The notes under the pieces are model-generated. The model saw only the letters and a program-made list of their open reading frames with translations. It was not told where the DNA came from and ran no database searches. Positions 1-64,000 of a stretch of DNA of 64,000 nt are shown in pieces. Every line of letters begins with the position of its first letter. Position 1 is the stretch's first letter. The DNA comes from Diadema setosum (taxonomy: Eukaryota; Echinodermata; Echinoidea; Diadematoida; Diadematidae): positions 6,988,715 through 7,052,714 of the forward strand of contig NC_092701.1 in assembly GCF_964275005.1 (NCBI RefSeq). The letters run 5' to 3'. The position numbers were made by a program, and so were the translations under genes.

Positions 1-119
1 GTGTGATGTACGCGCTGTGAAAGTTTTGCTCGCCGTGGTAGACCTACATCCAAGCAGTACATGTACGTATGTAAACGAGTGAGAGTGCGAAAAAGAAAAC
101 AATACGAAACAAAAAAAAA

Positions 120-335
120 TCTGACCAGGAGGAGAGGGGGAGAGAGAGAATCATAAGGAAAGAGATAAAAAAAAAAGCAATGAATATTCTGTGATATCTC
201 ATCAAACCTGCACAAAAGTGATCATCATATTCAGGGTACATTCCATGGAAGACCAATTATTGGTGTATGATGGGGGTGTATATAATGGGCTACACTGACC
301 GAATATTATACATACATATATATATATATATATTA

Positions 336-378
<43 letters not shown>

Positions 379-733
379 GTTGGAGTGATTTTTAAAGGGA
401 TGGTAGGGGCGCTGAGCATACTCCCAAAGAATTACATTTAGATGATCATTTTTCGCCTTTGTAAATTGTAGGCCTACACGTTTGCGTTTACTGATATGTG
501 GGGGGGGGGGGGGACTGAAGGTGAAGCCAATCCTCCCCCCCCCCCCCCACCATATTGAAACGCATAACGACACAATAGGCCTACACATGACGAGTAATCC
601 AACAGAATGTAAGTATGTAATGTAACACTTTTTCCATCTCCGTTGATTGATAATTCAGATATTGACAGGAAAGATTGAAGGGAAAAGGAGTGGAGAAGAA
701 GAAGAGCATGGATGGAAAGCTTGAAGGGAGAGT
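120..733. other. Extra block in the left arm, with AT repeat and G/C-run hairpin
   Basis: The right arm lacks this block, so it is either an insertion here or a deletion there. It contains a long TA repeat (about 310-375) and a stem-loop at about 466-590 in which a run of 14 G faces a run of about 15 C. The stem is extended by TAGGCCTAC and GTTTGCG against their complements. No gene is seen. The G/C runs may be partly sequencing-limited. Confidence 0.6.
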
Positions 734-1029
734 AGTTGAAAGTTATGGAATAGGCTATAGCTGGTACATATGCATGTACACACCTGTACATGTATCAGAG
801 AGTTGTGAAATAACATGATCGCTTAAATCTAATGACACCTGAATGGAACAAACATCATATATACATTGGAAAATGTTTGCCTTTTTTTTTCTCATTTTAA
901 AATTAATACATTGTATCAAAAGTAATGTATTTGTCTTTCAGACCCTCCTCACTCTCTTCTTTCCAAAACGTCTCTCTTCTCCCGTCTCTCCATACATCAT
1001 AGTATTTGTTCCAAATACAAGCTCTCTCC

Positions 1030-1489
1030 ATCTCTCTTGACTCCCTCTCATATCACATGATTTCTGTTTCTAAGACCCCCTCTATTGTATGTGCATGTAT
1101 TAACTTTATTTCTCAGACCCCAACCCCCTGTTATATCTGTTGCTATTAAAGGCCCCCAAATCTATCTTCATACTGATGGTATATTATTTTGTTTCTCAAA
1201 CCTGTCCCTCTTTTCTTCATACTAGTTTGAAAGACTCACTCTGCCGATATTCATTTCCCGACCTCTCTCGGACCCCCTCCTTTTTCAAATGCATGACTCG
1301 TACATTCCTTCCTCGATCACTGCTTGAATTAGCCTATATATATATCATACAATTTATTTGTTTCTCATACTCTCTCTGTCTCTCCCATTCTCTCTTTCTG
1401 ATTCTTAAACTTTACAATGTTTGTTTACAAGACCACTTACTTTCTATATACATTGATCAGTTTGTCTAGAAACATGTACAGTCACATGT
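1030..1489. repeat. Perfectly identical tract of the inverted repeat, left member
   Basis: All 460 bases equal the reverse complement of 8033-8492, while the flanking arm sequence differs by several percent. The tract is pyrimidine-rich (runs of TCTC and CCCC). A 109-codon open frame at 1140-1469 exists in both members, but its composition looks like translated low-complexity DNA and I do not call it a gene. Confidence 0.9.
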
Positions 1490-2246
1490 TATCTAGGAAA
1501 ATTACACCACTGTTGCATGAAGTCATTATGCACTTTATTCACTTCTTTATGTTCAAGCACTTTTTTTCATGAAGGTATACTACAGATGTAATCGGATCCT
1601 CCAATATCCAAGAAGTATTGTGATACAAACTAGAACTATCACTCAATGTGATTAATATCCCCAAAACTAAACACTGAGGCAGTTAGCTCAGTAGGCAATG
1701 ATCACTTTATATATATGCTTTTCTTTAAAAAAAAAAATACTATGACAATGTATTGTTCAACATTGAATAAAATTAACAATAATGTGTTATTTTGCTCACT
1801 GATAGTCACATGTTCCATATCTCAAGTCAAGTGCTCAAAACTTGAGTGAGTAAAGTCAGTAAATCAGCAATTTCTATGATTTTCATTAAGAATACTGTTA
1901 CCATGTCAACACAATGTTTGACATTAAGAAAAAATGAAGTTTGCACAACTAAATGTCATAGCTGTCACATGTGCCAAATTTCAAGTCAAATGCTCAAAAT
2001 CCGAGAGAGTTAGGTGAATTCACAATATCATTGCATAAGATTTTCATCCAAAATATGCTGTCACCATGTGTAGAGCCCACTAATGTCAACAATAATCGAC
2101 CAGTAGAGTCATAACAACCACTAATGTGACTGCCGTATCTTCAAGCTATATGCTTACTTGACGACAGTCTTCTGCATTTATACACTCCGTTAATTCAGTC
2201 AGTGATTTTCTTTAATCTGTCGATACACGTATATCTCAATTTTATA

Positions 2247-4548
2247 TTCATTTCATTTCATTTCATTTTCATTTCATTTCATTTATTTCATTCCTTCTTT
2301 CTTTTTCGTCAAACATAACACGAAATGAATCAGAAGATATAACATAGGCATGTATTCGACTTTACATGGTAGATAATGGTTAACAAATAGGAAATTATAC
2401 ATGCATACCGGCAGAATACAAAGTTATGTCTGGAGGGGGAAAAAAAGAAAGAACTGAGAGGTTCACTGAAAAGCATGCTTGTAAATTGTGAACCACTCAA
2501 AGGATTCTTGTGAATACATTAAACTTTTTTTTTTCTTTTCTTTTTTTTTTTTTTTTTTACAAAGACAGGAGAGAACAAGACAGGACAGAACAAGACAATA
2601 GAAACACAACGACATTACATGACTTTACAGTAGGGTCTACCATGACAGTAATAAAACACAAAAGAATAATGGAAAGGAAGGAGAGAAAGAAAAAGGAAAT
2701 GAAAGGAAAAGCCAACACGCTGAACATCGGGATCGTAAGAGGGAATTGAGGTGTTTCAGCTCAGTCAGCCGAGCAAAGTGTATACAAATAAGATAATGTT
2801 AAAAATATACAATGATGAAATCAATGATTGACGATGAACCCTTAGGCTGTAAAGACCAGCTAAGTAATGAATCGTATATATCTTAATATGAGTTCAACAA
2901 AAAATATTTTAACTTACGCTTAAACGAATTCAGAGATAAAGAATTTTTTATATCACAACTTAAAGAATTCCAAAATCTAGGGCCAGTGTATATAAATGTA
3001 TTTTGAGCCAATAATGTTCTCAGAAGGGGTAAATGAAACTCATTTGATCGCCTGGTGGGATAATTATGAAAATATTGATTTCGGGGAAACATTGAATCAA
3101 CTAGTTCAGCACTTTCCCTTGATCTTTGACCTTTTGACCTTTGAGGCAAAAACAAAAGAAAAAAAAAAAACTTTCCAGAGAATCTCTATTAGGTTATATA
3201 TGCATACACCAAGTGGAAAAAAAAATAATCCTGCTAGCATTGCATAAACAAGGGGGAAATAGTAAAATTTTGAAGTGTTGCCCTTGACCTTTGACCCCTG
3301 ACCTTTGACCCCATGAACCCTAAATTCTCTAGATAATCACTGCCAGTCAGTACATGTAAATATACTATTTTCCATGAAGATACCTTGAACAATTTCCAAG
3401 GTACAAAGAAAAAAAGGTGAAGTTTTAATGTTTTACTTGACCTTTTGACCTTTGACCTTTGACCTCATGACCCAAACTTTCACCAGAGAATTTTAATCGG
3501 GTAATACATGTATACAGTAAGTTTCAAGAAAATATCTTCAGGCATTGCATAGATATGGTGGAAATAGTGAAATTTTATGTATTTGACCTTGACCTTTTGA
3601 CCTTTGACCTTGAGCATGTGCACCCAAAAGTTGATAGGCACAACCTCACCCCATAATACACATACATGCCAAGTTTCATTAGGATACCTCAAAAGGTTTT
3701 GATAATTACCCTGTCCACAAAACTCATTACGGACGGACGGAAGGACGGAAGGACGGACGGACGGAAGGACGGACGGACGGACGGACGGACAACCCGAAAA
3801 CATAATGCCTCCGGCACCACTTCGTGGCGGAGGCATAGAAATGCTGGGAAGTGCATTTGTGTTATAATTAAACATAAACTGACCCAGCTGTAAGAAAAAC
3901 AAATCTTTGATTTTTTAAATCTTCTAACAAATAATGGATCTGCATGGGAACGTGGAGAAACGCCACAAATAATACGAAGTGGTTTTTTTTTTTTTTTTGT
4001 AATAGCAATAATCTATCTAATAAAGTTTGATGGGCACTATAACCCCGTGCTAAGATATAAGGTAATATTAATGAAAAATACAACGTCAGCAAAGAAGACA
4101 ACGGGATATGAGATTTAAGTCTATTAATAATACCAATATTACGCGAAATTATTTTACAAATATTAATAATATGAGGCTTCCACGAAAGTTTATCGTCCAC
4201 TGTAATACCGAAAAACTTTGTATGAGATACACGCTCTAAGTGAACGTCATCAAAGATGATATCTGTGGGTAAAACTTCTATAGACTTACTGAATAACATA
4301 TAGTTAGTTTTCTGAAGATTCAGTGATAATTTGTTGGCTCTTATCCATTGGGTCACTTTTTTTTAAATTCGGAATTAACAGTGGAGTGATTGGATTTTGG
4401 TGGGAGAAGAAAATATTTGAATCATCGGTAAAAAGTATAAAAGAAAGTATGTCGGATGATCTACAAAAATCATTTATGTAAATGATGAAAGTAAAGGTCC
4501 TAATATACTACCCTGAGGGACGCCACATTTAATAACTTCAAGACTAGA
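2247..4548 (-). mobile_element. CR1/Jockey-group LINE, 3' part, 5'-truncated
   Basis: Minus-strand reading at 4356-3868 shows the late reverse-transcriptase region: NKLSLNLQKTNYMLF, then a DDKLSWKPH block and a PYILARG block. After a gap caused by another insertion, 3080-2883 continues with HNYPTRRSNEFHLPLL and FWNSLSCDIKNS and ends at a stop, the usual C-terminus of CR1/Jockey-type LINEs. The 3' end is a run of ATTTC repeats (2247-2290). The other arm of the inverted repeat preserves the empty site, so the insertion borders are well placed. The endonuclease domain is absent. Clade assignment within CR1/L2/Crack/Jockey is uncertain. Confidence 0.8.
3081..3838. mobile_element. Non-autonomous element with CCTCCGCC hairpin, inserted in the LINE
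   Basis: It splits the LINE reading frame between LPS and FHNYPTRR. At its right end a hairpin (CCTCCGCC/GGCGGAGG around CACGAAGTGG) is followed inward by a GGAC tetranucleotide tract (3723-3790) and then repeated TGACCTTTGACC blocks (3114-3610). The same design recurs at 59668-61020. No coding capacity is evident and its superfamily is unknown to me. Confidence 0.75.
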
Positions 4549-4605
4549 TTCGGATGTACACACTGCATGTTTCATTCTCTTGTAAACAAAAAGAAATGAC
4601 TGTAT

Positions 4606-5785
4606 TTAATGTTTTTTTTTGTTTTGTTTTAAAGAATATTTTATTCTTCATCAATGGAAACATAATATACAAATAAATTGATACAAAAATCTCCGGACCA
4701 ATTTTATAGTCCTTTTCAGCAATGGATGCAACACTGATACCAAAACTTTACATCGGTTTAACATGTTTTGATACACTCTGGTACATTTTTTTCACAATAA
4801 CTATATACAATTCATATAAACATCTCTTCTTTTCTAGTTTTACATTACTAATTCCTCAATCTCTTAACAATTTTTTCTTTCATTACATAATAAATTCTAT
4901 TAACTGAATCACTTACCCCAAAAATATTTCTTTTCAGCTTTCATACAATCCAACCTAAAATTTCAATATCCATTGATTGAAGTTTTTTTGTTAAAAAACA
5001 AAACAAAAACAACCCCCCTCGCCACCCCCTCTACTCAATACCCCCGTCCATTCTCCCTCTTACTACCCCACCCCATCCCCCCTCCCCCTTCCAGAACCCC
5101 CATCACAACAAAACCTCAAAAGCAACTGAAACCTATGTGTCCTGACTTACATTATTAATACGAGTGCGTGGAAAAGGCATTTCTGGTGGATGTGCGGCAG
5201 ACCATACTCTGTTAAATAAACGCAAAGCAAATTCTCAATTCTTTTTCCAGTTTTCCCACTTTTGTAAATGCATTGACAACGTATTACGTATAACTGCTAA
5301 TTTTTCTTCTTCTAACCTATCCTGCTCTATAGACCTTTTAATGAAATATTCCGTTGGGGGTGTCTTATTTTTCCTTCCTAAAAAAAGCAATTTCTTCACC
5401 AAAATTATAACATGGTCAACTGAGCTTTTCCTTTATCTGGTAGCTCTATACCAAAAAGGATCTCTTCCCAACTCAACTGTTGCAAATCAACATATTCAAA
5501 GAAAGTACTACATTTTCCCCAAACTTTCCTAGCAAAATCACATGTATGAAATATATGTTTATACGTCTCTTCCTCATTATGACAAAAAGAACATAAATTA
5601 TCATTTACGAACTTAAACTGAAATAATTGATGATTTGTGTACACTATTCCATGCAATAATCTATATTGGAAATCCCTCAAAGCAGAACTCAAAGTGCTAC
5701 TTCTTATCCTACTAAAAATACATTTTATATCTCTATTAGAAAAATCACAAAAATATAAATTTCTCATTTTTTCTTTCACCGAAGA
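4606..5785 (-). mobile_element. Tx1/L1-type LINE, 3' end, 5'-truncated
   Basis: Minus-strand reading at 5836-5405 gives FQYRLLHGIVYTNHQLF followed by CSFCHNEEETYKHIFHTC, the zinc-knuckle-like zf-RVT region found after the reverse transcriptase in Tx1/L1-group LINEs. A further segment at about 5370-5170 gives the usual C-terminal tail. A T-rich run at about 4608-4632 is the A-rich 3' tail read on the + strand. Only the last ~1.2 kb is present, typical of 5' truncation. The opposite arm of the inverted repeat shows the uninterrupted target. Confidence 0.75.
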
Positions 5786-5849
5786 ATCATCATTTGTAAT
5801 ATCATGATCGATGCAGAAAATTCTTAATAAATTCATTTCAATTTGGATC

Positions 5850-7110
5850 GTGTAATGTCATAACAACCACTATAATATCATCATAACACGTCGACGACAA
5901 ATGTCATAATGGCCATAACACTAATGTCATAACACGTCGACGACAACTATCAAAATCGGATTAACCACAAATGTCATAACACGTCGACGACAAAATTTAA
6001 AATCGAATTAATCACAAAATGTCATAACGCGTCAACCACAAATGTCAAATTTTTAAAACTTACTGCAAATGTCATAACGCGTCATAGGGGAGGATCCAGG
6101 AATTCCGTAAAGGCGGCGCGCTGCCTTTACAAAATCAAAGACTGGCGTGACCCCCCCCCCCCCTTTTCTTCTTTTTATTTCTGTTGTTTTAACAAAATAT
6201 AGAGAGGGGGCACAAGAGAGGGAAGCGCCCCCTCTCGATAATGTCAAAATCGGATTAACCACAAATGTTATAACACCTCGACCAGGGCTCAGTTTTATGA
6301 AGAGTTAAAATTGATTTTATAGTTGATTTCAACGACAAGTCTATGGGAGCCTGTGTGGTAAGGAAATTTAAAATCGATTTTATCTTTTGATAAAACGGGG
6401 CCCAGAAATATCAAAATTTCCAAATCTACTGCAAATGTCATAACGTGTCACAGGGGAAGATCCAGGAATTCCATAAAGGGGAGGCGCCTTATACAAAATC
6501 AAAAGCTGGCGCAACCAGCTTCATTTTATTTCATTTTATTTCTTTTTGTTATAACAAAAATGTATAGAGACGGAGGGGGCGCCGCGCCGCCCCTCTACAA
6601 AAGTACAAGCTGGCGCACCCCCCCCCCTCCCCCGCCCCCATTTTTTTTGTTTTTTTGTTTTTACTTCTGTTGTTTTAACAAAAATAGAAAGGGGCACCAG
6701 AGGGGGATGCGCTCCCTCTCGATTCGCTATTGCATCATCCACAAATGTCAAAACTCATTGCTTGCATTTCAGGGGCGGATCCAGGAATTCCGTAAAGGGG
6801 AGACACCTTTCAAAATAAAAGGCTGGCGCAACCCCATCCCCTTATTTTTTTTTCGTTTTATTTCTTTTGTTTAAAAAAAAAGAAAGAGAAAGAAAATGAA
6901 GGAGGGGTTACTTTTGTAAAGGCGCCTCCCCTTTACGGAAGTCCTGGATCCTCCCCTGTGACGCGTTATGACATTTGCAGTAAATTTGGAAATTTTGACA
7001 TTTGTGGTCGACGTGTTATGACATTTGTGGTTAATCCGATTTTGACATTTGTCGTCGACATGTTATGACATTAGTGGTCATTACGACATTTTGTCGTCGA
7101 CGTGTTATGA
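5850..7110. repeat. Repeated centre of the inverted repeat (GTCATAAC/GTCGAC units)
   Basis: Short units built on ATGTCATAACACGTCGACGA alternate with AAATCGGATTAACCACA. Three longer copies (about 6061-6240, 6430-6600 and 6770-6960) each carry AGGATCCAGGAATTCCGTAA next to a poly-C or C-rich stretch and GGCGCC. The third copy is itself a hairpin around about 6870. The GGGGCGGATCCAGG motif resembles the terminal repeat of some DNA transposons; the superfamily is not assigned. Confidence 0.75.
6286..6411. mobile_element. Small MITE-like hairpin element
   Basis: The left end GGGCTCAGTTTTATGAA mirrors the right end TTGATAAAACGGGGCCC, with AAAATTGATTTTA and AAAATCGATTTTA inside. At about 126 bp it is a compact non-coding fold-back element within the centre of the larger inverted repeat. 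Confidence 0.6.
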
Positions 7111-8032
7111 CATTGCACGATCCAAATTCAAATGAATTTATGAAGAATTTTCTGCATCGATCATGATATTATAAAAATGAAATACAGTCATTTCTTTTTG
7201 TTTACGAGACAATGGAACATGCAGTGTGTACATCCAAATATAAAACTGAGATATACGTGTACAGATTAAAGAAAAGACTAAGAGAACACATCGATTGGGA
7301 ACCACTCGGAATAAAGAAAATCAAATGATCTGACTGAATTATGGCACATGTATTGGGAGTGTAAATTCAGAAGACTGTCGTCAAATAAGCATATAGCTGC
7401 GACAACCACATTAGTGGTTGTTATGACATTAGTGGTCGATTATTGTTGACATTAGTGAGCTCTAACATGGTGACAGCATATTTTGAAGAAAATCATACAA
7501 TGATATTGTGAATTCACCTAATTCCCTCAGCTTTTGAGCATCTGACTTGAAATTTGGCACATGTGACAGCTATAGTTTTGCAAACTTCATTTTTTCTTAA
7601 TGTCAAACATTGTGTTGCCATGGTAATATTATTTTCATGAAAATCATAGAAATTGCTGATTTGTTTACTTTACTCACTCAGGTTTTGAGCACTTGACTTG
7701 AGATATGGCACATTATTGTGAGTGAGCAAAATAACACATTACTGTACTGTTAATTTCATTCAATGTTGAACAATACATTGTCATGGTATTTTTTTTTTCC
7801 CAGGAAAAGCATACTTGCAGTAATCATTGCTAGTTGAGCTAACTGCCTCAGTGTCTAGTTGGGGGTATTATTAATCACATTAGGTGATACTTCTAGTTTG
7901 TATTGCAGTACTTCTTGGATATTGGAGGATCAGATTACATCTGTACCTTCATGAAAAAAAAAGTGCTTGAATATAAAGAAGTGCATAAAGTGCATAATGA
8001 CTTCATGCAATAGTGGTGTAATTTTCCTTCAT

Positions 8033-8492
8033 ACATGTGACTGTACATGTTTCTAGACAAACTGATCAATGTATATAGAAAGTAAGTGGTCTTGTAAACA
8101 AACATTGTAAAGTTTAAGAATCAGAAAGAGAGAATGGGAGAGACAGAGAGAGTATGAGAAACAAATAAATTGTATGATATATATATAGGCTAATTCAAGC
8201 AGTGATCGAGGAAGGAATGTACGAGTCATGCATTTGAAAAAGGAGGGGGTCCGAGAGAGGTCGGGAAATGAATATCGGCAGAGTGAGTCTTTCAAACTAG
8301 TATGAAGAAAAGAGGGACAGGTTTGAGAAACAAAATAATATACCATCAGTATGAAGATAGATTTGGGGGCCTTTAATAGCAACAGATATAACAGGGGGTT
8401 GGGGTCTGAGAAATAAAGTTAATACATGCACATACAATAGAGGGGGTCTTAGAAACAGAAATCATGTGATATGAGAGGGAGTCAAGAGAGAT
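8033..8492. repeat. Perfectly identical tract of the inverted repeat, right member
   Basis: This is the partner of 1030-1489. Identity stops abruptly on both sides: a C/T difference at the outer side and an indel-rich stretch at the inner side. Confidence 0.9.
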
Positions 8493-9061
8493 AGAGAGAG
8501 CTTGTATTTGGAACAAATACTATGATGTATGGAGAGACGGGAGAAGAGAGACGTTTTGGAAATAAGAGGGTGAGGGGGGTCTGAAAGACAAATACAGTAC
8601 TTTTGATACAATGTATTAATTTTAAAATGAGAAAAATGGCAAGCATGAATTTTCAATGCATTTCATTCCCTTCAGGTGTCATTAGATTATGCGATCATGC
8701 TATTTCAGAACTCTCTGATACATGTACATGCACATGTACCAGCCTATTCCATAACTTTCAAATTTTTTGTTTTGTATTGTCTTGTTTTTCGCACTCTCAC
8801 TCGTTTACATAGTACAATGTACGTACATGGACTTGTTGGATGCAGGTCTATACCACGGCAAGCAAAACTTTCACAGCGCGTACAAACACTCACTGATGCA
8901 CGTGTACGAATCGAATCGGCGCGAGCGGAAGGCACTGTACAAGTAAAAGTAACCCACAGAACTCTTCGTACCCGAGCGGAGTAAGCATAGACGCATCACA
9001 AGCGGTTTCATTGAATTAAATTGCGAAAAGCCACAGGCTTGCGTGTAAATAAAAAATACGC

Positions 9062-10816
9062 GCCCAGCCGAGACCTTGTCCAATCAGAGCACGCTGTGCA
9101 GGCCCTGATTCGGATGGCCAATGAGAAGCCGGGACAGATCACGCTAGTGGCTATTGGACCACTGACTAACTTGGCTCTTGCCATTAGACTCGACCCTACC
9201 TTCACAAGCAAACTGAAGGAGTTAGTCATCATGGGTGGGAATATTGAGGGTACGTCGTCCGCTTTTTGTAACGCCTGGCAAATGTAATCACTATGTGAGT
9301 AGAATATAAGGAGTATACACCATGTAGGTCAGTAAATCAGAAGTTAGTTTCATTAAAGATTTACTGGAGTGGTATAGTTTTAAATTCCTCGTACGCTCTT
9401 TCATTTTTTTTTGAATAAGTGGTTTATCTAATGAATATCGGTTTTGAAATGGCCGAGATATTCAAAACACGAAGTGGTGCTATGCAAACGTTGGGTCCAA
9501 CATTTTTACCACGACCACTTTGTTTTGAATATCTCAACCGATTGTCTTCAAACTTTGAATTCCTCCTAGAATTGTTTATGGTCTTTCATATTTCATAAGT
9601 GTGTATAGAATACACTACACTTTCTCATCTCACCATGAAAAAAACAATCTGAGGTCCCATCTCAGGCAAAACTACACCATCCCTGTAAATCATCTACTTA
9701 GTCGACCAACTGCATTTTGAACACGAGTATGTGGTCTTAACTCTCTAACAAGAAGAAACAGGGAAAGTAGTTCCAGAGTATTCATATAATAATATGTAAA
9801 CCCTCTTGCATTGTACATGTTTCCCCATACCCATATCATTACGATTACTGTGTGATAATTAAATATTGATCCTCTTTTTACTAATATGCTAGTTGTTGAG
9901 CAAATCGGTACAGTAGATTTTCGTGCTTTGTTCATTATACACTGTAAAAACATCGGTGTCAGATTTAACACCACGGGTGTTAAATCTAACACCGATCAAA
10001 CTTCAATAAAGGACCACACCCACAGGTGTTAAAAATGCACTGTGATGGTGTTGAAAAGTGTTCACCTGACACTTCGTGGTGTTAATTTGACACTGTACTG
10101 GTGTTAATTCAAAAATGACACCACATGGTGTTGATTTGATATTTGCTGGTGTTGATATCAATGGTTTAACACCCGTCCAGCTTCAATAAGGGACCGCACC
10201 AGCTGGTGTTACTTTGGTGTAAATTTATTTTCACATTTTTTCAAAAATCTAGTATTTTAATGTAAAATTCTTGATCGTCTTGTTTAAATTAAAAATCAAC
10301 AAGAAGTGCAGTTACTAAGAAACTCTTCAAAAACAGTTAAAAATTTGGAAATTACACCCGTAGGTGTTAATTTAACACCATAAATAAGCACCGAAAATTT
10401 AACACCAGCTCGGTGTTCACTATTTAACACCGGACTTTTTGCAGTGTACATATTCATGGAAATTCAATCATTCATAATTCGTACAGTGCTGCAAAGTAAC
10501 ATCAGACATCTCTTGCAACGCAGTAGAACACAGACATAATTTCTTTGCGCTCAACGACTTAAATGATTTAATTTCATTGTCAAATTATAATGAAAGAGAT
10601 TCGATGATTGAATGATGATAGTATACTCTTGCATCCTAAAATATTTCAAAACGTGATGCTCAAGTGACAATTGTGAAAGTGATAATAATTACTAATGGTT
10701 ATGATATAGGCCTAGGATAAATAACGATGCTGATGACATTTTTATGATTATTCACTGTACTATCATTAACAGTCGCATAATCATATAATTATTTATTATT
10801 TTGATATCATTCATTA

Positions 10817-10868
<52 letters not shown>

Positions 10869-10953
10869 CAACTGATTGACAAATTGCCCTACATCGACGT
10901 AAATTTGTCAATCAGTTGCAATGAAAACATCTCGACGGAAGAATTTCATGAAT

Positions 10954-10990
<37 letters not shown>

Positions 10991-11372
10991 TATAAGAAGA
11001 ATGAGTCTCAAATACGCCATCTGTAGATCCAACAAGAAGGTTTGTATTCACAAAATTTTCAACCCGCCTCGGGCCTTTGTCAGTGTAGTGTATACTAGGA
11101 CAAAAACTTATCATTGTCCTAGTATATATTTGTTTGCAAAAACCGATAAGTCCATTTTTGAAGATTTGGAAGTACGGTCTCTGTCATAAAGTACAAAATG
11201 ATACCTTTTAAATGATATATTGGTCACTACATATAAAGGTATATTTCTAAAGTTATGGTCAAAAGAAGCAATAATTTCCTTATTATTCTCTTTACTTTTC
11301 TTTACCTTTAATCGCAAATATCTCCATTTGACAAATATGGACTTATCGGTTTTTGCAAACAAACTCTTCATG

Positions 11373-11427
<55 letters not shown>

Positions 11428-12649
11428 TATATGTATTAAATATATATATGTGTGTGTGTGTGTGTATTATATTATATATATAAGTTATAATGATATGATG
11501 AGAACCTGATAATAACAGTCATCATTGCCACTGTCTTCGCAGCCAGAGGAACAGAATTCTGGACCGCCGAGTTCAACTTTGGGACTGACCCCGAAGCAGC
11601 GCACATCGTCCTCACAGATACCCAGTGTCCTACGCTCGTTGTTCCCCTGGAAACCTGCATATCTCATAGCATTGACTTTGTGAGTATACACATCATGATT
11701 TATCGTTATCATCTTGACGTTATGCCCATTATATACACACACATTCATTCCGAGATGGAAATGCTCACAATAATAGGGTCTATATGGAATTAACCGAAAT
11801 TTTTAGACAAATCTTTGAAATGGATTGTCAAATTTTCCTTATACTTTCTAGCTAAGAGTGTTTCACAAATCTTTCTACATTAATGGATCCACATAACTGT
11901 TTTAAGTGATTGGAGACTTCCCTTTAAAGTGAGACTGAATAGAAATTCATCTCATGGAGCCACTTGGTGTAAAAACCCTGATGAATATTTGCACTTTTAG
12001 GTGGCTATAGTCTCGAACAGAGCCATTCTACACGTTTTACTACTTACACTATCATGATCATGTTTGAAGTCATGCTCACCTGAAGAAGAAATTGCCTTCA
12101 TCAATAATGTTAGACTGTGTGCTAATACCTAACAAATGTATTACAGTACTCTCCGCTTAATCGGGTACCGCTTAATCGGGTACATGGTACTCCGCTTAAT
12201 TGACAAATGAAACATTATGTAATATATCAGTATACCTGTCACCATAACAATGCTAATTGGTTGTTTATTCATTTTTTTACTCTCTTTCTTGGTAACCTTT
12301 ATTCAAGCAATGGTTCCACAATCTCAGTTCGTGCAAGTCACTCCGGGGCCAGTTCTTGTATGCCATCACCAAGGCCAATGTGAAGAATTCCAAGGAGTAC
12401 TACAAGCTGCCCACCATTATGGTGGCTGACGCATGTGCTATGGTGGCGGCGGTTTGCCGCGGCTCCGTGCAGGAGTCTACCCACACCGTCTGCAAGGTGG
12501 AGCTGGTAGGCAAGTACACCCGGGGCCAAATGGTCACCAACAAAATCAACACCCCGTGGATCCCCGACCTGGAAGGAACGGAGATTGAGGTCGTGACCAA
12601 ATTGAACATGGACTTTATGTACAAGCTGCTCAATGATGCTGTCGTTTGA
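9062..12649 (+). CDS. Nucleoside hydrolase (inosine-uridine type), 5'-truncated copy
   Basis: Three exons are visible: 9062-9249, 11543-11679 and 12308-12649 (stop TGA). Donors GTACGT and GTGAGT and both AG acceptors fit, and the codon phases agree with the complete copy at 35874-39466. The protein reads SEHAVQAL, then the family core VAIGPLTNLALA and IMGGNI, then EFNFGTDPEAA and PTLVVPLETC, and ends with the VELVGKYTRGQM block. Such enzymes hydrolyse the N-glycosidic bond of nucleosides to base and ribose. The N-terminal calcium-binding DxDxGxDD segment and the HGVDGLGD segment are missing: homology starts mid-exon at 9062, close to the edge of the inverted repeat, with no good acceptor or ATG. 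Downstream exons remain open. It may be a recent pseudogene or use unseen upstream exons. A polyadenylation signal AATAAA lies at 12779. Confidence 0.8.
9350..9690. mobile_element. Degenerate fold-back MITE
   Basis: It contains ATCGGTTTTGAAATGGCCGA and, in mirror order, AATATCTCAACCGATTG and TCTTTCATATTTCATAAGTG. These are the internal blocks of the MITE family at 43829-44219 and 46413-46803. The ends are eroded. It lies in the first intron of the truncated nucleoside hydrolase copy. Confidence 0.6.
9939..10447. mobile_element. MITE with GGTGTTAA-rich interior
   Basis: The ends ACACTGTAAAAA and TTTTTGCAGTGT form terminal inverted repeats. The interior (509 bp overall) is packed with GGTGTTAA and TTAACACC words in both orientations, giving many small hairpins. 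It is non-coding and intronic. Confidence 0.7.
10815..11480. repeat. AT microsatellites with three embedded hairpins
   Basis: TA runs sit at about 10820-10866, 10960-10986 and 11374-11440, followed by TG repeats to about 11465. Between them: a hairpin of TTGCAACTGATTGACAAATT and its near-complement at 10866-10922, a short hairpin TACTAGGACAA/TTGTCCTAGTA at about 11094-11126, and an element of about 245 bp (11128-11371) whose ends carry AAAAACCGATAAGTCCAT in opposite orientation. No gene is seen. Confidence 0.7.
12143..12205. repeat. CCGCTTAATCGGGTAC short tandem repeat
   Basis: CCGCTTAATCGGGTACC, CCGCTTAATCGGGTACA and a partial third CCGCTTAATTG lie in a row. The word resembles pogo/Tigger-type transposon ends; only this stump is present. 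A related hairpin with AATCGGGAC and GCCCGATT occurs at about 63405-63478. Confidence 0.45.
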
Positions 12650-13356
12650 CATCACCACTCGCTAAGTGCAATATGATGGGTACGGGTACTCCCTTTGAAT
12701 GTCTTTGCGGTCAGTACAAAGGTCGTAGCCTTCCTTGGCACATCATTGCTATACCGTTCAAATTGCATTCAATATCGAAATAAAGCTGTATGGACAGAAA
12801 TAACGAGTTATTGTAGATTAGGTTCACGATCCAAATCGCACAAGTTTGTGTGATTGTTTTTTTAATATTATTATTATTATTTTTTGGGCAAATAGACGCG
12901 AAGTTGACGCAATCAGCATCACGATACAAATCCTATGAAACACTGCGCTCAATTCTGAATTGATATATTCGCACCGCAACGAGTGTGTAAACGCTGGAGC
13001 AAAAACATTAATCTCGAGATTTTCTATCCCATCGTGCACTCCATCAAAGCGCACATCACATGTCAACATCGCGAGCGCGAACACAAGGGCAAGCACCAGC
13101 AAAGAGCATACAAGCGCACACAGTCGAAGCGCACTTGGTGCGCTTTTATCATACTCTTTAGCCGCATTCACACATACAAATAAATGCGAGATAACGATCG
13201 TGATCAAAATCTCGAGATTTTTGTAAGCGTTCACACGGACAGAAATATCCTTCTCTAACTGCCGATCGCGATAATTTGCCAACAAACATGCGCATGCATA
13301 ACATATCTGCCAAAATGTGCACACAGCGCGCTTTTACACTGCGTGCGCTTCTCTTT

Positions 13357-13872
13357 CGGCGTGTTTCTACAGAGAATCCGATACAATTGGAATTTTGTAA
13401 ACGCGTAATTAGCAGATCGGGGTTGTTTCCACAGGAAGTATTTAATCGGTTAGAATCCCATTCTACGCCTGTATGCAGTTGTTACCGGATGTCTGGAAAG
13501 TTGACTTTGTGTTGTGGGTAAATAAACATTCATCTTGACGACTGGTACGATTGCCGATCGAGGGTTTTTTACAGTCTAGTTTAACACTGTGTCTGATGAA
13601 GCACGATGACGTCAATTGTGACTTCAGATAAAACATCCAGGTCATACCACGACCTCACAATCAGCTAGCTGTATCGGGTTATTGAACCTGGCTTGTTTCG
13701 ACAGCGCTGAAACGGGGAACTGACCCGGAAAGAACTACCTCTGGAGACGGTTACAATAATCGGAATCGGAATCGGAATCTGAAAGAAACCGATAATGGTG
13801 CGTTTCTACAGGCTCTTCTATCGGATACAATCCGATAGACCCGGAATTTTGGGTTCTGTAGAAACACGCTGT
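13357..13872. mobile_element. MITE with GTGTTTCTACAG ends
   Basis: The left end CGGCGTGTTTCTACAG mirrors the right end CTGTAGAAACACGCTG. Inside, an AATCGG repeat (about 13757-13780) and CGGATACAATCCGATAG form secondary hairpins. About 516 bp, non-coding. Confidence 0.7.
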
Positions 13873-13892
13873 TTGTCATTTTGTTCTTGGGC

Positions 13893-14369
13893 TTAAAGGA
13901 GACTACCGGATGATTTTTAGATTTTTACATTTGAACAACTATAAATCAGTTATACTGAGGACAGAGTTTCAGAATTTGTGATGATTAGGATGAAGAATAA
14001 GAATATTTTCAAAATTTAGAACAAATTGCAATGAACAAGGATGATGACATGGCAGAGTCACCATAAGAATGCACGAGTTGGGGCTCAAGGAAGCAGAACA
14101 AAAGAAGAAGGCATGCATAGATTATACACAGGTGAACTCGCAAGCAAGCGATATTGTAATGGAATTACATTGCTACATTTCTGAAATATTATGTGAACCT
14201 CCTATGTCATCATCCTTGTTCAATATAATTTGTTTAAGATTTTTTAAAGTATTGTTTCTCTGCTCAAGAACCACAATAAATTCCATAAATCTATACATGG
14301 AGTTGTTGATTTAAGTACTAGGCCCTACATGATGTGAAATTATGAAAATCGTCTGGAATGTCCCTTTAA
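13893..14369. mobile_element. MITE with TTAAAGGAGACTACCGGATG ends
   Basis: The left end TTAAAGGAGACTACCGGA mirrors the right end TCTGGAATGTCCCTTTAA. The terminal TTAA may be the target. 477 bp, no credible coding frame. Confidence 0.7.
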
Positions 14370-15661
14370 TTGGTGTAATGCACGCGCTGTTGTTGTGGTG
14401 TGCACGCTAATTGTGACACGTGCGCTTTGAATGATGGGATATAGAATCCTGCTACTTGCTCCAGCGTTCTTACGTTCACCACGGGTCAAATAATCTGCGA
14501 TACTGTAATTCAGAAATAAGCGCAAGATTTCTTGGGATTTGCATCAGGATGTTTATCGCGATAATAAGTGGGATTTCTGTGTCCACACGGGCAAAAATCT
14601 CGAGATTTCGATCGCGATGCAACTATCGAGACTTAATTGTATCCAGTTAATTTGCCTCCGTGTGAATCCCACTGATGGTCCAAGTTTACTGAATTTCAGG
14701 CATGAGCAGTTTCGTCTTATCACGATAGATTGCATGTCAGTTAGCTGGATATATCTGTTCGTGTGAACGACTAAAAAAAAAAAAAAAAAAAATCTCGAGA
14801 TTTTGATCGCCATTGTTATCCCGCTATTTTGTCTACATGAATGCGGCTATTGCCACCCAAAAGTTTCAATATTTTTTTTTTAAAGAAAAATAGACGCAGC
14901 TCTGATAGCGACCCAAATATCCATTTTTTTAAACAATAAGAACGGCACTATTGTTGCTAGCAGCATCATGGTATTTGCTCGTTCAAGCTTTATACCAAAT
15001 TACGCATCAAAATTTAAAGGTAGACAAGGAATTCTGTATATAGTCAGATTTACGACTTGGACTCATTGTATGACTTCATTCTTCTCAGGGAGACTGAATG
15101 ATACATTACGTTAAAAAAAAAATCAGATGAAGATTCATGTGGTATGCCATTGATTATTTGATACATGGGGTTATTTGATTGTGCAGGCGTAATATACTAG
15201 TAACCTAATGGGCATTAGAAAGGAAAAAAAATCATTATTATGTTCATTTTTTCATGTTTTATAAGGGTAAGACCTATACTACTCTTTCGAAATATTCATT
15301 ATGATCTTTCTTTTAATCTAATATATGCTGTCTTTTTCTTTCTCTTGTACAAAAGCATTCATTTATCGTTTGATTTCTTTTTATCATTTTGTCATTTAGT
15401 GTTTTCGTGACCGATTATACTATAATTTTTCAATACAGCGCAACTTGTTTCCTAAGAGGTCGGATATAACAAAACCCTCTTAAAACAAAGTTAAATCTTT
15501 TCTGTCACACCTCCTTACACTCCTTTGTTTTTGTGCTCTTATATAAAGAGAAACCTAATACAACTATCACGGCAATTGCCATGATTTGAAAGGTCCTCGT
15601 TATAACGAGGTTCCAATGTACTATATACCTCATCTTCCCCTTCTCTTTCCCGTAAATAATC

Positions 15662-16213
15662 TTAAAGGACAAGTCCACCTTCATTGTTACATGTGAATTG
15701 AGTGAATGCTACAACATTAGTAGGACACATCACTGAAAGTTTGGGGGAAATCGGACAATCTGTTCCAAAGTTATGAACTTTTAAAATATCTGTGCAGTCA
15801 CTTCTGGATGAGAAGACTACTACAGTGTATGATGTCACATGCGTACAACGATATCAGGAAAATAAAAAGAGAATTTCACAAAACTTTTACTTTTTCAATA
15901 AAGGGCACATTTCTTCGACTTGCTACTGACGTATGTTGAAGGCAATATTATTGCCCCTGCCTTCTGAAAGAGAGAAGTCGAGTTTTCTTTTGTTATGGGA
16001 GAAAAGTGAAAATATGTTGAATTTTCTTTATTCTTTCTTTATATCGTTGTACCCATCTGACATCACAAGGTATAGTAGTCTCATCCAGCCGTGACTGAGC
16101 GGAAACTTTTGAACGGATTGTCCGATTTTCCTCAAACACTCACTGATGTGTTCTACTATTGTTGCTGCATTCACTCAACCCACATGTCTATGAAGGTGAA
16201 CTTGTCCTTCAAG
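15662..16213. mobile_element. Fold-back MITE, AAAGGACAAGTCCACC type
   Basis: The left end TTAAAGGACAAGTCCACCTT mirrors the right end AAGGTGAACTTGTCCTT. The subterminal ACACATCACTGAAAGTTTG and its mirror around CACTGATGTGT are shared with the element at 56865-57435, so the two belong to one family. Confidence 0.8.
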
Positions 16214-16517
16214 TGTTAGTGTTGTGATAGTAAACTTCAAGATGGCATAACTTTGAAATGCATAGTAAAGAGAGATCAAAGGCTATGTTGTTTTACTTCT
16301 TCTAAAGCAGTACCTGTATATGTTTGCTCGCTATTGGAGTCACATACACAATGGCTCACAGGCAGAATGTTACATATCTAGTGAAGCTTTTATGCTCACT
16401 TAATAAAGTCATAATTTCCTGTAAAAGTGAAAATTTTGCTCTGATTTGCTAGCACTTGAACAATTTTAATGAAATCAAATTTTGTATCTTTACAACAGAG
16501 ACTGTGTTTGTACATAA

Positions 16518-16990
16518 TTCAAGGGAAACGAAAACCCAGATATAAATGTGAATGGACTGAACGCAATATTAGTGCATGCAAACACGTTGGAATCAGTGAA
16601 ATTTTGAGGAAAATCAGACAATTGAGTAAAAATTTACAATTTTTTTTTAATCTTTAGTGCCATCATCGCTTGATAACAGTTCATGGTATCATTGTGGATG
16701 ATATAAAGAAAATATAAGAATTTCATAGAATTTCAATTCTCCATTTCATTATCCATTTGTACTGACATACATTTGTGTGTTATGGGTAATACAGTACACC
16801 TGTATTACCTCCTGGTTTCTGGAAGAGTTTAGCCAAGTGGTCTTTCATTATGCAAGAAAAGTGAAAATATGTTGATTTTTCTTTATATTTTCTTTATACT
16901 GTTATTCATAATGATGTCATAAACTGTAGTTCTCTCCTTATTCACCGACAACAGCACGGAAACTTTTAAAATTCATATTGAGGTTCCCCT
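16518..16990. mobile_element. Degenerate copy of the same fold-back MITE family
   Basis: It begins with AAGGGAAACGAAAACCCAGA and carries TTTGAGGAAAATCAGACAAT and AAAGTGAAAATATGTTGA, which align with the neighbouring element at 15662-16213 and with 56865-57435. The right end is lost. Confidence 0.55.
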
Positions 16991-17011
16991 GTACAGTTGT
17001 ATTAAAAATCG

Positions 17012-17310
17012 AGCATCCTGGCACAGTGGATAAGGCTTAAGGCTTGCAATCAAAAGATCCCTAGTTCATGACCCCACCGCGTTTGAGCATCTCTGGACAA
17101 GGTCTGAATGTCTTTCTTGGTTATTTTCTTCTTCAAACCTTTGTCTTTATGTCATGACCCAAAGTATAAATGTGTATTCCATTTTTTATGCTGTATGGAG
17201 TAAGATTCAAAATCTACAAAAATAACATTTGCACCCAGAGAAATTTCACAGAAGAGCAATAATAGGTGGTTGGGTGCCTTAAACCAATAATAAACCAATA
17301 AATTCTGCTA
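17012..17310 (+). mobile_element. tRNA-derived SINE
   Basis: The head carries an A-box-like TGGCACAGTGGATAAGG (about 17019-17035) and, about 43 bases on, a B-box-like AGTTCATGACCCC (17062-17075), the internal RNA polymerase III promoter arrangement. A body of about 200 bp follows, ending in repeated AATAAACCAATAAA. It cannot fold into a working tRNA, so this is a SINE and not a tRNA gene. Confidence 0.65.
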
Positions 17311-17460
17311 CAACTGAAGAACATGTGTACTACAATATTGTATGTTCCCTACTTACAAGGTGCATGTACTTGTCTATTGTATGTCTGTGTGTATGATGTG
17401 TCCATGTTCATTTTTCTACACAATAAACCAGTAGAAGGGCAGCTACCAAGTTGCTACAAT

Positions 17461-17761
17461 AGGTGTTTTCACATCAGCTCGATAAAAATCCAAGCTCGAG
17501 ATATTTTTCGCGATCGCAAATTAGCGCACTATTTCATTTCCTATTCACATCAGCCCGAACATTATCAAATAGAGCACTAGTTCGCATTAATTATCCTATT
17601 TCGGAAATTTCCCAAGTTGGACTCGAGAAATTTTCTCGATCAATTAGCCCGCTAATTTGTATTCACATTATCAATTAGCACGCTATTTCGTGATCGGGTT
17701 AATTTCCCAAGTCAGAAAATAGCGCGCTATTTCGAAACATCGGGCTGATGTGAAAACGCCT
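17461..17761. mobile_element. MITE with AGGTGTTTTCACATCAGC ends
   Basis: The left end AGGTGTTTTCACATCAGC mirrors the right end GCTGATGTGAAAACGCCT. AAT flanks both sides and may be a short target duplication. About 301 bp, GCGC- and CGAT-rich, non-coding. Confidence 0.8.
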
Positions 17762-17769
17762 AATATATA

Positions 17770-19060
17770 TTTCTCGCACCAATAAGTATATAATCATTTT
17801 TACGCATAAAAGATGAAAGGAAGAGATTGTAATGCATTATTAATGTCCAACAACTTTTATTGGTTGCACCAAAATTTCACTGTGACACACCTTCACGGTT
17901 TCTGACAATTTAATTGTCGACAGCCCTGCCAGGTTTGTAATTAGTACTCTGATATCATCCATACAATTAACAATGAATTTTTGACAAAGAAGCAGAAGAA
18001 AAAATGCATGTGTTGTTCATATGGACAGTAAAACAAATTCTGAGACTCTGATAGTGACAAGTATGCATATATTTTACCATTCTGACAGTGACGTATAGTT
18101 GTTCTGGGCAGTTAAGTGGCATTGTAGTTCTCCATCATCCTAAAATGTAAATACTGATCGATTTGCATCATCTCACAAACTAACACTCTTATGCTCATAT
18201 TTGCACCATTTGTAATGACCGTTTCAAAACAACTCTTTTTTCTTTATTTTTTTCTTTCGTATATCTTCATTTTTTACATACCACAGGAGGTAAAGGCAGT
18301 AACCAGGGCATATTTCAGAAAGAGTTAAGGCACAAAAGCACACACACACACATATAATGATAGGGAATGAAATTTCATTGCCAACATTCATAGCAAATTA
18401 CATGCGTTACTCATAATACCCTGAATGCATAAAAAAAAGAAGACAAAAGAACTGGTAATCATGTCAATAGTAGGCCATCACTCATCTTTGTATTCATCAC
18501 TTTGCTGAAGATCATATCACCCCTCCCCACCCCCATCCCCCCCCCCCCAAAAAAAAAAAAATCCCTTTGTACAACTCCATTAATTCTTTTCCACCTATAG
18601 CAGGAGTTCACAATGTCATACATCAAGATATTGAGTACTGTAAATGTGTCTCTTTGCCTGTCCCTGAGTGGAGGTCGCAGTGGTGACGTCTATCACACCT
18701 TTCCTTACTCTGCTATGGCCATGTTAATTATCACTCTTTCTGGTAAAGATATCTAACTACTGGCATAGTTGGCTAATCCCAGGACTCCAACTACCCCCTG
18801 ACTTGCCTCTTAGACGTTGACTTCCAAGCAAGGAAATCGAAATGTGATTCTAACTGGCATATTGGGTGGAATGAATGAGTAGAGCTCCCCCACTTATACG
18901 GACTGGTAGTACTGTAGATACTGTTTATTGTCAAGACTGTGGGTGAAGATGTGCTGATAACACAAATCTCCAGCACTATATTCAGGAAAGACATCAGCAG
19001 CGGACGTATGCATGCAGACGGTGCAACTACATGTTCATTAGCAGTCATTCTTCAAATCTG
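17770..19060. other. No gene recognised
   Basis: AT-rich sequence with a C-run/A-run stretch near 18535-18560. I see no domain, exon or clear repeat boundary here. Confidence 0.4.
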
Positions 19061-19079
19061 GCTCGACACTTTAGGATGC

Positions 19080-19920
19080 AACATTCCAGTCCCCCATCCC
19101 ACATAGCATGAATAACCTTGAAGAATAACCCTCCATCATCAAACATGCCCACAGCTTCTACGTGCAGAGAAGCAGCCTCACAAACAACCTATCTCAGGCA
19201 TCCGTCTATTACATCCCTATAATTTCTGTGAAATCTTTGCCTGATACTTTGGTTGAACCAACACCTCCCCCTAAGAATCATCCTGGATCTGTGTTAACCA
19301 GCTGCCAGAGCATGCAGTCCTACAACGTCCGGAAGCCAAAACGGTGTCACTCTTCGCATCCTCAACTACTTCGCCTTCACCCTTTATGATGATGCAGTCC
19401 TTAGCAAGAGAAGACTATGACTCAGACAATCATGACGATAAGGAAGCAGAATAAAGACCAGAAATCAAGGAAGTGCAAAGAGGATACCACATTTCTTTCA
19501 ATTACACAGAGACACATCATCAATTACTTCTCACATGGTAAACTGATAAGAGAAACTGACACATCACTCTAGTCCCCCATCCCACACAGCATTAATGGTT
19601 CCAAAGAACAACGCTCCACCATCAAACAAGCTAACAACTTCTATTGAGTACTGCAGTACTCGTACAAACAACCTATCTCAGCATCCATCTACGACATCCC
19701 TGCAATTACTATGAAATCTTCACCTAACACTTTGGTTGAACCAACACTTCCTCCAAAATCATGCAGACTTACGACGTTTGGAAGCCCAATGGTGTCTGTC
19801 ACTGCATCCCAAACTCCCACACCTTCATCCCCAGGCAGACAGGAAAACCTAATTCTATGATGATGCAGTCCTTCGCTAGGAAAGATGAATTAAGACTTAG
19901 ATGATCATTACGCTAAGGAA
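19080..19920 (+). repeat. Tandem duplication leading into the transposon array
   Basis: About 19080-19450 and 19566-19915 share an ordered series of words: CCCCCATCCCACA, ACAACCTATCTCA, CATCC, TTTGGTTGAACCAACAC, ATGATGATGCAGTCCTT. They form a direct repeat of about 490-bp period with roughly 80 percent similarity by eye. The second member runs directly into the transposase-like block beginning GAAGCTGTAATCAGG, so it is probably part of that element's 5' portion. Confidence 0.6.
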
Positions 19921-21660
19921 GCTGTAATCAGGTATTGCTCAATTCAGCCATCATATTTTACATTATGGACTGACTGGCCTGTCAAGGTCTTTCATGATTT
20001 ATGCCAATTCGACATCATTTACCTAAATGGTACAGAGGGGGAAGTGAAAACATGGTACATCCGTACTGCAGAAAGATCAAGTCAGGGGGAACACTACAAT
20101 ATAAACCCCCTCGAAGAGAATTTTTGGACAGACTTTCACGCTTAACCGAACAAGAATTTGAAAGTGGTGTATGCGACAATGCCCCTAGTAAGACAATTTT
20201 ACAGAAAATTGGATCTGAATATCGTGAGTCATTACACCCTGCAAACTCTGAAGGACAAGGTTTAATTGAGATAATAAAAAAAAAAGAAGCTTCTTCTGAA
20301 GGTCTTCCGAAGGGAAAGGAAAGCTGTAATCAGGTATTGCTCAATTCAGCCATCATATTTGACGTTATGGACTGACTGGCCTGTCAAGGTCTTTCAAGAT
20401 TTATGCCAATTTGACATCATTTACCTATAAATGGTACAGAGGGGGAAGTGAAAGCATGGTATATCCGTAATGCAGACAGATTGAGTCGGGGAACGCTACA
20501 ATATAAACCCCCTCAAAGAGAATTTTTGGACAGACTTTCACGCTTAACCGAAGGAGAATTTGAAAGTGGTGTACGTGACAATGCCCCTAGTAAGACAATT
20601 TTACAGAAAATTCGATCTGAATATCGTGAGTCATTACGCCCTGCAAACTCTAAAGTACAAGGTTTAATCGACATAATAAAAAAAGAAACTGTAATTAGGT
20701 ATTGCTCAATTCAGCCATCATATTTGATGTTATGGACTGACTAGTCTGTAAAGGTATTTCAAGATTAGTGCGAAGCCATCAGATTTCGGCTTAGCAACAA
20801 TTCATGAACATTGTATGTGCAAGTCATTTAATGAAACGAGCATCACATGTATGCTCAGCAAAATACAGAAAGGACAAGATTGGAATGTTTTGGATCTGGG
20901 GACTTTTACGATGCCAAAATCTTCATCAGCTGACTTAAAGTAATAAAATCCATTGCTGTCAAAACTCTCAGTAAGAATGAGTCATTGAACTGCAATGTTA
21001 CACGTAAAGTTGTGATTAACTCTGAGGAAAATCTTTTAGCACAGATACACTTCCAAGGTTGCCAATGTCACTCAAAGGTGGAAGTGAACTGCAATCTCCT
21101 TTTATGTCACTGTTTGAAAAATGCTTCAGAGAAGTTGATCAATACAATGATCTTTGCATCGACAGTGAGCAGTCATGTCCTAAACCGAACCATTACTACA
21201 ATCCGTCATTTTTAGAGTCGCTGAAAAACCAGTTTCATGTTACAATTCACTTATGGTCACCTATCAGGAAAGGCCCGCCGTGAAATCCTTGGAAGAGGGG
21301 AGGATGTGAAGATGTGTCCCGAAGATCAAGTCAGGGGGAACGCCACAATATAAAACCCCCTCGAAGAGAATTTTTAGACAGACTCTCACGCTTAACCGAA
21401 CAAGAATTTGAAGGTGGTGTATGTGACAATGCCCCTAGTAAGACAATTTTAGAGAAAATTGGATCTGAATATTGTGAGTCATTACACCCTGCAAAATTTG
21501 AAGTACAAGGTTTAATTGAGATAATAAAAAAGAAGCATTATCCGAAGGGAAATAAGAAGCTGTAATCAGGTATCGGTCAATTCAGCCATCATATTTGATG
21601 GTATGGACTGACTGGTCTGTCAAGGTCTTTCATGATTTATGTAAATATGACATCATTTAC
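19920..21660 (+). mobile_element. Three partial copies of a transposase-like element
   Basis: Copies of one block lie at about 20094-20345, 20488-20745 and 21320-21610. Each reads REFLDRLSRLTEQEFESG, a lysine/serine stretch ending QGLIEIIKK, then VIRYCSIQPSYLM and LWTDWPVKVF. A downstream block at about 20770-20940 reads KPSDFGLATIHEH-like and ends SKSSSAD. A C-terminal block at about 21060-21285 reads PFMSLFEKCFREVDQYND and ends HLWSPI. The order suggests one ancestral protein of a DNA transposon, related by eye to MULE/NOF-like transposases. Each copy is internally deleted or frame-broken, so none is active. Confidence 0.6.
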
Positions 21661-21759
21661 CTAGATGCCTACAAATTTTGCGTTTTCTCTTTTTTAAGCT
21701 TACAATCTTTACTTTGTTAGATTGGCAGCTTTAGGCTCGGTAAACAATGTTCGGTCCCG

Positions 21760-22435
21760 ATCCCACGTAGTCTCGATATTTCATACCCGTTTCGTGCTAC
21801 TCCAGTGCATGCATGCATGCAGCAGTGACGTGCAGGCACAACATACACATACAGCGAGTGCCTATGTACAGCATCGTCACTGAGCTGGCACACTGTACAA
21901 CCAGTCGCGCATCACACGCTGTTCACGCCATTCAAGCTTGAGGTTTGTTTCACAGTTACACTTTTGTATTGTTTATTCGGGCCATATACATTGTTTTCGT
22001 AATTTCGTAATTCTTCACCGATGGCTGGACCGATGCCATATAACTTCGAACCGCAATATTCTGCAGCAGAGATGGAAGCCCGAATTCAGCATAGATCTAC
22101 AACAAGTAACGTTAGTAGTAGTAGTACGTCAAGCGTTGACAGGGATGATGACCCGCCTGCACCGCCAGCACCTGTCCCTCTTCCGGATCGCATGAACGGA
22201 AACTGGTGGTGCCACTGTGAACATTGCATTCCGCTGGATTCCCCATAGCAGTGCCGTTGCTGCCATGAAGAGGAGAGTTGTCGTCCGCTGATCAATGAAG
22301 AAAAGTGTAAATGTATAACACTTCACAAGGACTTCCCAAAGGTCTGTCTGGTTCCCGCAGTTCTCAGAGCCACACTTATAGCGCGTGGGGACATCAGAGG
22401 ACACGACAGAAGAGGTGTTTAATGTGGAAACACAA
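21760..22435 (+). pseudogene. P2X7 C-terminal-like cysteine-rich domain, copy 1
   Basis: From ATG 22021 the frame reads PYNFEPQYSAAEMEAR, a serine/aspartate/proline linker, then NWWCHCEHCIPLDS, CCHEEESC, CKC, LHKDFPKVCL and LRATLIARGDIRG. The spacing of W, C, H and the late FPKVCL motif matches the zinc-binding cytoplasmic ballast domain at the C-terminus of P2X7 receptors (P2RX7_C family), which in invertebrates also occurs in many stand-alone proteins. No P2X channel domain is present. A TAG at 22246-22248 interrupts the domain where copy 2 has TTG. About 260 bp of upstream sequence is not shared with copy 2. It runs on into transposon sequence (FNVETPKTYKE) at about 22420. Confidence 0.7.
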
Positions 22436-22680
22436 AAAAACATACAAGGAACGCTGCCCCAGAATACTAACTGGTAGTGTGAAGCCATCAGATTTCGGCT
22501 TAGCAACAATTCATGTACACTGTATGTGCAAGTCATTTAATGAAACGAACATCACACATATGCTTTGCAAATTACAGAAAGAACTACAAGATTGGGATGT
22601 TTTGGATCGGGGAAGTTTTACCATGTCAAAATCATCATCAGCTGACTAAAGTAAGAAAGTCAATTGATGTCATAACTCTC
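22420..22680 (+). mobile_element. Transposase-like element, post-core block
   Basis: Reads VETPKTYKERCPRILTGS, KPSDFGLATIHVHCMCKS, then QDWDVLDRGSFTMSKSS and a stop. The same block follows the P2X7-like domain in copy 2 (28820-28990) and appears alone at 20770-20940, 25285-25470 and 26940-27120. Confidence 0.55.
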
Positions 22681-22779
22681 AGTTGAATGAGTCACAATGG
22701 CAGCGGCGGAGTAAGCTCGCGTGTGAAGGAGCCAGTGGAAATTTCTGAAAATGAGACCTCATTTTAAGGGTTTTTTAAC

Positions 22780-23060
22780 ATGAAAGGGAAAGGAGCCAAG
22801 CCCAAGACAAAACTTAATCCAAAAAGCTGTACAGGTGACTCTCCTGCCAGAAAGAATGAGTCAGACAATGTAATATATCACTATTGCAAATTCCAGACAT
22901 TCTTGGTAAACCTGTGGATAACGAACGATTTATTGCTCATGAAGATTTTATATGCACATGATACCTCTGAGAAAGATCAATGTCAAGTTGGAGGAGAAAA
23001 ATCTGTCGACCCAGCAGGCGGTTCCAACACCGACAGGCCCAGCCTTCACCCAGGTTAGGG
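22780..23060 (+). mobile_element. Short unplaced segment, transposon-related
   Basis: Contains TGTGGATAACGAAC, GCTCATGAAGAT and CACATGATACCTCTGAGAAAG, words repeated at about 24410-24480 and 27205-27270, so it belongs to the C-terminal side of the repeated transposase-like element. The preceding 22690-22780 holds nothing I recognise. Confidence 0.45.
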
Positions 23061-23915
23061 GGTCCCTATCTTCAGTGGAAGAGAGTTGAAAATAGGCATC
23101 GATGACTGGATAAGGGACCTGGAGTACTTCTTCTCTGCAAGCCGTACCCCGCCCTCTCTTCAATTCTCTACAATCGTAAGGAATCTCAGTGGAGAGGCCC
23201 GCCGTCTGGTGTTGAACCTGGCCTACCAGACTCCAAAAGCGGCCTTCAACGAGCTGAGGGTGGAATATGGAGACGCCGCTACAGATGATCCGTTCGCCGC
23301 TTTCTACGAGCGGATGCAGAGGTCCAGTCCCTCTTCACGCGCATAGCCGATGACTATCTGCAGGCCATCCATGATGGGCAAGGGGACTGCATCCTCGTGA
23401 ACCAGTTTATGCGTGGCTTGAGGGACGAGGAGCTCCGACCTTGGCTTGCCCCCATGAGACCCCGCACCACGTTATTCCAGGCCTCCGCAAGGAAGTTAGG
23501 AGGTTCATCCGAGAGCAACAAGGGAAGACACGTCTTCCCGCTGCAAGCTACATCCACACTTCCACCACTCCTGATCACACTGAGGACACCAAGGCCAGAC
23601 TACTCCAGATCAGTAAGACATCAGAAGGCACATTGACCTTGCTGAAAGATGTGATGGCTACACAAAGGAGGACCACAAAGAGGGTGGCTGCAATTGAGGG
23701 GAGACTTGAGGCGCTGGATCTGGCGTCGAGCAGCCCCAAGGGGTCTGTTGGCCAACGCCAGGAGTGCTTAGAGCGCGGCCACCCAGGACACTGGAAGTCG
23801 AACTGTCCCAACAAACCGCCTCCCAACTCCCACGACGTCTCCAGCGGACGGTTGGATACTATCCAGCAGACCCAGAATTTCAACTGGACAACAACAAAAC
23901 CACTCCCAACATAAT
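23055..23915 (+). mobile_element. Fossil LTR-retrotransposon gag fragment (Ty3-like)
   Basis: Reads DDWIRDLEYFFSA near the start, then NLSGEARRLVLNL, FMRGLRDEELRPWLAP, and a C-terminal zinc-knuckle-like ERGHPGHWKSNCP. This order fits a Ty3/gypsy-type gag. It is broken, with a few breaks, and has no LTRs or pol attached. It is embedded in the transposon array and looks old. Base composition is more GC-rich than its surroundings, suggesting a separate origin. Confidence 0.7.
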
Positions 23916-23959
23916 TTTCCCGTTATTGGCCCCAGTAACTTGGAAACTGAAACAATTAA

Positions 23960-24320
23960 TGAAATATCATGAGATTTTTTGGACAGACTTTCACGCTTAA
24001 CCAAACAAGAATTTGAAAGTGGTGTATGTGACAATGCCTCTAGTAAGACGCTTTTTTCAGAAAATTGAATCTGAATATTGTGAGTCATTACGCCCTGCAA
24101 ACTCTGAAGTACAAGGATTAATTGAGATAATAATAAAAAAAAGAAGCTTCTTCCCAAGGGAACAGACAGCTGTAATCAGGTATTGCTCAATTCAGCCATC
24201 ATAATTGATGTTATGGACTGACTGGCCTATAAAGATCTTTCAAGATTTATGCCAATTTGACATCATTTACCTAGATGCCTGCAGAATCTGTAATTTCTAA
24301 AAGAAGTCATATTTTACTAA
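23960..24320 (+). mobile_element. Transposase-like element, fourth partial copy
   Basis: Starts abruptly within the EFLDRLSRL block (23970) directly after the fossil gag fragment and continues to the QGLIEII, VIRYCSIQPS and DIIYLDACR blocks. It shares its sequence with 20094-20430. Confidence 0.6.
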
Positions 24321-24790
24321 AGTAATAAAATCAATTGTTGCCACTGATCTCAGTAAGAATGAGTCAGACAAAGTAATATATCACTAAAGCAAATTGCAGA
24401 CATTTTTGGTAAACCTGTGGATAACGAACCATTTAATTGCTCATGAAGATGTAAATTCACATGAAACCTCTGAGAAGGAACATGTACAGTGTAAGTTGGA
24501 AGAGAATCAGGTTTTCACATAATGTAAATGATCTGCAATCTCCCTTTATATAATTGTTTGAAAAATGCGTCAGAAGTCCATCATTGACATTTGCATTGAC
24601 AGTAAGCAGTCATGTCCTAAACCAAACCGTTACTACAGTCTACAGAACTTGACGTCATACATCGGCAAAGTTGTTGCAGCGAAGATTTCTGATGAAGTGC
24701 GACATGACAATAAAAAATGCAAGCAACGTCCAGTCGGGCTTATGTAGACTTGATATGCACCTATACAATACATGCAGAGTGTATTAGGCC
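24320..24790 (+). mobile_element. Transposase-like element, C-terminal side
   Basis: Holds CACATGAAACCTCTGAGAAG, ATCTGCAATCTCCCTTTAT and GTAAGCAGTCATGTCCTAAA, the words seen at 21060-21200 and 27200-27400. After about 24650 the sequence leaves the family. Confidence 0.5.
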
Positions 24791-24794
24791 GAAT

Positions 24795-25280
24795 TCTTTG
24801 GAGCTACTGTGATCCATACATTCAATTTCTTCTGCTCTCCTGGGGTCTGGTGTTCCAGAGGATACAAGATGGCGGACGACGCTAAGAGTTTGAAGCACCG
24901 ATGCAGAGGAGCCAAGGCTAAATTCACACGTCTTGGTAATGCTCTGGACTTCATGCTGTCAGAGAACCGTCCTGTTTGTGAAGTTTCAGAGGCTTTCAAG
25001 AGTTACAACGAAGCCTACGCAAGTCTTCAGTCACAGCATGAGGCTTACACACAGATGATAGAGGATGATGCAGAGTTCGAAGCCGAAGAGAAATGGATCG
25101 AGGATTGTCAGAAGGCATTTCTCAAGCTTCAGATTAAGGAGAAGGATTACTGTCAGAAAGAGGCAGAGCATGCTACCACACAAGTCAATGAGGGTAGCAA
25201 TGTTAGAGAGACATCGCATGCTGCAAGCAATGATGTTCAAGAGAGTCCATCCCCATGGAACGCTGCTTCACAATTCTAAC
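24795..25280 (+). mobile_element. Fossil gag N-terminal fragment (BEL/Pao-like)
   Basis: An open frame from 24809 reads MADDAKSLKHRCRGAKAKF, TRLGNALDFMLSENRP, then coiled-coil-like EAYTQMIEDDAEFEAEEKW and FLKLQIKEKDYCQ. This pattern is typical of the N-terminus of BEL/Pao-type gag proteins of marine invertebrates. The rest of the element is missing and the frame runs into transposon sequence. It is a broken fossil. Confidence 0.6.
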
Positions 25281-26500
25281 TGGTAGTGTGAAACTATCAG
25301 ATTTCGGCTCGGTAACAATTGAAGAACATTGTATGTGGAAGTCATTTTAAATGAAACGAGCATCACATGTATGCTCAGCAAAATACAGAAAGAACGACAA
25401 GATTGGAATGTTTTGGATCGGGGGACTTTTACGATGCCAAAATCTTCATCACCTGACTAAAGTAATAAAATCCATTGCTGTCATAACTCTAAGAATGAGT
25501 AATTCAACTCCAGTGTTACATGTAAAGTAGTGATTTACTCTGAGGAAAATCTTTTAGCTCAGATTCACTTCCACGGTTGCCCATGTCACTCAAAGGCCGA
25601 AGTGAAAGCACAGTACATCCATAATGCAGACAGATCAAGTCGTGGGGAACGCAAAAATGTATACCCCCTCGAAGAGAATTTTTGGACAGACTTTCACGCT
25701 TATAAACTGGACATGAATTTGAAAGTGGTGTACGTGACAATGCCCCTATGAAGACGATTTTGCAGAAAATTGAATCTGAATATTGAGAGTCATTATGCCC
25801 TGCAAACTCTGAAGTACAAGGTCTAATTGAGATAATAAAAAAAGAAGCATTTTCTGAGTTATAAACTTAAACTCAAGAAGTAAATATACTCTGAAAGACA
25901 ATTCCAGTCTACGGAGAATATGTTTCTCTTGCGTCTTCTTATGCATATTTGGACTTGGTACCTCTATATATATTAATCAATGAACATACCGATCCCAAGT
26001 AGCTAAACGCCGCTACACAACAATAATAAAAAAAGAAGGTTTTTCCGAAGGGAAAGGAAAGCTGTAATTCGGTATTGCTCAATTCAGCCATCATATTTGA
26101 TGTTATGGACTGCCTGGCCTGTAAAGATCTTTCAAGATTTATGCCAATTTGACATCATTTATCTAGATGGTACAGGATCAGTAATTTATAAAAGAAGTCA
26201 TTTTTTACTGCAGGGATCAGTAATTTATAAAAGAAGTCATTTTTTACTGCAGGGACAATATCTCCCTCACAATATTGATGTAAGGCATCCTGTGAAAGCG
26301 AAAACCCCACTTGCTTTGGCGACATTAGTTAGTAGTCGCCAAACCGCTCCAATAATCTTGTTATTTTTATTGTCATTTCATCATGACAAAGCCAAAATGT
26401 ATGGCTACAATAACACAAAAATACTGTCTCAAATTATTATAGACGGGAGCAGAGCGTTATGTCTTGCTGTATTACAGGTGTTTTAATGTGGAAACACCAA
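25280..26500 (+). mobile_element. Transposase-like element, fifth copy with the best core
   Basis: Blocks in order: KPSDFG-type block (25285-25470), FHGCPCHSKAEVKAQYIHNA (25558-25625), EENFWTDFHA/REFLDRL block (25660-25850), VIRYCSIQPSYLM (26068-26100), then FDIIYLDGTGSV, RHPVKAKTPLALATLVSS, FHHDKAKMYGYNNTK and IIIDGSRALCLAVL (26150-26480). The last part resembles the D...D region of MULE/NOF-type transposases. A 39-bp tandem duplication (GSVIYKRSHFLLQ twice) lies at about 26170-26255. An unrelated stretch at about 25855-26030 interrupts it. Confidence 0.6.
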
Positions 26501-26533
26501 AAATATACACAACATGGTGTAATATAGCTGTAT

Positions 26534-26893
26534 GTGTGTAGCTACATAAAAATGCTTACTGGAAGAAATGAGTCTAACAATTCGTCATCGTGCAAAAACT
26601 GTGGCATGCAGCACTCATCGAGGGACTCGTGCCCGGCCCGTGGCTACCACTGCAAGCATTGCCAAAAACTTAATCATTTCGCAATCGTGTGCCGCTCACG
26701 CCTTGCAGACAAGCCACCGGTAACAACTCGCGAGATTGGCGCAAGTAGCCGTCATAGCCATCGTAGCCGTCATCGAGATGGATCTCGCAACCACCATAAT
26801 CGCGATGGTGACAAGCCCCATTACGGACGGTCTTCCCAGTCTTCTCGAAGGGATCATCGCTCCTCCCAGGCCTCACGAAGCATCTTTATGTAG
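26534..26893 (+). mobile_element. Fossil gag zinc-knuckle fragment
   Basis: An open frame reads SCKNCGMQHSSRDSCPARG and CKHCQKLNHFAIVCRSR, two cysteine-rich knuckles in the arrangement of retrotransposon gag/nucleocapsid proteins, followed by an arginine/serine/histidine-rich tail. Flanking words (TACATATAGCTGTATGTGTG-like, with a mirrored counterpart after the stop) suggest it is bounded by short inverted sequence. It is an isolated fossil piece. Confidence 0.6.
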
Positions 26894-26934
26894 CTATACA
26901 CATACAGCTATATTACATATGGAACTCTGCTTCA

Positions 26935-27400
26935 GGATGCTAACTGAAAGTGCGAAGCCATAAGATTTTGGCCTAGCAACAATTCATGTATGTGCAAGTC
27001 ATTAAAATGAAACAAACATCACATGTATCCTCAGCAAAATACAGAAAGAATGACAAGATTGGAATTTTTGGATCGGGGACTTTTACGATGCCAAAATCTT
27101 CATCAGCTGACTAAAGTAATAAATCAATTGCTGTCATAACTCTCAGTAAGAATAAGTCATATAACATATTATATCACTATAGCAACTTGCAGACATTCTT
27201 GAGTAAACCTGTGGATAATGAACCATCAACTGCTCATGAAGATGTAAATGCACATGAAACCTCTGAGAAAGATCAACATGAAGTTGGAGGGAAATCATTG
27301 TTTTCACATAATGTAGATGATCTGCAATCTCCCTTTATGTCATTGTTTGAAAAACGCTTCATTGAAGTCGATCATTGACATTTGCATTGACAGTGAGCAG
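26935..27400 (+). mobile_element. Transposase-like element, C-terminal blocks
   Basis: Reads the KIL-/TIH-type block (26950-27120), then EDVNAHETSEKDQHEVGG, LFSHNVDDLQSPFMSLFEK and IEVDH, and stops. It aligns with 21060-21200 and 24410-24620. Confidence 0.5.
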
Positions 27401-27419
27401 ACGGAGACCATTACTACAG

Positions 27420-27640
27420 TCCACCATTTTTCGAGTCGTTGAAAATACAGTTTCATGTAATACAATTCACTTATGGTCACCTATCAGGAAAGGCCCGCCA
27501 TGAAATCCTTGGTAGAGGGGAGGACGTGAAGATATGTCCCGATACAATCTTTGCAGTGTTGTCCAAGGCCTTTGGGGGACATAAGCTCAGAAGAGAATGG
27601 GTCAATGTGTTTTCTTAGGGAATTAAATTTATCGATCCTC
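27420..27640 (+). mobile_element. Gag-like fossil fragment
   Basis: One frame gives HLSGKARHEILGRGED, then ICPDTIFAVLSKAFGGHKL, which resembles the central gag region of Ty3-like elements. The first half (27470-27545) also occurs at 21240-21310. It is short and broken, so the family call is tentative. Confidence 0.4.
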
Positions 27641-27739
27641 TGTATTGTACACAGTTTAATTTCCTCAAAGTGAGATAAATCAGGAATTTTTCAGTTAGAG
27701 CAAGTTATTTTATTGCAAAGGATATTGTAACTTCACAGA

Positions 27740-28375
27740 CTGCAGTGTTACATGTAAAAGTAGAGTTTAACTCTGAGGAAAGTCTTTTAGCTCAGATACA
27801 CTTCCAAGGTTGCCCATTTCACTCAAAGGCCGAAGTGAAAGCACAATACATCCATACTGCAGGAAGACCAAGTCAAAAGGAACGCTACAATATAAACCTG
27901 CTCGAGGAGAATTTTTGGACAGACCTTCACGCTTAACCAAACAAGAATTTGAAGGTGGTGTACGTGACAATGCCCCTAGTAAGACAATTTTGCAGAAAAA
28001 TGAATCTGAATATTGTGAGTCATTACGCGCTGCAAACTCTGAAGTACAAGGTTTAACCGAGATAATAAAAGAAGGAAGCATTTTCTGAAGGGAAAGAAGA
28101 AGTTGTAATCAGGTATACTGACTGGTCTGTCAAGGTCATTTGCAATATATGCCAATTTGACATCATTTAAATAGGTGCTACAGGATAGTGATTTCTAAAA
28201 GAAGTCATTTTTTTTACTTGAGGGACAATATCTCCTTCACAATATTGTTGTAAGGCATCCTGTGAAAGGGAAAACCCAACTTGCTTTAGTGACATTAGTT
28301 AATAGTCACCAGACTGCTCCAATAATCTCATTCTTTCTATCGTCATTGTCATGACAAAGCCAAAATGGACAGCTA
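27740..28375 (+). mobile_element. Transposase-like element, sixth copy
   Basis: Blocks in order: SEESLLAQIHFQGCPFHSKA (27765-27830), REFLDR/EENFWTDLHA block (27895-28080), a shortened VIRY/LWTD part (28100-28170), then the RHPVKGKTQLALVTLV part (28250-28330) and HDKAKMDSY, after which P2X7-like sequence starts at about 28375. Confidence 0.6.
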
Positions 28376-28822
28376 CATATATACATTGTTTTTGGAATTC
28401 CGTAATCCTTCACTGACGGCTGGACCGACGCCATATAACTTCAAACCACAGTATTCTGCAGCAGAGATGGAAGCCCGAATTCAGCATAGATCTACAATGA
28501 GTATAATGATAGTAGTAGCAGTACGTCAAGCGTTGACAGGGATGATGACCCGCCAGCGCCGCCAGCGCCTGTCCCTCCTCCAAATCGCATGAACGGAAAC
28601 TGGTGGTGCCACTGTGAACATTGCATTCCGCTGGATTCCCCATTGCAGTGCCGTTGCTGCCATGAAGAGGAGAGTTGTCGTCTGCCGATGAATGAAGAGA
28701 AGTGTAAATGTATGACACTTCACAAGGACTTCCCAAAGGTCTGTCTTGTTCCTGCAGTGCTCAGAGCCACAGTTATAGTGTGTGGGGACATCAGAGGACA
28801 CGACAGAAGAGGCGTTTAATGT
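28375..28822 (+). pseudogene. P2X7 C-terminal-like cysteine-rich domain, copy 2
   Basis: From about 28400 it matches copy 1 (PYNFKPQYSAAEMEAR), but the codon equivalent to its ATG is ACG (28416-28418) and the serine-rich linker is shifted out of frame. The cysteine-rich part is fully open from 28589: NWWCHCEHCIPLDSPLQC, CCHEEESCRLPM, KCKCMTLHKDFPKVCL. It sits inside the transposase-like element: the upstream side ends in HDKAKMDSY and the downstream side resumes at FNVETPKTYKECC, so about 25 residues of the transposase core are replaced. The downstream junction is the same as in copy 1. Confidence 0.7.
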
Positions 28823-29400
28823 GGAAACACCGAAAACATACAAGGAATGCTGCCCCAGAATACTAACTGATAGTATGAAGCCATCAGATTTCAGCTTAGC
28901 AACAATTCATGTACACTGTATGTGCAAGTCATCTAATGAAACGAACATCACATGTATGCTTTGCGAAATACAGAAAGAACTTTTAGCTCAGATATACTTC
29001 AAAGGTTGCCCATGTCACTCAAAGGTGGAAGTAAAAGCACAGTACATACATAACGCAGAGAGATGCAAGAGATGCAAAGAGAATTTTTGGACAGACTTTC
29101 ATGCTTAACCAAACAAGAATTTGAAAGTGGTGTACGTGACAATGTCCCTCGTAAGACGATTTTGCAGAAAATTGGATCTGAATTTCGTAAGTCATTACGC
29201 CCTGCAAACTCTGAAGAACAAGGATTAATTGAGGTAATAAAAAAAAAAAGCTTCTTCTGAAGGGAAAGAAGAAGCTGCAATCAAGTATTGATCAATTCAG
29301 CCATCATATTTAATGCTATGGACAGACTGGTCTGTCAAGGTCTTTCAAGATTTATGCCAATTTGACATCATTTACCTAGATCCCTACAGGATCTGTAATT
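28820..29400 (+). mobile_element. Transposase-like element, seventh copy
   Basis: Reads ETPKTYKECCPRILTDS and KPSDFSLATIHVHCMCKS, jumps to LLAQIYFKGCPCHSKVEVKA, then the EFLDRLSCLTKQEFESG block and IEVIKK, then the VIRY-like and DIIYLDPYR blocks. This is a compact, internally rearranged copy. Confidence 0.6.
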
Positions 29401-30030
29401 TAAGATTTATGATGGTTTCCCCACAAGAATTGGCTTGATGAGACTGTGAGACATAATCCCCGTAGAGTTAGACTGCCTCCAATAAGATTTAGGAAGGATG
29501 ACGAGTAGATGTCTAACCAGATCACATTTGTTTTCTTTCTACCCACCTGACTGCTTCACAGATGAAGTGCCGTTTCTGCCCATCCTACTATTACATGTGG
29601 GAGGTGTATCGCCAACATCTCAATAATCACCATAAGACCACCATAACAGGCAGATGTAGGATCTGTGGGAGAGAGGTCGAAAATCAGCGGGCACTCGATC
29701 TCCACCACGGAACGCATCATCCCCATCGACGCCTGCCCACTATCCAGTATCGTGTTGCAAACAAGACCTATCGTAAAAACTGGCTTAAGAATAGGTCACG
29801 GATCGAGGTGAGGGGCGAACGGAAATCAAAGAAGAAGAGAGAGGGAACAAGGACAGGAGTGGGAAGAATCAACAGAATAAGGAGACATCATTCACCTAGA
29901 TGCCTACAGGATCTGTCATTTAAGATTTATGATGGTTTCCCCCGCAAGAATTCGCTTGATGAGACAGTGAGACGCAATCCCCATAGAGTTAGACTGCCTC
30001 CACTAAGATTTAGGAAGGATGATGAGTAGA
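29400..30030 (+). CDS. C2H2 zinc-finger exon, copy 1 (uncharacterised)
   Basis: A TTTTGTTTTCTTTC tract and CTTCACAG (ending 29561) precede ATG 29562, so this looks like the start of an exon. The frame encodes two C2H2 fingers: C3-C6-H19-H23/24 and C32-C35-H48-H52/53 (residue numbers from that Met), then a basic tail rich in KKKRE and RTGVGR. It ends KDDE-stop at 30029 after FKIYDGFPRKNSLDETVRRN, a segment that also occurs upstream at 29400-29505. Fingers plus a basic region suggest nucleic-acid binding, but I recognise no named family. It may be a gene embedded in, or carried by, the surrounding mobile DNA. Confidence 0.5.
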
Positions 30031-30082
30031 TGATTAACCAGATCATATTTGTTTTGTTTCCACCCACCTGACTGCTTCACAG

Positions 30083-30846
30083 ATGAAGTGCCGTTTCTAC
30101 CCATCCCACTATAACACGTGGGAAGTATACCGCCAACATCTCAATAATCACCATGAGACCACCATAACAGGCAGATGTAGGATCTGTGGGAGAGAGGTCG
30201 AGAATCAGCGGGCACTCGATCTCCACCATGGAACGCATCATCCCCGTCGACGCCTGCCCACTATCCAGTATGGAATCGCAAGTGAAACCTATCGTCGAAA
30301 TTGGCTAAAGAATAGGTCACGGATCGAAGTGAGGGGCGAACGGGAATCAAAGAAGAAGAGAGAGAGAGAGAGAACAAGAACAACAGGAGTGGGAAGTATC
30401 GACAGAGTAAGGAGGAAAGGAGAGACAAGGAAGAGAAGGAGGGCAAGGAGACGCAAGACGAGCAGAAGGAGGAAAAAGAGCTAAGCGAGGGAAGTGAAGA
30501 AAAAGTACCAACAATTGAGGTAGAAGATAAAGGTGAGTGGGAGGAGATCTTCAGTGATAGCACTAGCAGTGATTGAAGTGACGGGGAGGGCGACAACTCT
30601 AAGAGCAGCAACCCCAGTGATGACGAGGGCAGCGGCAATAATGACGACGACTCTGACGGCCACTTCAATGATGACAAGGGCAGCAACTCTAGTGATGATG
30701 AGGGCAGCGGCAATAATGACGACTCTGACAGCGACTCCAATGATGACAAGGGCAGCAGCAATAATGATGATGACTCTGACAGCAACCCCAGTAATGACGA
30801 GAGTAACGACTCCAAGGGTGAATGGAAGCTTGAATTTTTACCCTGA
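30083..30846 (+). pseudogene. C2H2 zinc-finger exon, copy 2, with acidic repeat tail
   Basis: This is a tandem copy of 29562-29880 at about 90 percent. Finger 1 has lost its second cysteine (CRFYP against CRFCP); finger 2 is intact. An expanded GAGAGA run (30358-30372) is a likely slippage site. After the basic tail ends at 30484, a different frame (30479-30846) encodes an acidic region of repeated DDEGSGNNDDDSD and NDDKGSSN units with one internal stop, ending GEWKLEFLP-stop. A basic-then-acidic protein shifted by slippage explains the two frames. Confidence 0.5.
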
Positions 30847-30849
30847 CTG

Positions 30850-31285
30850 ACATTTCTGATGATGATCTTGACTCTGTACGTCTTTGATGTCTTGATGCTA
30901 CATTTGTGATCTGATTTCTTACAGTCTGAGGCTAAGTTAGAGCAATCGTAAGTCTAAATTCTTTTTTAAGTCCCTAATTGTTGCTAGCATTTTAGAACTT
31001 ATAAACTGAGATATGATAATATAAACAAATACTTAGAAAATATTTGTGATGGTCTTCCTAGTTAGGGAAATTGGAAACAATCAATTTCACTGAGAAGATG
31101 GATGGCGAATTTAGGGTTTCTTTCCTTTCGACTAAGGAGAAAATAAACTCTGCTTCTTTATAGAGTAGGGACAAGTATGGTGTGCCAATTGTTCGTGAAT
31201 ATTTCCTTACATGCTCACAGTCTCTTACTAGTTTTGGGAAAATATATTAAGAGAGGTTGTAGTTTTCTTTGTTAAACAGAGAGAT
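30850..31285. other. No gene recognised
   Basis: This stretch between the zinc-finger pair and the next transposon copy shows no domain or clear repeat. Confidence 0.35.
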
Positions 31286-32040
31286 GGCGGACAAGGTTCA
31301 ATTGAGATGATGAAAAAAAGGAGCTTCTTCCGAAGGGAAAGAAGAAGCTGTAATAAGGTATTTCTCAATTCAGCCATCATATTTGATGTCATGGACTGAC
31401 TGGCTTCTAAAGGTCTTTCAAGATTTAGGCCAATTCGACATCATTTACCTAGATGCCTACAGGATCCGTAATTTCTAAAAGAAGTCATTTTTTACTTGAG
31501 GGACAATATCTTCTTTACAATACTGTTACATAAAGCCATCCTGTGTAAGGGAAAACCCAACTTGCTTTACGGCATCTGAAGGTCTTTCAAGATTTATGCC
31601 AATTCGACATTATTTACCTACTAGTAGATGCCTACAGGATCTGTAATTTCTAAAAGAAGTCATTTTTTTTTTACTTGAGGGACAATATCTTCCTTACAAT
31701 ACTGTTGTATAAAGCCATCCTGTGTAAGGGAAAACCCAACTTGCTTTACCGACATTAGTTAGTAGTGGCCAAACCACTCCAATAATCTTGTTCTCTTTAT
31801 TGTCATTTTGTCACAACAAAGCCAAATGTATGGCTACAATAATAGAAAAACACAGAAAAATACCGTCTCAAATTACAATAGCGGGAGCAGAATGTTATCA
31901 CTTCTCGCTATATTATATGCGTATAATGTGGAAACACCAAAAACACATGGAACGCTGCTTCAGAATACCAACTGGTAGCGGAAAGACATCCCTGGAGACT
32001 GAAAACTTTGAAGATTGAAGCACAAAGATGAAATGAATGT
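31285..32040 (+). mobile_element. Transposase-like element, last copy, with internal duplication
   Basis: Contains FRREREEAVIRYFSIQPSY-like sequence, then the FDIIYLDAYRIRNF block and VRKNPTCFT-type block twice (31420-31565 and 31580-31750). This is followed by the KCMATIIEKHRKIPSQITIA region and a block near 31930 resembling NVETPKTHGTLL. The duplicated 160-bp segment implies unequal exchange within the element. Confidence 0.55.
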
Positions 32041-32129
32041 CATTACATGGGAATTCTTACGATCCTATTCTTCTTACCATGGACCATGAGACCAATGATC
32101 ATAATTTTTATATGCAAAATCAAATCAAG

Positions 32130-33320
32130 AAGACACTGTAATGCCAGAGCTGTGCTGGTAGAAACTGCAACTATTCCACCTGGACACGGGCCCATTGCTC
32201 ATGCCTAAATTGTAGAAGGAGAGAACCACATGCAAGGTGCATTACTATAGTTGAAGCAGGGTGCTACATAAGCACTTGCCCAATTGCCCAGGGCGAGTAA
32301 ATATCAAAGTCGGGCAAGTGTTTCGGAGCAATGAGGAAAAAATGCTTACAGTGAAGAAGTCCCAATGCAATCCAACAACAACACTCTATTGAACCAAGTT
32401 TGTAACTCCGCACATGTGCTGTTTATTCAAGTGATTGACTTTACATGTGATTTTCTATATCATTTTCTTATGTCTTTGGACTTTCTTTTCGCGCAAGTAA
32501 AATTCATGTTCGGGCAAGTGTTCTGCAACAAAACCTGCTTGCCCGACCGGGCAAGTGGTAAAAAAATGTGATGTAGCACCCTGGTTGAAGCTGTAGATGG
32601 AGAGAGTAAATTAAGAGAAAGAAAACTGGCACTTGGCAGGGGTTTTTGTGGAAGTTGTAAATCCTGAAAATCAAGAATAAATCCTGATAGGAGGCACCAA
32701 AATGGGAATGATGACTTCAGGCAGTATGGCCAAGAATGAAAGAAGAAGGCAAGATCAACAAAGAAATGAGCTACCAGAACATCCAACGAACTCACATCAC
32801 CAGAGCATACTAAAAATACATCCTGAATTCCATGATGACATAGGGAATGTCTGGTGAAATACCAAGACATATTCTCAAGAGACAGCATTGACGTAGAAAA
32901 ACCAGTTATTGTAAAGCACAGTATCGATACAAAGGCTGCTCTGCAATCAATGAACCAAAGAGACAACCTGTACTGTATGTGATCAGGCAGAAATAAACCG
33001 ACAAGACAAGGAGCCAGAAGAACATGGGGTCAACAAGCTTTCAGGTAGCCCATGGGCTGCTATCATAGTCTTGGTAAAATGGAAGGATGGCTCTATGTGA
33101 CAATGCATTGATTACTGTGGAATAAATGTGGTGACAGTAAAAGACGCATGCCAAATACCAGTACCTCACATACATGATGATGATGATACACTAGATGCAA
33201 TTGGCAGTGTAAAGCCGTTTTCAGCCCTTGAACTCTCATCAGGTTATTGGCAGTTGCCTTGGATGACTATGTCAAAGATATATCCTCGTTCCTCATCTGT
33301 AGTGAGGACTGGATGATATC
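32130..33320 (+). mobile_element. Fossil Ty3/gypsy-type pol fragment, invaded by a MITE
   Basis: Recognisable in order: a TIPPGHGPIAHA block from the protease-proximal region, the LPEHPTNSHHQSILKIHPEF linker, then reverse-transcriptase-like SGSPWAAIIVLVKWKDGS, CIDYCGINVVTVKDACQ and FSALELSSGYWQLPW. These are hallmark Ty3/gypsy blocks. It is clearly broken, with many breaks, and no LTRs are identified. It appears old. The MITE at 32257-32583 lies within it. Confidence 0.75.
32257..32583. mobile_element. MITE with 7-bp target duplication GTTGAAG
   Basis: The ends CAGGGTGCTACAT and ATGTAGCACCCTG are mirror images, and GTTGAAG flanks both sides (32250-32256 and 32584-32590). Inside, GCACTTGCCC and GGGCAAGTG form secondary hairpins. 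327 bp, hAT-like by its CAGGG end, non-autonomous. Confidence 0.85.
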
Positions 33321-33569
33321 AACTGGTGGAAAGTCACACATATCCAAAACCCCAGATTGATGAAATGTCAGCAAAACATGACAATGGAAGGCAGTCCACC
33401 AAACTAGAAATGTCCAATGCATACCAATGACTGCTGCTGTCAATGATATTGTGTGAGCTGTAATATCGACACAAGAAGGAGAAGAAAAAAAAAATATACA
33501 AATGAACACAATCATGGTCCACACGGAAACAACTGATGAAACTATAAGCATGTGGCACATGGAGAAAAT

Positions 33570-35131
33570 AATGTCTGATTAGATCAAGAGACTGGCATGA
33601 GATTTTCATCTAGTTGACAGCAGTGGGACGCTACACCTTGAAGATATCATGCAACATCGTGTCACGCCCGAGTGCCTTTCTATCTTCAATGCAAATGGAA
33701 CATTCCACAAGTCACAGAAAAGCAAACTTCTGCAAAAACTGACCATGAATGTGACTCCAGAACCTGAGGTGTGTGCATCCCTTATTGACATGGGTCTCAT
33801 TTGACGACTTGCAGTCCCGACCATTGAAGACAGGGAGAAGAGGGAAAGAACCCAGTATACCTGTGGCGACTATGCACAGAAAACGGTGAACACTATCAAG
33901 AGTAGGCACCCAAATGTGGAGAGGATCATTTGCGTAAACGATTCCTACAACCAGGACTACAGCATTAAGGACAGTGAAAGGATACTTAGACAGAAACAGA
34001 TGCCGAAAAAGAATTTCTTCATGAAGGCAGAGGACAAGTTTTCCTCTAGCAAGGATTTCCATGCCCCACTAGGTAAGCCTGCTAACAAGATCTGCCTACA
34101 GGCATTTCTTGAAAAAGAATTCCAGAAAGTGGCGTTAACAACAAGGACTGAGATGGTCTATTGCGTAGTCGGCAGTTAGTCGCACGGAATCTCACTACGG
34201 GTGAGGATTTGCTTGAACTCCTATGCTTCCAAGCTGAAGCAGACACTGCCATGTTCACGATGTATAGTGCATTTTGGTCAGATGGGTACAAAGCAGCAGT
34301 AATACTTGACACAGAAGACACTGACAACTATGTCCAAGCGGCATATGTTGCTCATAGGACGTCAGGGAACTTGTGCTTGAAATGCAAACATTGTCAGATT
34401 GATGCCAAACGTCTGTGCAGTGAAGCAATCTCTCCATCCATCATTCCAATACATGTCGTTAGTGGATGTGACCTTAATTTTGCTTTTTTTTCGGAGCAAG
34501 TAAATTGCGGATTGTAGGACGCTTGGTCAATTCTAAAGAGGCCCATAGTCTGCTTGCAAAATGTGGCACCCAGCTTCCAGCCCCACAGAATGTCATCAGC
34601 GATTTACAACAGTTCGTCATTCGCTACATCTATGGTAATACCAAAAGCAAGACACCAGGAGAAGCCCGGGCTGCAAAGTGGAGGGCCCAGAGGAAGAAGA
34701 GCACCATGCGATTAATGCCCAACTCAGACAGTTTGTATCAGCACCTGCTTCGTGCAAACTACCTTGCATATTTGCTCAAGCATTTCCAGCTGCAAAGTCA
34801 CCCATCACCGATAGGACATGGATGGCATCTGGTAAACAGACTGTGTCTACCTGTACGATCGACAGAACCCCCACTTCCCTCGTCCATGACGAAACCACCC
34901 CAGGAGAACACAGAGAGCAACAGTGATGAGAGCAGCGATGGTGCAGAGAGTGATTCTGATAGCACGAGTGCATACAGTGAGTCATACATTGATAGTGACT
35001 CATGTAGTGATAGTGTCAGTGACTCGTATGGGGACAGTGATGTAGCAGACTATTTAGGTATGTTGGGCTTTGAAGTAAACAGTCGGCGATATAAAAATTT
35101 TCCAGATATGATGAATTTGAAAATTATGTAA
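33570..35131 (+). pseudogene. Multicopy invertebrate protein of unknown function (HVVSGCD type), broken
   Basis: Successive readable pieces give HLEDIMQHRVTPECLSIF, ERIICVNDSYNQDYSIKDSE, EADTAMFTMYSAFWSDGYKA, VILDTEDTDNYVQAAYVAH and IIPIHVVSGCDLNFAFF. A long final frame (34505-35131) starts RLVNSKEAHSLLAKCG and ends in a serine/aspartate-rich acidic tail. From memory of invertebrate genomes, this block order belongs to a repeated uncharacterised family. The ADT...DTEDTD...SGCD pattern recalls PIN/FEN-type nuclease folds, which is inference. It is broken in several places. Whether it is host or mobile-element derived is unknown. Confidence 0.5.
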
Positions 35132-35149
35132 TCATAATGCAATCATTTG

Positions 35150-35600
35150 AACAGGCTAATATTGGTATCAACAGAATGCTTGACCCCTAAAACCTCTGTT
35201 TTGACACCAAGATCTGCTTTCTAGGCAACTTAGTAGTCGAGAAACAATACAAAATGTATATCGGCGGCCATATTGGCAGCCATATTGGCAGCCATATTGG
35301 ATTTCACTGCAATGGACACGTTTTACAACAAAAAAAAACAAGCGGAGCATTGAAATCCTTGACCCAAAAACCTATGTCAAGACACCAAAGTCAACCTCCT
35401 AGGTGAATTAGTTACTGATATATAGGCAGTGACAGCCATTTTGGCGGCCATTTTGAATTTGGGGCTGTAAATATTGTTCCCATCATTATTGGGAAGTACA
35501 TAGGAGCTTATTTTCTTTCAAATTGGTTTAGAATGCCAAATCCACTGAGAAAAAAAGGTTCAGAGAGGTTGGTCACAGAACCATCCAAAATGACTCTATC
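35150..35600. other. Unassigned spacer
   Basis: It includes three GGCAGCCATATT repeats (about 35265-35300) and paired GGCGGCCAT words. I see no coding feature. Confidence 0.4.
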
Positions 35601-35745
35601 TCACTACAAAGAGAATGATGTTTCACCCACAGACCCCAGCAAACAACGCTATCCAGTATTTGGTAGTATTTGTCCACGTCAAACTTTGAAGTAACAACAT
35701 GGGCCCTGATAGTGAGGTAGACAGGGGCAAAAATAGTGCAGTTTA
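35600..35745 (-). pseudogene. Ghost of a third nucleoside hydrolase last exon
   Basis: On the - strand it reads TSKFDVDKYYQILDSVV, against TKFDMDKYYQMLDSVV at the end of the gene at 35874. The nucleotide words TTTCACCCAC, CAACGCTATCCAG, TTTGGTAGTATTTGTCCA and GTCAAACTTTG recur in the same order about 237 bases apart. The terminal stop is replaced by cysteine and the rest of the exon is absent or unalignable. This is a direct duplication of the gene's 3' end. Confidence 0.75.
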
Positions 35746-35873
35746 ATTCTAATTTCACAACGTTAGATTCATCTATAAAACAGCATATCATCTAATAACA
35801 TTTCTTTCAGTTAATTTGAGCTCTAAATGAGATTCAGTTTCAGCCAAAATGATTGACGTTTCACCCACTGTCC

Positions 35874-38800
35874 CTATCTAACAACGCTATCCAGCATTTG
35901 GTAGTATTTGTCCATGTCAAACTTTGTGACAACATCAATCTGTGGGCCCTCAAAGTGAAAGAGAAATGGGCGAACAATGGCAGGGGCTTGCATCTGCCCC
36001 TTCGTCAGTCCTTCACACATCTCCACCTTGCAGGGAACATGGAAGACCTCCTGAATGGATTCCCCGCAGGAGGCGACTGCCACGGCACAGCCGTCCGGAA
36101 CGGCGCATGCGGCCCTTCCCAGCTTCTTGCTCCGTCGTAGGGGACCCTCGTACATTGCGGACACGAATTTGGCCTTGGCGGACCTCTTCTGGCAGAGATC
36201 ATCAAACCAATCCTGGAATATGACAGGAAAAGAGTGATTACCAAGGTTATTTGTGCAAAAAATGCCTTCATTGGGACAGAACAAGTAGCCAGATTCACCG
36301 CCAACTGTCAAAGTGCGTAAGTGCAAAAGTGTGTGTGTGTGCTTGTGTGTTGAGTTTGAAAGTGCTGATGACCATTCATTATACTTTTTATGATGGGTTC
36401 ATAGGTAATATCATCGGTTGAGAATGAGAAGGTTGTTAAGTTGTCTAGGTCACTATGGGTTTAGTGGCAACTTAACGCCCTTTTCATTCTCACCCGACGA
36501 TATAATGTGTCGGGCAAAATTAGCGCCTGGTCACATATATGCTCCTCAACCAATCATACAATTACCAGTAGGATCTGCTTCATTGATTGACCAACTGATG
36601 TTAACATTTGTTTATTTGAATTAATCCCAAGCATAAGGGTACAAGGTACTTGTTGTAGTTTGGCTTCAGTTCTGACCACTGCTGGCATATACAAAATGGG
36701 TATGGAACTACCAAATTACATCCACACTTACGTAAGAAATGGAGTGAGAGAGACAGGTTTCAAGTGGCACAACGATAGTTGGACACCGTACTCCTGTTAA
36801 AACCATTTCTGCCGCAGTTGGGTCTGTAGTGAAGTTGAACTCAGATGTTAGAAAACGTGTCCCAGTTCCTGTGAAAGAAACAAATATATCTCTTTAATAA
36901 AATTCATTTCTATACAAAACATACTGTACATATCTAAAATGTGTGCTTTATTATTCATGAGCAGTGACTGCTCAAATTGATCACTGCTCCAGTTAACTAA
37001 AATGCATGTAGATTAACTTGGAAAACCTTTTTATACATCAGATTACACTGAAGAATGCCAGCAATGTGAGTTTTTCAGTAATGCAGTGTTGTGTAATGAT
37101 ACCCCAAATCTATTATTACTCTTTCCATGCCACCATGTCCAGATCTACTTCCCCACCTCCAGCTAGTCATTAACCTCTATCCATATCTACCTCCCCACTT
37201 CCAGCCAATCACTGATCTCTATCATCCCTTGAGTATATGGCTTGAACGTTAGAATGATCCCATTCTTCCCCCACTGTATCAGACAACATCCAGCAGTAAT
37301 TCCCGTCATAGGCCAAGTATTTATGACCAGGTTGAGTAAACCCTAAACCCCTGTCTCAACCAGTCAATAATCCTCCCACTCACTACTTGGAGTTGATGTT
37401 CAGTAGAACACTCTAAAACTAATCCCCCCTTTGTTTCCATAGCAACTTAAGAAAACCTTTCTTTAGTATCAAGACTCCATCCTATTCACCCCTTCAATGC
37501 TTGTCAATCTGTTTGTAAATTGTAAGAATCAAGAGAGCTCTAACTTGACCCTTGGAATGAAAGAACCTTCCAAAGGACTTCTCTCATAAAACTACATTGT
37601 TAACAATTCACTGTGTGTTGCAAGTCAATATTCAGCATACCTGTGGTACCTTCTAAAGATCCCAAGTCAAATACACAACACAACAGTGGATATATCTATA
37701 CTGCCATGTCATGAAACATTTTTTACCTATTCGCTATTGCCATTGTATCCATTAACATGGTAACAAGTGCTGTACAAAATTTGATTGATGTAATAGCTAT
37801 TAGATTGATTTTTATATACTTATAGATCAGATATAAATATAACAGCTTTTGCTAGCACTCCTCCAGGAATCAGGCATATCATCACAATATTTACAAGCAT
37901 GCAGCCAAGTTTATGGCCGGGATAAATAAAAGAAACAAGTATCATTACTACTATCTTTGTAATTATTTCAATTTTTATAATCACTGTCATCATTGTTATT
38001 CTATCATTAATATTGGTCTTTAAATTTAGTTACCACAGTAACAGCGTGACGGAAACTTGAGGATATTAGTAAGCTGCTAATAGTAGCTGCAGGTACAACA
38101 ATTTACAACCAATGTCAGACAAAACTCACTCTTGTGAGATGAGGTGCCAGTATAACAAGGTGCTGCCTACAACAATATTTGAGTTGAGTTTCAAATTAAA
38201 ACATGCATTATATTATATGATAGCAAGGTCACTTCTAAAGAGAATTTGACTTCAGTGAGCTTTGCTTGCACAAATCCCTTTTTGGAATAGGCCACTGGAT
38301 GGGTAATCTTCTCCAAAGGAGGGAGGTAATGTACCTCTGATGTTGCCTCCCATGATGATCAGCTCCTTAAGTTTGCTGGTAAAGTCTGCGTCAAGTCTCA
38401 TGGCCAGGGCCACATTGGTGAGCGGACCGATGGCCACCAGCGTGATCTGCCCGGGTCGCTCATTGACCATGCGAACCAGGGCCAGCACGGCATGCTCGGA
38501 TTGAATCAGGTCTTTGCTGGGTGGTTGCTCCTGATTGGGGATGTCCCCCAGACCGTCGACTCCGTGAACGGTGCTCTTTTCAGTTGCTGTACCGAGAATG
38601 TCTTTAGATGCTCCCGAATAAACTGGTATCTAATAGGAGGGAAAAACATTTGAATAATGATGATGATGAAAAATCATTTATACAGCACCATTTATCTGTT
38701 GAAACATTCAATGGCACCCGGCTCCAAAGATGAATATAAAAGAAAATGAAACAAAAAGTTGAACAAACAAAGCAGAGTACATATGGTCTGAGTTACAAGA

Positions 38801-39466
38801 GAAAAGGGTCATCATGTGACAGTCAAACAAGTGATATCAATTATCTTAAAATGAAAGTGATCAAGGAGAGAGAGAAACTGCGATTTCAGAAACCATGAGG
38901 CAACTATGCATCACACTTTCTAATAGGAGCCAGTGTGACATATGTGGTCTCCAACACTTATGCCCTCTGGACAAGTCATTCTTTTATTTGATTGTACTAG
39001 AAATTACAAAAAAAGAAAGAAAGAAAGAAAAAGAAAATACAATTCATTGCAATAATCAAAATAAATCTTTTTCCATGCACTTATTCACAACTGTATGAGT
39101 ATTTCACTCATTCATGGCTGGTCTAAGATTTACACATTTCATGCAATACATTCTACTATTGTTGTTGTGTTTGCTTATGGTAATATGTACTGTATGCCCT
39201 CATTTAATACCTTAACATCTAAATAATTTTGTTTGTTTGTATACTTATCTCTTGCCAAATGTTCTGCAGACATAACTTACACTCAAATGGTCACACTTCT
39301 GAAGTACTCTCAGGACATTGAGGGTGACTTTGTCCAGGGAGACGTTCCCATCCACACAGGTGACCGCAATGAGCTGGACATTAGGCTGACCCAAGGCCAT
39401 CATGATGGCCACTGCATCGTCCACTCCAGCATCACAATCTATCACCATGGTAACCTGGTCAGCCAT
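35874..39466 (-). CDS. Nucleoside hydrolase (inosine-uridine type), complete gene
   Basis: Four exons on the - strand: 39466-39281, 38629-38335, 36868-36732 and 36212-35874. All introns are GT-AG. The sum is 957 bp, 318 aa plus stop, the usual family length. The protein opens with VIDCDAGVDDAVAIMMALG, the calcium- and ribose-binding DxDxGxDD motif. It continues with HGVDGLGD, SEHAVLAL, VAIGPLTNVALA, IMGGN, EFNFTTDP and VVPLETC, and ends with EMCEGLTKGQM. The reaction is hydrolysis of nucleosides to base plus ribose in salvage, probably cytosolic as no signal peptide is seen. Where many family members have His-Asp near the C-terminus, this protein has Pro-Asp (VPDGCAVA), so substrate or mechanism may differ. 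ATG 39466 is chosen because the motif follows within ten residues. Confidence 0.9.
36890..38330. other. Large second intron of the nucleoside hydrolase gene
   Basis: AT-rich intronic sequence. CCACTTCCAGC/CACCTCCAGC words repeat near 37150-37205, but I see no mobile element or nested gene. Confidence 0.5.
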
Positions 39467-39879
39467 AGTTGGTGCCAGCTGGTTTGCTAGGTGATGTGTG
39501 CATCCAGACTTAGATTGGATTATCTTCTGTAGGTAGGGAAAAATGGGACATTAAAAAGGACACAATATATTCAGAAATTACTTGCCATTGTTTTCCCAAA
39601 TGCAACTCCTAAATAACTACAGTTATGTCATGTGCCAATGAAGGTACAGTGGTCATGCATGGATTGCCCTTACTCTTTTTTTTTCTCCTTTTTTCCTTCT
39701 TCTTCTTCCGTTAAGTGCAGCTTCATGCTTGAAGATTACGCACTGTAGTGTGTGAGAGTGTGAAGCCATAATGTGTGCCCCATCAGTCAAATTCCACAAG
39801 TAGAGTATTTACAACATAGGTCTACATGGAGTGCAAGTAAAATCAATAATTTCTTATATGAGCTGCAGTTACAATTTGT

Positions 39880-40330
39880 ATGTCTCCATCAACAAGGACT
39901 TGAATGCCTTGAGGGAGGGTGAGTCAACCGGGTCTGCTGGTAGGGTAGGTGGTTCCAGTCTCTGGCAGTTCTGGGGAAGAAGGATGAGCTACACGTACAA
40001 ATTGTATACACCAGATTGGTGCATAATGGTGTTCTGAAGCAGGAATCATGCCCCCTTGTAGAAGATGTTGACTTCTGAAGGTGTTGCTGCCAGTCAATAT
40101 CCACCGGATCACAGCAGATGCGATACAGCATTACAAGACGGCTTTGTAGATGTCTGCTAGCAAGTGATGACCATTGTAAACTATTTAGCATCGTGGTGAC
40201 GCCACGCTGCTGTGACATTTGAAGTTTCCAGTCACATCGCTGAACCATCTCAATCTTGTTCACATTTTTCCAGGTGTGTGGGTCCCATGCTGTTGCAGCA
40301 TACTCCACAACTGGATGAATGTAGGTGAGA
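39880..40330 (-). mobile_element. CR1/Jockey-group LINE, C-terminal fragment
   Basis: The - strand frame reads MEYAATAWDPHTWKNVNKIE, MVQRCDWKLQMSQQRGV, NSLQWSSLASRHLQSRLVML and DWNHLPYQ, ending at a stop. The EYA..WDPH and MVQR blocks are the C-terminal part of the reverse-transcriptase ORF of these LINEs. The usual RRAARF-like motif after MVQR is altered. It is only the last ~140 codons. Confidence 0.75.
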
Positions 40331-40381
40331 TAGGTGGCCTGCCTGATCTTCTGATTGCAGTGTCTGAAGTTTCTTTGTTAT

Positions 40382-40408
40382 CACTCCAAACATCTAACTT
40401 TGGAGTGA
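40382..40408. other. Short perfect hairpin CACTCCAAA/TTTGGAGTG
   Basis: A 9-bp perfect stem with an unpaired centre of 8-9 bases, lying just beyond the LINE fragment. Function unknown. Confidence 0.5.
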
Positions 40409-40449
40409 CAAAGAAATCAATAATTTCTTTGTTTCTCATTTGTTAGTAA

Positions 40450-40970
40450 GAGTGTTACAAATCATCCACACATCAAGCATCCATCATTCTGTTCTAGACC
40501 TTCAAACAGACATCATCCTACCTGGCCTGAAAATTCACACAGGCCAATTTCATCCTGACTTGCGTCCTTGCATTAGGAGATGTGGCAAGTGCAAACAGTG
40601 AAGGTGTGCAATTTCATTTACTATGCAATGTTCCAATGAGGAATGTTTGTAACATTAACAATATTTATGGCTAAAAGCAAGAATTGACAGTGACATTAAC
40701 CATGCAAACAGGTTAATTGTTATTGTTAACCAGGCCTGCTGGTCTACTATGACTCAGGAGTACTATTGCTAAGAGTCAAAAACAGCTAGTGTAGTGGCCC
40801 ACCCAGTCTCCCACAGCCGCACAAGTCACGCATTCTCAGTGCAGTGTGTCAGCTCAAACATTAGAACCAGCAATTAGAGCGGGTTATGATACCGTGTACC
40901 TGCCACGGTGCTGAGATAATTTTACTATGTCTGACTTTGTAAGTGACTGTAAGGGTTAGTTCTACGGAGG
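40450..40970. other. No gene recognised
   Basis: No reading frame or repeat border is evident between the two LINE fragments. Confidence 0.35.
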
Positions 40971-41060
40971 AATGGATGGGATGGGAGCAGCTAATGAAAG
41001 CTCAGCCCCTTGTATGACCTTACCTGGAATATTGCTGTAGTGTTTGGGACCCACATATTA

Positions 41061-41819
41061 TAATAGACCTTATGCATATGACGTCACACGGTCTTACTAA
41101 CTGAAGGGCGCCCTCCCTCAGAGGGCAAGCGATGCGTTGCTAGAGCGTGCTTTTACACGCGAGGCAATGGGCATTTACACACAACATCGGTGTTTCTTTT
41201 ACTGTCTTTTCTATTGCATGTAATCTACAGCCCTAGATCGGGAAATTCAAGCTTGTATAGCAAAATCGACATTTGATGTATGCATTGCACTCACCAGGTT
41301 AATGATATATCCAACATTTTGGCACAATTTTCATGAAAAAAGATGCAACTACCAGCGGTCGTAACAGCTCATCAACCTACGAATCCGCTAGCCAATCACA
41401 TGTGAGGTAGATTTCTACGTGTTTTTTACTAAAACACGTACCTCGCATGTGATTGGCTAATGAAATTCAAAATGGCGACATGCATTCAGCGAACGGCGAT
41501 GTTGTGCTATGGATACAAATTTCTGCGATATAACCTAGGAATTCTGTAGTTACTGTGAGTATTGCGATTGCACAATGTGAGAAAATTACCCAAATATTGC
41601 TGCATAATGTGTCATGTCATGTCAAACTTGTTTGATGGTAAAAAAAACCTGCCACTAGCCTGGGGACTGGCGGCGAGTAGAGCGATCGCCGCTAGCGCGC
41701 ATAGGAAAAGCACATAACTAGATGCACGCCTCTGTTATGTCAAGGACTCGCTTGCCCTCTAAGATGGCGTCGCGAGAGGTTGTCAAGCGAGTGATGACGT
41801 CAATGCATAAGGTCTATTA
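41061..41819. mobile_element. MITE with TAATAGACCTTATGCAT ends
   Basis: The left end TAATAGACCTTATGCATATG mirrors the right end ATGCATAAGGTCTATTA; TGACGTCA follows inward on both sides. GAGGGCAAGCGA (left) pairs with TCGCTTGCCCTC (right), and a perfect internal hairpin with ACACGTA and TACGTGT lies near 41417-41447. 759 bp, inserted in the LINE. Confidence 0.8.
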
Positions 41820-42235
41820 ATATGGCCTCGCCTCGGATATCCAAAAACTGGAAAGGATTCAACGCCAAGCAGCTTGCTATGTCACAGCTGATTATAGAAG
41901 AACGACCTTGTTGCAATCCATCCAGATACATTCTTTACAATTAAAAGTCATCTAAAACCAGGAAAAATCATGACATGTGCTTCCAAACATACCGCCCTAG
42001 GGGCAACATCGACAATTATATTTGCCCAGAGATCCATACCGCATACCGATACCTGAGTGTTCCAGGCCAAGCTCTGTAGTTTGTGCAGACTCACTTGATT
42101 GAACAGTTCAACAAGGAACTTTTAATGACCACCTTAAAATCACACCTTGTGATTAAGCCCACACCCCTCCTCTTATCGTGCACACAAGTCATATTCATCT
42201 TCGTGATAGGCTGCATTAATTATAGCCCTTTGAAG

Positions 42236-42349
42236 ATGAAGAAGAAGAAGAAGAAGAAGAAGAAGAAGAAGAAGAAGAAGAAGAAGAAGAAGAAGAAGAA
42301 GAAGAAGAAGAAGAAGAAGAAGAAGAAGAAGAAGAAGAAGAAGAAGAAG
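42236..42349. repeat. (GAA)n microsatellite
   Basis: About 38 uninterrupted GAA/AAG units, a purine-only strand. It is probably the 3' tail of the preceding LINE. Uninterrupted purity implies recent expansion. Confidence 0.95.
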
Positions 42350-42699
42350 CACGCCACTAGCACACAACACACGAAATGAAGGCACCCGGACTGAGGATGT
42401 GAAATATTTGTGAAAAGAAGAGATGTCCAACTTACCTCGCCTCGCTCGTTACTTCATAAGTTGAAAGAGCTTGAGGCTAGAACTTTCTCCACTTGAAATA
42501 TGACTTGTAGTGTACCACCCAGTATTTTTGTTTTTTTCAGCGGAATACTAAGGGAACATACCAATAACAGTTTAGAACCCTAGCCCTAGATGAGCGTCGC
42601 ACGGCTGTCCTTTTCTTTGGAGCACTTCTCTACGATCGTACCATATCAAGTACTAGTATGCAACATAGCTGGCGCCCACTGAATTACAACTCCATCCCA

Positions 42700-42971
42700 T
42701 TGTACACGTTACGTAAACGCACACTGTACACGTCCACGTGTGGGAGCGCGCGCGGCACACAGGCACGGCCACGCCGGCGAGCGAGCTAGCAGCTGACGTA
42801 ATGACCGACGCGACTTGCACTGGTCCCGGAGATTCGGGCGGGAACGAAGTGACAGTGGACCTCTAGCTCCCGTGCTCGGACGTCGTTTCAATTTTTCACT
42901 TTGCGGCTAAATTTCTCATAGACGAGAAACCCTAGTTGAGATTTGTTTGTCCTGAAGTCTTTGTCATAATG
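42700..42971 (+). promoter_or_regulatory. CpG-rich promoter and probable first exon
   Basis: It is markedly richer in G+C and CpG than the surroundings, with CCACGTGTGG (E-box) near 42733 and TGACGTAA (CRE-like) near 42796. It ends CATAATG|GTGAGT (donor at 42972). No coding gene starts nearby until the carrier coding exon whose acceptor is at 49517, so it is a candidate 5' exon for that gene. The assignment is inference; an unrelated gene or non-coding transcript is possible. Confidence 0.5.
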
Positions 42972-43024
42972 GTGAGTGAATTTATGTTGCTATATGCTGC
43001 CGGTAACGGTCAGATGTGAGGAAT

Positions 43025-43240
43025 AAAGCAATGTATAATTTGACCGAAAGATCGGTCTGTAAAATTTATCTCATTCGTTTGCATTATGACATTAATCACG
43101 ACACTGGTTGTCGGGGATGGAATGTTCCGAGGAGACTGCGTCTGGCTTCACTGATCAAAGTCCACGGAGGAGAGCGATAACGTCAAAAAAATTAGGACTC
43201 TTCCGGATAGACGGATCTTTCTGTCTATTATATAGAGTCT
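43025..43240. mobile_element. Half copy of the ACAGAAAGATC fold-back element
   Basis: Carries GACCGAAAGATCGGTCTGTA, TGCGTCTGGCTTCAC and CGGATAGACGGATCTTTCTG, matching the right half of 44257-44641. Confidence 0.6.
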
Positions 43241-43418
43241 ATGGCATTGTTAAAGGCACATTCGTACACTTACAGTCATCTCAGTAAATTACAGTCGGGG
43301 AAATCTGCTCCGTCTCACAAGGCACTCTTCCCCCTCATGAGCACCTGCTGGCTCTGGCGTACCGTACTCACAATGCATGCTCCCTCCTACTCCTAGCACT
43401 GTAGCAGTGCTCATGTCT

Positions 43419-43503
43419 GGGGGGCATTTCATGAAGGAACTTGTCGGATAAAATATCTGACAAGTCAATTTTATCCGACAAGTTCCTTCATGAAATGCCC
43501 CCC
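43419..43503. mobile_element. Perfect 36-bp-arm hairpin element
   Basis: The arms 43419-43454 and 43468-43503 are exact reverse complements around a 13-base loop. The outer sequence is GGGGGGCATTTCATGAAGG. A related looser pair (GGGGACCATTTCATGAA... and CGATGAAACACCCCCC) follows at 43504-43640, so a small family of GGGGCATTTCATGAA fold-backs is present. Confidence 0.9.
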
Positions 43504-43828
43504 TGGGGACCATTTCATGAAACTTTTTGCCAGTGATTTACACTGACAACTGTTAAAAGCTACTGAAATTCTTGCGTCTGATTGGCTGATAGCAAATTTG
43601 TCGGTGAAAACCTCCGACGAACTCGATGAAACACCCCCCAGTGGTGATGTAAGTGACGAGGCCTCCTCGCCTCTTCACTTCTCGTGCATCCATCTCACAT
43701 CTAATATAGATCTAACGTTAGGCCTATAAACAGTGATAAATGATCGCAAGTTCGCACTGTTTTTTTCCTCTTTCCATGATGAGAAGAAGAAAAAATTCTA
43801 GACTTTCTATCTAGTTTAGTTGTTTTGA

Positions 43829-44219
43829 TTAAAGGGTGTGTACAGTTCTGGCCGAGGTGAGGATTTAGCTTTTTTAACGTTTTGCGAGATATTCAGAAAC
43901 CACTCTATGAGATGTCAAAGAGCATGCAGTTCTAAGGGGTATCAAAAGTTTATTCGATGATAATCGGTTTTGAAATGGCTGAGATATCCAAAAACAAGGT
44001 GAAACAAAGAGATCCTAATAAAGTTGTGGCATGTCGTCTTTTATTATTAGCACTTTTTTTGATATCGGCCATTTGAAAACCAATTTTCATCAAAGAAATG
44101 TTGAATACTTCTTAAAATTACATGCTCTTTCATATTTCATAAGAGGCTTTTCATTATCTCACTTAGGAATGTTTAAAACATGAATCCCCACCTCAACCAG
44201 TACTGTACAGTCCCTTTAA
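43829..44219. mobile_element. 391-bp fold-back MITE, TTAAAGGGTGTGTACAG family
   Basis: The left end TTAAAGGGTGTGTACAGTTC mirrors the right end TACTGTACAGTCCCTTTAA. Internal GGTTTTGAAATGGCTGAGAT mirrors GGCCATTTGAAAACC. Related members are at 46413-46803 (also 391 bp), 59448-61208 (interrupted) and 9350-9690 (eroded). Confidence 0.85.
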
Positions 44220-44256
44220 AACTTGATTTATTGAGTATTGGCTGTTGCACTAGTAA

Positions 44257-44641
44257 ACAGAAAGATTTGTCTGTCCGGAGGAGTCTTTTAAAGTTTTATT
44301 TTTTTGACGTTATGGCTCTCTTCCGGGGATGACATTGTCGCTCTCCTCCAGTCCATTATAGGAGGGGATCCGTGAAGCCAGACGCAGACTCTGCAGAACA
44401 TATCCCCAACGACCAGATAGGTTCTACAGACTGATCTTTCGGTCAACTGTTGCACTAGCCCGACCAGACGCCGTGCAAAGCAAGCCACACTAGCCCTGTC
44501 GCTGTACACAACTCGCAAGTGTGGCGCATGGTTGACCGAAAGATTGGTCTGCATCTGGCTTCACGGAATCCCCTCCTACGGAAGAGAGCGACAATGTCAA
44601 GAAAATAAAAGACTCATCCGGACAGACGGATCTTTCTGTCT
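44257..44641. mobile_element. Fold-back MITE with ACAGAAAGAT ends
   Basis: The left end ACAGAAAGATTTGTCTGTCC mirrors the right end GGACAGACGGATCTTTCTGT. Subterminal GCTCTCTTCCGG and GGAAGAGAGCGAC, and the paired GACCGAAAGAT words, confirm the fold-back. Confidence 0.8.
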
Positions 44642-44649
44642 AGGGGCAT

Positions 44650-46410
44650 GGATCGAGACGCAGTGATTCGCACGGTGTCTGGTCGGGCTAAGGCTGTGAT
44701 TATGGTTACTGTTGCACGAAGCTAGGTCAAGTTGTAGTATAAAATGTAGTAGAGTCAAGCCAGGGTGTCTAGAGTCCAGTAGGAATCCACAACTCACTTT
44801 ACGTGACGGATTGTATAGAAACGAGCAATCTGGTATGAGTATGCTACGTTGCTCCATTGTACAATGCGGTGTTTCGTGATGGATAGATGAGATAGATAAA
44901 CAATCTGATTATGGTTTCTGTGCTGTTGGTTTATTTTTTCAGTTTTATCTTAAATACTAAACAGCCAAACCTTTCAGAATCCACTTCAAATTTTTAATTG
45001 AACGGGGTATCAAAATCTGGGAAAAAAATCCTGCAGTTTCTTTTCGCGCATCTATCTTTCACCTCGTACGAAATCTTGTACTTGCACTTCTGACCGTAGC
45101 ACTGTTTGCGTATGTATACTTCAGCACAGCGCCTTGATATACATTGTATCGAACACTTAATTTTTTTTTTCTCCAATTTTAGTGGAGGTAAATGACATAT
45201 GGCTGTGCTGAAGTTAGAAGCCTAAAATAAGTTAGCCCCCTAAAACCCAGGATTGCCTCCAGTTTTATTAGAATTCAATGTAGGCCAAGCTTGTAAAATA
45301 ACGTGAAAACCCTTTTCCATCTCTCTCTGGCCTTGTCACTCTAAATTCTAAAAAAGTTATGAATTTTCACATAAAAAATTAATTATGCACATTCTCATGG
45401 GTGGACAGCGCGCAATACAGTCATTGGTTTGATCTGAATGTACACTTTGTATCTGTAAAAAGGCATGTTTTTCCCTTTTCCTCATCAGCTTGACCCAATC
45501 TTGCATTATTGTTTTAAGTGGTTGATTGAGGTTTGTTCCATTTTAGTTCTGTGTTGTATGTGTGTTTGTGTTTGTGTTTTTTTTTTTTTTTGTATTTGAA
45601 TGAAATAAGAATGAAAAACCAACGTCTTGGCTCCACATACATGACCTGCTATGTAGGTGAAAAAATGCTAAGAGCACAGAAGAGAGCCAGACAATCGCAC
45701 GAAAGAGACACCAAAAGAAAAGAAAGGAATAGAAAGGATGAGACTATAAAACCACAATCATAGCAAGTCTCAACAGGACCACTTGTGCAGTGTTTTGCAG
45801 TGTACTTACTGATTATGATAAGTGTGATTAGCTATCAATCATGAATCTCTCCTGTGCAGAGCGTGTCTCAGATTCTGAGCAGTCCATCCACACTCAACAG
45901 TGGGAGAAAGAAAAAAAATAGATCAGAGCATGATATTTTTAGAAGTCATTATGAGATCAGTACAATGGTGTACATGTGATTAGCTTTCCATAATTTACCC
46001 AGTTATACTTATAAATGGTTCCACGTCACTGTCTTCCTCAGTGGATAATTTCACTGTCACATCACCGCTGATTCTCCCCAGTCACATGACGTGATTGGCT
46101 GGTACACACTGGTCTGCATTTTTCATTGTCAGCAGCTGAAGTTCATGACATTGTTTTCCATCAAAAGGAATCCCCCATTTTGACAAAACCATAGTACGTT
46201 TGTCACGCTTGACTTAACTATGCACATGACGACAGTGCACCTTTGACCTCCAGATACCTGTGTACTTGCCACCAAACATGCTCCAGAATCTGTGAATAGT
46301 CTCACTGTACACTATGAATTCTTTTTTGAATGTGAGCATTACCCTGAAAAGGAACCTCATCAATCTTGACATTTTGCTGAGCATATTCTTACTGTGTCAA
46401 TGCTCCAAAA
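44650..46410. other. Unassigned, probably intronic
   Basis: This lies between the CpG-rich exon and the carrier coding exon. A T-run near 45578-45590 and scattered A-runs are present; I recognise no exon or bounded repeat. Confidence 0.4.
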
Positions 46411-46412
46411 TG

Positions 46413-46803
46413 TTAAAGGGATCGTACAGTTTTGGTTGAGACCTAATTTCAGGTTTCTAACATTTTTTTGGTGAGATAATGAGAAACCTTCCATGAAATA
46501 TGAAAGAGCATGTAATTTCACGAGGAATTCAACGTTTATTTGATGAAAATTGGTTTTGAAATGGCTGAGATATCGAAAAAAGAGCGATTCTGATAAAGTG
46601 TGGGACCCACATTTTATTTCGATCGCTTTGTTTTACTTTGTTTTTTGGTATTTCAGTCATTCCAAACCCGATTTTCATCAAATAAACTTTGAATTCTTCT
46701 TAAAATGGTATGCTCTGTACTATTTCAAAAGTGTTTTCTTGGTGTCACGCAAAAAGTTAAAAGCCCAATTCTCATCTCCACCAATACTGTACCATCCCTT
46801 TAA
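46413..46803. mobile_element. 391-bp fold-back MITE, second full-length member
   Basis: TTAAAGGGATCGTACAGTTT at the left mirrors TACTGTACCATCCCTTTAA at the right. The length equals that of 43829-44219 and the central GAAATGGCTGAGATATC and mirrored TATTTCAGTCATT blocks match. Confidence 0.85.
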
Positions 46804-47282
46804 TCTAGAGATGCACTTCTGCTACCAAATACCAGTTTGTGCTATTGGGATGTTTTCCTGTCGACATATTTATTTTTGTAAGCATGACTGTTGCTGTTAC
46901 CATGAATTAATGGTACCCCCTCCCCTCATTTTAAGGGGTTTTATGTGGATGAACACAAATGCAAGTTAAAGTAAACTAGTGCATGCACATAAGGCCTACA
47001 GTATATTTCTGCTTGGGGAAGAATTAAATGTGTGTGTGTCCAGCTTATACAGTACACTGTATAACATGTCCAGGTTCAGATGGTTGCAATGGTGTACTAA
47101 AAAGTGTATCGTGCATTTCAGTTACCCTCTTCAGCTTGCGCTTTGCTGATTGACTACCGGTAATTTTAAAAGATCTATCAAACTTTGATACAGTAGAATT
47201 ATATCGGTACATCGTGTATAAAATAAAGATGATTAAAAGTGCAGTTAAACCAATGTGCGTAAAATCAACACATTAATAAACT

Positions 47283-48130
47283 AGAAAAGCACTCTGAGAG
47301 CGCAGACCTCCGCCAAGCATGCAGCTCATTTCCACCACTTATCTTGTTCTTCCATAGAGATATCAGTGATTTCCACCCATGCATACTTACTTACAGCATT
47401 GTGTGCTGAAAAATTGCCCGATTTCCCAATATAGAAGCCCTTGTTACGTCATAAACCCTCAGCTGCGCGGCGCTCCTCGCCCTAGCAGAAACTAGGGCAC
47501 GCACTTCAGTGGGCGCATGCAAACCTCAAATACGCGCAGCCTGAACTCCCAAGTTCATTGACCCTACCTGCCAAAATATCAAAAATCCTTTATAAATTCC
47601 CCCCAAATTCTTGGATCACTACCAAAAGTTAATCGTTTGTTACTTGTGTCATTTTCAACCTTTCCTGCAAGTTTCATCCCAATCCGTTAACTACTTTTTG
47701 AGTTATTTTGCACACGGACAAACTAACTAACTAACTAACGAACAAACAAACTAACTAACTAACGAACAAACAAACCAATGGTAACGAAAACATAACCTCC
47801 TCCCTTGGCGGAGGTAACTAGAAGAGCACTCTGAGAGGGCAGACACCTGCGAAACAGCTCATTTCCTCCATACCCTTGATACACGCATGCTGAAAATCAG
47901 AAACCTGTTTCAGAGTCTACCTCATCTGCAGCTTACTGCACGCTGCACCTCAGTGCGCACGCAGTGGGCATGTTACATGTATGCACGCCTCAAATATGCA
48001 CGGCTTGAACTCTCGCATTTGTAGACCCTATAGATGTATTTGCCAATGATAATCCTTAAAAAGAATCTAAAAACAGTAGGCCTATCCTGGATCCAGAAAT
48101 GGTTATTCAGATCGCTACCAAAATAACTTG
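47283..48130 (+). mobile_element. ACCTCCGCC element with (AACT)n tract, plus partial tandem copy
   Basis: From 47283 the element opens AAGCACTCTGAGAGCGCAG and ACCTCCGCCAAGC. It carries an AACTAACT/AACGAACA tetranucleotide tract (about 47725-47775) and closes CCTTGGCGGAGGT at about 47814. From 47821 a second start (AGAGCACTCTGAGAGGGCAG) begins a partial copy. A reverse-oriented member is at 61950-62345. Confidence 0.75.
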
Positions 48131-49500
48131 AGCATCAACACTGTGGTTTTGGAAGGCAAAGTCCTGGCTAGTGCAGGACTTCAAAAACCACAATGCAGGA
48201 CCTAACATTGATGTTTGGACAAGAGGTAAAAGGAGCTGTGTGTAAAAGCTCCAGATGTAGATCTGTTATTGAAGGACACTGATTGACTATTCAAAAAAAT
48301 GCTGTGTTGCTAGTGTTATCAATGTAATAACCACACTGTTCTTGAACTCATCGCAAAGAGAGGTACAAGCATGTACTAGTACAGTTGTACCTGCACAGAA
48401 TTCAAGACTACTGCTGAACTATTGCCACAAGGACTTTGACCAACCTTCAGTGAACCTTCCTGCACATGATTGCACACATGGGTAACTTGCTCTCTGGAAT
48501 CGGTGGCGGGTCCCCTTGTGTTTGCCCAAAATCTTGCCCATAATCTTGCCCATGATCTTGTCAGTGTCAGTTGATTCACAGGATCCATGCAACATCAGAT
48601 CTGCCTGTTGCTTTCTGTGGCTTGTCTTGTCCTCTGAGTTACAGAATTGTACTTGCATTTATCTTGACTTCACATTGTGGCAGGTGAGGATCTTGCGGTA
48701 TATCCCCCCCCCCCCCCCATCCCTTCTGGTTGGTTGCTTCCGCCATGTGCTCTGTGTGACGATTTTTATCACCCATTTGATTGTCGGTGCATACATGATT
48801 TACTAGTGTACGTATCTTACTTCGAGAAGGGCACTAGACTTCATTGTATTGTAGGTGGCATGCAAGGGATACGAGTGTTTCATTACAAAAGAATATCAGC
48901 ATGCGTGTGATACTAGTACTGAATTGCTCATTCAGTGATAATAGATGATATTTTCCTTATCATTTGATCACAGATTTCCAGATATTTAAAAATCTAGGAC
49001 ATTTTAAACCACAGAACACGAACTTCATCAGGACTAGCAAACATCATTGACACAAAATATTTGGCTGCACGTGTAAAGTCTTATCTGATAATGGGTGTCT
49101 GTGGTCAAATACACTTTTTCTTTTATATTTTTTTAACTTTCATAATCTTGAGTTTGTGCGATATCTTTCCTTTCAAGATTATGAGTAAAGGGTGAGGGGA
49201 TAAAGTAATCAACTGTAGAGCTGTGTTCTAAAACTTGTTTCATTGATGATACAACCTTTTTTCAATAAACAATGATTATGAATTTGTCAATAATTTATGA
49301 ATCTCACCCATTTCATGTGCTGGACGTCCATATTAACTCTAAGAGTTATTGGTGGAGTTTCCCATCTGACATAGCCACCTATAGCAGTTTCAGAAGTACC
49401 TTGTCCAAACATGTAGAGACAGGACATATTGTTTTATAGTGGAAGGGGAGGGTTGCCGTATTCTTCTTTGCATCTTTTTGACTTACGGTCATCTCCTTTT
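48130..49500. other. Unassigned sequence before the carrier exon
   Basis: Short repeated TAATCTTGCCCA/TGATCTTG words near 48530-48560 and a C-run near 48705-48718. No exon is recognised. Confidence 0.4.
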
Positions 49501-49537
49501 CTCTGTCTCCCTGCCAGATCGCCATACAGCAGGCACT

Positions 49538-50353
49538 ATGAGCGATCAGTCGGCTCCCTTTCATATTGCGCTGGTGTCCGGTGCTATCGCAGGGATGTCG
49601 GTCGATGCATCTCTCTTTCCGATAGACACGATCAAAACTCGGCTCCAGAGCTCGCAGGGCTTTTGGAAGGCTGGTGGCTTCCGAGGTATTTACTCAGGCA
49701 TCTTGCCAGCATTTCTGGGCTCTGCGCCCACCGCCGCTATATTCTTCTCTACGTACGAGGGGGCAAAGTCTGCGGGTAGTAAGCTCTTTCCACGATGCCA
49801 CGACTCTTTCATTCACATGGGCGCAGCCTCAGCGGGTGAGGTCATGGCTTGCCTGGTTCGCGTACCTGTTGAAGTTGTCAAGCAGAGGGCGCAGGCTACG
49901 CGGCAGTGGAGTGTAGGCATCCTACGGCGGACGGTTGCCGAAGAAGGGATGAAAGGCCTATACAGGGGCTATTCCGTGACAGTGATGCGCGAGATTCCAT
50001 TCTCACTTGTGCAGTTTCCACTCTGGGAACTGGCCAAGAAATCCTGGGGTGCTTACCAGGGTAGGCCCACGGACGCTTGGCAGGGGGCTGTGTGTGGATC
50101 CCTTGCGGGGGGCGTGGCCGCGGCGGTCACCACGCCCCTGGATGTCGTGAAGACCAGGATCATGCTTGCGTCAAAGGGCAGCAATGTTGCTGTAGGAAAT
50201 GTGCCGCTCGTTGCCAGGGAGGTTCTACGAGAGAAAGGCTTAAGGGGGCTGTTTGCTGGAGTGACCCCTCGAGTGACCTTCATAGCCATTGGAGGGTTCA
50301 TATTCCTCGGAATGTATGAGAAGTCGAAACTTTTAATGCTACAAACACTATAG
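49538..50353 (+). CDS. SLC25A26: Mitochondrial S-adenosylmethionine carrier, copy A
   Basis: The 271-residue frame has the three repeats of the mitochondrial carrier family, each with its P-x-[DE]-x-x-[KR] signature: PIDTIKTRLQ (about residue 27), PVEVVKQRAQ (about 115) and PLDVVKTRI (about 208). SAM-carrier-specific stretches include GGFRGIYSGILPAFLGSAP, LYRGYSVTVMREIPFSLV and QFPLWELAKKSW, close to human SLC25A26. It would import SAM into mitochondria in exchange for S-adenosylhomocysteine at the inner membrane. The coding exon is unbroken. An acceptor CTCCCTGCCAG ends at 49517, 20 bases before ATG 49538, so the 5' UTR is spliced. That ATG matches copy B (MSDQ). A further in-frame Met upstream (49439) lies in the presumed intron. 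Confidence 0.92.
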   Translation: MSDQSAPFHIALVSGAIAGMSVDASLFPIDTIKTRLQSSQGFWKAGGFRGIYSGILPAFLGSAPTAAIFFSTYEGAKSAGSKLFPRCHDSFIHMGAASAGEVMACLVRVPVEVVKQRAQATRQWSVGILRRTVAEEGMKGLYRGYSVTVMREIPFSLVQFPLWELAKKSWGAYQGRPTDAWQGAVCGSLAGGVAAAVTTPLDVVKTRIMLASKGSNVAVGNVPLVAREVLREKGLRGLFAGVTPRVTFIAIGGFIFLGMYEKSKLLMLQTL

Positions 50354-51230
50354 CAGAACCCTTAGTTGTGAATCAAGTCAGTATAACTGAATACAAATCG
50401 TCCCACTCGAGGGTATACAGGGGTCGCACTTAACTTTTTTTTAAACTAGCCAGGCGGACTACTTAGAATCAATTTTAACACTGAAGCAATATTTTGGCTA
50501 GCCAGACGGACTAGTAACTTCAGAATTTTATGATTTTTAGCTAGTCCGACGTGATTTTGGTTGGCCAATGGCCAGCGGACCATCGCCAATTTCAAACCCT
50601 GGTATACCAATACTGAGTATTACACACTTACTCTATATACCTCACCATTGGCCTTTATGATGTCCTATTGGCCCTGGTGCCAATTTTATCTGATTTTTAT
50701 TTTTATTCTTTCTGTGATTTGTATGCATGCTCATTGTCTAGAGAATTGAGGAATGAACGTGAGCAATGATGCTCAGAGGTCTCCACCGGCGTGTGTGTTA
50801 TCTATTCTTGTGATCAATGTTTCTGCAGTGCTCAGTGTCTATGAAACCAAGTTTGTACCGCGTAATTAAGTGATCTCTATACAAACATTGTAGTTTTGTG
50901 CAATGAATATGACTTTTCCCGTCAGTGCCAACTATCAAAGATTGTTTTGGTGTTCTGTGTTGCTTGTGTTGTACAATGTATCATGTTTGTTTGTTTTTGT
51001 TTTGTTGTTGTTGTAATGTTTACATAAAGACAGTCTTTAAATATTTCATATGATGCCATTATATTCCTGCTATGTCCCTTTGTGAGTGATTATGGTCTTG
51101 TGCCGTTGTGTATTTTGGTTACATTGCAGATTTTGGATTTTGGATTGGATTTTTGACATCCTTGAAATGGTGATACATTAAAGAGAAAAAAAAATAGATT
51201 TTTATTCCTGTCTCAAATTTGCTCCTTTTT
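50354..51230. other. 3' UTR and spacer after copy A
   Basis: AT-rich sequence. 50430-50600 holds a small degenerate fold-back with repeated CTAGCCAG.CGGACTA words. No clear polyadenylation signal is singled out. Confidence 0.4.
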
Positions 51231-51690
51231 GTCGAGCCCACCGGAGGCGTGGGGAGACTAAGGGATCGCCTGCGGCGTCTGTCCGTCCGTCGTCCGTCCG
51301 TCATCCGTTCCGTCCGTCGTCTGTCCGTAACGCTACAAAAACTTGAATAACTCTCTACTGAGGATTTCAATTTTAATCAAACTTGTAGGAAAGAGTGGTT
51401 ATACAAAGTTACACATTTTACCAAACAGAAAGGGCACCTCAAGGTCAAAGGTCACAGGCAGAGGTCAATAAACTTTAGGGCCCAATGTTAAGTTTTAAGG
51501 GCGCGTTTCGATTGTGGCTCTTAACTTTTGATCCCTTTGTCCGTTTGTGACCAAACTTGGATGGTAAATGTCCCTTGGGGAGTTGAAGGTCACCACAAGG
51601 TCAAAGGTCATAGGCGGGTCAATGAACTTCTCGGAGTTTGAAAAATTAATTTCTTGTACGCGAATGGGCGAGACACAATTTGGCACTTGC
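51225..51690 (+). mobile_element. GTCC-tract element with AAGGTCAAAGGTCA blocks
   Basis: It starts near TCGAGCCCACCGGAGGCGTG, has a CCGTCCGTCGTCCGTCC tract (51278-51325) and two AAGGTCAAAGGTCA blocks (51441 and 51597). The design is like the CCTCCGCC elements at 3081 and 59668 but with a different terminal hairpin. Confidence 0.6.
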
Positions 51691-53220
51691 CTTGTTTTAT
51701 TTTGAGAATGGTATTTTGTGCAAATTTAATGAATGAAACCACTTTTACATCTAATCTCTCGTCAATAATGTTATGAGATATGCAGTGAAATTCAGTGTGC
51801 CAATTTTACCTGTTGAAGACGGGTTTAGACCAGTTCCAAGTATATACACTGTATGCGGGCAGGTGTCTATGGAAAATGTGTGTTGTATGAAATAGCTCAT
51901 CCCAGTGGGTTAATTAATGACAAGATGATAGTTTCTACACTAAATTTCCCCATGGATATAGGTAGAAACAAAAACATTCATCCACTGAGTTTTGCCATCA
52001 TGTCAGTATCCTACAATTTGAGAATTTGTATTTGTAGTGATCTTGTCTGGTAAGCGTACAGTACCGGGGACATGTCACATACACATGTATGTGTAATCAG
52101 GCATGAATTGATGTCCAGTAATTTTTGTCTCTTTGTCAAAAGTCCAAGTGTTTGCAATAATGTACACATACAGTATGTAGGTACAAATGTACATTGTGGA
52201 TTGAAGTACATGTAGTTGTCTATGCCATAAATAATAACACTTGCTAATTCTTAAAAGTACCAATCATTCTTTTTTTTTGTGTGTGAAATACATGTACAGT
52301 ATGGTGTAGGTAACAAAATTTCATTTCACCAGGAGAGCTAGTATTGGATTCTGCAATGTGCCTCCTGCTGGTTTCATCAACTGCTTTTGTCTAATATCTT
52401 ATCATCTTTTTTATTATCATTGTATTTTACCACTGTATTTTACCATTGTATTGCTGTCATTTTCACACATTTTCTTTGTACCCTTGGTAATAATGATTAT
52501 AATGATCAATGTCATTTACAAAAGATGTCATTTTCTTTTCTCCATGCCACCACCTATGGAGAGCATATTCAAGTAAAGTATGGGGAGAATTACATACACT
52601 GTATTGTACTGTCCAGTCAGATGTAGGTAAAGTGATGTACAACATACTTCTTGTGATGCCTTATATGGTATTAAATTCATATTTTATGTAAACAAAGAAA
52701 GAAAAAGAGCCAAAGCCGTGTAACTTTGCAACCATGTACTTCCAAAACATTAATTCAAATTGTGATGAATGTTTGCAAAGGCAAAGTAACAGATATGATG
52801 CCATGAATGATGACTTTGCAAAAAAAAATGTACTTCTATCTTTGCAACCATGTAAGACATAACTTCAGACTGTGGTAAAGAGTGATTCTGGTAGAAGGCC
52901 TGATGTCCTGGCATTATGTACAAAAATTGAAACACTGTCACCATGGTTACCACATCAAAAGCGATCACATGCTTTTATATGTGACTATATGCATCATAAA
53001 ACCAACAAAAAGTTGCACACACTGCTTTTGAGTGAGGATTCAAAATAGATGAAATGGGTCAACTTCATCAATATTGAGTTTTTCATATTTTCTGAAAGAG
53101 CAAGCCTTCATCTGCATCATGGTAAAGTTTTGGATCATGATACGAATAGGAAACTGTGTTTTAAGCAGTTTTCCAGAACATTTTTTTTTTTTTTTTTTTA
53201 AATAGAATAGTGTGATTAGG
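51690..53220. other. No gene recognised
   Basis: Unassigned spacer between the two carrier genes. A short dispersed repeat near 51812-51880 (CCTGTTGAAGACG, then GTGTCTATGGAAAATGTGTG) recurs at 61250-61305. Confidence 0.4.
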
Positions 53221-53226
53221 TATGTC

Positions 53227-53588
53227 TTAAGCCCGCCACACTGATCCGACTGGTCATACAACCTTAAGACTGGAAGTGTGACGTCACCAGTCTTGCCATT
53301 TTCCAGTTGTAAGACTGGGTCTTAGCACCAGTCATACACTGTAGAGATTTGATATATTTCCATGGCTGGTCGTGGGCCTTCAGCCAATCAAGATACAGTA
53401 AAATGCAAGCGCGCGTAGTTGGCACTGCGTGCACTTTGATTCTCATAGGTAAAATGTACTGAAGACAGAACAGTCATAAGCCTACTCGTAAGGTCAGGTC
53501 GTATAGTGTGAGTTGGCAGGTCGTACGACTGGGTGCTATGGTCTTGGGGTCGTATGGTCATAGGTTGTAAAGTGTGTGGCAGGCTTTA
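53227..53588. mobile_element. MITE with TTAAGCCCGCCACAC ends
   Basis: The left end TTAAGCCCGCCACAC mirrors the right end GTGTGTGGCAGGCTTTA. Subterminal CTGGTCATACAACC and GTCGTATGGTCATAGG also pair. 362 bp, non-coding. Confidence 0.75.
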
Positions 53589-53589
53589 G

Positions 53590-54440
53590 AGTTCCCCTTT
53601 TCATTTCTCAAAAGCCCTGCAAACACTCTTACCTTTCAACTGTAATAACTTTTGGAAGGATAATGGTACTGCTTTGAAAGATGGTATCAGCCATGGATAG
53701 AATGCATTAATAGAGCATGATCAATTTCAGCCTAATCTGATAATTCCTTCATGGTTAATGCTACGGAGTAAAAATTCCTATTTTTTGTCCCATTCATTAC
53801 ACAGCTAGCACGGCATGGTAAGATTGAGCGCTTCAATGGACCCTGCACTTTAAGAGCCTCTTTTCTCAGTAAACACTTTTCCACAGTATTTGCATTCTTT
53901 TCAATATTTAGATGGGTCAGGAGAGTCCATTTGAATGGAGCTATACATCATTTTAAGGCTTAGAGTCTGCTCTTTCAGAATCTGTCCTTCACTGAAAATC
54001 CATGTCTGGCAACTTTTTGTTGGTTTTGTGGTGCAGGGTCACATATTGAGGCTTGTACAAATTGTATACTTATAGAGTCTTGTCAGGAGGGAGAGAGAGC
54101 CTTTCTAAGGACTATTGAAAGCTTTGAGCATCTTTTAAAGATTGGGGTGAATATTCTGTCCTTGCGCAACATTGTGGTGTTGATTAAACTCATTGGCGGC
54201 AGTGCGGTATTGCATAATATCACTTGCTTATTTGTAGTCCTTCCTGTTACATTTTAAAAGCCTTTCTTGTGTCATATTTAAGCTTTTCTTGTGCCATATA
54301 TTGGGAGCATTGGTGAAGAGTTTGCTTTTTCCCTGTACAGTGCGCCAATGTATTTAAAGTTGTTTGCTGCCTGCACTACCGACGAGCTAATGAAAACACA
54401 CAAACTGTGTGATCCAGGCCTTGTATGGCTTTATTCATGT

Positions 54441-54494
<54 letters not shown>

Positions 54495-54850
54495 ATGTGT
54501 GTGGTACAGGAGCCGTGTTTGCAGTCACATCCAAGCCGTTAGACATTGTCCCTCCGCAGCCCACATGTCTCCATGATTGATTCCACAGGAGGTGTGCTGA
54601 AAAAATAGATACCAAACTCTTATGTCCTGATAAGAATATCTCCTTGATTTGAGAATTTGTCATTGCGATTCACGTTGTATGCAGTTATCTTCTTGGTGGC
54701 TCTTTGGACTCTCCTTGATATTAATATGCAGTTTTAGTAGATGGAGTTTTGGAGGGAATTTGTTCTGAAAGTGAGGCAAGGTTGATCAGCATCATATTCA
54801 CTCAGACTCTTGTTATGAGATCAGGCTGACTACTGTCCATCATCTCCCCT
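53590..54850. other. Spacer with a (GT)n microsatellite
   Basis: GT repeat with a CGCGCG interruption at about 54439-54505. No exon is recognised, although a 5' UTR exon of copy B could lie here. Confidence 0.5.
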
Positions 54851-54871
54851 TTCTCCTAGATATGTTGAGCA

Positions 54872-55687
54872 ATGAGTGATCAGATCCCATCCCTTCCCCA
54901 AGCCGTGCTGGCTGGGGGCACTGCAGGAGCCGTTGTGGATGCTTCCCTCCACCCGATCGACACCATCAAGACTCGTCTGCAGAGCCCTCAGGGTCTCTGG
55001 AAGTCCGGAGGATTCCGCGGCTCCCTCTCGGGCATCCTTCCAGTCCTCCTGGTGACGGTGCCCAACTCGGCCATCTTCTTTGGTGTTTACGAGACGTCCA
55101 AAGCTTTTGGGGCTTCCCGTCTTCCGGTGGAGTTTGAACCCGCTGTGCTGATGTTGGGCGCAACCTCAGGGGAGCTCACGTCGCTCCTTGTGCGTGTACC
55201 TGCTGAGGTGGTCAAGCAGCGTGCTCAAGCCTCTCGGAGGCCCAGTCAGGTTATTCTCCGTGAAGCCATAAAGAGACACGGCCTCCTTGGACTCTATCGA
55301 GGATTTGCCAGCACAGTCCTCCGCGATGCTCCGTACGCCTTCCTCCAGTATCCCCTGTGGGACCTCAGCAAGAAAGTATGGTCCTCATACCAGGGACGAC
55401 CTGTGGATGCTTGGCAGTCGGGGATTTGCGGGGCGATCGCTGGAGGAACAGCGGCAGTCGTGACCTGTCCCTGTGATGTCGTCAAAACCCGTATCATGCT
55501 AGGGGGGCAGGGGACTAGCAGCAAGGTGGATCGCATCCCAGATGTCTTCAGAGCTGTATGGCAGGAGCGCGGCATTAGGGGCCTGTTTGCTGGTGTTGTT
55601 CCTCGTGTCATCTGGATTGCAGTCGGTGGCGCATACTACCTCGGGCTTTATGAGAAACTGAAGATAGAAATCATGCAATATCGATGA
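54872..55687 (+). CDS. SLC25A26: Mitochondrial S-adenosylmethionine carrier, copy B
   Basis: A 271-residue frame, same length and order as copy A, about 60 percent similar by eye. Signatures are PIDTIKTRLQ, PAEVVKQRAQ and PCDVVKTRI; the third has Cys where copy A has Leu. It keeps GLYRGFASTVLRDAPYAF and QYPLWDLSKKVW. An acceptor TTTCTCCTAG ends at 54859, twelve bases before ATG 54872, again a spliced 5' UTR with an intronless coding region. A short upstream ATG (54862) out of frame lies in this leader. Copies A and B are tandem, same strand, 4.5 kb apart. Either could carry SAM; divergence suggests they are not recent twins. Confidence 0.9.
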   Translation: MSDQIPSLPQAVLAGGTAGAVVDASLHPIDTIKTRLQSPQGLWKSGGFRGSLSGILPVLLVTVPNSAIFFGVYETSKAFGASRLPVEFEPAVLMLGATSGELTSLLVRVPAEVVKQRAQASRRPSQVILREAIKRHGLLGLYRGFASTVLRDAPYAFLQYPLWDLSKKVWSSYQGRPVDAWQSGICGAIAGGTAAVVTCPCDVVKTRIMLGGQGTSSKVDRIPDVFRAVWQERGIRGLFAGVVPRVIWIAVGGAYYLGLYEKLKIEIMQYR

Positions 55688-55689
55688 AC

Positions 55690-56860
55690 CTCACCGAACC
55701 TTTGTCACTTGGTTTGATGCTAAGCATATTTTTTTATATTCCATACTAGAGAAGTGTGCTTCTGATAATCATTCAGTCCAATCATGACTTTGCATCATTG
55801 TACTTCATGAATTTTAAATCAAATCAGTCAACTCAAAGCAATGAATCATGCTCAATTTTTGTGTTACATTTGGGAGTGCTGGGCTGTATTCAACAAGGCC
55901 GCCAAATGTTATTGGTAACAGATTTTGCAGACTTACTCTAAACAGAAGTGTACATAAGACTAACATGCTTCATGGAAATTAGATATTATATAACTGACAT
56001 TGTGTGACCTGAATGTATTTCCAATATGAACCAAAAGCTTGAATCTCAATGCACTTAAGGGTTCATTTTCTTGAAGCCAGTCAGTATATATATTTTTTTT
56101 TTCTCAGGGTTAAATTATCCTTAAATCTGGCAGTGAGCGAGGAAGAAGAAACCAAAAATTGAACCATTCAATCTCTGTTTCGTAATTTTGAACCTCTCTG
56201 TATGTAAAGATCTAAAGCTATTACTCCATTGCAATTGTCTTTCAAAAAAAAATGCTTGTAGGAGACAGATCTTTGTACCCTGGCAGCAGCCACGCTGTGA
56301 ATTCTGAGATGATATTCACACAGACTACATTTTGTAGGTGACCATCAGGTTGCCTTGAATTAGTGGTGTCAATTGGTTTGAACTCTCTGATTGGGAAAAT
56401 TGGGCAAGTGTGAACTCAGCCAGAAAGTGCTCTTGGCTTTACATTTAATTACAATGCCATTTGAAAATCAAATGACAGACACATGTATGGGAAGTTGGAC
56501 CACACGGAGGTCAGCTTTAGCACTGTTTAGATGCCTTTGTGCCACTGTGGCATAGTTGTGTAGATATCTCACTCTTTCATGCACCAATGCCTATTGTACA
56601 ATGTAGTTCTTTGAGGGCTATTCACACTGGCAGTGATATTACGGTGAGAATTGCTTGGCGTCCGCGCCAAAGACCACCCAAGACATCACCAAGCCCCCAT
56701 GTCAGCAAAGATGCTAAGAAAGCAATTCTTGTTAGAGTAGCAACTGCTTGTAGCAACAGCCAATCAGGAAGCTGGATTCTTGTTGTTACCATGACACTTG
56801 CCATTCTAGCAGGTGTTGCTACATGTATGATAACACTTTGTTTGTGTGTGTGTGAAATGG
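55690..56860. other. 3' UTR and spacer after copy B
   Basis: No further gene is seen. 56600-56850 contains paired GTGATATTACGGTGA-like and CATGACACTTGCC-like words suggestive of another worn fold-back, but the borders are unclear. Confidence 0.4.
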
Positions 56861-56864
56861 AACC

Positions 56865-57435
56865 GTTAAAGGGAACATAAACCCAAAGAGCAATGTGGAT
56901 TGAGTGAAAGCAGTAACATTTGTAGAACACATCAGTGAAAGTTTGAGGAAAATCGGGCAATCGATGCAAAAGTTATGAATTATTAAAGTTTTGGTGTTGG
57001 AGCTGCTGGGTAAGGAGACTACTAGAGGTTATGACATATGAGAGGACTACAACATGAAGAAAATATAAAGGGAATTCAATAGAAATTCATTTTTCATGAA
57101 AATTACACATTCCATCAACTTGATACTGACATAATTATGTTAGGGGTAGCACTTATTCCCCTGCTTCCTGAAAGCGGTTAGTCAAGTACTCTTTCATTTT
57201 GCTATAAAAGTGATTTTTTTTTTTATTCCTTTTATATTTTCTTTATATTGTTGTCCACTCATACATCATAACCTCTAGTAGTCTCCTCATCCAGCGGTTC
57301 CAACACCAAAACTTTAAAAATTCATAACTTTTGCATCGATTGCCCAATTTTCCTCAAACTTTCACTGATGTGTTCTACTAATGTTGCTGCTTTCACTCAA
57401 TCCACATTGCTCTTTGGGTTTGCGTTTCCTTTAAC
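56865..57435. mobile_element. 571-bp fold-back MITE
   Basis: The left end GTTAAAGGGAACATAAACCC mirrors the right end GGGTTTGCGTTTCCTTTAAC. The arms are about 230 bp and very similar, including GAGCAATGTGGATTGAGTGA against its complement and CAACACCAAAACTTTAA against its complement. Best-preserved member of the 15662 family. Confidence 0.9.
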
Positions 57436-57439
57436 AGAA

Positions 57440-58120
57440 TTACTCCGCTGTGCACCAAAGTGAGATTTTTCATACAATCGTACCTTCATGTGAAAATTGC
57501 TGTAATGATTTTTAGAATAGTGTAAACTCTTTACCATGTATTCAACTCAAAATGTTTCTGACATGACTTCTGCTCGATGTATAGAGAAATATGCAACCAG
57601 CTGGCTGAGTTATGGTCACATTGGTTGTTTTCAGCAGATGGCCTAGCAAAGTGCACATGCACACATTACATTGTCAAAAACTTGCTATGTTCTTCTATTG
57701 CCATCAAGCACAATTTTTTAGTCCACTATGAATGGAAAAATCCAACTCTATATTGACCAGCATATTTAGGAAGGGGGGGGGGGGAGCTGATTCCGCCCAA
57801 CTCGGCACAATGTCATGATTGTAAGATAAGGATTTTTAGAACATAACCTAAAAGGGAGTTTTGCAGAAAGTTCTGCAATGGTCACCCTATTGTTCATTTC
57901 CTGTGCCGGTTAAAAGAGGAAGGGGAACAAAATGTAACCAGAAGAAAAAATGCAAGGTCAAAGTTCTAAAGTGTTGCCTCTGAGAAAGCAGAGTTACTTG
58001 TTGTATACTGTCGAGTATGAACAGTGGTTTCATGTGTGCTGTATAATATGATTTACAATGTACATTACATGTACGTTTTCAGTCAACTTCGATTACAAAT
58101 TCTGTAAGTTGATCTTGATG
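57440..58120. other. No gene recognised
   Basis: Contains a G-run at about 57773-57784. Otherwise featureless. Confidence 0.4.
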
Positions 58121-58124
58121 GGAC

Positions 58125-58371
58125 TACTGCATACACTGAATATTTTGCAATTTTTTTATTTTCGCGAATTTTGCGAGTCGGGTGCTATTCGCGAAATTAA
58201 AGACACCCGAAAACATTGACTCTGATCAAGCTATGAATGTGACATGTATATGCATATTATTTCTCCATTCGGTACAGGAATCCATGATCGCGAATTTAAT
58301 CACTTGTGAAATCGTCGGGAAGTTCCGATTCGCGAAAATTTAGACTCACAAAATATATGGCGTATACAGTA
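58125..58371. mobile_element. MITE with TACTGCATACACTGAATATTTT ends
   Basis: The left TACTGCATACACTG and the right GGCGTATACAGTA are imperfect inverted repeats, followed inward by repeated TTCGCGAA and GCGAATTT words. 247 bp. Confidence 0.65.
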
Positions 58372-58684
58372 ATTCAAGGAAAATACATTGACTTTTAAAG
58401 GCATTATTCAACTTCTGCGTGTATAGAGGAACAACACATATGAGGCCATGAATGTACATTGGGACTCTTCCTTTCTTCATGGACATAGCCTATTATTTGA
58501 CGTTAGCCGTCGACTTTACTGTATGCAGAGTTGACTGTATTGGTGACATAAATGTTTATCAAAATCTTCATGGTCAGGTGATATTCTGCTTTGATTTAAT
58601 CATTAACTTTTTTCTGCTTTTTGTTCTTTTTTTTTCTAAGAGGACACCGTATAATCCATAGTGTTTTAACAATATGCAACACCA

Positions 58685-58890
58685 TATACTATAAAATGAG
58701 GAATGTTTGCGTGCATTTTAATTTCGCAAGCGCCAAGATTCTTGAAATGAAAATGCAGGCGAAATTTCTTGTCGACACTATATGCATTGAACGCCAGTGG
58801 CAATTCGCAAAAATTTCATGCCACGTGAAAGGCCGTGGGCTCCAATTTGCAAAAATTTCATGCCATGAATATATCATGTTTTACAGTATA
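58685..58890. mobile_element. Related small MITE
   Basis: The ends ATACTATAAAATGAG and CATGTTTTACAGTAT pair imperfectly. CAATTCGCAAAAATTTCATGC is repeated, once as CAATTTGCAAAAATTTCATG. Confidence 0.5.
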
Positions 58891-59447
58891 TGAATCATAG
58901 AGCTTGGTATGAATGTATATTATGTATGTGCCCATGAGTGGACATCAACCCGTATTGTGCTTTCTTTGCCAATTGGCACAGATATGTCTATGGAACTACA
59001 TCTGTACCTGTCAATGAATAGAGATTGTTGTATCCCTCACAACTTATTTCGTGTCCTCTGATTGGTTGAGGGCATTGAAAGTGACAAAACATACAATATT
59101 TCCACTCATGAAAATCCTAGTCCAACTGTTTCCCTAGGAAAGTATTAAAAAGAATGTATATCACACTGCCATGACTATACATTTGTATTTGCTAATTTAA
59201 AAAAATGTATATCACACTGCCATGACTATATTTGCTAAATGCACACGCTTCACTCTTGTCACAAGCGCATATTTTGTTGTATGAGACAGTACGTCACAGT
59301 CCGGTTTTCCACCAAACGCACTGCTTCTGCACTTCATGAGATAAAGGGCATTGCGCAGTCGATACATACACTTTCACATTGTAATTTTGTGCGTGAAAAA
59401 AATGACTTTCAATCGGTCAACTCACCTGCTTTACTTTGCTATTACTC

Positions 59448-61208
59448 TTAAAGGGTGTGTACAGTTCTGGTTGAGGTGAGGATTTAGCTTGTACCGTTTT
59501 GCAAGATATTCACAAACCACTCTATGGGATGTCAAAGAGCATGCAATTCTAAGCGGTATCAAAAGTTTATTTGATGAAAATCGGTTTTGAAATGGCTGAG
59601 ATATCAAAAAAAACATGGTTAAACAAAGAGATCCTAATAAAAGGCGTAGTGTGGCCTGTTGCTTTTTATGCCTCCGCCACGAAGTGGTGCCGGAGGCATT
59701 ATGTTTTCGGGTTGTCCGTCCGTCCGTACGTACGTCCGTACGTACGTCCGTACGTACGTCCGTACGTCCGTCCGCTTTCGTTTACGCGATAACTTGAGTA
59801 ATATTTACTGGAATTTTACCAAACTTGGTCCAAGTATGAAGTATGATGGGGCAACGATTTGATAAGATTTTGGGTGACATCGGCTAAAGGCCAAATGTCA
59901 AAGGTCAAGGTCAAATCATGAAATTGTATCCGTTTACGCGATAACTCAAGACTGTATGGAGCAAATTTCACCAAACTTTGTTGGAGGATGATGTATGATG
60001 GGACAATTACTTGATTAGTTTTTCAGTGAAATCGGACAGAGGTCAAAGGTCAAAGATCAAGGTCAAATCCTATTTAAAATTTATCTAAATTTATGTGATA
60101 ACTCAAAACTGGATGAAGCTGCTTTCACCAAACTTGGTCCAAGGATGATGTATGATGGGACAATTAGTTGAGTAGATTCTAGTGACATTGACAAGAGGTC
60201 AAAGGTCAAAAGGTCAAGGTCAAATGCTAAAAATGTTGCTATTTCCCCCATATCTATGCAATGCCCGCATTTATTTTTTTGAAACTTAGTGTAGACATGT
60301 ACTACTGCGTAAGGATTATCCAGAGAGAGTTTCATGTCATAAGGTCAAAGGTCAAAAGGTCAAAGGTTAGGTGAAAATGTTGCAATATCACTTTTCTCGC
60401 AAATGGTTCAATGTATCTTCATGGAACATGGTACATATGCATGTACTGACTGGCAGGAATTATCTAGGGAATTTAGGGGTCATGGGTCAATAGTCAGGAG
60501 TTCAAAGGTCAAGGTCAACTCCTCAAAATGTTACTACTGTATTTCCCTCATACATGTATACTAGTATATGCAATGATTGCATTATTAGTTTTAAAAGTGT
60601 TTAATATATGTACATGTATTACTTGATGGAGATTCTCTTGGAAATTTCCAGCCAGAAGGTCAAGGTCAAAGGTTAAGGGTCAAAGGTCAGGTTTAAATGA
60701 AAAAAAAATATTTTGTACTGTAATTACACTCTTTCTTCATACCTTGAAAATTATACTCAATGCATAAACTTATAATAAGGTCGGTCAGAAGTCAAGTAAA
60801 TATTTTCAATTCCCCAAATATGTGTACCTGCACTCTTTAATAGACAATTATAGCAAACCCAGTTCATGGAAAGTGAACATTCAAGATATTTCTGACAAAC
60901 CTGTTATTTCGATATTTTGCCAGTTATGTGAAACTGTCATCACACATTGTCAAGACATTGTACTATACACCTATTGGGAGAATCATGCATTATGGCGGAG
61001 GCATCAGTCGCCGTAGCGACATTTCTAGTTATCATTATTACTTTTTTGGATATCTCAGTCATTTGAAGACCAATTTTTATCAAATAAATGTTGAATCCTT
61101 CTTAAAATTACATGCTCTTTCATATTTCATATGAGGTTTCTCATCATCTCACTTAGGAATGTTCAAAACATGAATCCCACCTCAACCCGTACTGTACAAT
61201 CCCTATAA
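59448..61208. mobile_element. 391-bp-family MITE split by another element
   Basis: The left part 59448-59667 (TTAAAGGGTGTGTACAGTTC onward) and right part 61021-61208 (ending GTACTGTACAATCCCTATAA) are the two halves of the family at 43829. They are separated by the element at 59668-61020. Confidence 0.85.
59668..61020 (+). mobile_element. CCTCCGCC-hairpin element with GTAC/GTCC tract and AGGTCA arrays
   Basis: It starts ATGCCTCCGCCACGAAGTGG and forms a hairpin with CCGGAGGCAT. A tract of GTCC/GTACGTCC units (59717-59775) and a series of degenerate ~130-bp units follow. The units contain TTCACCAAACTTGGTCCAAG and AGGTCAAAGGTCAA words. It ends GGCGGAGGCATCAGTCGCCG. About 1.35 kb, non-coding, same family as 3081-3838. 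Confidence 0.8.
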
Positions 61209-61250
61209 AAGGCGACAGGCCACGCCTTTTATTAGGATCTTTGTTTAACC
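61206..61250. repeat. Inverted partial copy of the MITE interior
   Basis: Reverse complement of about 59618-59666 (GGTTAAACAAAGA.GATCCT, AATAAAAGGCGT). It directly abuts the right end of the MITE. Confidence 0.7.
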
Positions 61251-61404
61251 TGTTGAAGACGAGTCCCAAGAATACTCGGGTAGATGTCTATGGAAAATGT
61301 GTGTGATATAGTAAAATCAGTCCGTCCTCAAGGAGTTACCATTCATTGGGAGGGATATAAAACAACTATACCACACCATTGTTTAAAGTTCTGGTAACAT
61401 GTGC

Positions 61405-61475
61405 CTTCGATGACTTCAGTAGCAGTATTTTCTTTTGGGCTGCGCCCCTTAGAAAATGGTCCTACTGAAGTCACT
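61405..61475. other. Hairpin GACTTCAGTAG/CTACTGAAGTC
   Basis: The stem GACTTCAGTAG with GTATTTTCT inside pairs with AGAAAATGGTCCTACTGAAGTC. The loop region GGGCTGCGCCCC itself pairs. About 70 bases, probably a small repeat-derived cruciform. Confidence 0.7.
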
Positions 61476-61949
61476 TCAATATATAACCATGCACATAGTT
61501 TCAACTAGAGCCCCTCAGGCCTGGTATATTTGATCCCAGTAATTCCTATTGGGTCACCCTCCCTTCATGTTGGACTGAGGCATATTGCTATGCTTGAGTG
61601 GGCGTTGCTAAATTATATGTAACTATGCAACTACATAAAATATGTACAATGTAGATCAACTTGGACGGATTACTGAATACCGATGAAAAAGCTTGTCAAG
61701 CTATGTATAGTGCCTAGACCTAGAAAGGGTTAGTGTTTGCAGTCTGCCAACTCTGATGAAAAATCTAGTTGAAAATTTTCAATCTAGATTTCAGATTTGA
61801 CAGATTTCTTCTGCTTTCAAGAATTTTATCAGACAGTACTTTATTCTTTATATTTTGGTGGCATTATTAAATAATCTATATATTTCTACATTTTACTAAT
61901 CACATTTAAGAATGAGTACGTATTCTATTTGATTTAAGTATTATGCGGT

Positions 61950-62345
61950 GGATATACCTCCGCCATGAAAGAAGGTTATGTTTTATCGACGTTTGTCTGT
62001 CTGTCTGTCTATCTGTCTGTTTGTTTGCCTGTGACACTTGTAAGGAACAGATGATAAAATTTCGGTAGTGATCTGGGAATATGTATGGATTTTTGAAGAA
62101 TTTTTTATCTCTTTGCAAATAGGGTCAATGAACTTAGGGAGTTCAAGCTGTGCATATTTGAGGTTCACATAATGCGCTCTAAAGTGCGTGCTCTGCTCGG
62201 GCGAAGCACCATGCGCTGAGCAGCTGGAAGCCGATGACTTAAATAAAAGGCTTCTACATTGGGAAACTGGACGATTTTTAGCTTGTATGTATGGGATGCA
62301 ATTAGCTGCTTGGGGGAGGTCTGCACTCTCAAAGTGTTTTTCTTG
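61950..62345 (-). mobile_element. ACCTCCGCC element, reverse-oriented copy
   Basis: It opens ATACCTCCGCCATGAAAGAA with a GTCTGTCT tract (61987-62025) and ends GGGGGAGGTCTGCACTCTCA near 62325, the reverse of the element at 47283-47818. An A+T/T-run tail follows (62356-62395). Confidence 0.7.
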
Positions 62346-62506
62346 TTTTAATAAGTTTCTTTTTTTTTTTCTTCTTTTTTTTTTTTCTTTTTTAGGTGCT
62401 GGGTCTGATATTCTGATACAGCTCGAAAAATTATTCGCACTGCCGGAGTAAAGATTAAAATCGAAGACCTTACAAAATGTCAAATGTTTAGGAGAGCCAA
62501 AAAAAC

Positions 62507-62572
62507 ATGGCGGCCAAAGCACCATATGGGATAGCCTTTCCTTTGGCATGCTATGGTGGCTTCATTTTTGGG
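62507..62572 (+). CDS. Possible first coding exon of an unknown small protein
   Basis: ATG in a good context (AAACATGGCGG) begins a 22-codon frame reading MAAKAPYGIAFPLACYGG, hydrophobic, ending exactly at GGG|GTAAGA, a consensus donor. No downstream exon is recognised in the remaining 1.4 kb, so product and reality are uncertain. The hydrophobic start would suit a signal peptide or membrane segment. Confidence 0.35.
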
Positions 62573-62579
62573 GTAAGAC

Positions 62580-64000
62580 AGCTAGGATTTGGACAGGACA
62601 TCACTAAACTGATTATCTGACCATTAAACAAAAAAAGTCATTTCCACCAAAATTTGAGATACAAAGTCTTGTCACCCCAGCGACGAAACGAAATGAAGAT
62701 GTGACCTATGGACCTACTCTACCTCATAATGATGGGGGACTCACTGCATTCACCTTCATGAGTGTAAACTCGTTTCAGAACTAAGTATTATAAGGGTACT
62801 GCTATGTAATACGTATGATTCCACTGCAATATGGTAAAGTATTGATCTTTTTAGTTAAGTTGGAATGATAGTTGATTCATGTGACATAATTTTAGGTGCA
62901 GTCTTTTAATACCGTCCTGTACTCTTTCTATTTTATGATGTGGTGGTGACCTGTTGTATGTCATTTATAATTGTGGTACTGGTTTATGCAAGATCTAATC
63001 ATGTGATATTTCATTTATAGGAAGGTACAATGTATATTGTGGAAACTTATATTGTTGGGATTTTAACTGATAGCTCAAAGCTGTGGGGGAATAAAAGGAT
63101 AAATATCAACTCGTAATTTTACCTTTGTCTAATGATTCCGTCTTTCCTTTTCTCTTACTGTCAGAATATCTCCATAAATGACCTTTCCCAAATATTTTAG
63201 TGTATTCTAGAATAGACAGAGAGAAATAGAGAGAATATATAGATGTGTGTATATGTGTGTGTTGTGTGTGTGTGTGTGTGTGATATGCAAGTCTACTGAA
63301 ATATTTAAAAAAAAGAAAAAGATATTGGCTACATTATATGGTGTGAGTAAACTTTATAAAAAGGAATGCTCTTGAATGGTAATGCTACAATGTAATACAG
63401 TATTCATCGCATAATCGGGACAGGTTGGGAGTAGCAAACACAGCCCCTTTAAGCGGGGTGCCCGATTTCGCGATGAGCACTCACCATACACTAACGGCAT
63501 ACGACATGTACATGTAGTGCACACACACACACACACACACACGCATACTGACGTACTGTACATGTACATGAATACACAACCACGCTACCCCTCGGCGCGA
63601 CCCTGTAGCTCTCCCTGCATTCTCGCAATGATGTAGAATAATCGCAACCGGGTTCTTCTTCTGTCACCTCTCTCCGAACACAAAATATGTGGATTAAAAG
63701 CTAGCACTTTCTTAAACATTCGTAGAATTCTTGAACACGTAGGGCGTTCTGTATGTATCCACAACCATGGGAAATGATTACCCCGAACTGATGTGGGAAC
63801 GTCAATGAAAAGTCCTTCAATCATTCAATCATCACGGCTTGATTGTTTTATACTTGCCGCGATCACTGCACTGTACGTGTGTTGTCAATATGTAGCGATC
63901 TAGCTCGCCATACACATGTACAGAAAAGCGAAGGCGGGCAGAGAGCTGAAATGTACGTGTACTGGATGGATGGAGGTCAAAACACACCAGTACGAAGCTT
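62580..64000. other. No gene recognised; dinucleotide repeats
   Basis: Holds TG repeats near 63245-63282, an AC repeat at about 63519-63543, and a hairpin with TCGCATAATCGGGAC and GTGCCCGATTTCGCGA near 63405-63478. TGTACATGTACA-type words are frequent. Confidence 0.5.

Follow-up and report, generated by a model that had tools for sequence, protein, structure and literature searches.

Two decayed P2X7 ballast-type fragments with a common junction in a transposase fragment array of Diadema setosum

In a 64,000-nucleotide stretch of the Diadema setosum genome (hereafter the window), a cysteine-rich domain resembling the C-terminal ballast domain of P2X7 (P2X7-C) occurs twice among remains of a transposase-like gene (Table 1). 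This raises the question of whether a DNA transposon had captured the domain and carried it around the genome, as a first-pass annotation of the sequence proposed, or whether both copies arose at the locus itself. The reading we favor is that the copies are very probably dead relics of one local accident, in which an illegitimate joining would have been followed by duplication inside the array. As judged from its sequence, the array is a mosaic of fragments from one stretch of the transposase-like gene and not a single transposon. The earlier placement of the copies inside a transposase-like element was therefore right in that they lie among transposase fragments, but the "element" itself is a patchwork.

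Table 1. Features of the window around the two P2X7-C pieces
Feature	Position	Strand	Remarks
Mosaic array: degraded fragments, all from one stretch of a transposase-like gene	19915..31983	+	R 3734-5229
Transposase fragment upstream of copy 1	21322..21672	+	R 4008-4358
Extra upstream sequence of copy 1	21677..21983	+	Genome search: unmatched elsewhere
P2X7-C (ballast-type) fragment, copy 1	21984..22415	+	Ends accurate within a few bases
Transposase fragment adjoining copy 1 on the downstream side (shared junction)	22416..22683	+	R 4626-4884
Array insertion: gag-like piece (by reading)	23000..23814	+	zf-CCHC match under cut-off; 79-80% identity at three other places
Array insertion: piece of dispersed LTR-element-like repeat	24709..25254	+	95-96% at five other places
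Transposase core fragment running through junction position, P2X7-C-free	26213..26507	+	R 4359-4654
Array insertion: stretch between two 40-nt inverted repeats	26518..26917	+	Repeats 95% complementary
Transposase core fragment on the upstream side of copy 2, broken at P2X7-C start	28117..28367	+	R 4294-4545
P2X7-C fragment, copy 2	28379..28812	+	Ends accurate within a few bases
Transposase fragment adjoining copy 2 on the downstream side (same junction)	28813..28981	+	

The profile check with P2RX7_C that had been suggested succeeded in part. Copy 2 matched Pfam PF20478 (P2RX7_C) with an E-value of 0.0021 and 18.4 bits, which is under the curated cut-off of 23.5, and no P2RX7_C match was obtained in Pfam for the open pieces of copy 1. 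Using the copy 2 protein as a query against its own genome, 20 matches were found at E ≤1, 12 of which were at E ≤0.001 (both window copies included), with the best relatives outside the window showing 46-47% identity (E-values of 4e-12 and 1e-11). Copy 2 was aligned with ten genome copies hand-picked from fetched loci, six found via the copy 2 query and four via PF20478. PF20478 was matched by 10 of these 11 sequences, and the profile built from them matched solved P2X7 chains with an E-value of 7e-11, a match to which the four members found via PF20478 contribute. Residues W39, C40, C45, C56, and C57 are invariant across the alignment, and C42 and C74 are nearly so. Searched alone against solved structures with phmmer, copy 2 gave a single match (E-value of 7.2) that was taken as chance, and its predicted structure had a mean pLDDT of 45. 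Given the genome relatives of copy 2, the PF20478 matches and the profile match to P2X7 chains, the resemblance goes beyond chance, and the window pieces, which combine a zinc-coordinating cysteine motif with homology to confirmed P2RX7_C members, are assigned by these comparisons to the P2X7 ballast-type domain.

What both copies retain of a stand-alone P2X7-C protein is its cysteine-rich first part. The C-terminal half of P2RX7_C (profile positions ~140-191) is absent in both, with transposase sequence beginning after GHDRR. Copy 1 has a start codon (ATG 22021) and an in-frame TAG (22246-22248), its translation from the ATG reading MAGPMPYNFEPQYSAAEMEARI...WWCHCEHCIPLDSP, a stop, QCRCCHEEESC...CKCITLHKDFPKVCLVPAVLRATLIARGDIRGHDRRGV and a further stop. 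In copy 2 the start codon is gone (ATG to ACG) and the frame is shifted by a 2-nt indel; its open frame at 28490-28816 corresponds to the same domain as copy 1. The P2X7-C pieces and the adjoining transposase sequence are in different reading frames in both copies, and the P2X7-C frame meets a TAA ~2 codons beyond the junction. Both copies are thus broken and, on this reading of their frames, dead.

The copies align over 604 nt with 92% identity, and both enter the transposase sequence directly at the same base, at G[TC]GTTTAATGTGGAAACAC, a sequence also present without a P2X7-C piece at ~26479. This bears out the common downstream junction noted earlier, and the upstream junction of copy 2 was likewise recovered in the transposase core, at ~28368-28380. 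Copy 1 has an upstream junction as well (~21673-21677), followed by a stretch of ~300 bp for which the genome search gave no match elsewhere and which is perhaps the 5' flank of the source gene. Identity between the copies is 91.9% in the P2X7-C part and 92.8% in the downstream transposase part; since the two parts are equally diverged, a single joining event followed by copying, as had been suggested, fits the data. Over 96 gap-free codons, with the frameshifted 5' part excluded and transition bias left out, the copies differ at 9 of 61.7 synonymous and 10 of 226.3 non-synonymous sites. From this synonymous excess, part of the divergence could have accumulated under constraint, in functional copies, although 19 differences are not decisive.

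To establish how widely the junction occurs, a 27-nt junction pattern was searched with up to three mismatches in the 912.7 Mb assembly, and it gave two matches, both inside the window. A 761-nt DNA query spanning both joints was also used, the P2X7-C part of which was matched within the window alone, with none outside it among the 24 matches listed. As the genome DNA search omits very common words and scores the best candidates only, this absence elsewhere is not absolute; the pattern search nonetheless supports it. The first-pass annotation had itself held that a junction unique to this locus would point to local duplication rather than mobilization, and a junction confined to the locus is what was found. 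Not found elsewhere in the assembly, the P2X7-C copies look like a local accident and not a moving carrier.

Three copies of the transposase gene were located elsewhere in the genome. Each lies in a 1700-aa open frame, and over the 366 residues searched they do not differ. All three are continuous through the junction position and have no P2X7-C domain, which also speaks against the spread of the domain by this transposon. The encoded protein has PHD, DDE-like core, UCH, and Ulp1 domains. In the C22 copy, the PHD finger matched PF00628 with 24.4 bits (cut-off of 24) and 15-bp minisatellite repeats lie 3' of the ORF in two oppositely oriented sets of 13 and 17 copies, both the finger and the minisatellite being Rehavkus-like features. 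No Pfam match was found for the DDE-like core, and NCBIfam gave a single weak, unrelated match. A relationship of the core to myoglobin was dismissed: the core as query had 159 matches at E ≤1, the best 60 of which were all myoglobins, with a best E-value of 0.002 that was judged to be chance. An array of transposase fragments resembling that of the window lies downstream of the C22 intact gene, and the C18 and C17 units hold transposase fragments at distances like those in the C22 unit. The similarity of C22 and C18 persists to the outer edge of the compared flanks (4.5 kb each side), so the unit ends were not reached, and no clear inverted ends were seen within these flanks. This large dispersed unit with its 1700-aa protein is a side finding.

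Passages of Kojima and Bao (2022; PMC9587614) describe KolX of the Kolobok Kol0 transposons as having the ballast fold and P2X7 as derived from KolX, and give a TTAA target site duplication and 5'-RR..YY-3' termini as Kolobok features. A genome search with PF20478 listed 59 matches, and 20 regions containing P2RX7_C matches were compared. Twelve of these belong to a dispersed, TTAA-flanked Kolobok-type family carrying P2RX7_C (L009 among them), nine at ~98-99% identity and three at ~80-95%; the other eight fall outside it. From the ends of the C13, C16, and C6 copies, the family measures 13.1-13.7 kb. Its right end, GACGGGCT followed by TTAA, was found at 9 of the 12 loci and its left end, TTAA followed by AG(T/C)GCGTCTGCACT, in all three examined, the two ends being alike at 13-14 of 16 positions when compared by eye. 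The family thus has the TTAA duplication and 5'-RR..YY-3' termini of Kolobok. As for a Kolobok-type DDD/E transposase, the C13 copy, read as unspliced DNA, has no open frame >150 aa. A Kolobok identity of the array transposase itself, with P2X7-C as its own KolX, was not adopted because its core had no Pfam match and none of the 59 listed PF20478 matches lies at the three intact loci. A thin literature search found no work linking Kolobok, PHD, and Ulp1.

As to the source of the P2X7-C piece, it is possible, though rather doubtful, that it is what remains of a KolX gene after a Kolobok-type transposon inserted into the array. This would involve a different transposon from the one first named and would be compatible with later local duplication. 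The ballast fold of KolX as described in that paper (PMC9587614), the presence of the Kolobok-type family in the same genome and the start of the fragment at the N-terminus of a stand-alone protein are consistent with it. In both copies the right joint is also found 4 nt from a TTAA, which as the Kolobok target leaves room for a role of Kolobok insertion. The intact gene has this TTAA too, and ~5% of array positions are within 5 nt of one, which gives the chance expectation. Against this origin, window positions 14001-36000 had no DNA match to the 20 P2RX7_C regions other than via an unrelated repeat, the ~300 bp upstream of copy 1 is unmatched elsewhere in the genome, and TTAA is absent at the left joints. 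Inverted repeats of at least 40 nt were not found around the P2X7-C pieces, nor any of at least 10 nt within 150 nt of the joints. It is highly improbable that a ballast gene (possibly KolX) had moved from a Kolobok into a MULE-related element, which belongs to a different superfamily, leaving in the window the sole surviving, dead copies of a chimera that was once mobile or expressed.

The joint could also be the retrocopy of a chimeric transcript, with a P2X7-C exon spliced to a cryptic transposase acceptor, and the sequence there is acceptor-like (AG followed by GTGTTTAATG in copy 1, and CTTGCTGTATTACAG followed by GTG in the P2X7-C-free copy). However, the joint is probably not an exact exon end, as in the genome relatives L035 and L036 the reading stretch extends ~10 codons beyond it, up to a plausible donor that follows ..NK (the exon end being inferred); the break would then lie inside the exon, which makes a spliced retrocopy extremely unlikely. 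Capture of the domain by the transposase element and its spread as a mobile unit is hardly credible. Although one joint is common to two copies and MULEs do pick up pieces of host genes, as PMC6446971 states, the joint is confined to one locus of the assembly, the three intact relatives lack it, no inverted repeats surround the pieces and the frames of both are broken.

The reading we prefer is thus a local accident. Local duplications, repeated over one stretch of a MULE-like transposase gene, would have built the array, which also gathered other, unrelated insertions. A stand-alone P2X7-C gene, either of the host or a Kolobok KolX, would have supplied its 5' flank and the first stretch of its coding sequence, ending short of the C-terminal half, and this piece may have been joined to a transposase gene fragment by illegitimate recombination inside the broken repetitive array. 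A ~600-bp piece carrying the joint would then have been duplicated a single time, to a site 6.4 kb away in the same array, after which both copies probably decayed.

The window pieces resemble gene-fragment capture of the Pack-MULE type in that a fragment of a host-like gene adjoins MULE-like sequence, but element ends around the fragment and dispersed copies were not found. Rehavkus is characterized, in part of PMC6446971, by a PHD finger and a minisatellite near the 3' end. Terminal inverted repeats and a 9-bp target duplication are further marks of Rehavkus elements. The PHD finger and 3' minisatellite recur in the array gene's intact relative, but this adds UCH and Ulp1 and has a DDE-like core that Pfam does not match. 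Like KolX, going by the passages of PMC9587614, the pieces belong to a stand-alone protein whose cysteine motif is of the P2X7 ballast type, and have a domain tied to DNA transposons. However, they are truncated and dead, sit among remains of a transposase that need not be Kolobok and have no recognized Kolobok ends. The conserved WCxC..C..CC found in stand-alone ballast proteins (ZCD, NANOR-like) and at the C-terminus of P2X7 (Rump et al., 2020; PMC7016195) is also present in the window pieces, which share with them the N-terminal part of the ballast fold but have neither its C-terminal part (conserved Arg/Tyr) nor a channel. Rump et al. (2020) report few copies per species, and the word stem "transpos" does not occur in their main text.

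The claim of a mobile P2X7-C domain in the window element is therefore settled negatively, and the idea is redirected to the Kolobok-type family. A transposon nature of stand-alone P2X7-C proteins, and travel of the domain on DNA transposons, have been in print since 2022, and passages of that work reverse the direction, with the P2X7 tail coming from KolX (PMC9587614) rather than a receptor domain being taken up by a transposon. The unit encoding the 1700-aa protein may merit more attention than the P2X7-C pieces themselves. In D. setosum the P2X7 ballast domain is carried by a dispersed repeat whose ends resemble those of a transposon, in agreement with the argument of 2022 as given in those passages (PMC9587614), and the TTAA-flanked family, with copies 98-99% alike, offers a living species in which to test whether the P2X7 tail came from a transposon.

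Two P2X7-C (ballast-type) fragments, copy 1 (~21984–22415) and copy 2 (~28379–28812), lie amid transposase sequence, and the downstream junction that the first-pass annotation had described as common to both was found at the same base in each: AGAGG[TC]GTTTAATGTGGAAACAC, followed by transposase sequence. Transposase sequence of the joint region without a P2X7-C piece is present at ~26479, with a more diverged version at 31.9 kb, and the intact gene is unbroken across this position, reading LQAFNVETPKTYMERC. The upstream joint of copy 2 was located within the transposase core (~28368–28380), as had been proposed. Copy 1 begins at ~21673–21677, and a genome search with its first ~300 bp gave no match elsewhere. 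Between the two copies, identity is 91.9% in the P2X7-C sequence and 92.8% in the transposase sequence that follows it; these near-equal values fit the earlier proposal of a single joining event, after which the joined piece would have been duplicated. The copies differ at 9 of 61.7 synonymous and 10 of 226.3 non-synonymous sites, which hints at past constraint, on small numbers and with transition bias outside the count. The P2X7-C and transposase frames are out of phase, and the former reaches a TAA about two codons past the joint, which rules out a fusion protein as the sequence stands. The frame of copy 1 is also interrupted by an in-frame TAG at 22246, and in copy 2 the start codon is lost and a 2-nt indel is present, the remainder being open from 28490.

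Copy 2 matches the Pfam P2RX7_C profile (PF20478) at E 0.0021, under the curated cut-off. As a protein query against its own genome it found 20 places with E no higher than 1; for 12 of these, including both window copies, E was 0.001 or less. When copy 2 is aligned with ten genome copies, of which copy 2 as query had retrieved six and PF20478 four, the tryptophan and cysteines are conserved. PF20478 was matched by 10 of these 11 members, and the profile of the alignment matches solved P2X7 chains (E 7e-11). These genome relatives place the P2X7-C identity of the pieces on firm ground, and the domain assignment of the first pass holds.

The locus had further been read as a mobile carrier of the domain. 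A junction pattern allowing up to 3 mismatches gave two matches in the whole assembly (912.7 Mb, 102 contigs), both in the window (C17:6988715-7052714), and its backward control gave none. In a genome DNA search that is non-exhaustive by its own statement, there were 24 matches to a 761-nt query spanning both joints; among them the P2X7-C part of the query was matched in the window only, and its transposase parts also matched the three intact units. With the junction confined to this locus in this assembly, mobilisation fails the annotation's own test. The mobile-carrier reading is contradicted for this locus, and the window pieces are a dead, locally duplicated fragment.

The array at ~19.9–32.0 kb is a mosaic of degraded fragments from a single source stretch of a transposase-like gene, corresponding to 3734–5229 of R, the joined C22 sequence with an intact relative. 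The C22 ORF runs from a PHD finger through the core to UCH and Ulp1 domains. Its core found no match in a Pfam search and shows spaced D, D and CxxH residues, which are typical of MULE, P, hAT and Kolobok relatives. A 366-residue core query gave 56 matches in the genome, the top three (C22, C18 and C17:15.72 Mb) being identical to it over the 366 residues searched and each lying within a 1700-aa open frame; the PHD/UCH/Ulp1 domain search covered the C22 copy. Flanking a 16-kb middle on its outer sides, two 4.5-kb stretches are 99.3% and 99.7% identical between C22 and C18. Downstream of the C22 gene lies its own array of transposase fragments, and the C18 and C17 units hold such fragments at similar distances, so the array habit is a property of the sequence family and does not depend on a captured gene. 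Among the published descriptions found, that of Rehavkus elements comes nearest to the array gene: a MULE survey (PMC6446971) gives them a PHD finger along with a minisatellite on the 3' side. The C22/C18/C17 unit is possibly a giant Rehavkus-like transposon. Relatives with 29–33% identity sit in ORFs of 2027, 2609 and 2259 aa.

Coordinates of features in the window and of related loci in the genome
Feature	Location	Details
Copy 1 start codon	22021	opens N-terminus of stand-alone protein, then cysteine motif
Relative of copy 2	C8:3530285	46% identity, E 4e-12
Relative of copy 2	C10:13962059	47% identity, E 1e-11
Kolobok-type repeat, P2RX7_C frame, TTAA flanks	L009-L015, L023-L027; left flanks L039-L041	
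Intact ORF, C22 relative	R 2407-7506	uninterrupted, 1700 aa
1700-aa ORF	C22:6897500-6910499 (L029/L031/L032); C18:1313041; C17:15720769 (-)	intact; PHD finger, DDE-like core, UCH, Ulp1 (domain search on the C22 copy)
Repeat piece	window 24709-25254	95-96% identical at five other places
Tandem pair	window 29364-30414	89.6% identical; weak C2H2-like zinc finger matches, under cut-off
Inverted copies	window 785-2188 and 7356-8728	91% identical over 1415 bp
Two mitochondrial carrier family genes (PF00153)	window 49385-50353, 54869-55687	single open frames, 322 and 272 aa

Within the window, the repeat piece resembles the beginning of an LTR element. Its first ~110 bp recur ~4–13 kb away at the five other places. 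The tandem pair adjoins the same transposase array.

The suggestion that transposons account for stand-alone P2X7-C proteins stands as a general idea, already published in better form, and fails for the window element as mobile carrier. Kojima and Bao (2022; PMC9587614) place the ballast fold in KolX, an accessory protein of the Kolobok Kol0 lineage, derive P2X7 from a P2X4-like gene fused with KolX, and give a C/DxxH motif as background. Stand-alone proteins with the domain across Metazoa were described before the KolX report by Rump et al. (2020; PMC7016195), from whose main text the stem 'transpos' is absent. Among the papers listed in open-access literature searches, only PMC9587614 combined P2X7, ballast and transposon terms.

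PF20478 has 59 matches in this genome, and 12 of the 20 regions fetched hold one dispersed repeat, nine of these being ~98–99% identical and three measured copies 13.1–13.7 kb long. Its right end reads ..AGTGCAGACGGGCT then TTAA in nine of the 12 loci, and its left end TTAA then AG(T/C)GCGTCTGCACT.. in three of three; the TTAA duplication and AG..CT ends fit Kolobok as described in PMC9587614. Many of the copies listed have an internal stop in the P2RX7_C frame. In the C13 copy, the open frames seen did not exceed 150 aa, so the repeat may be non-autonomous. Two further P2RX7_C pairs on different contigs (L016/L017 and L020/L021) are >99% identical over nearly all of the 10 kb fetched, placing both also in recent duplicates or mobile units.

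That the window's P2X7-C piece itself came in with a Kolobok element is faintly suggested by the shared joint, which lies 4 nt from a TTAA, the Kolobok target, also present in the intact gene; ~5% of array positions fall within 5 nt of TTAA. Against this, no TTAA marks the left joints, and a search at the joints for inverted repeats of at least 10 nt found none. The dead window fragment is of modest interest, and its element is, as far as the evidence goes, no carrier of P2X7-C; in this genome the domain is probably transposon-borne, via the dispersed Kolobok-type family.
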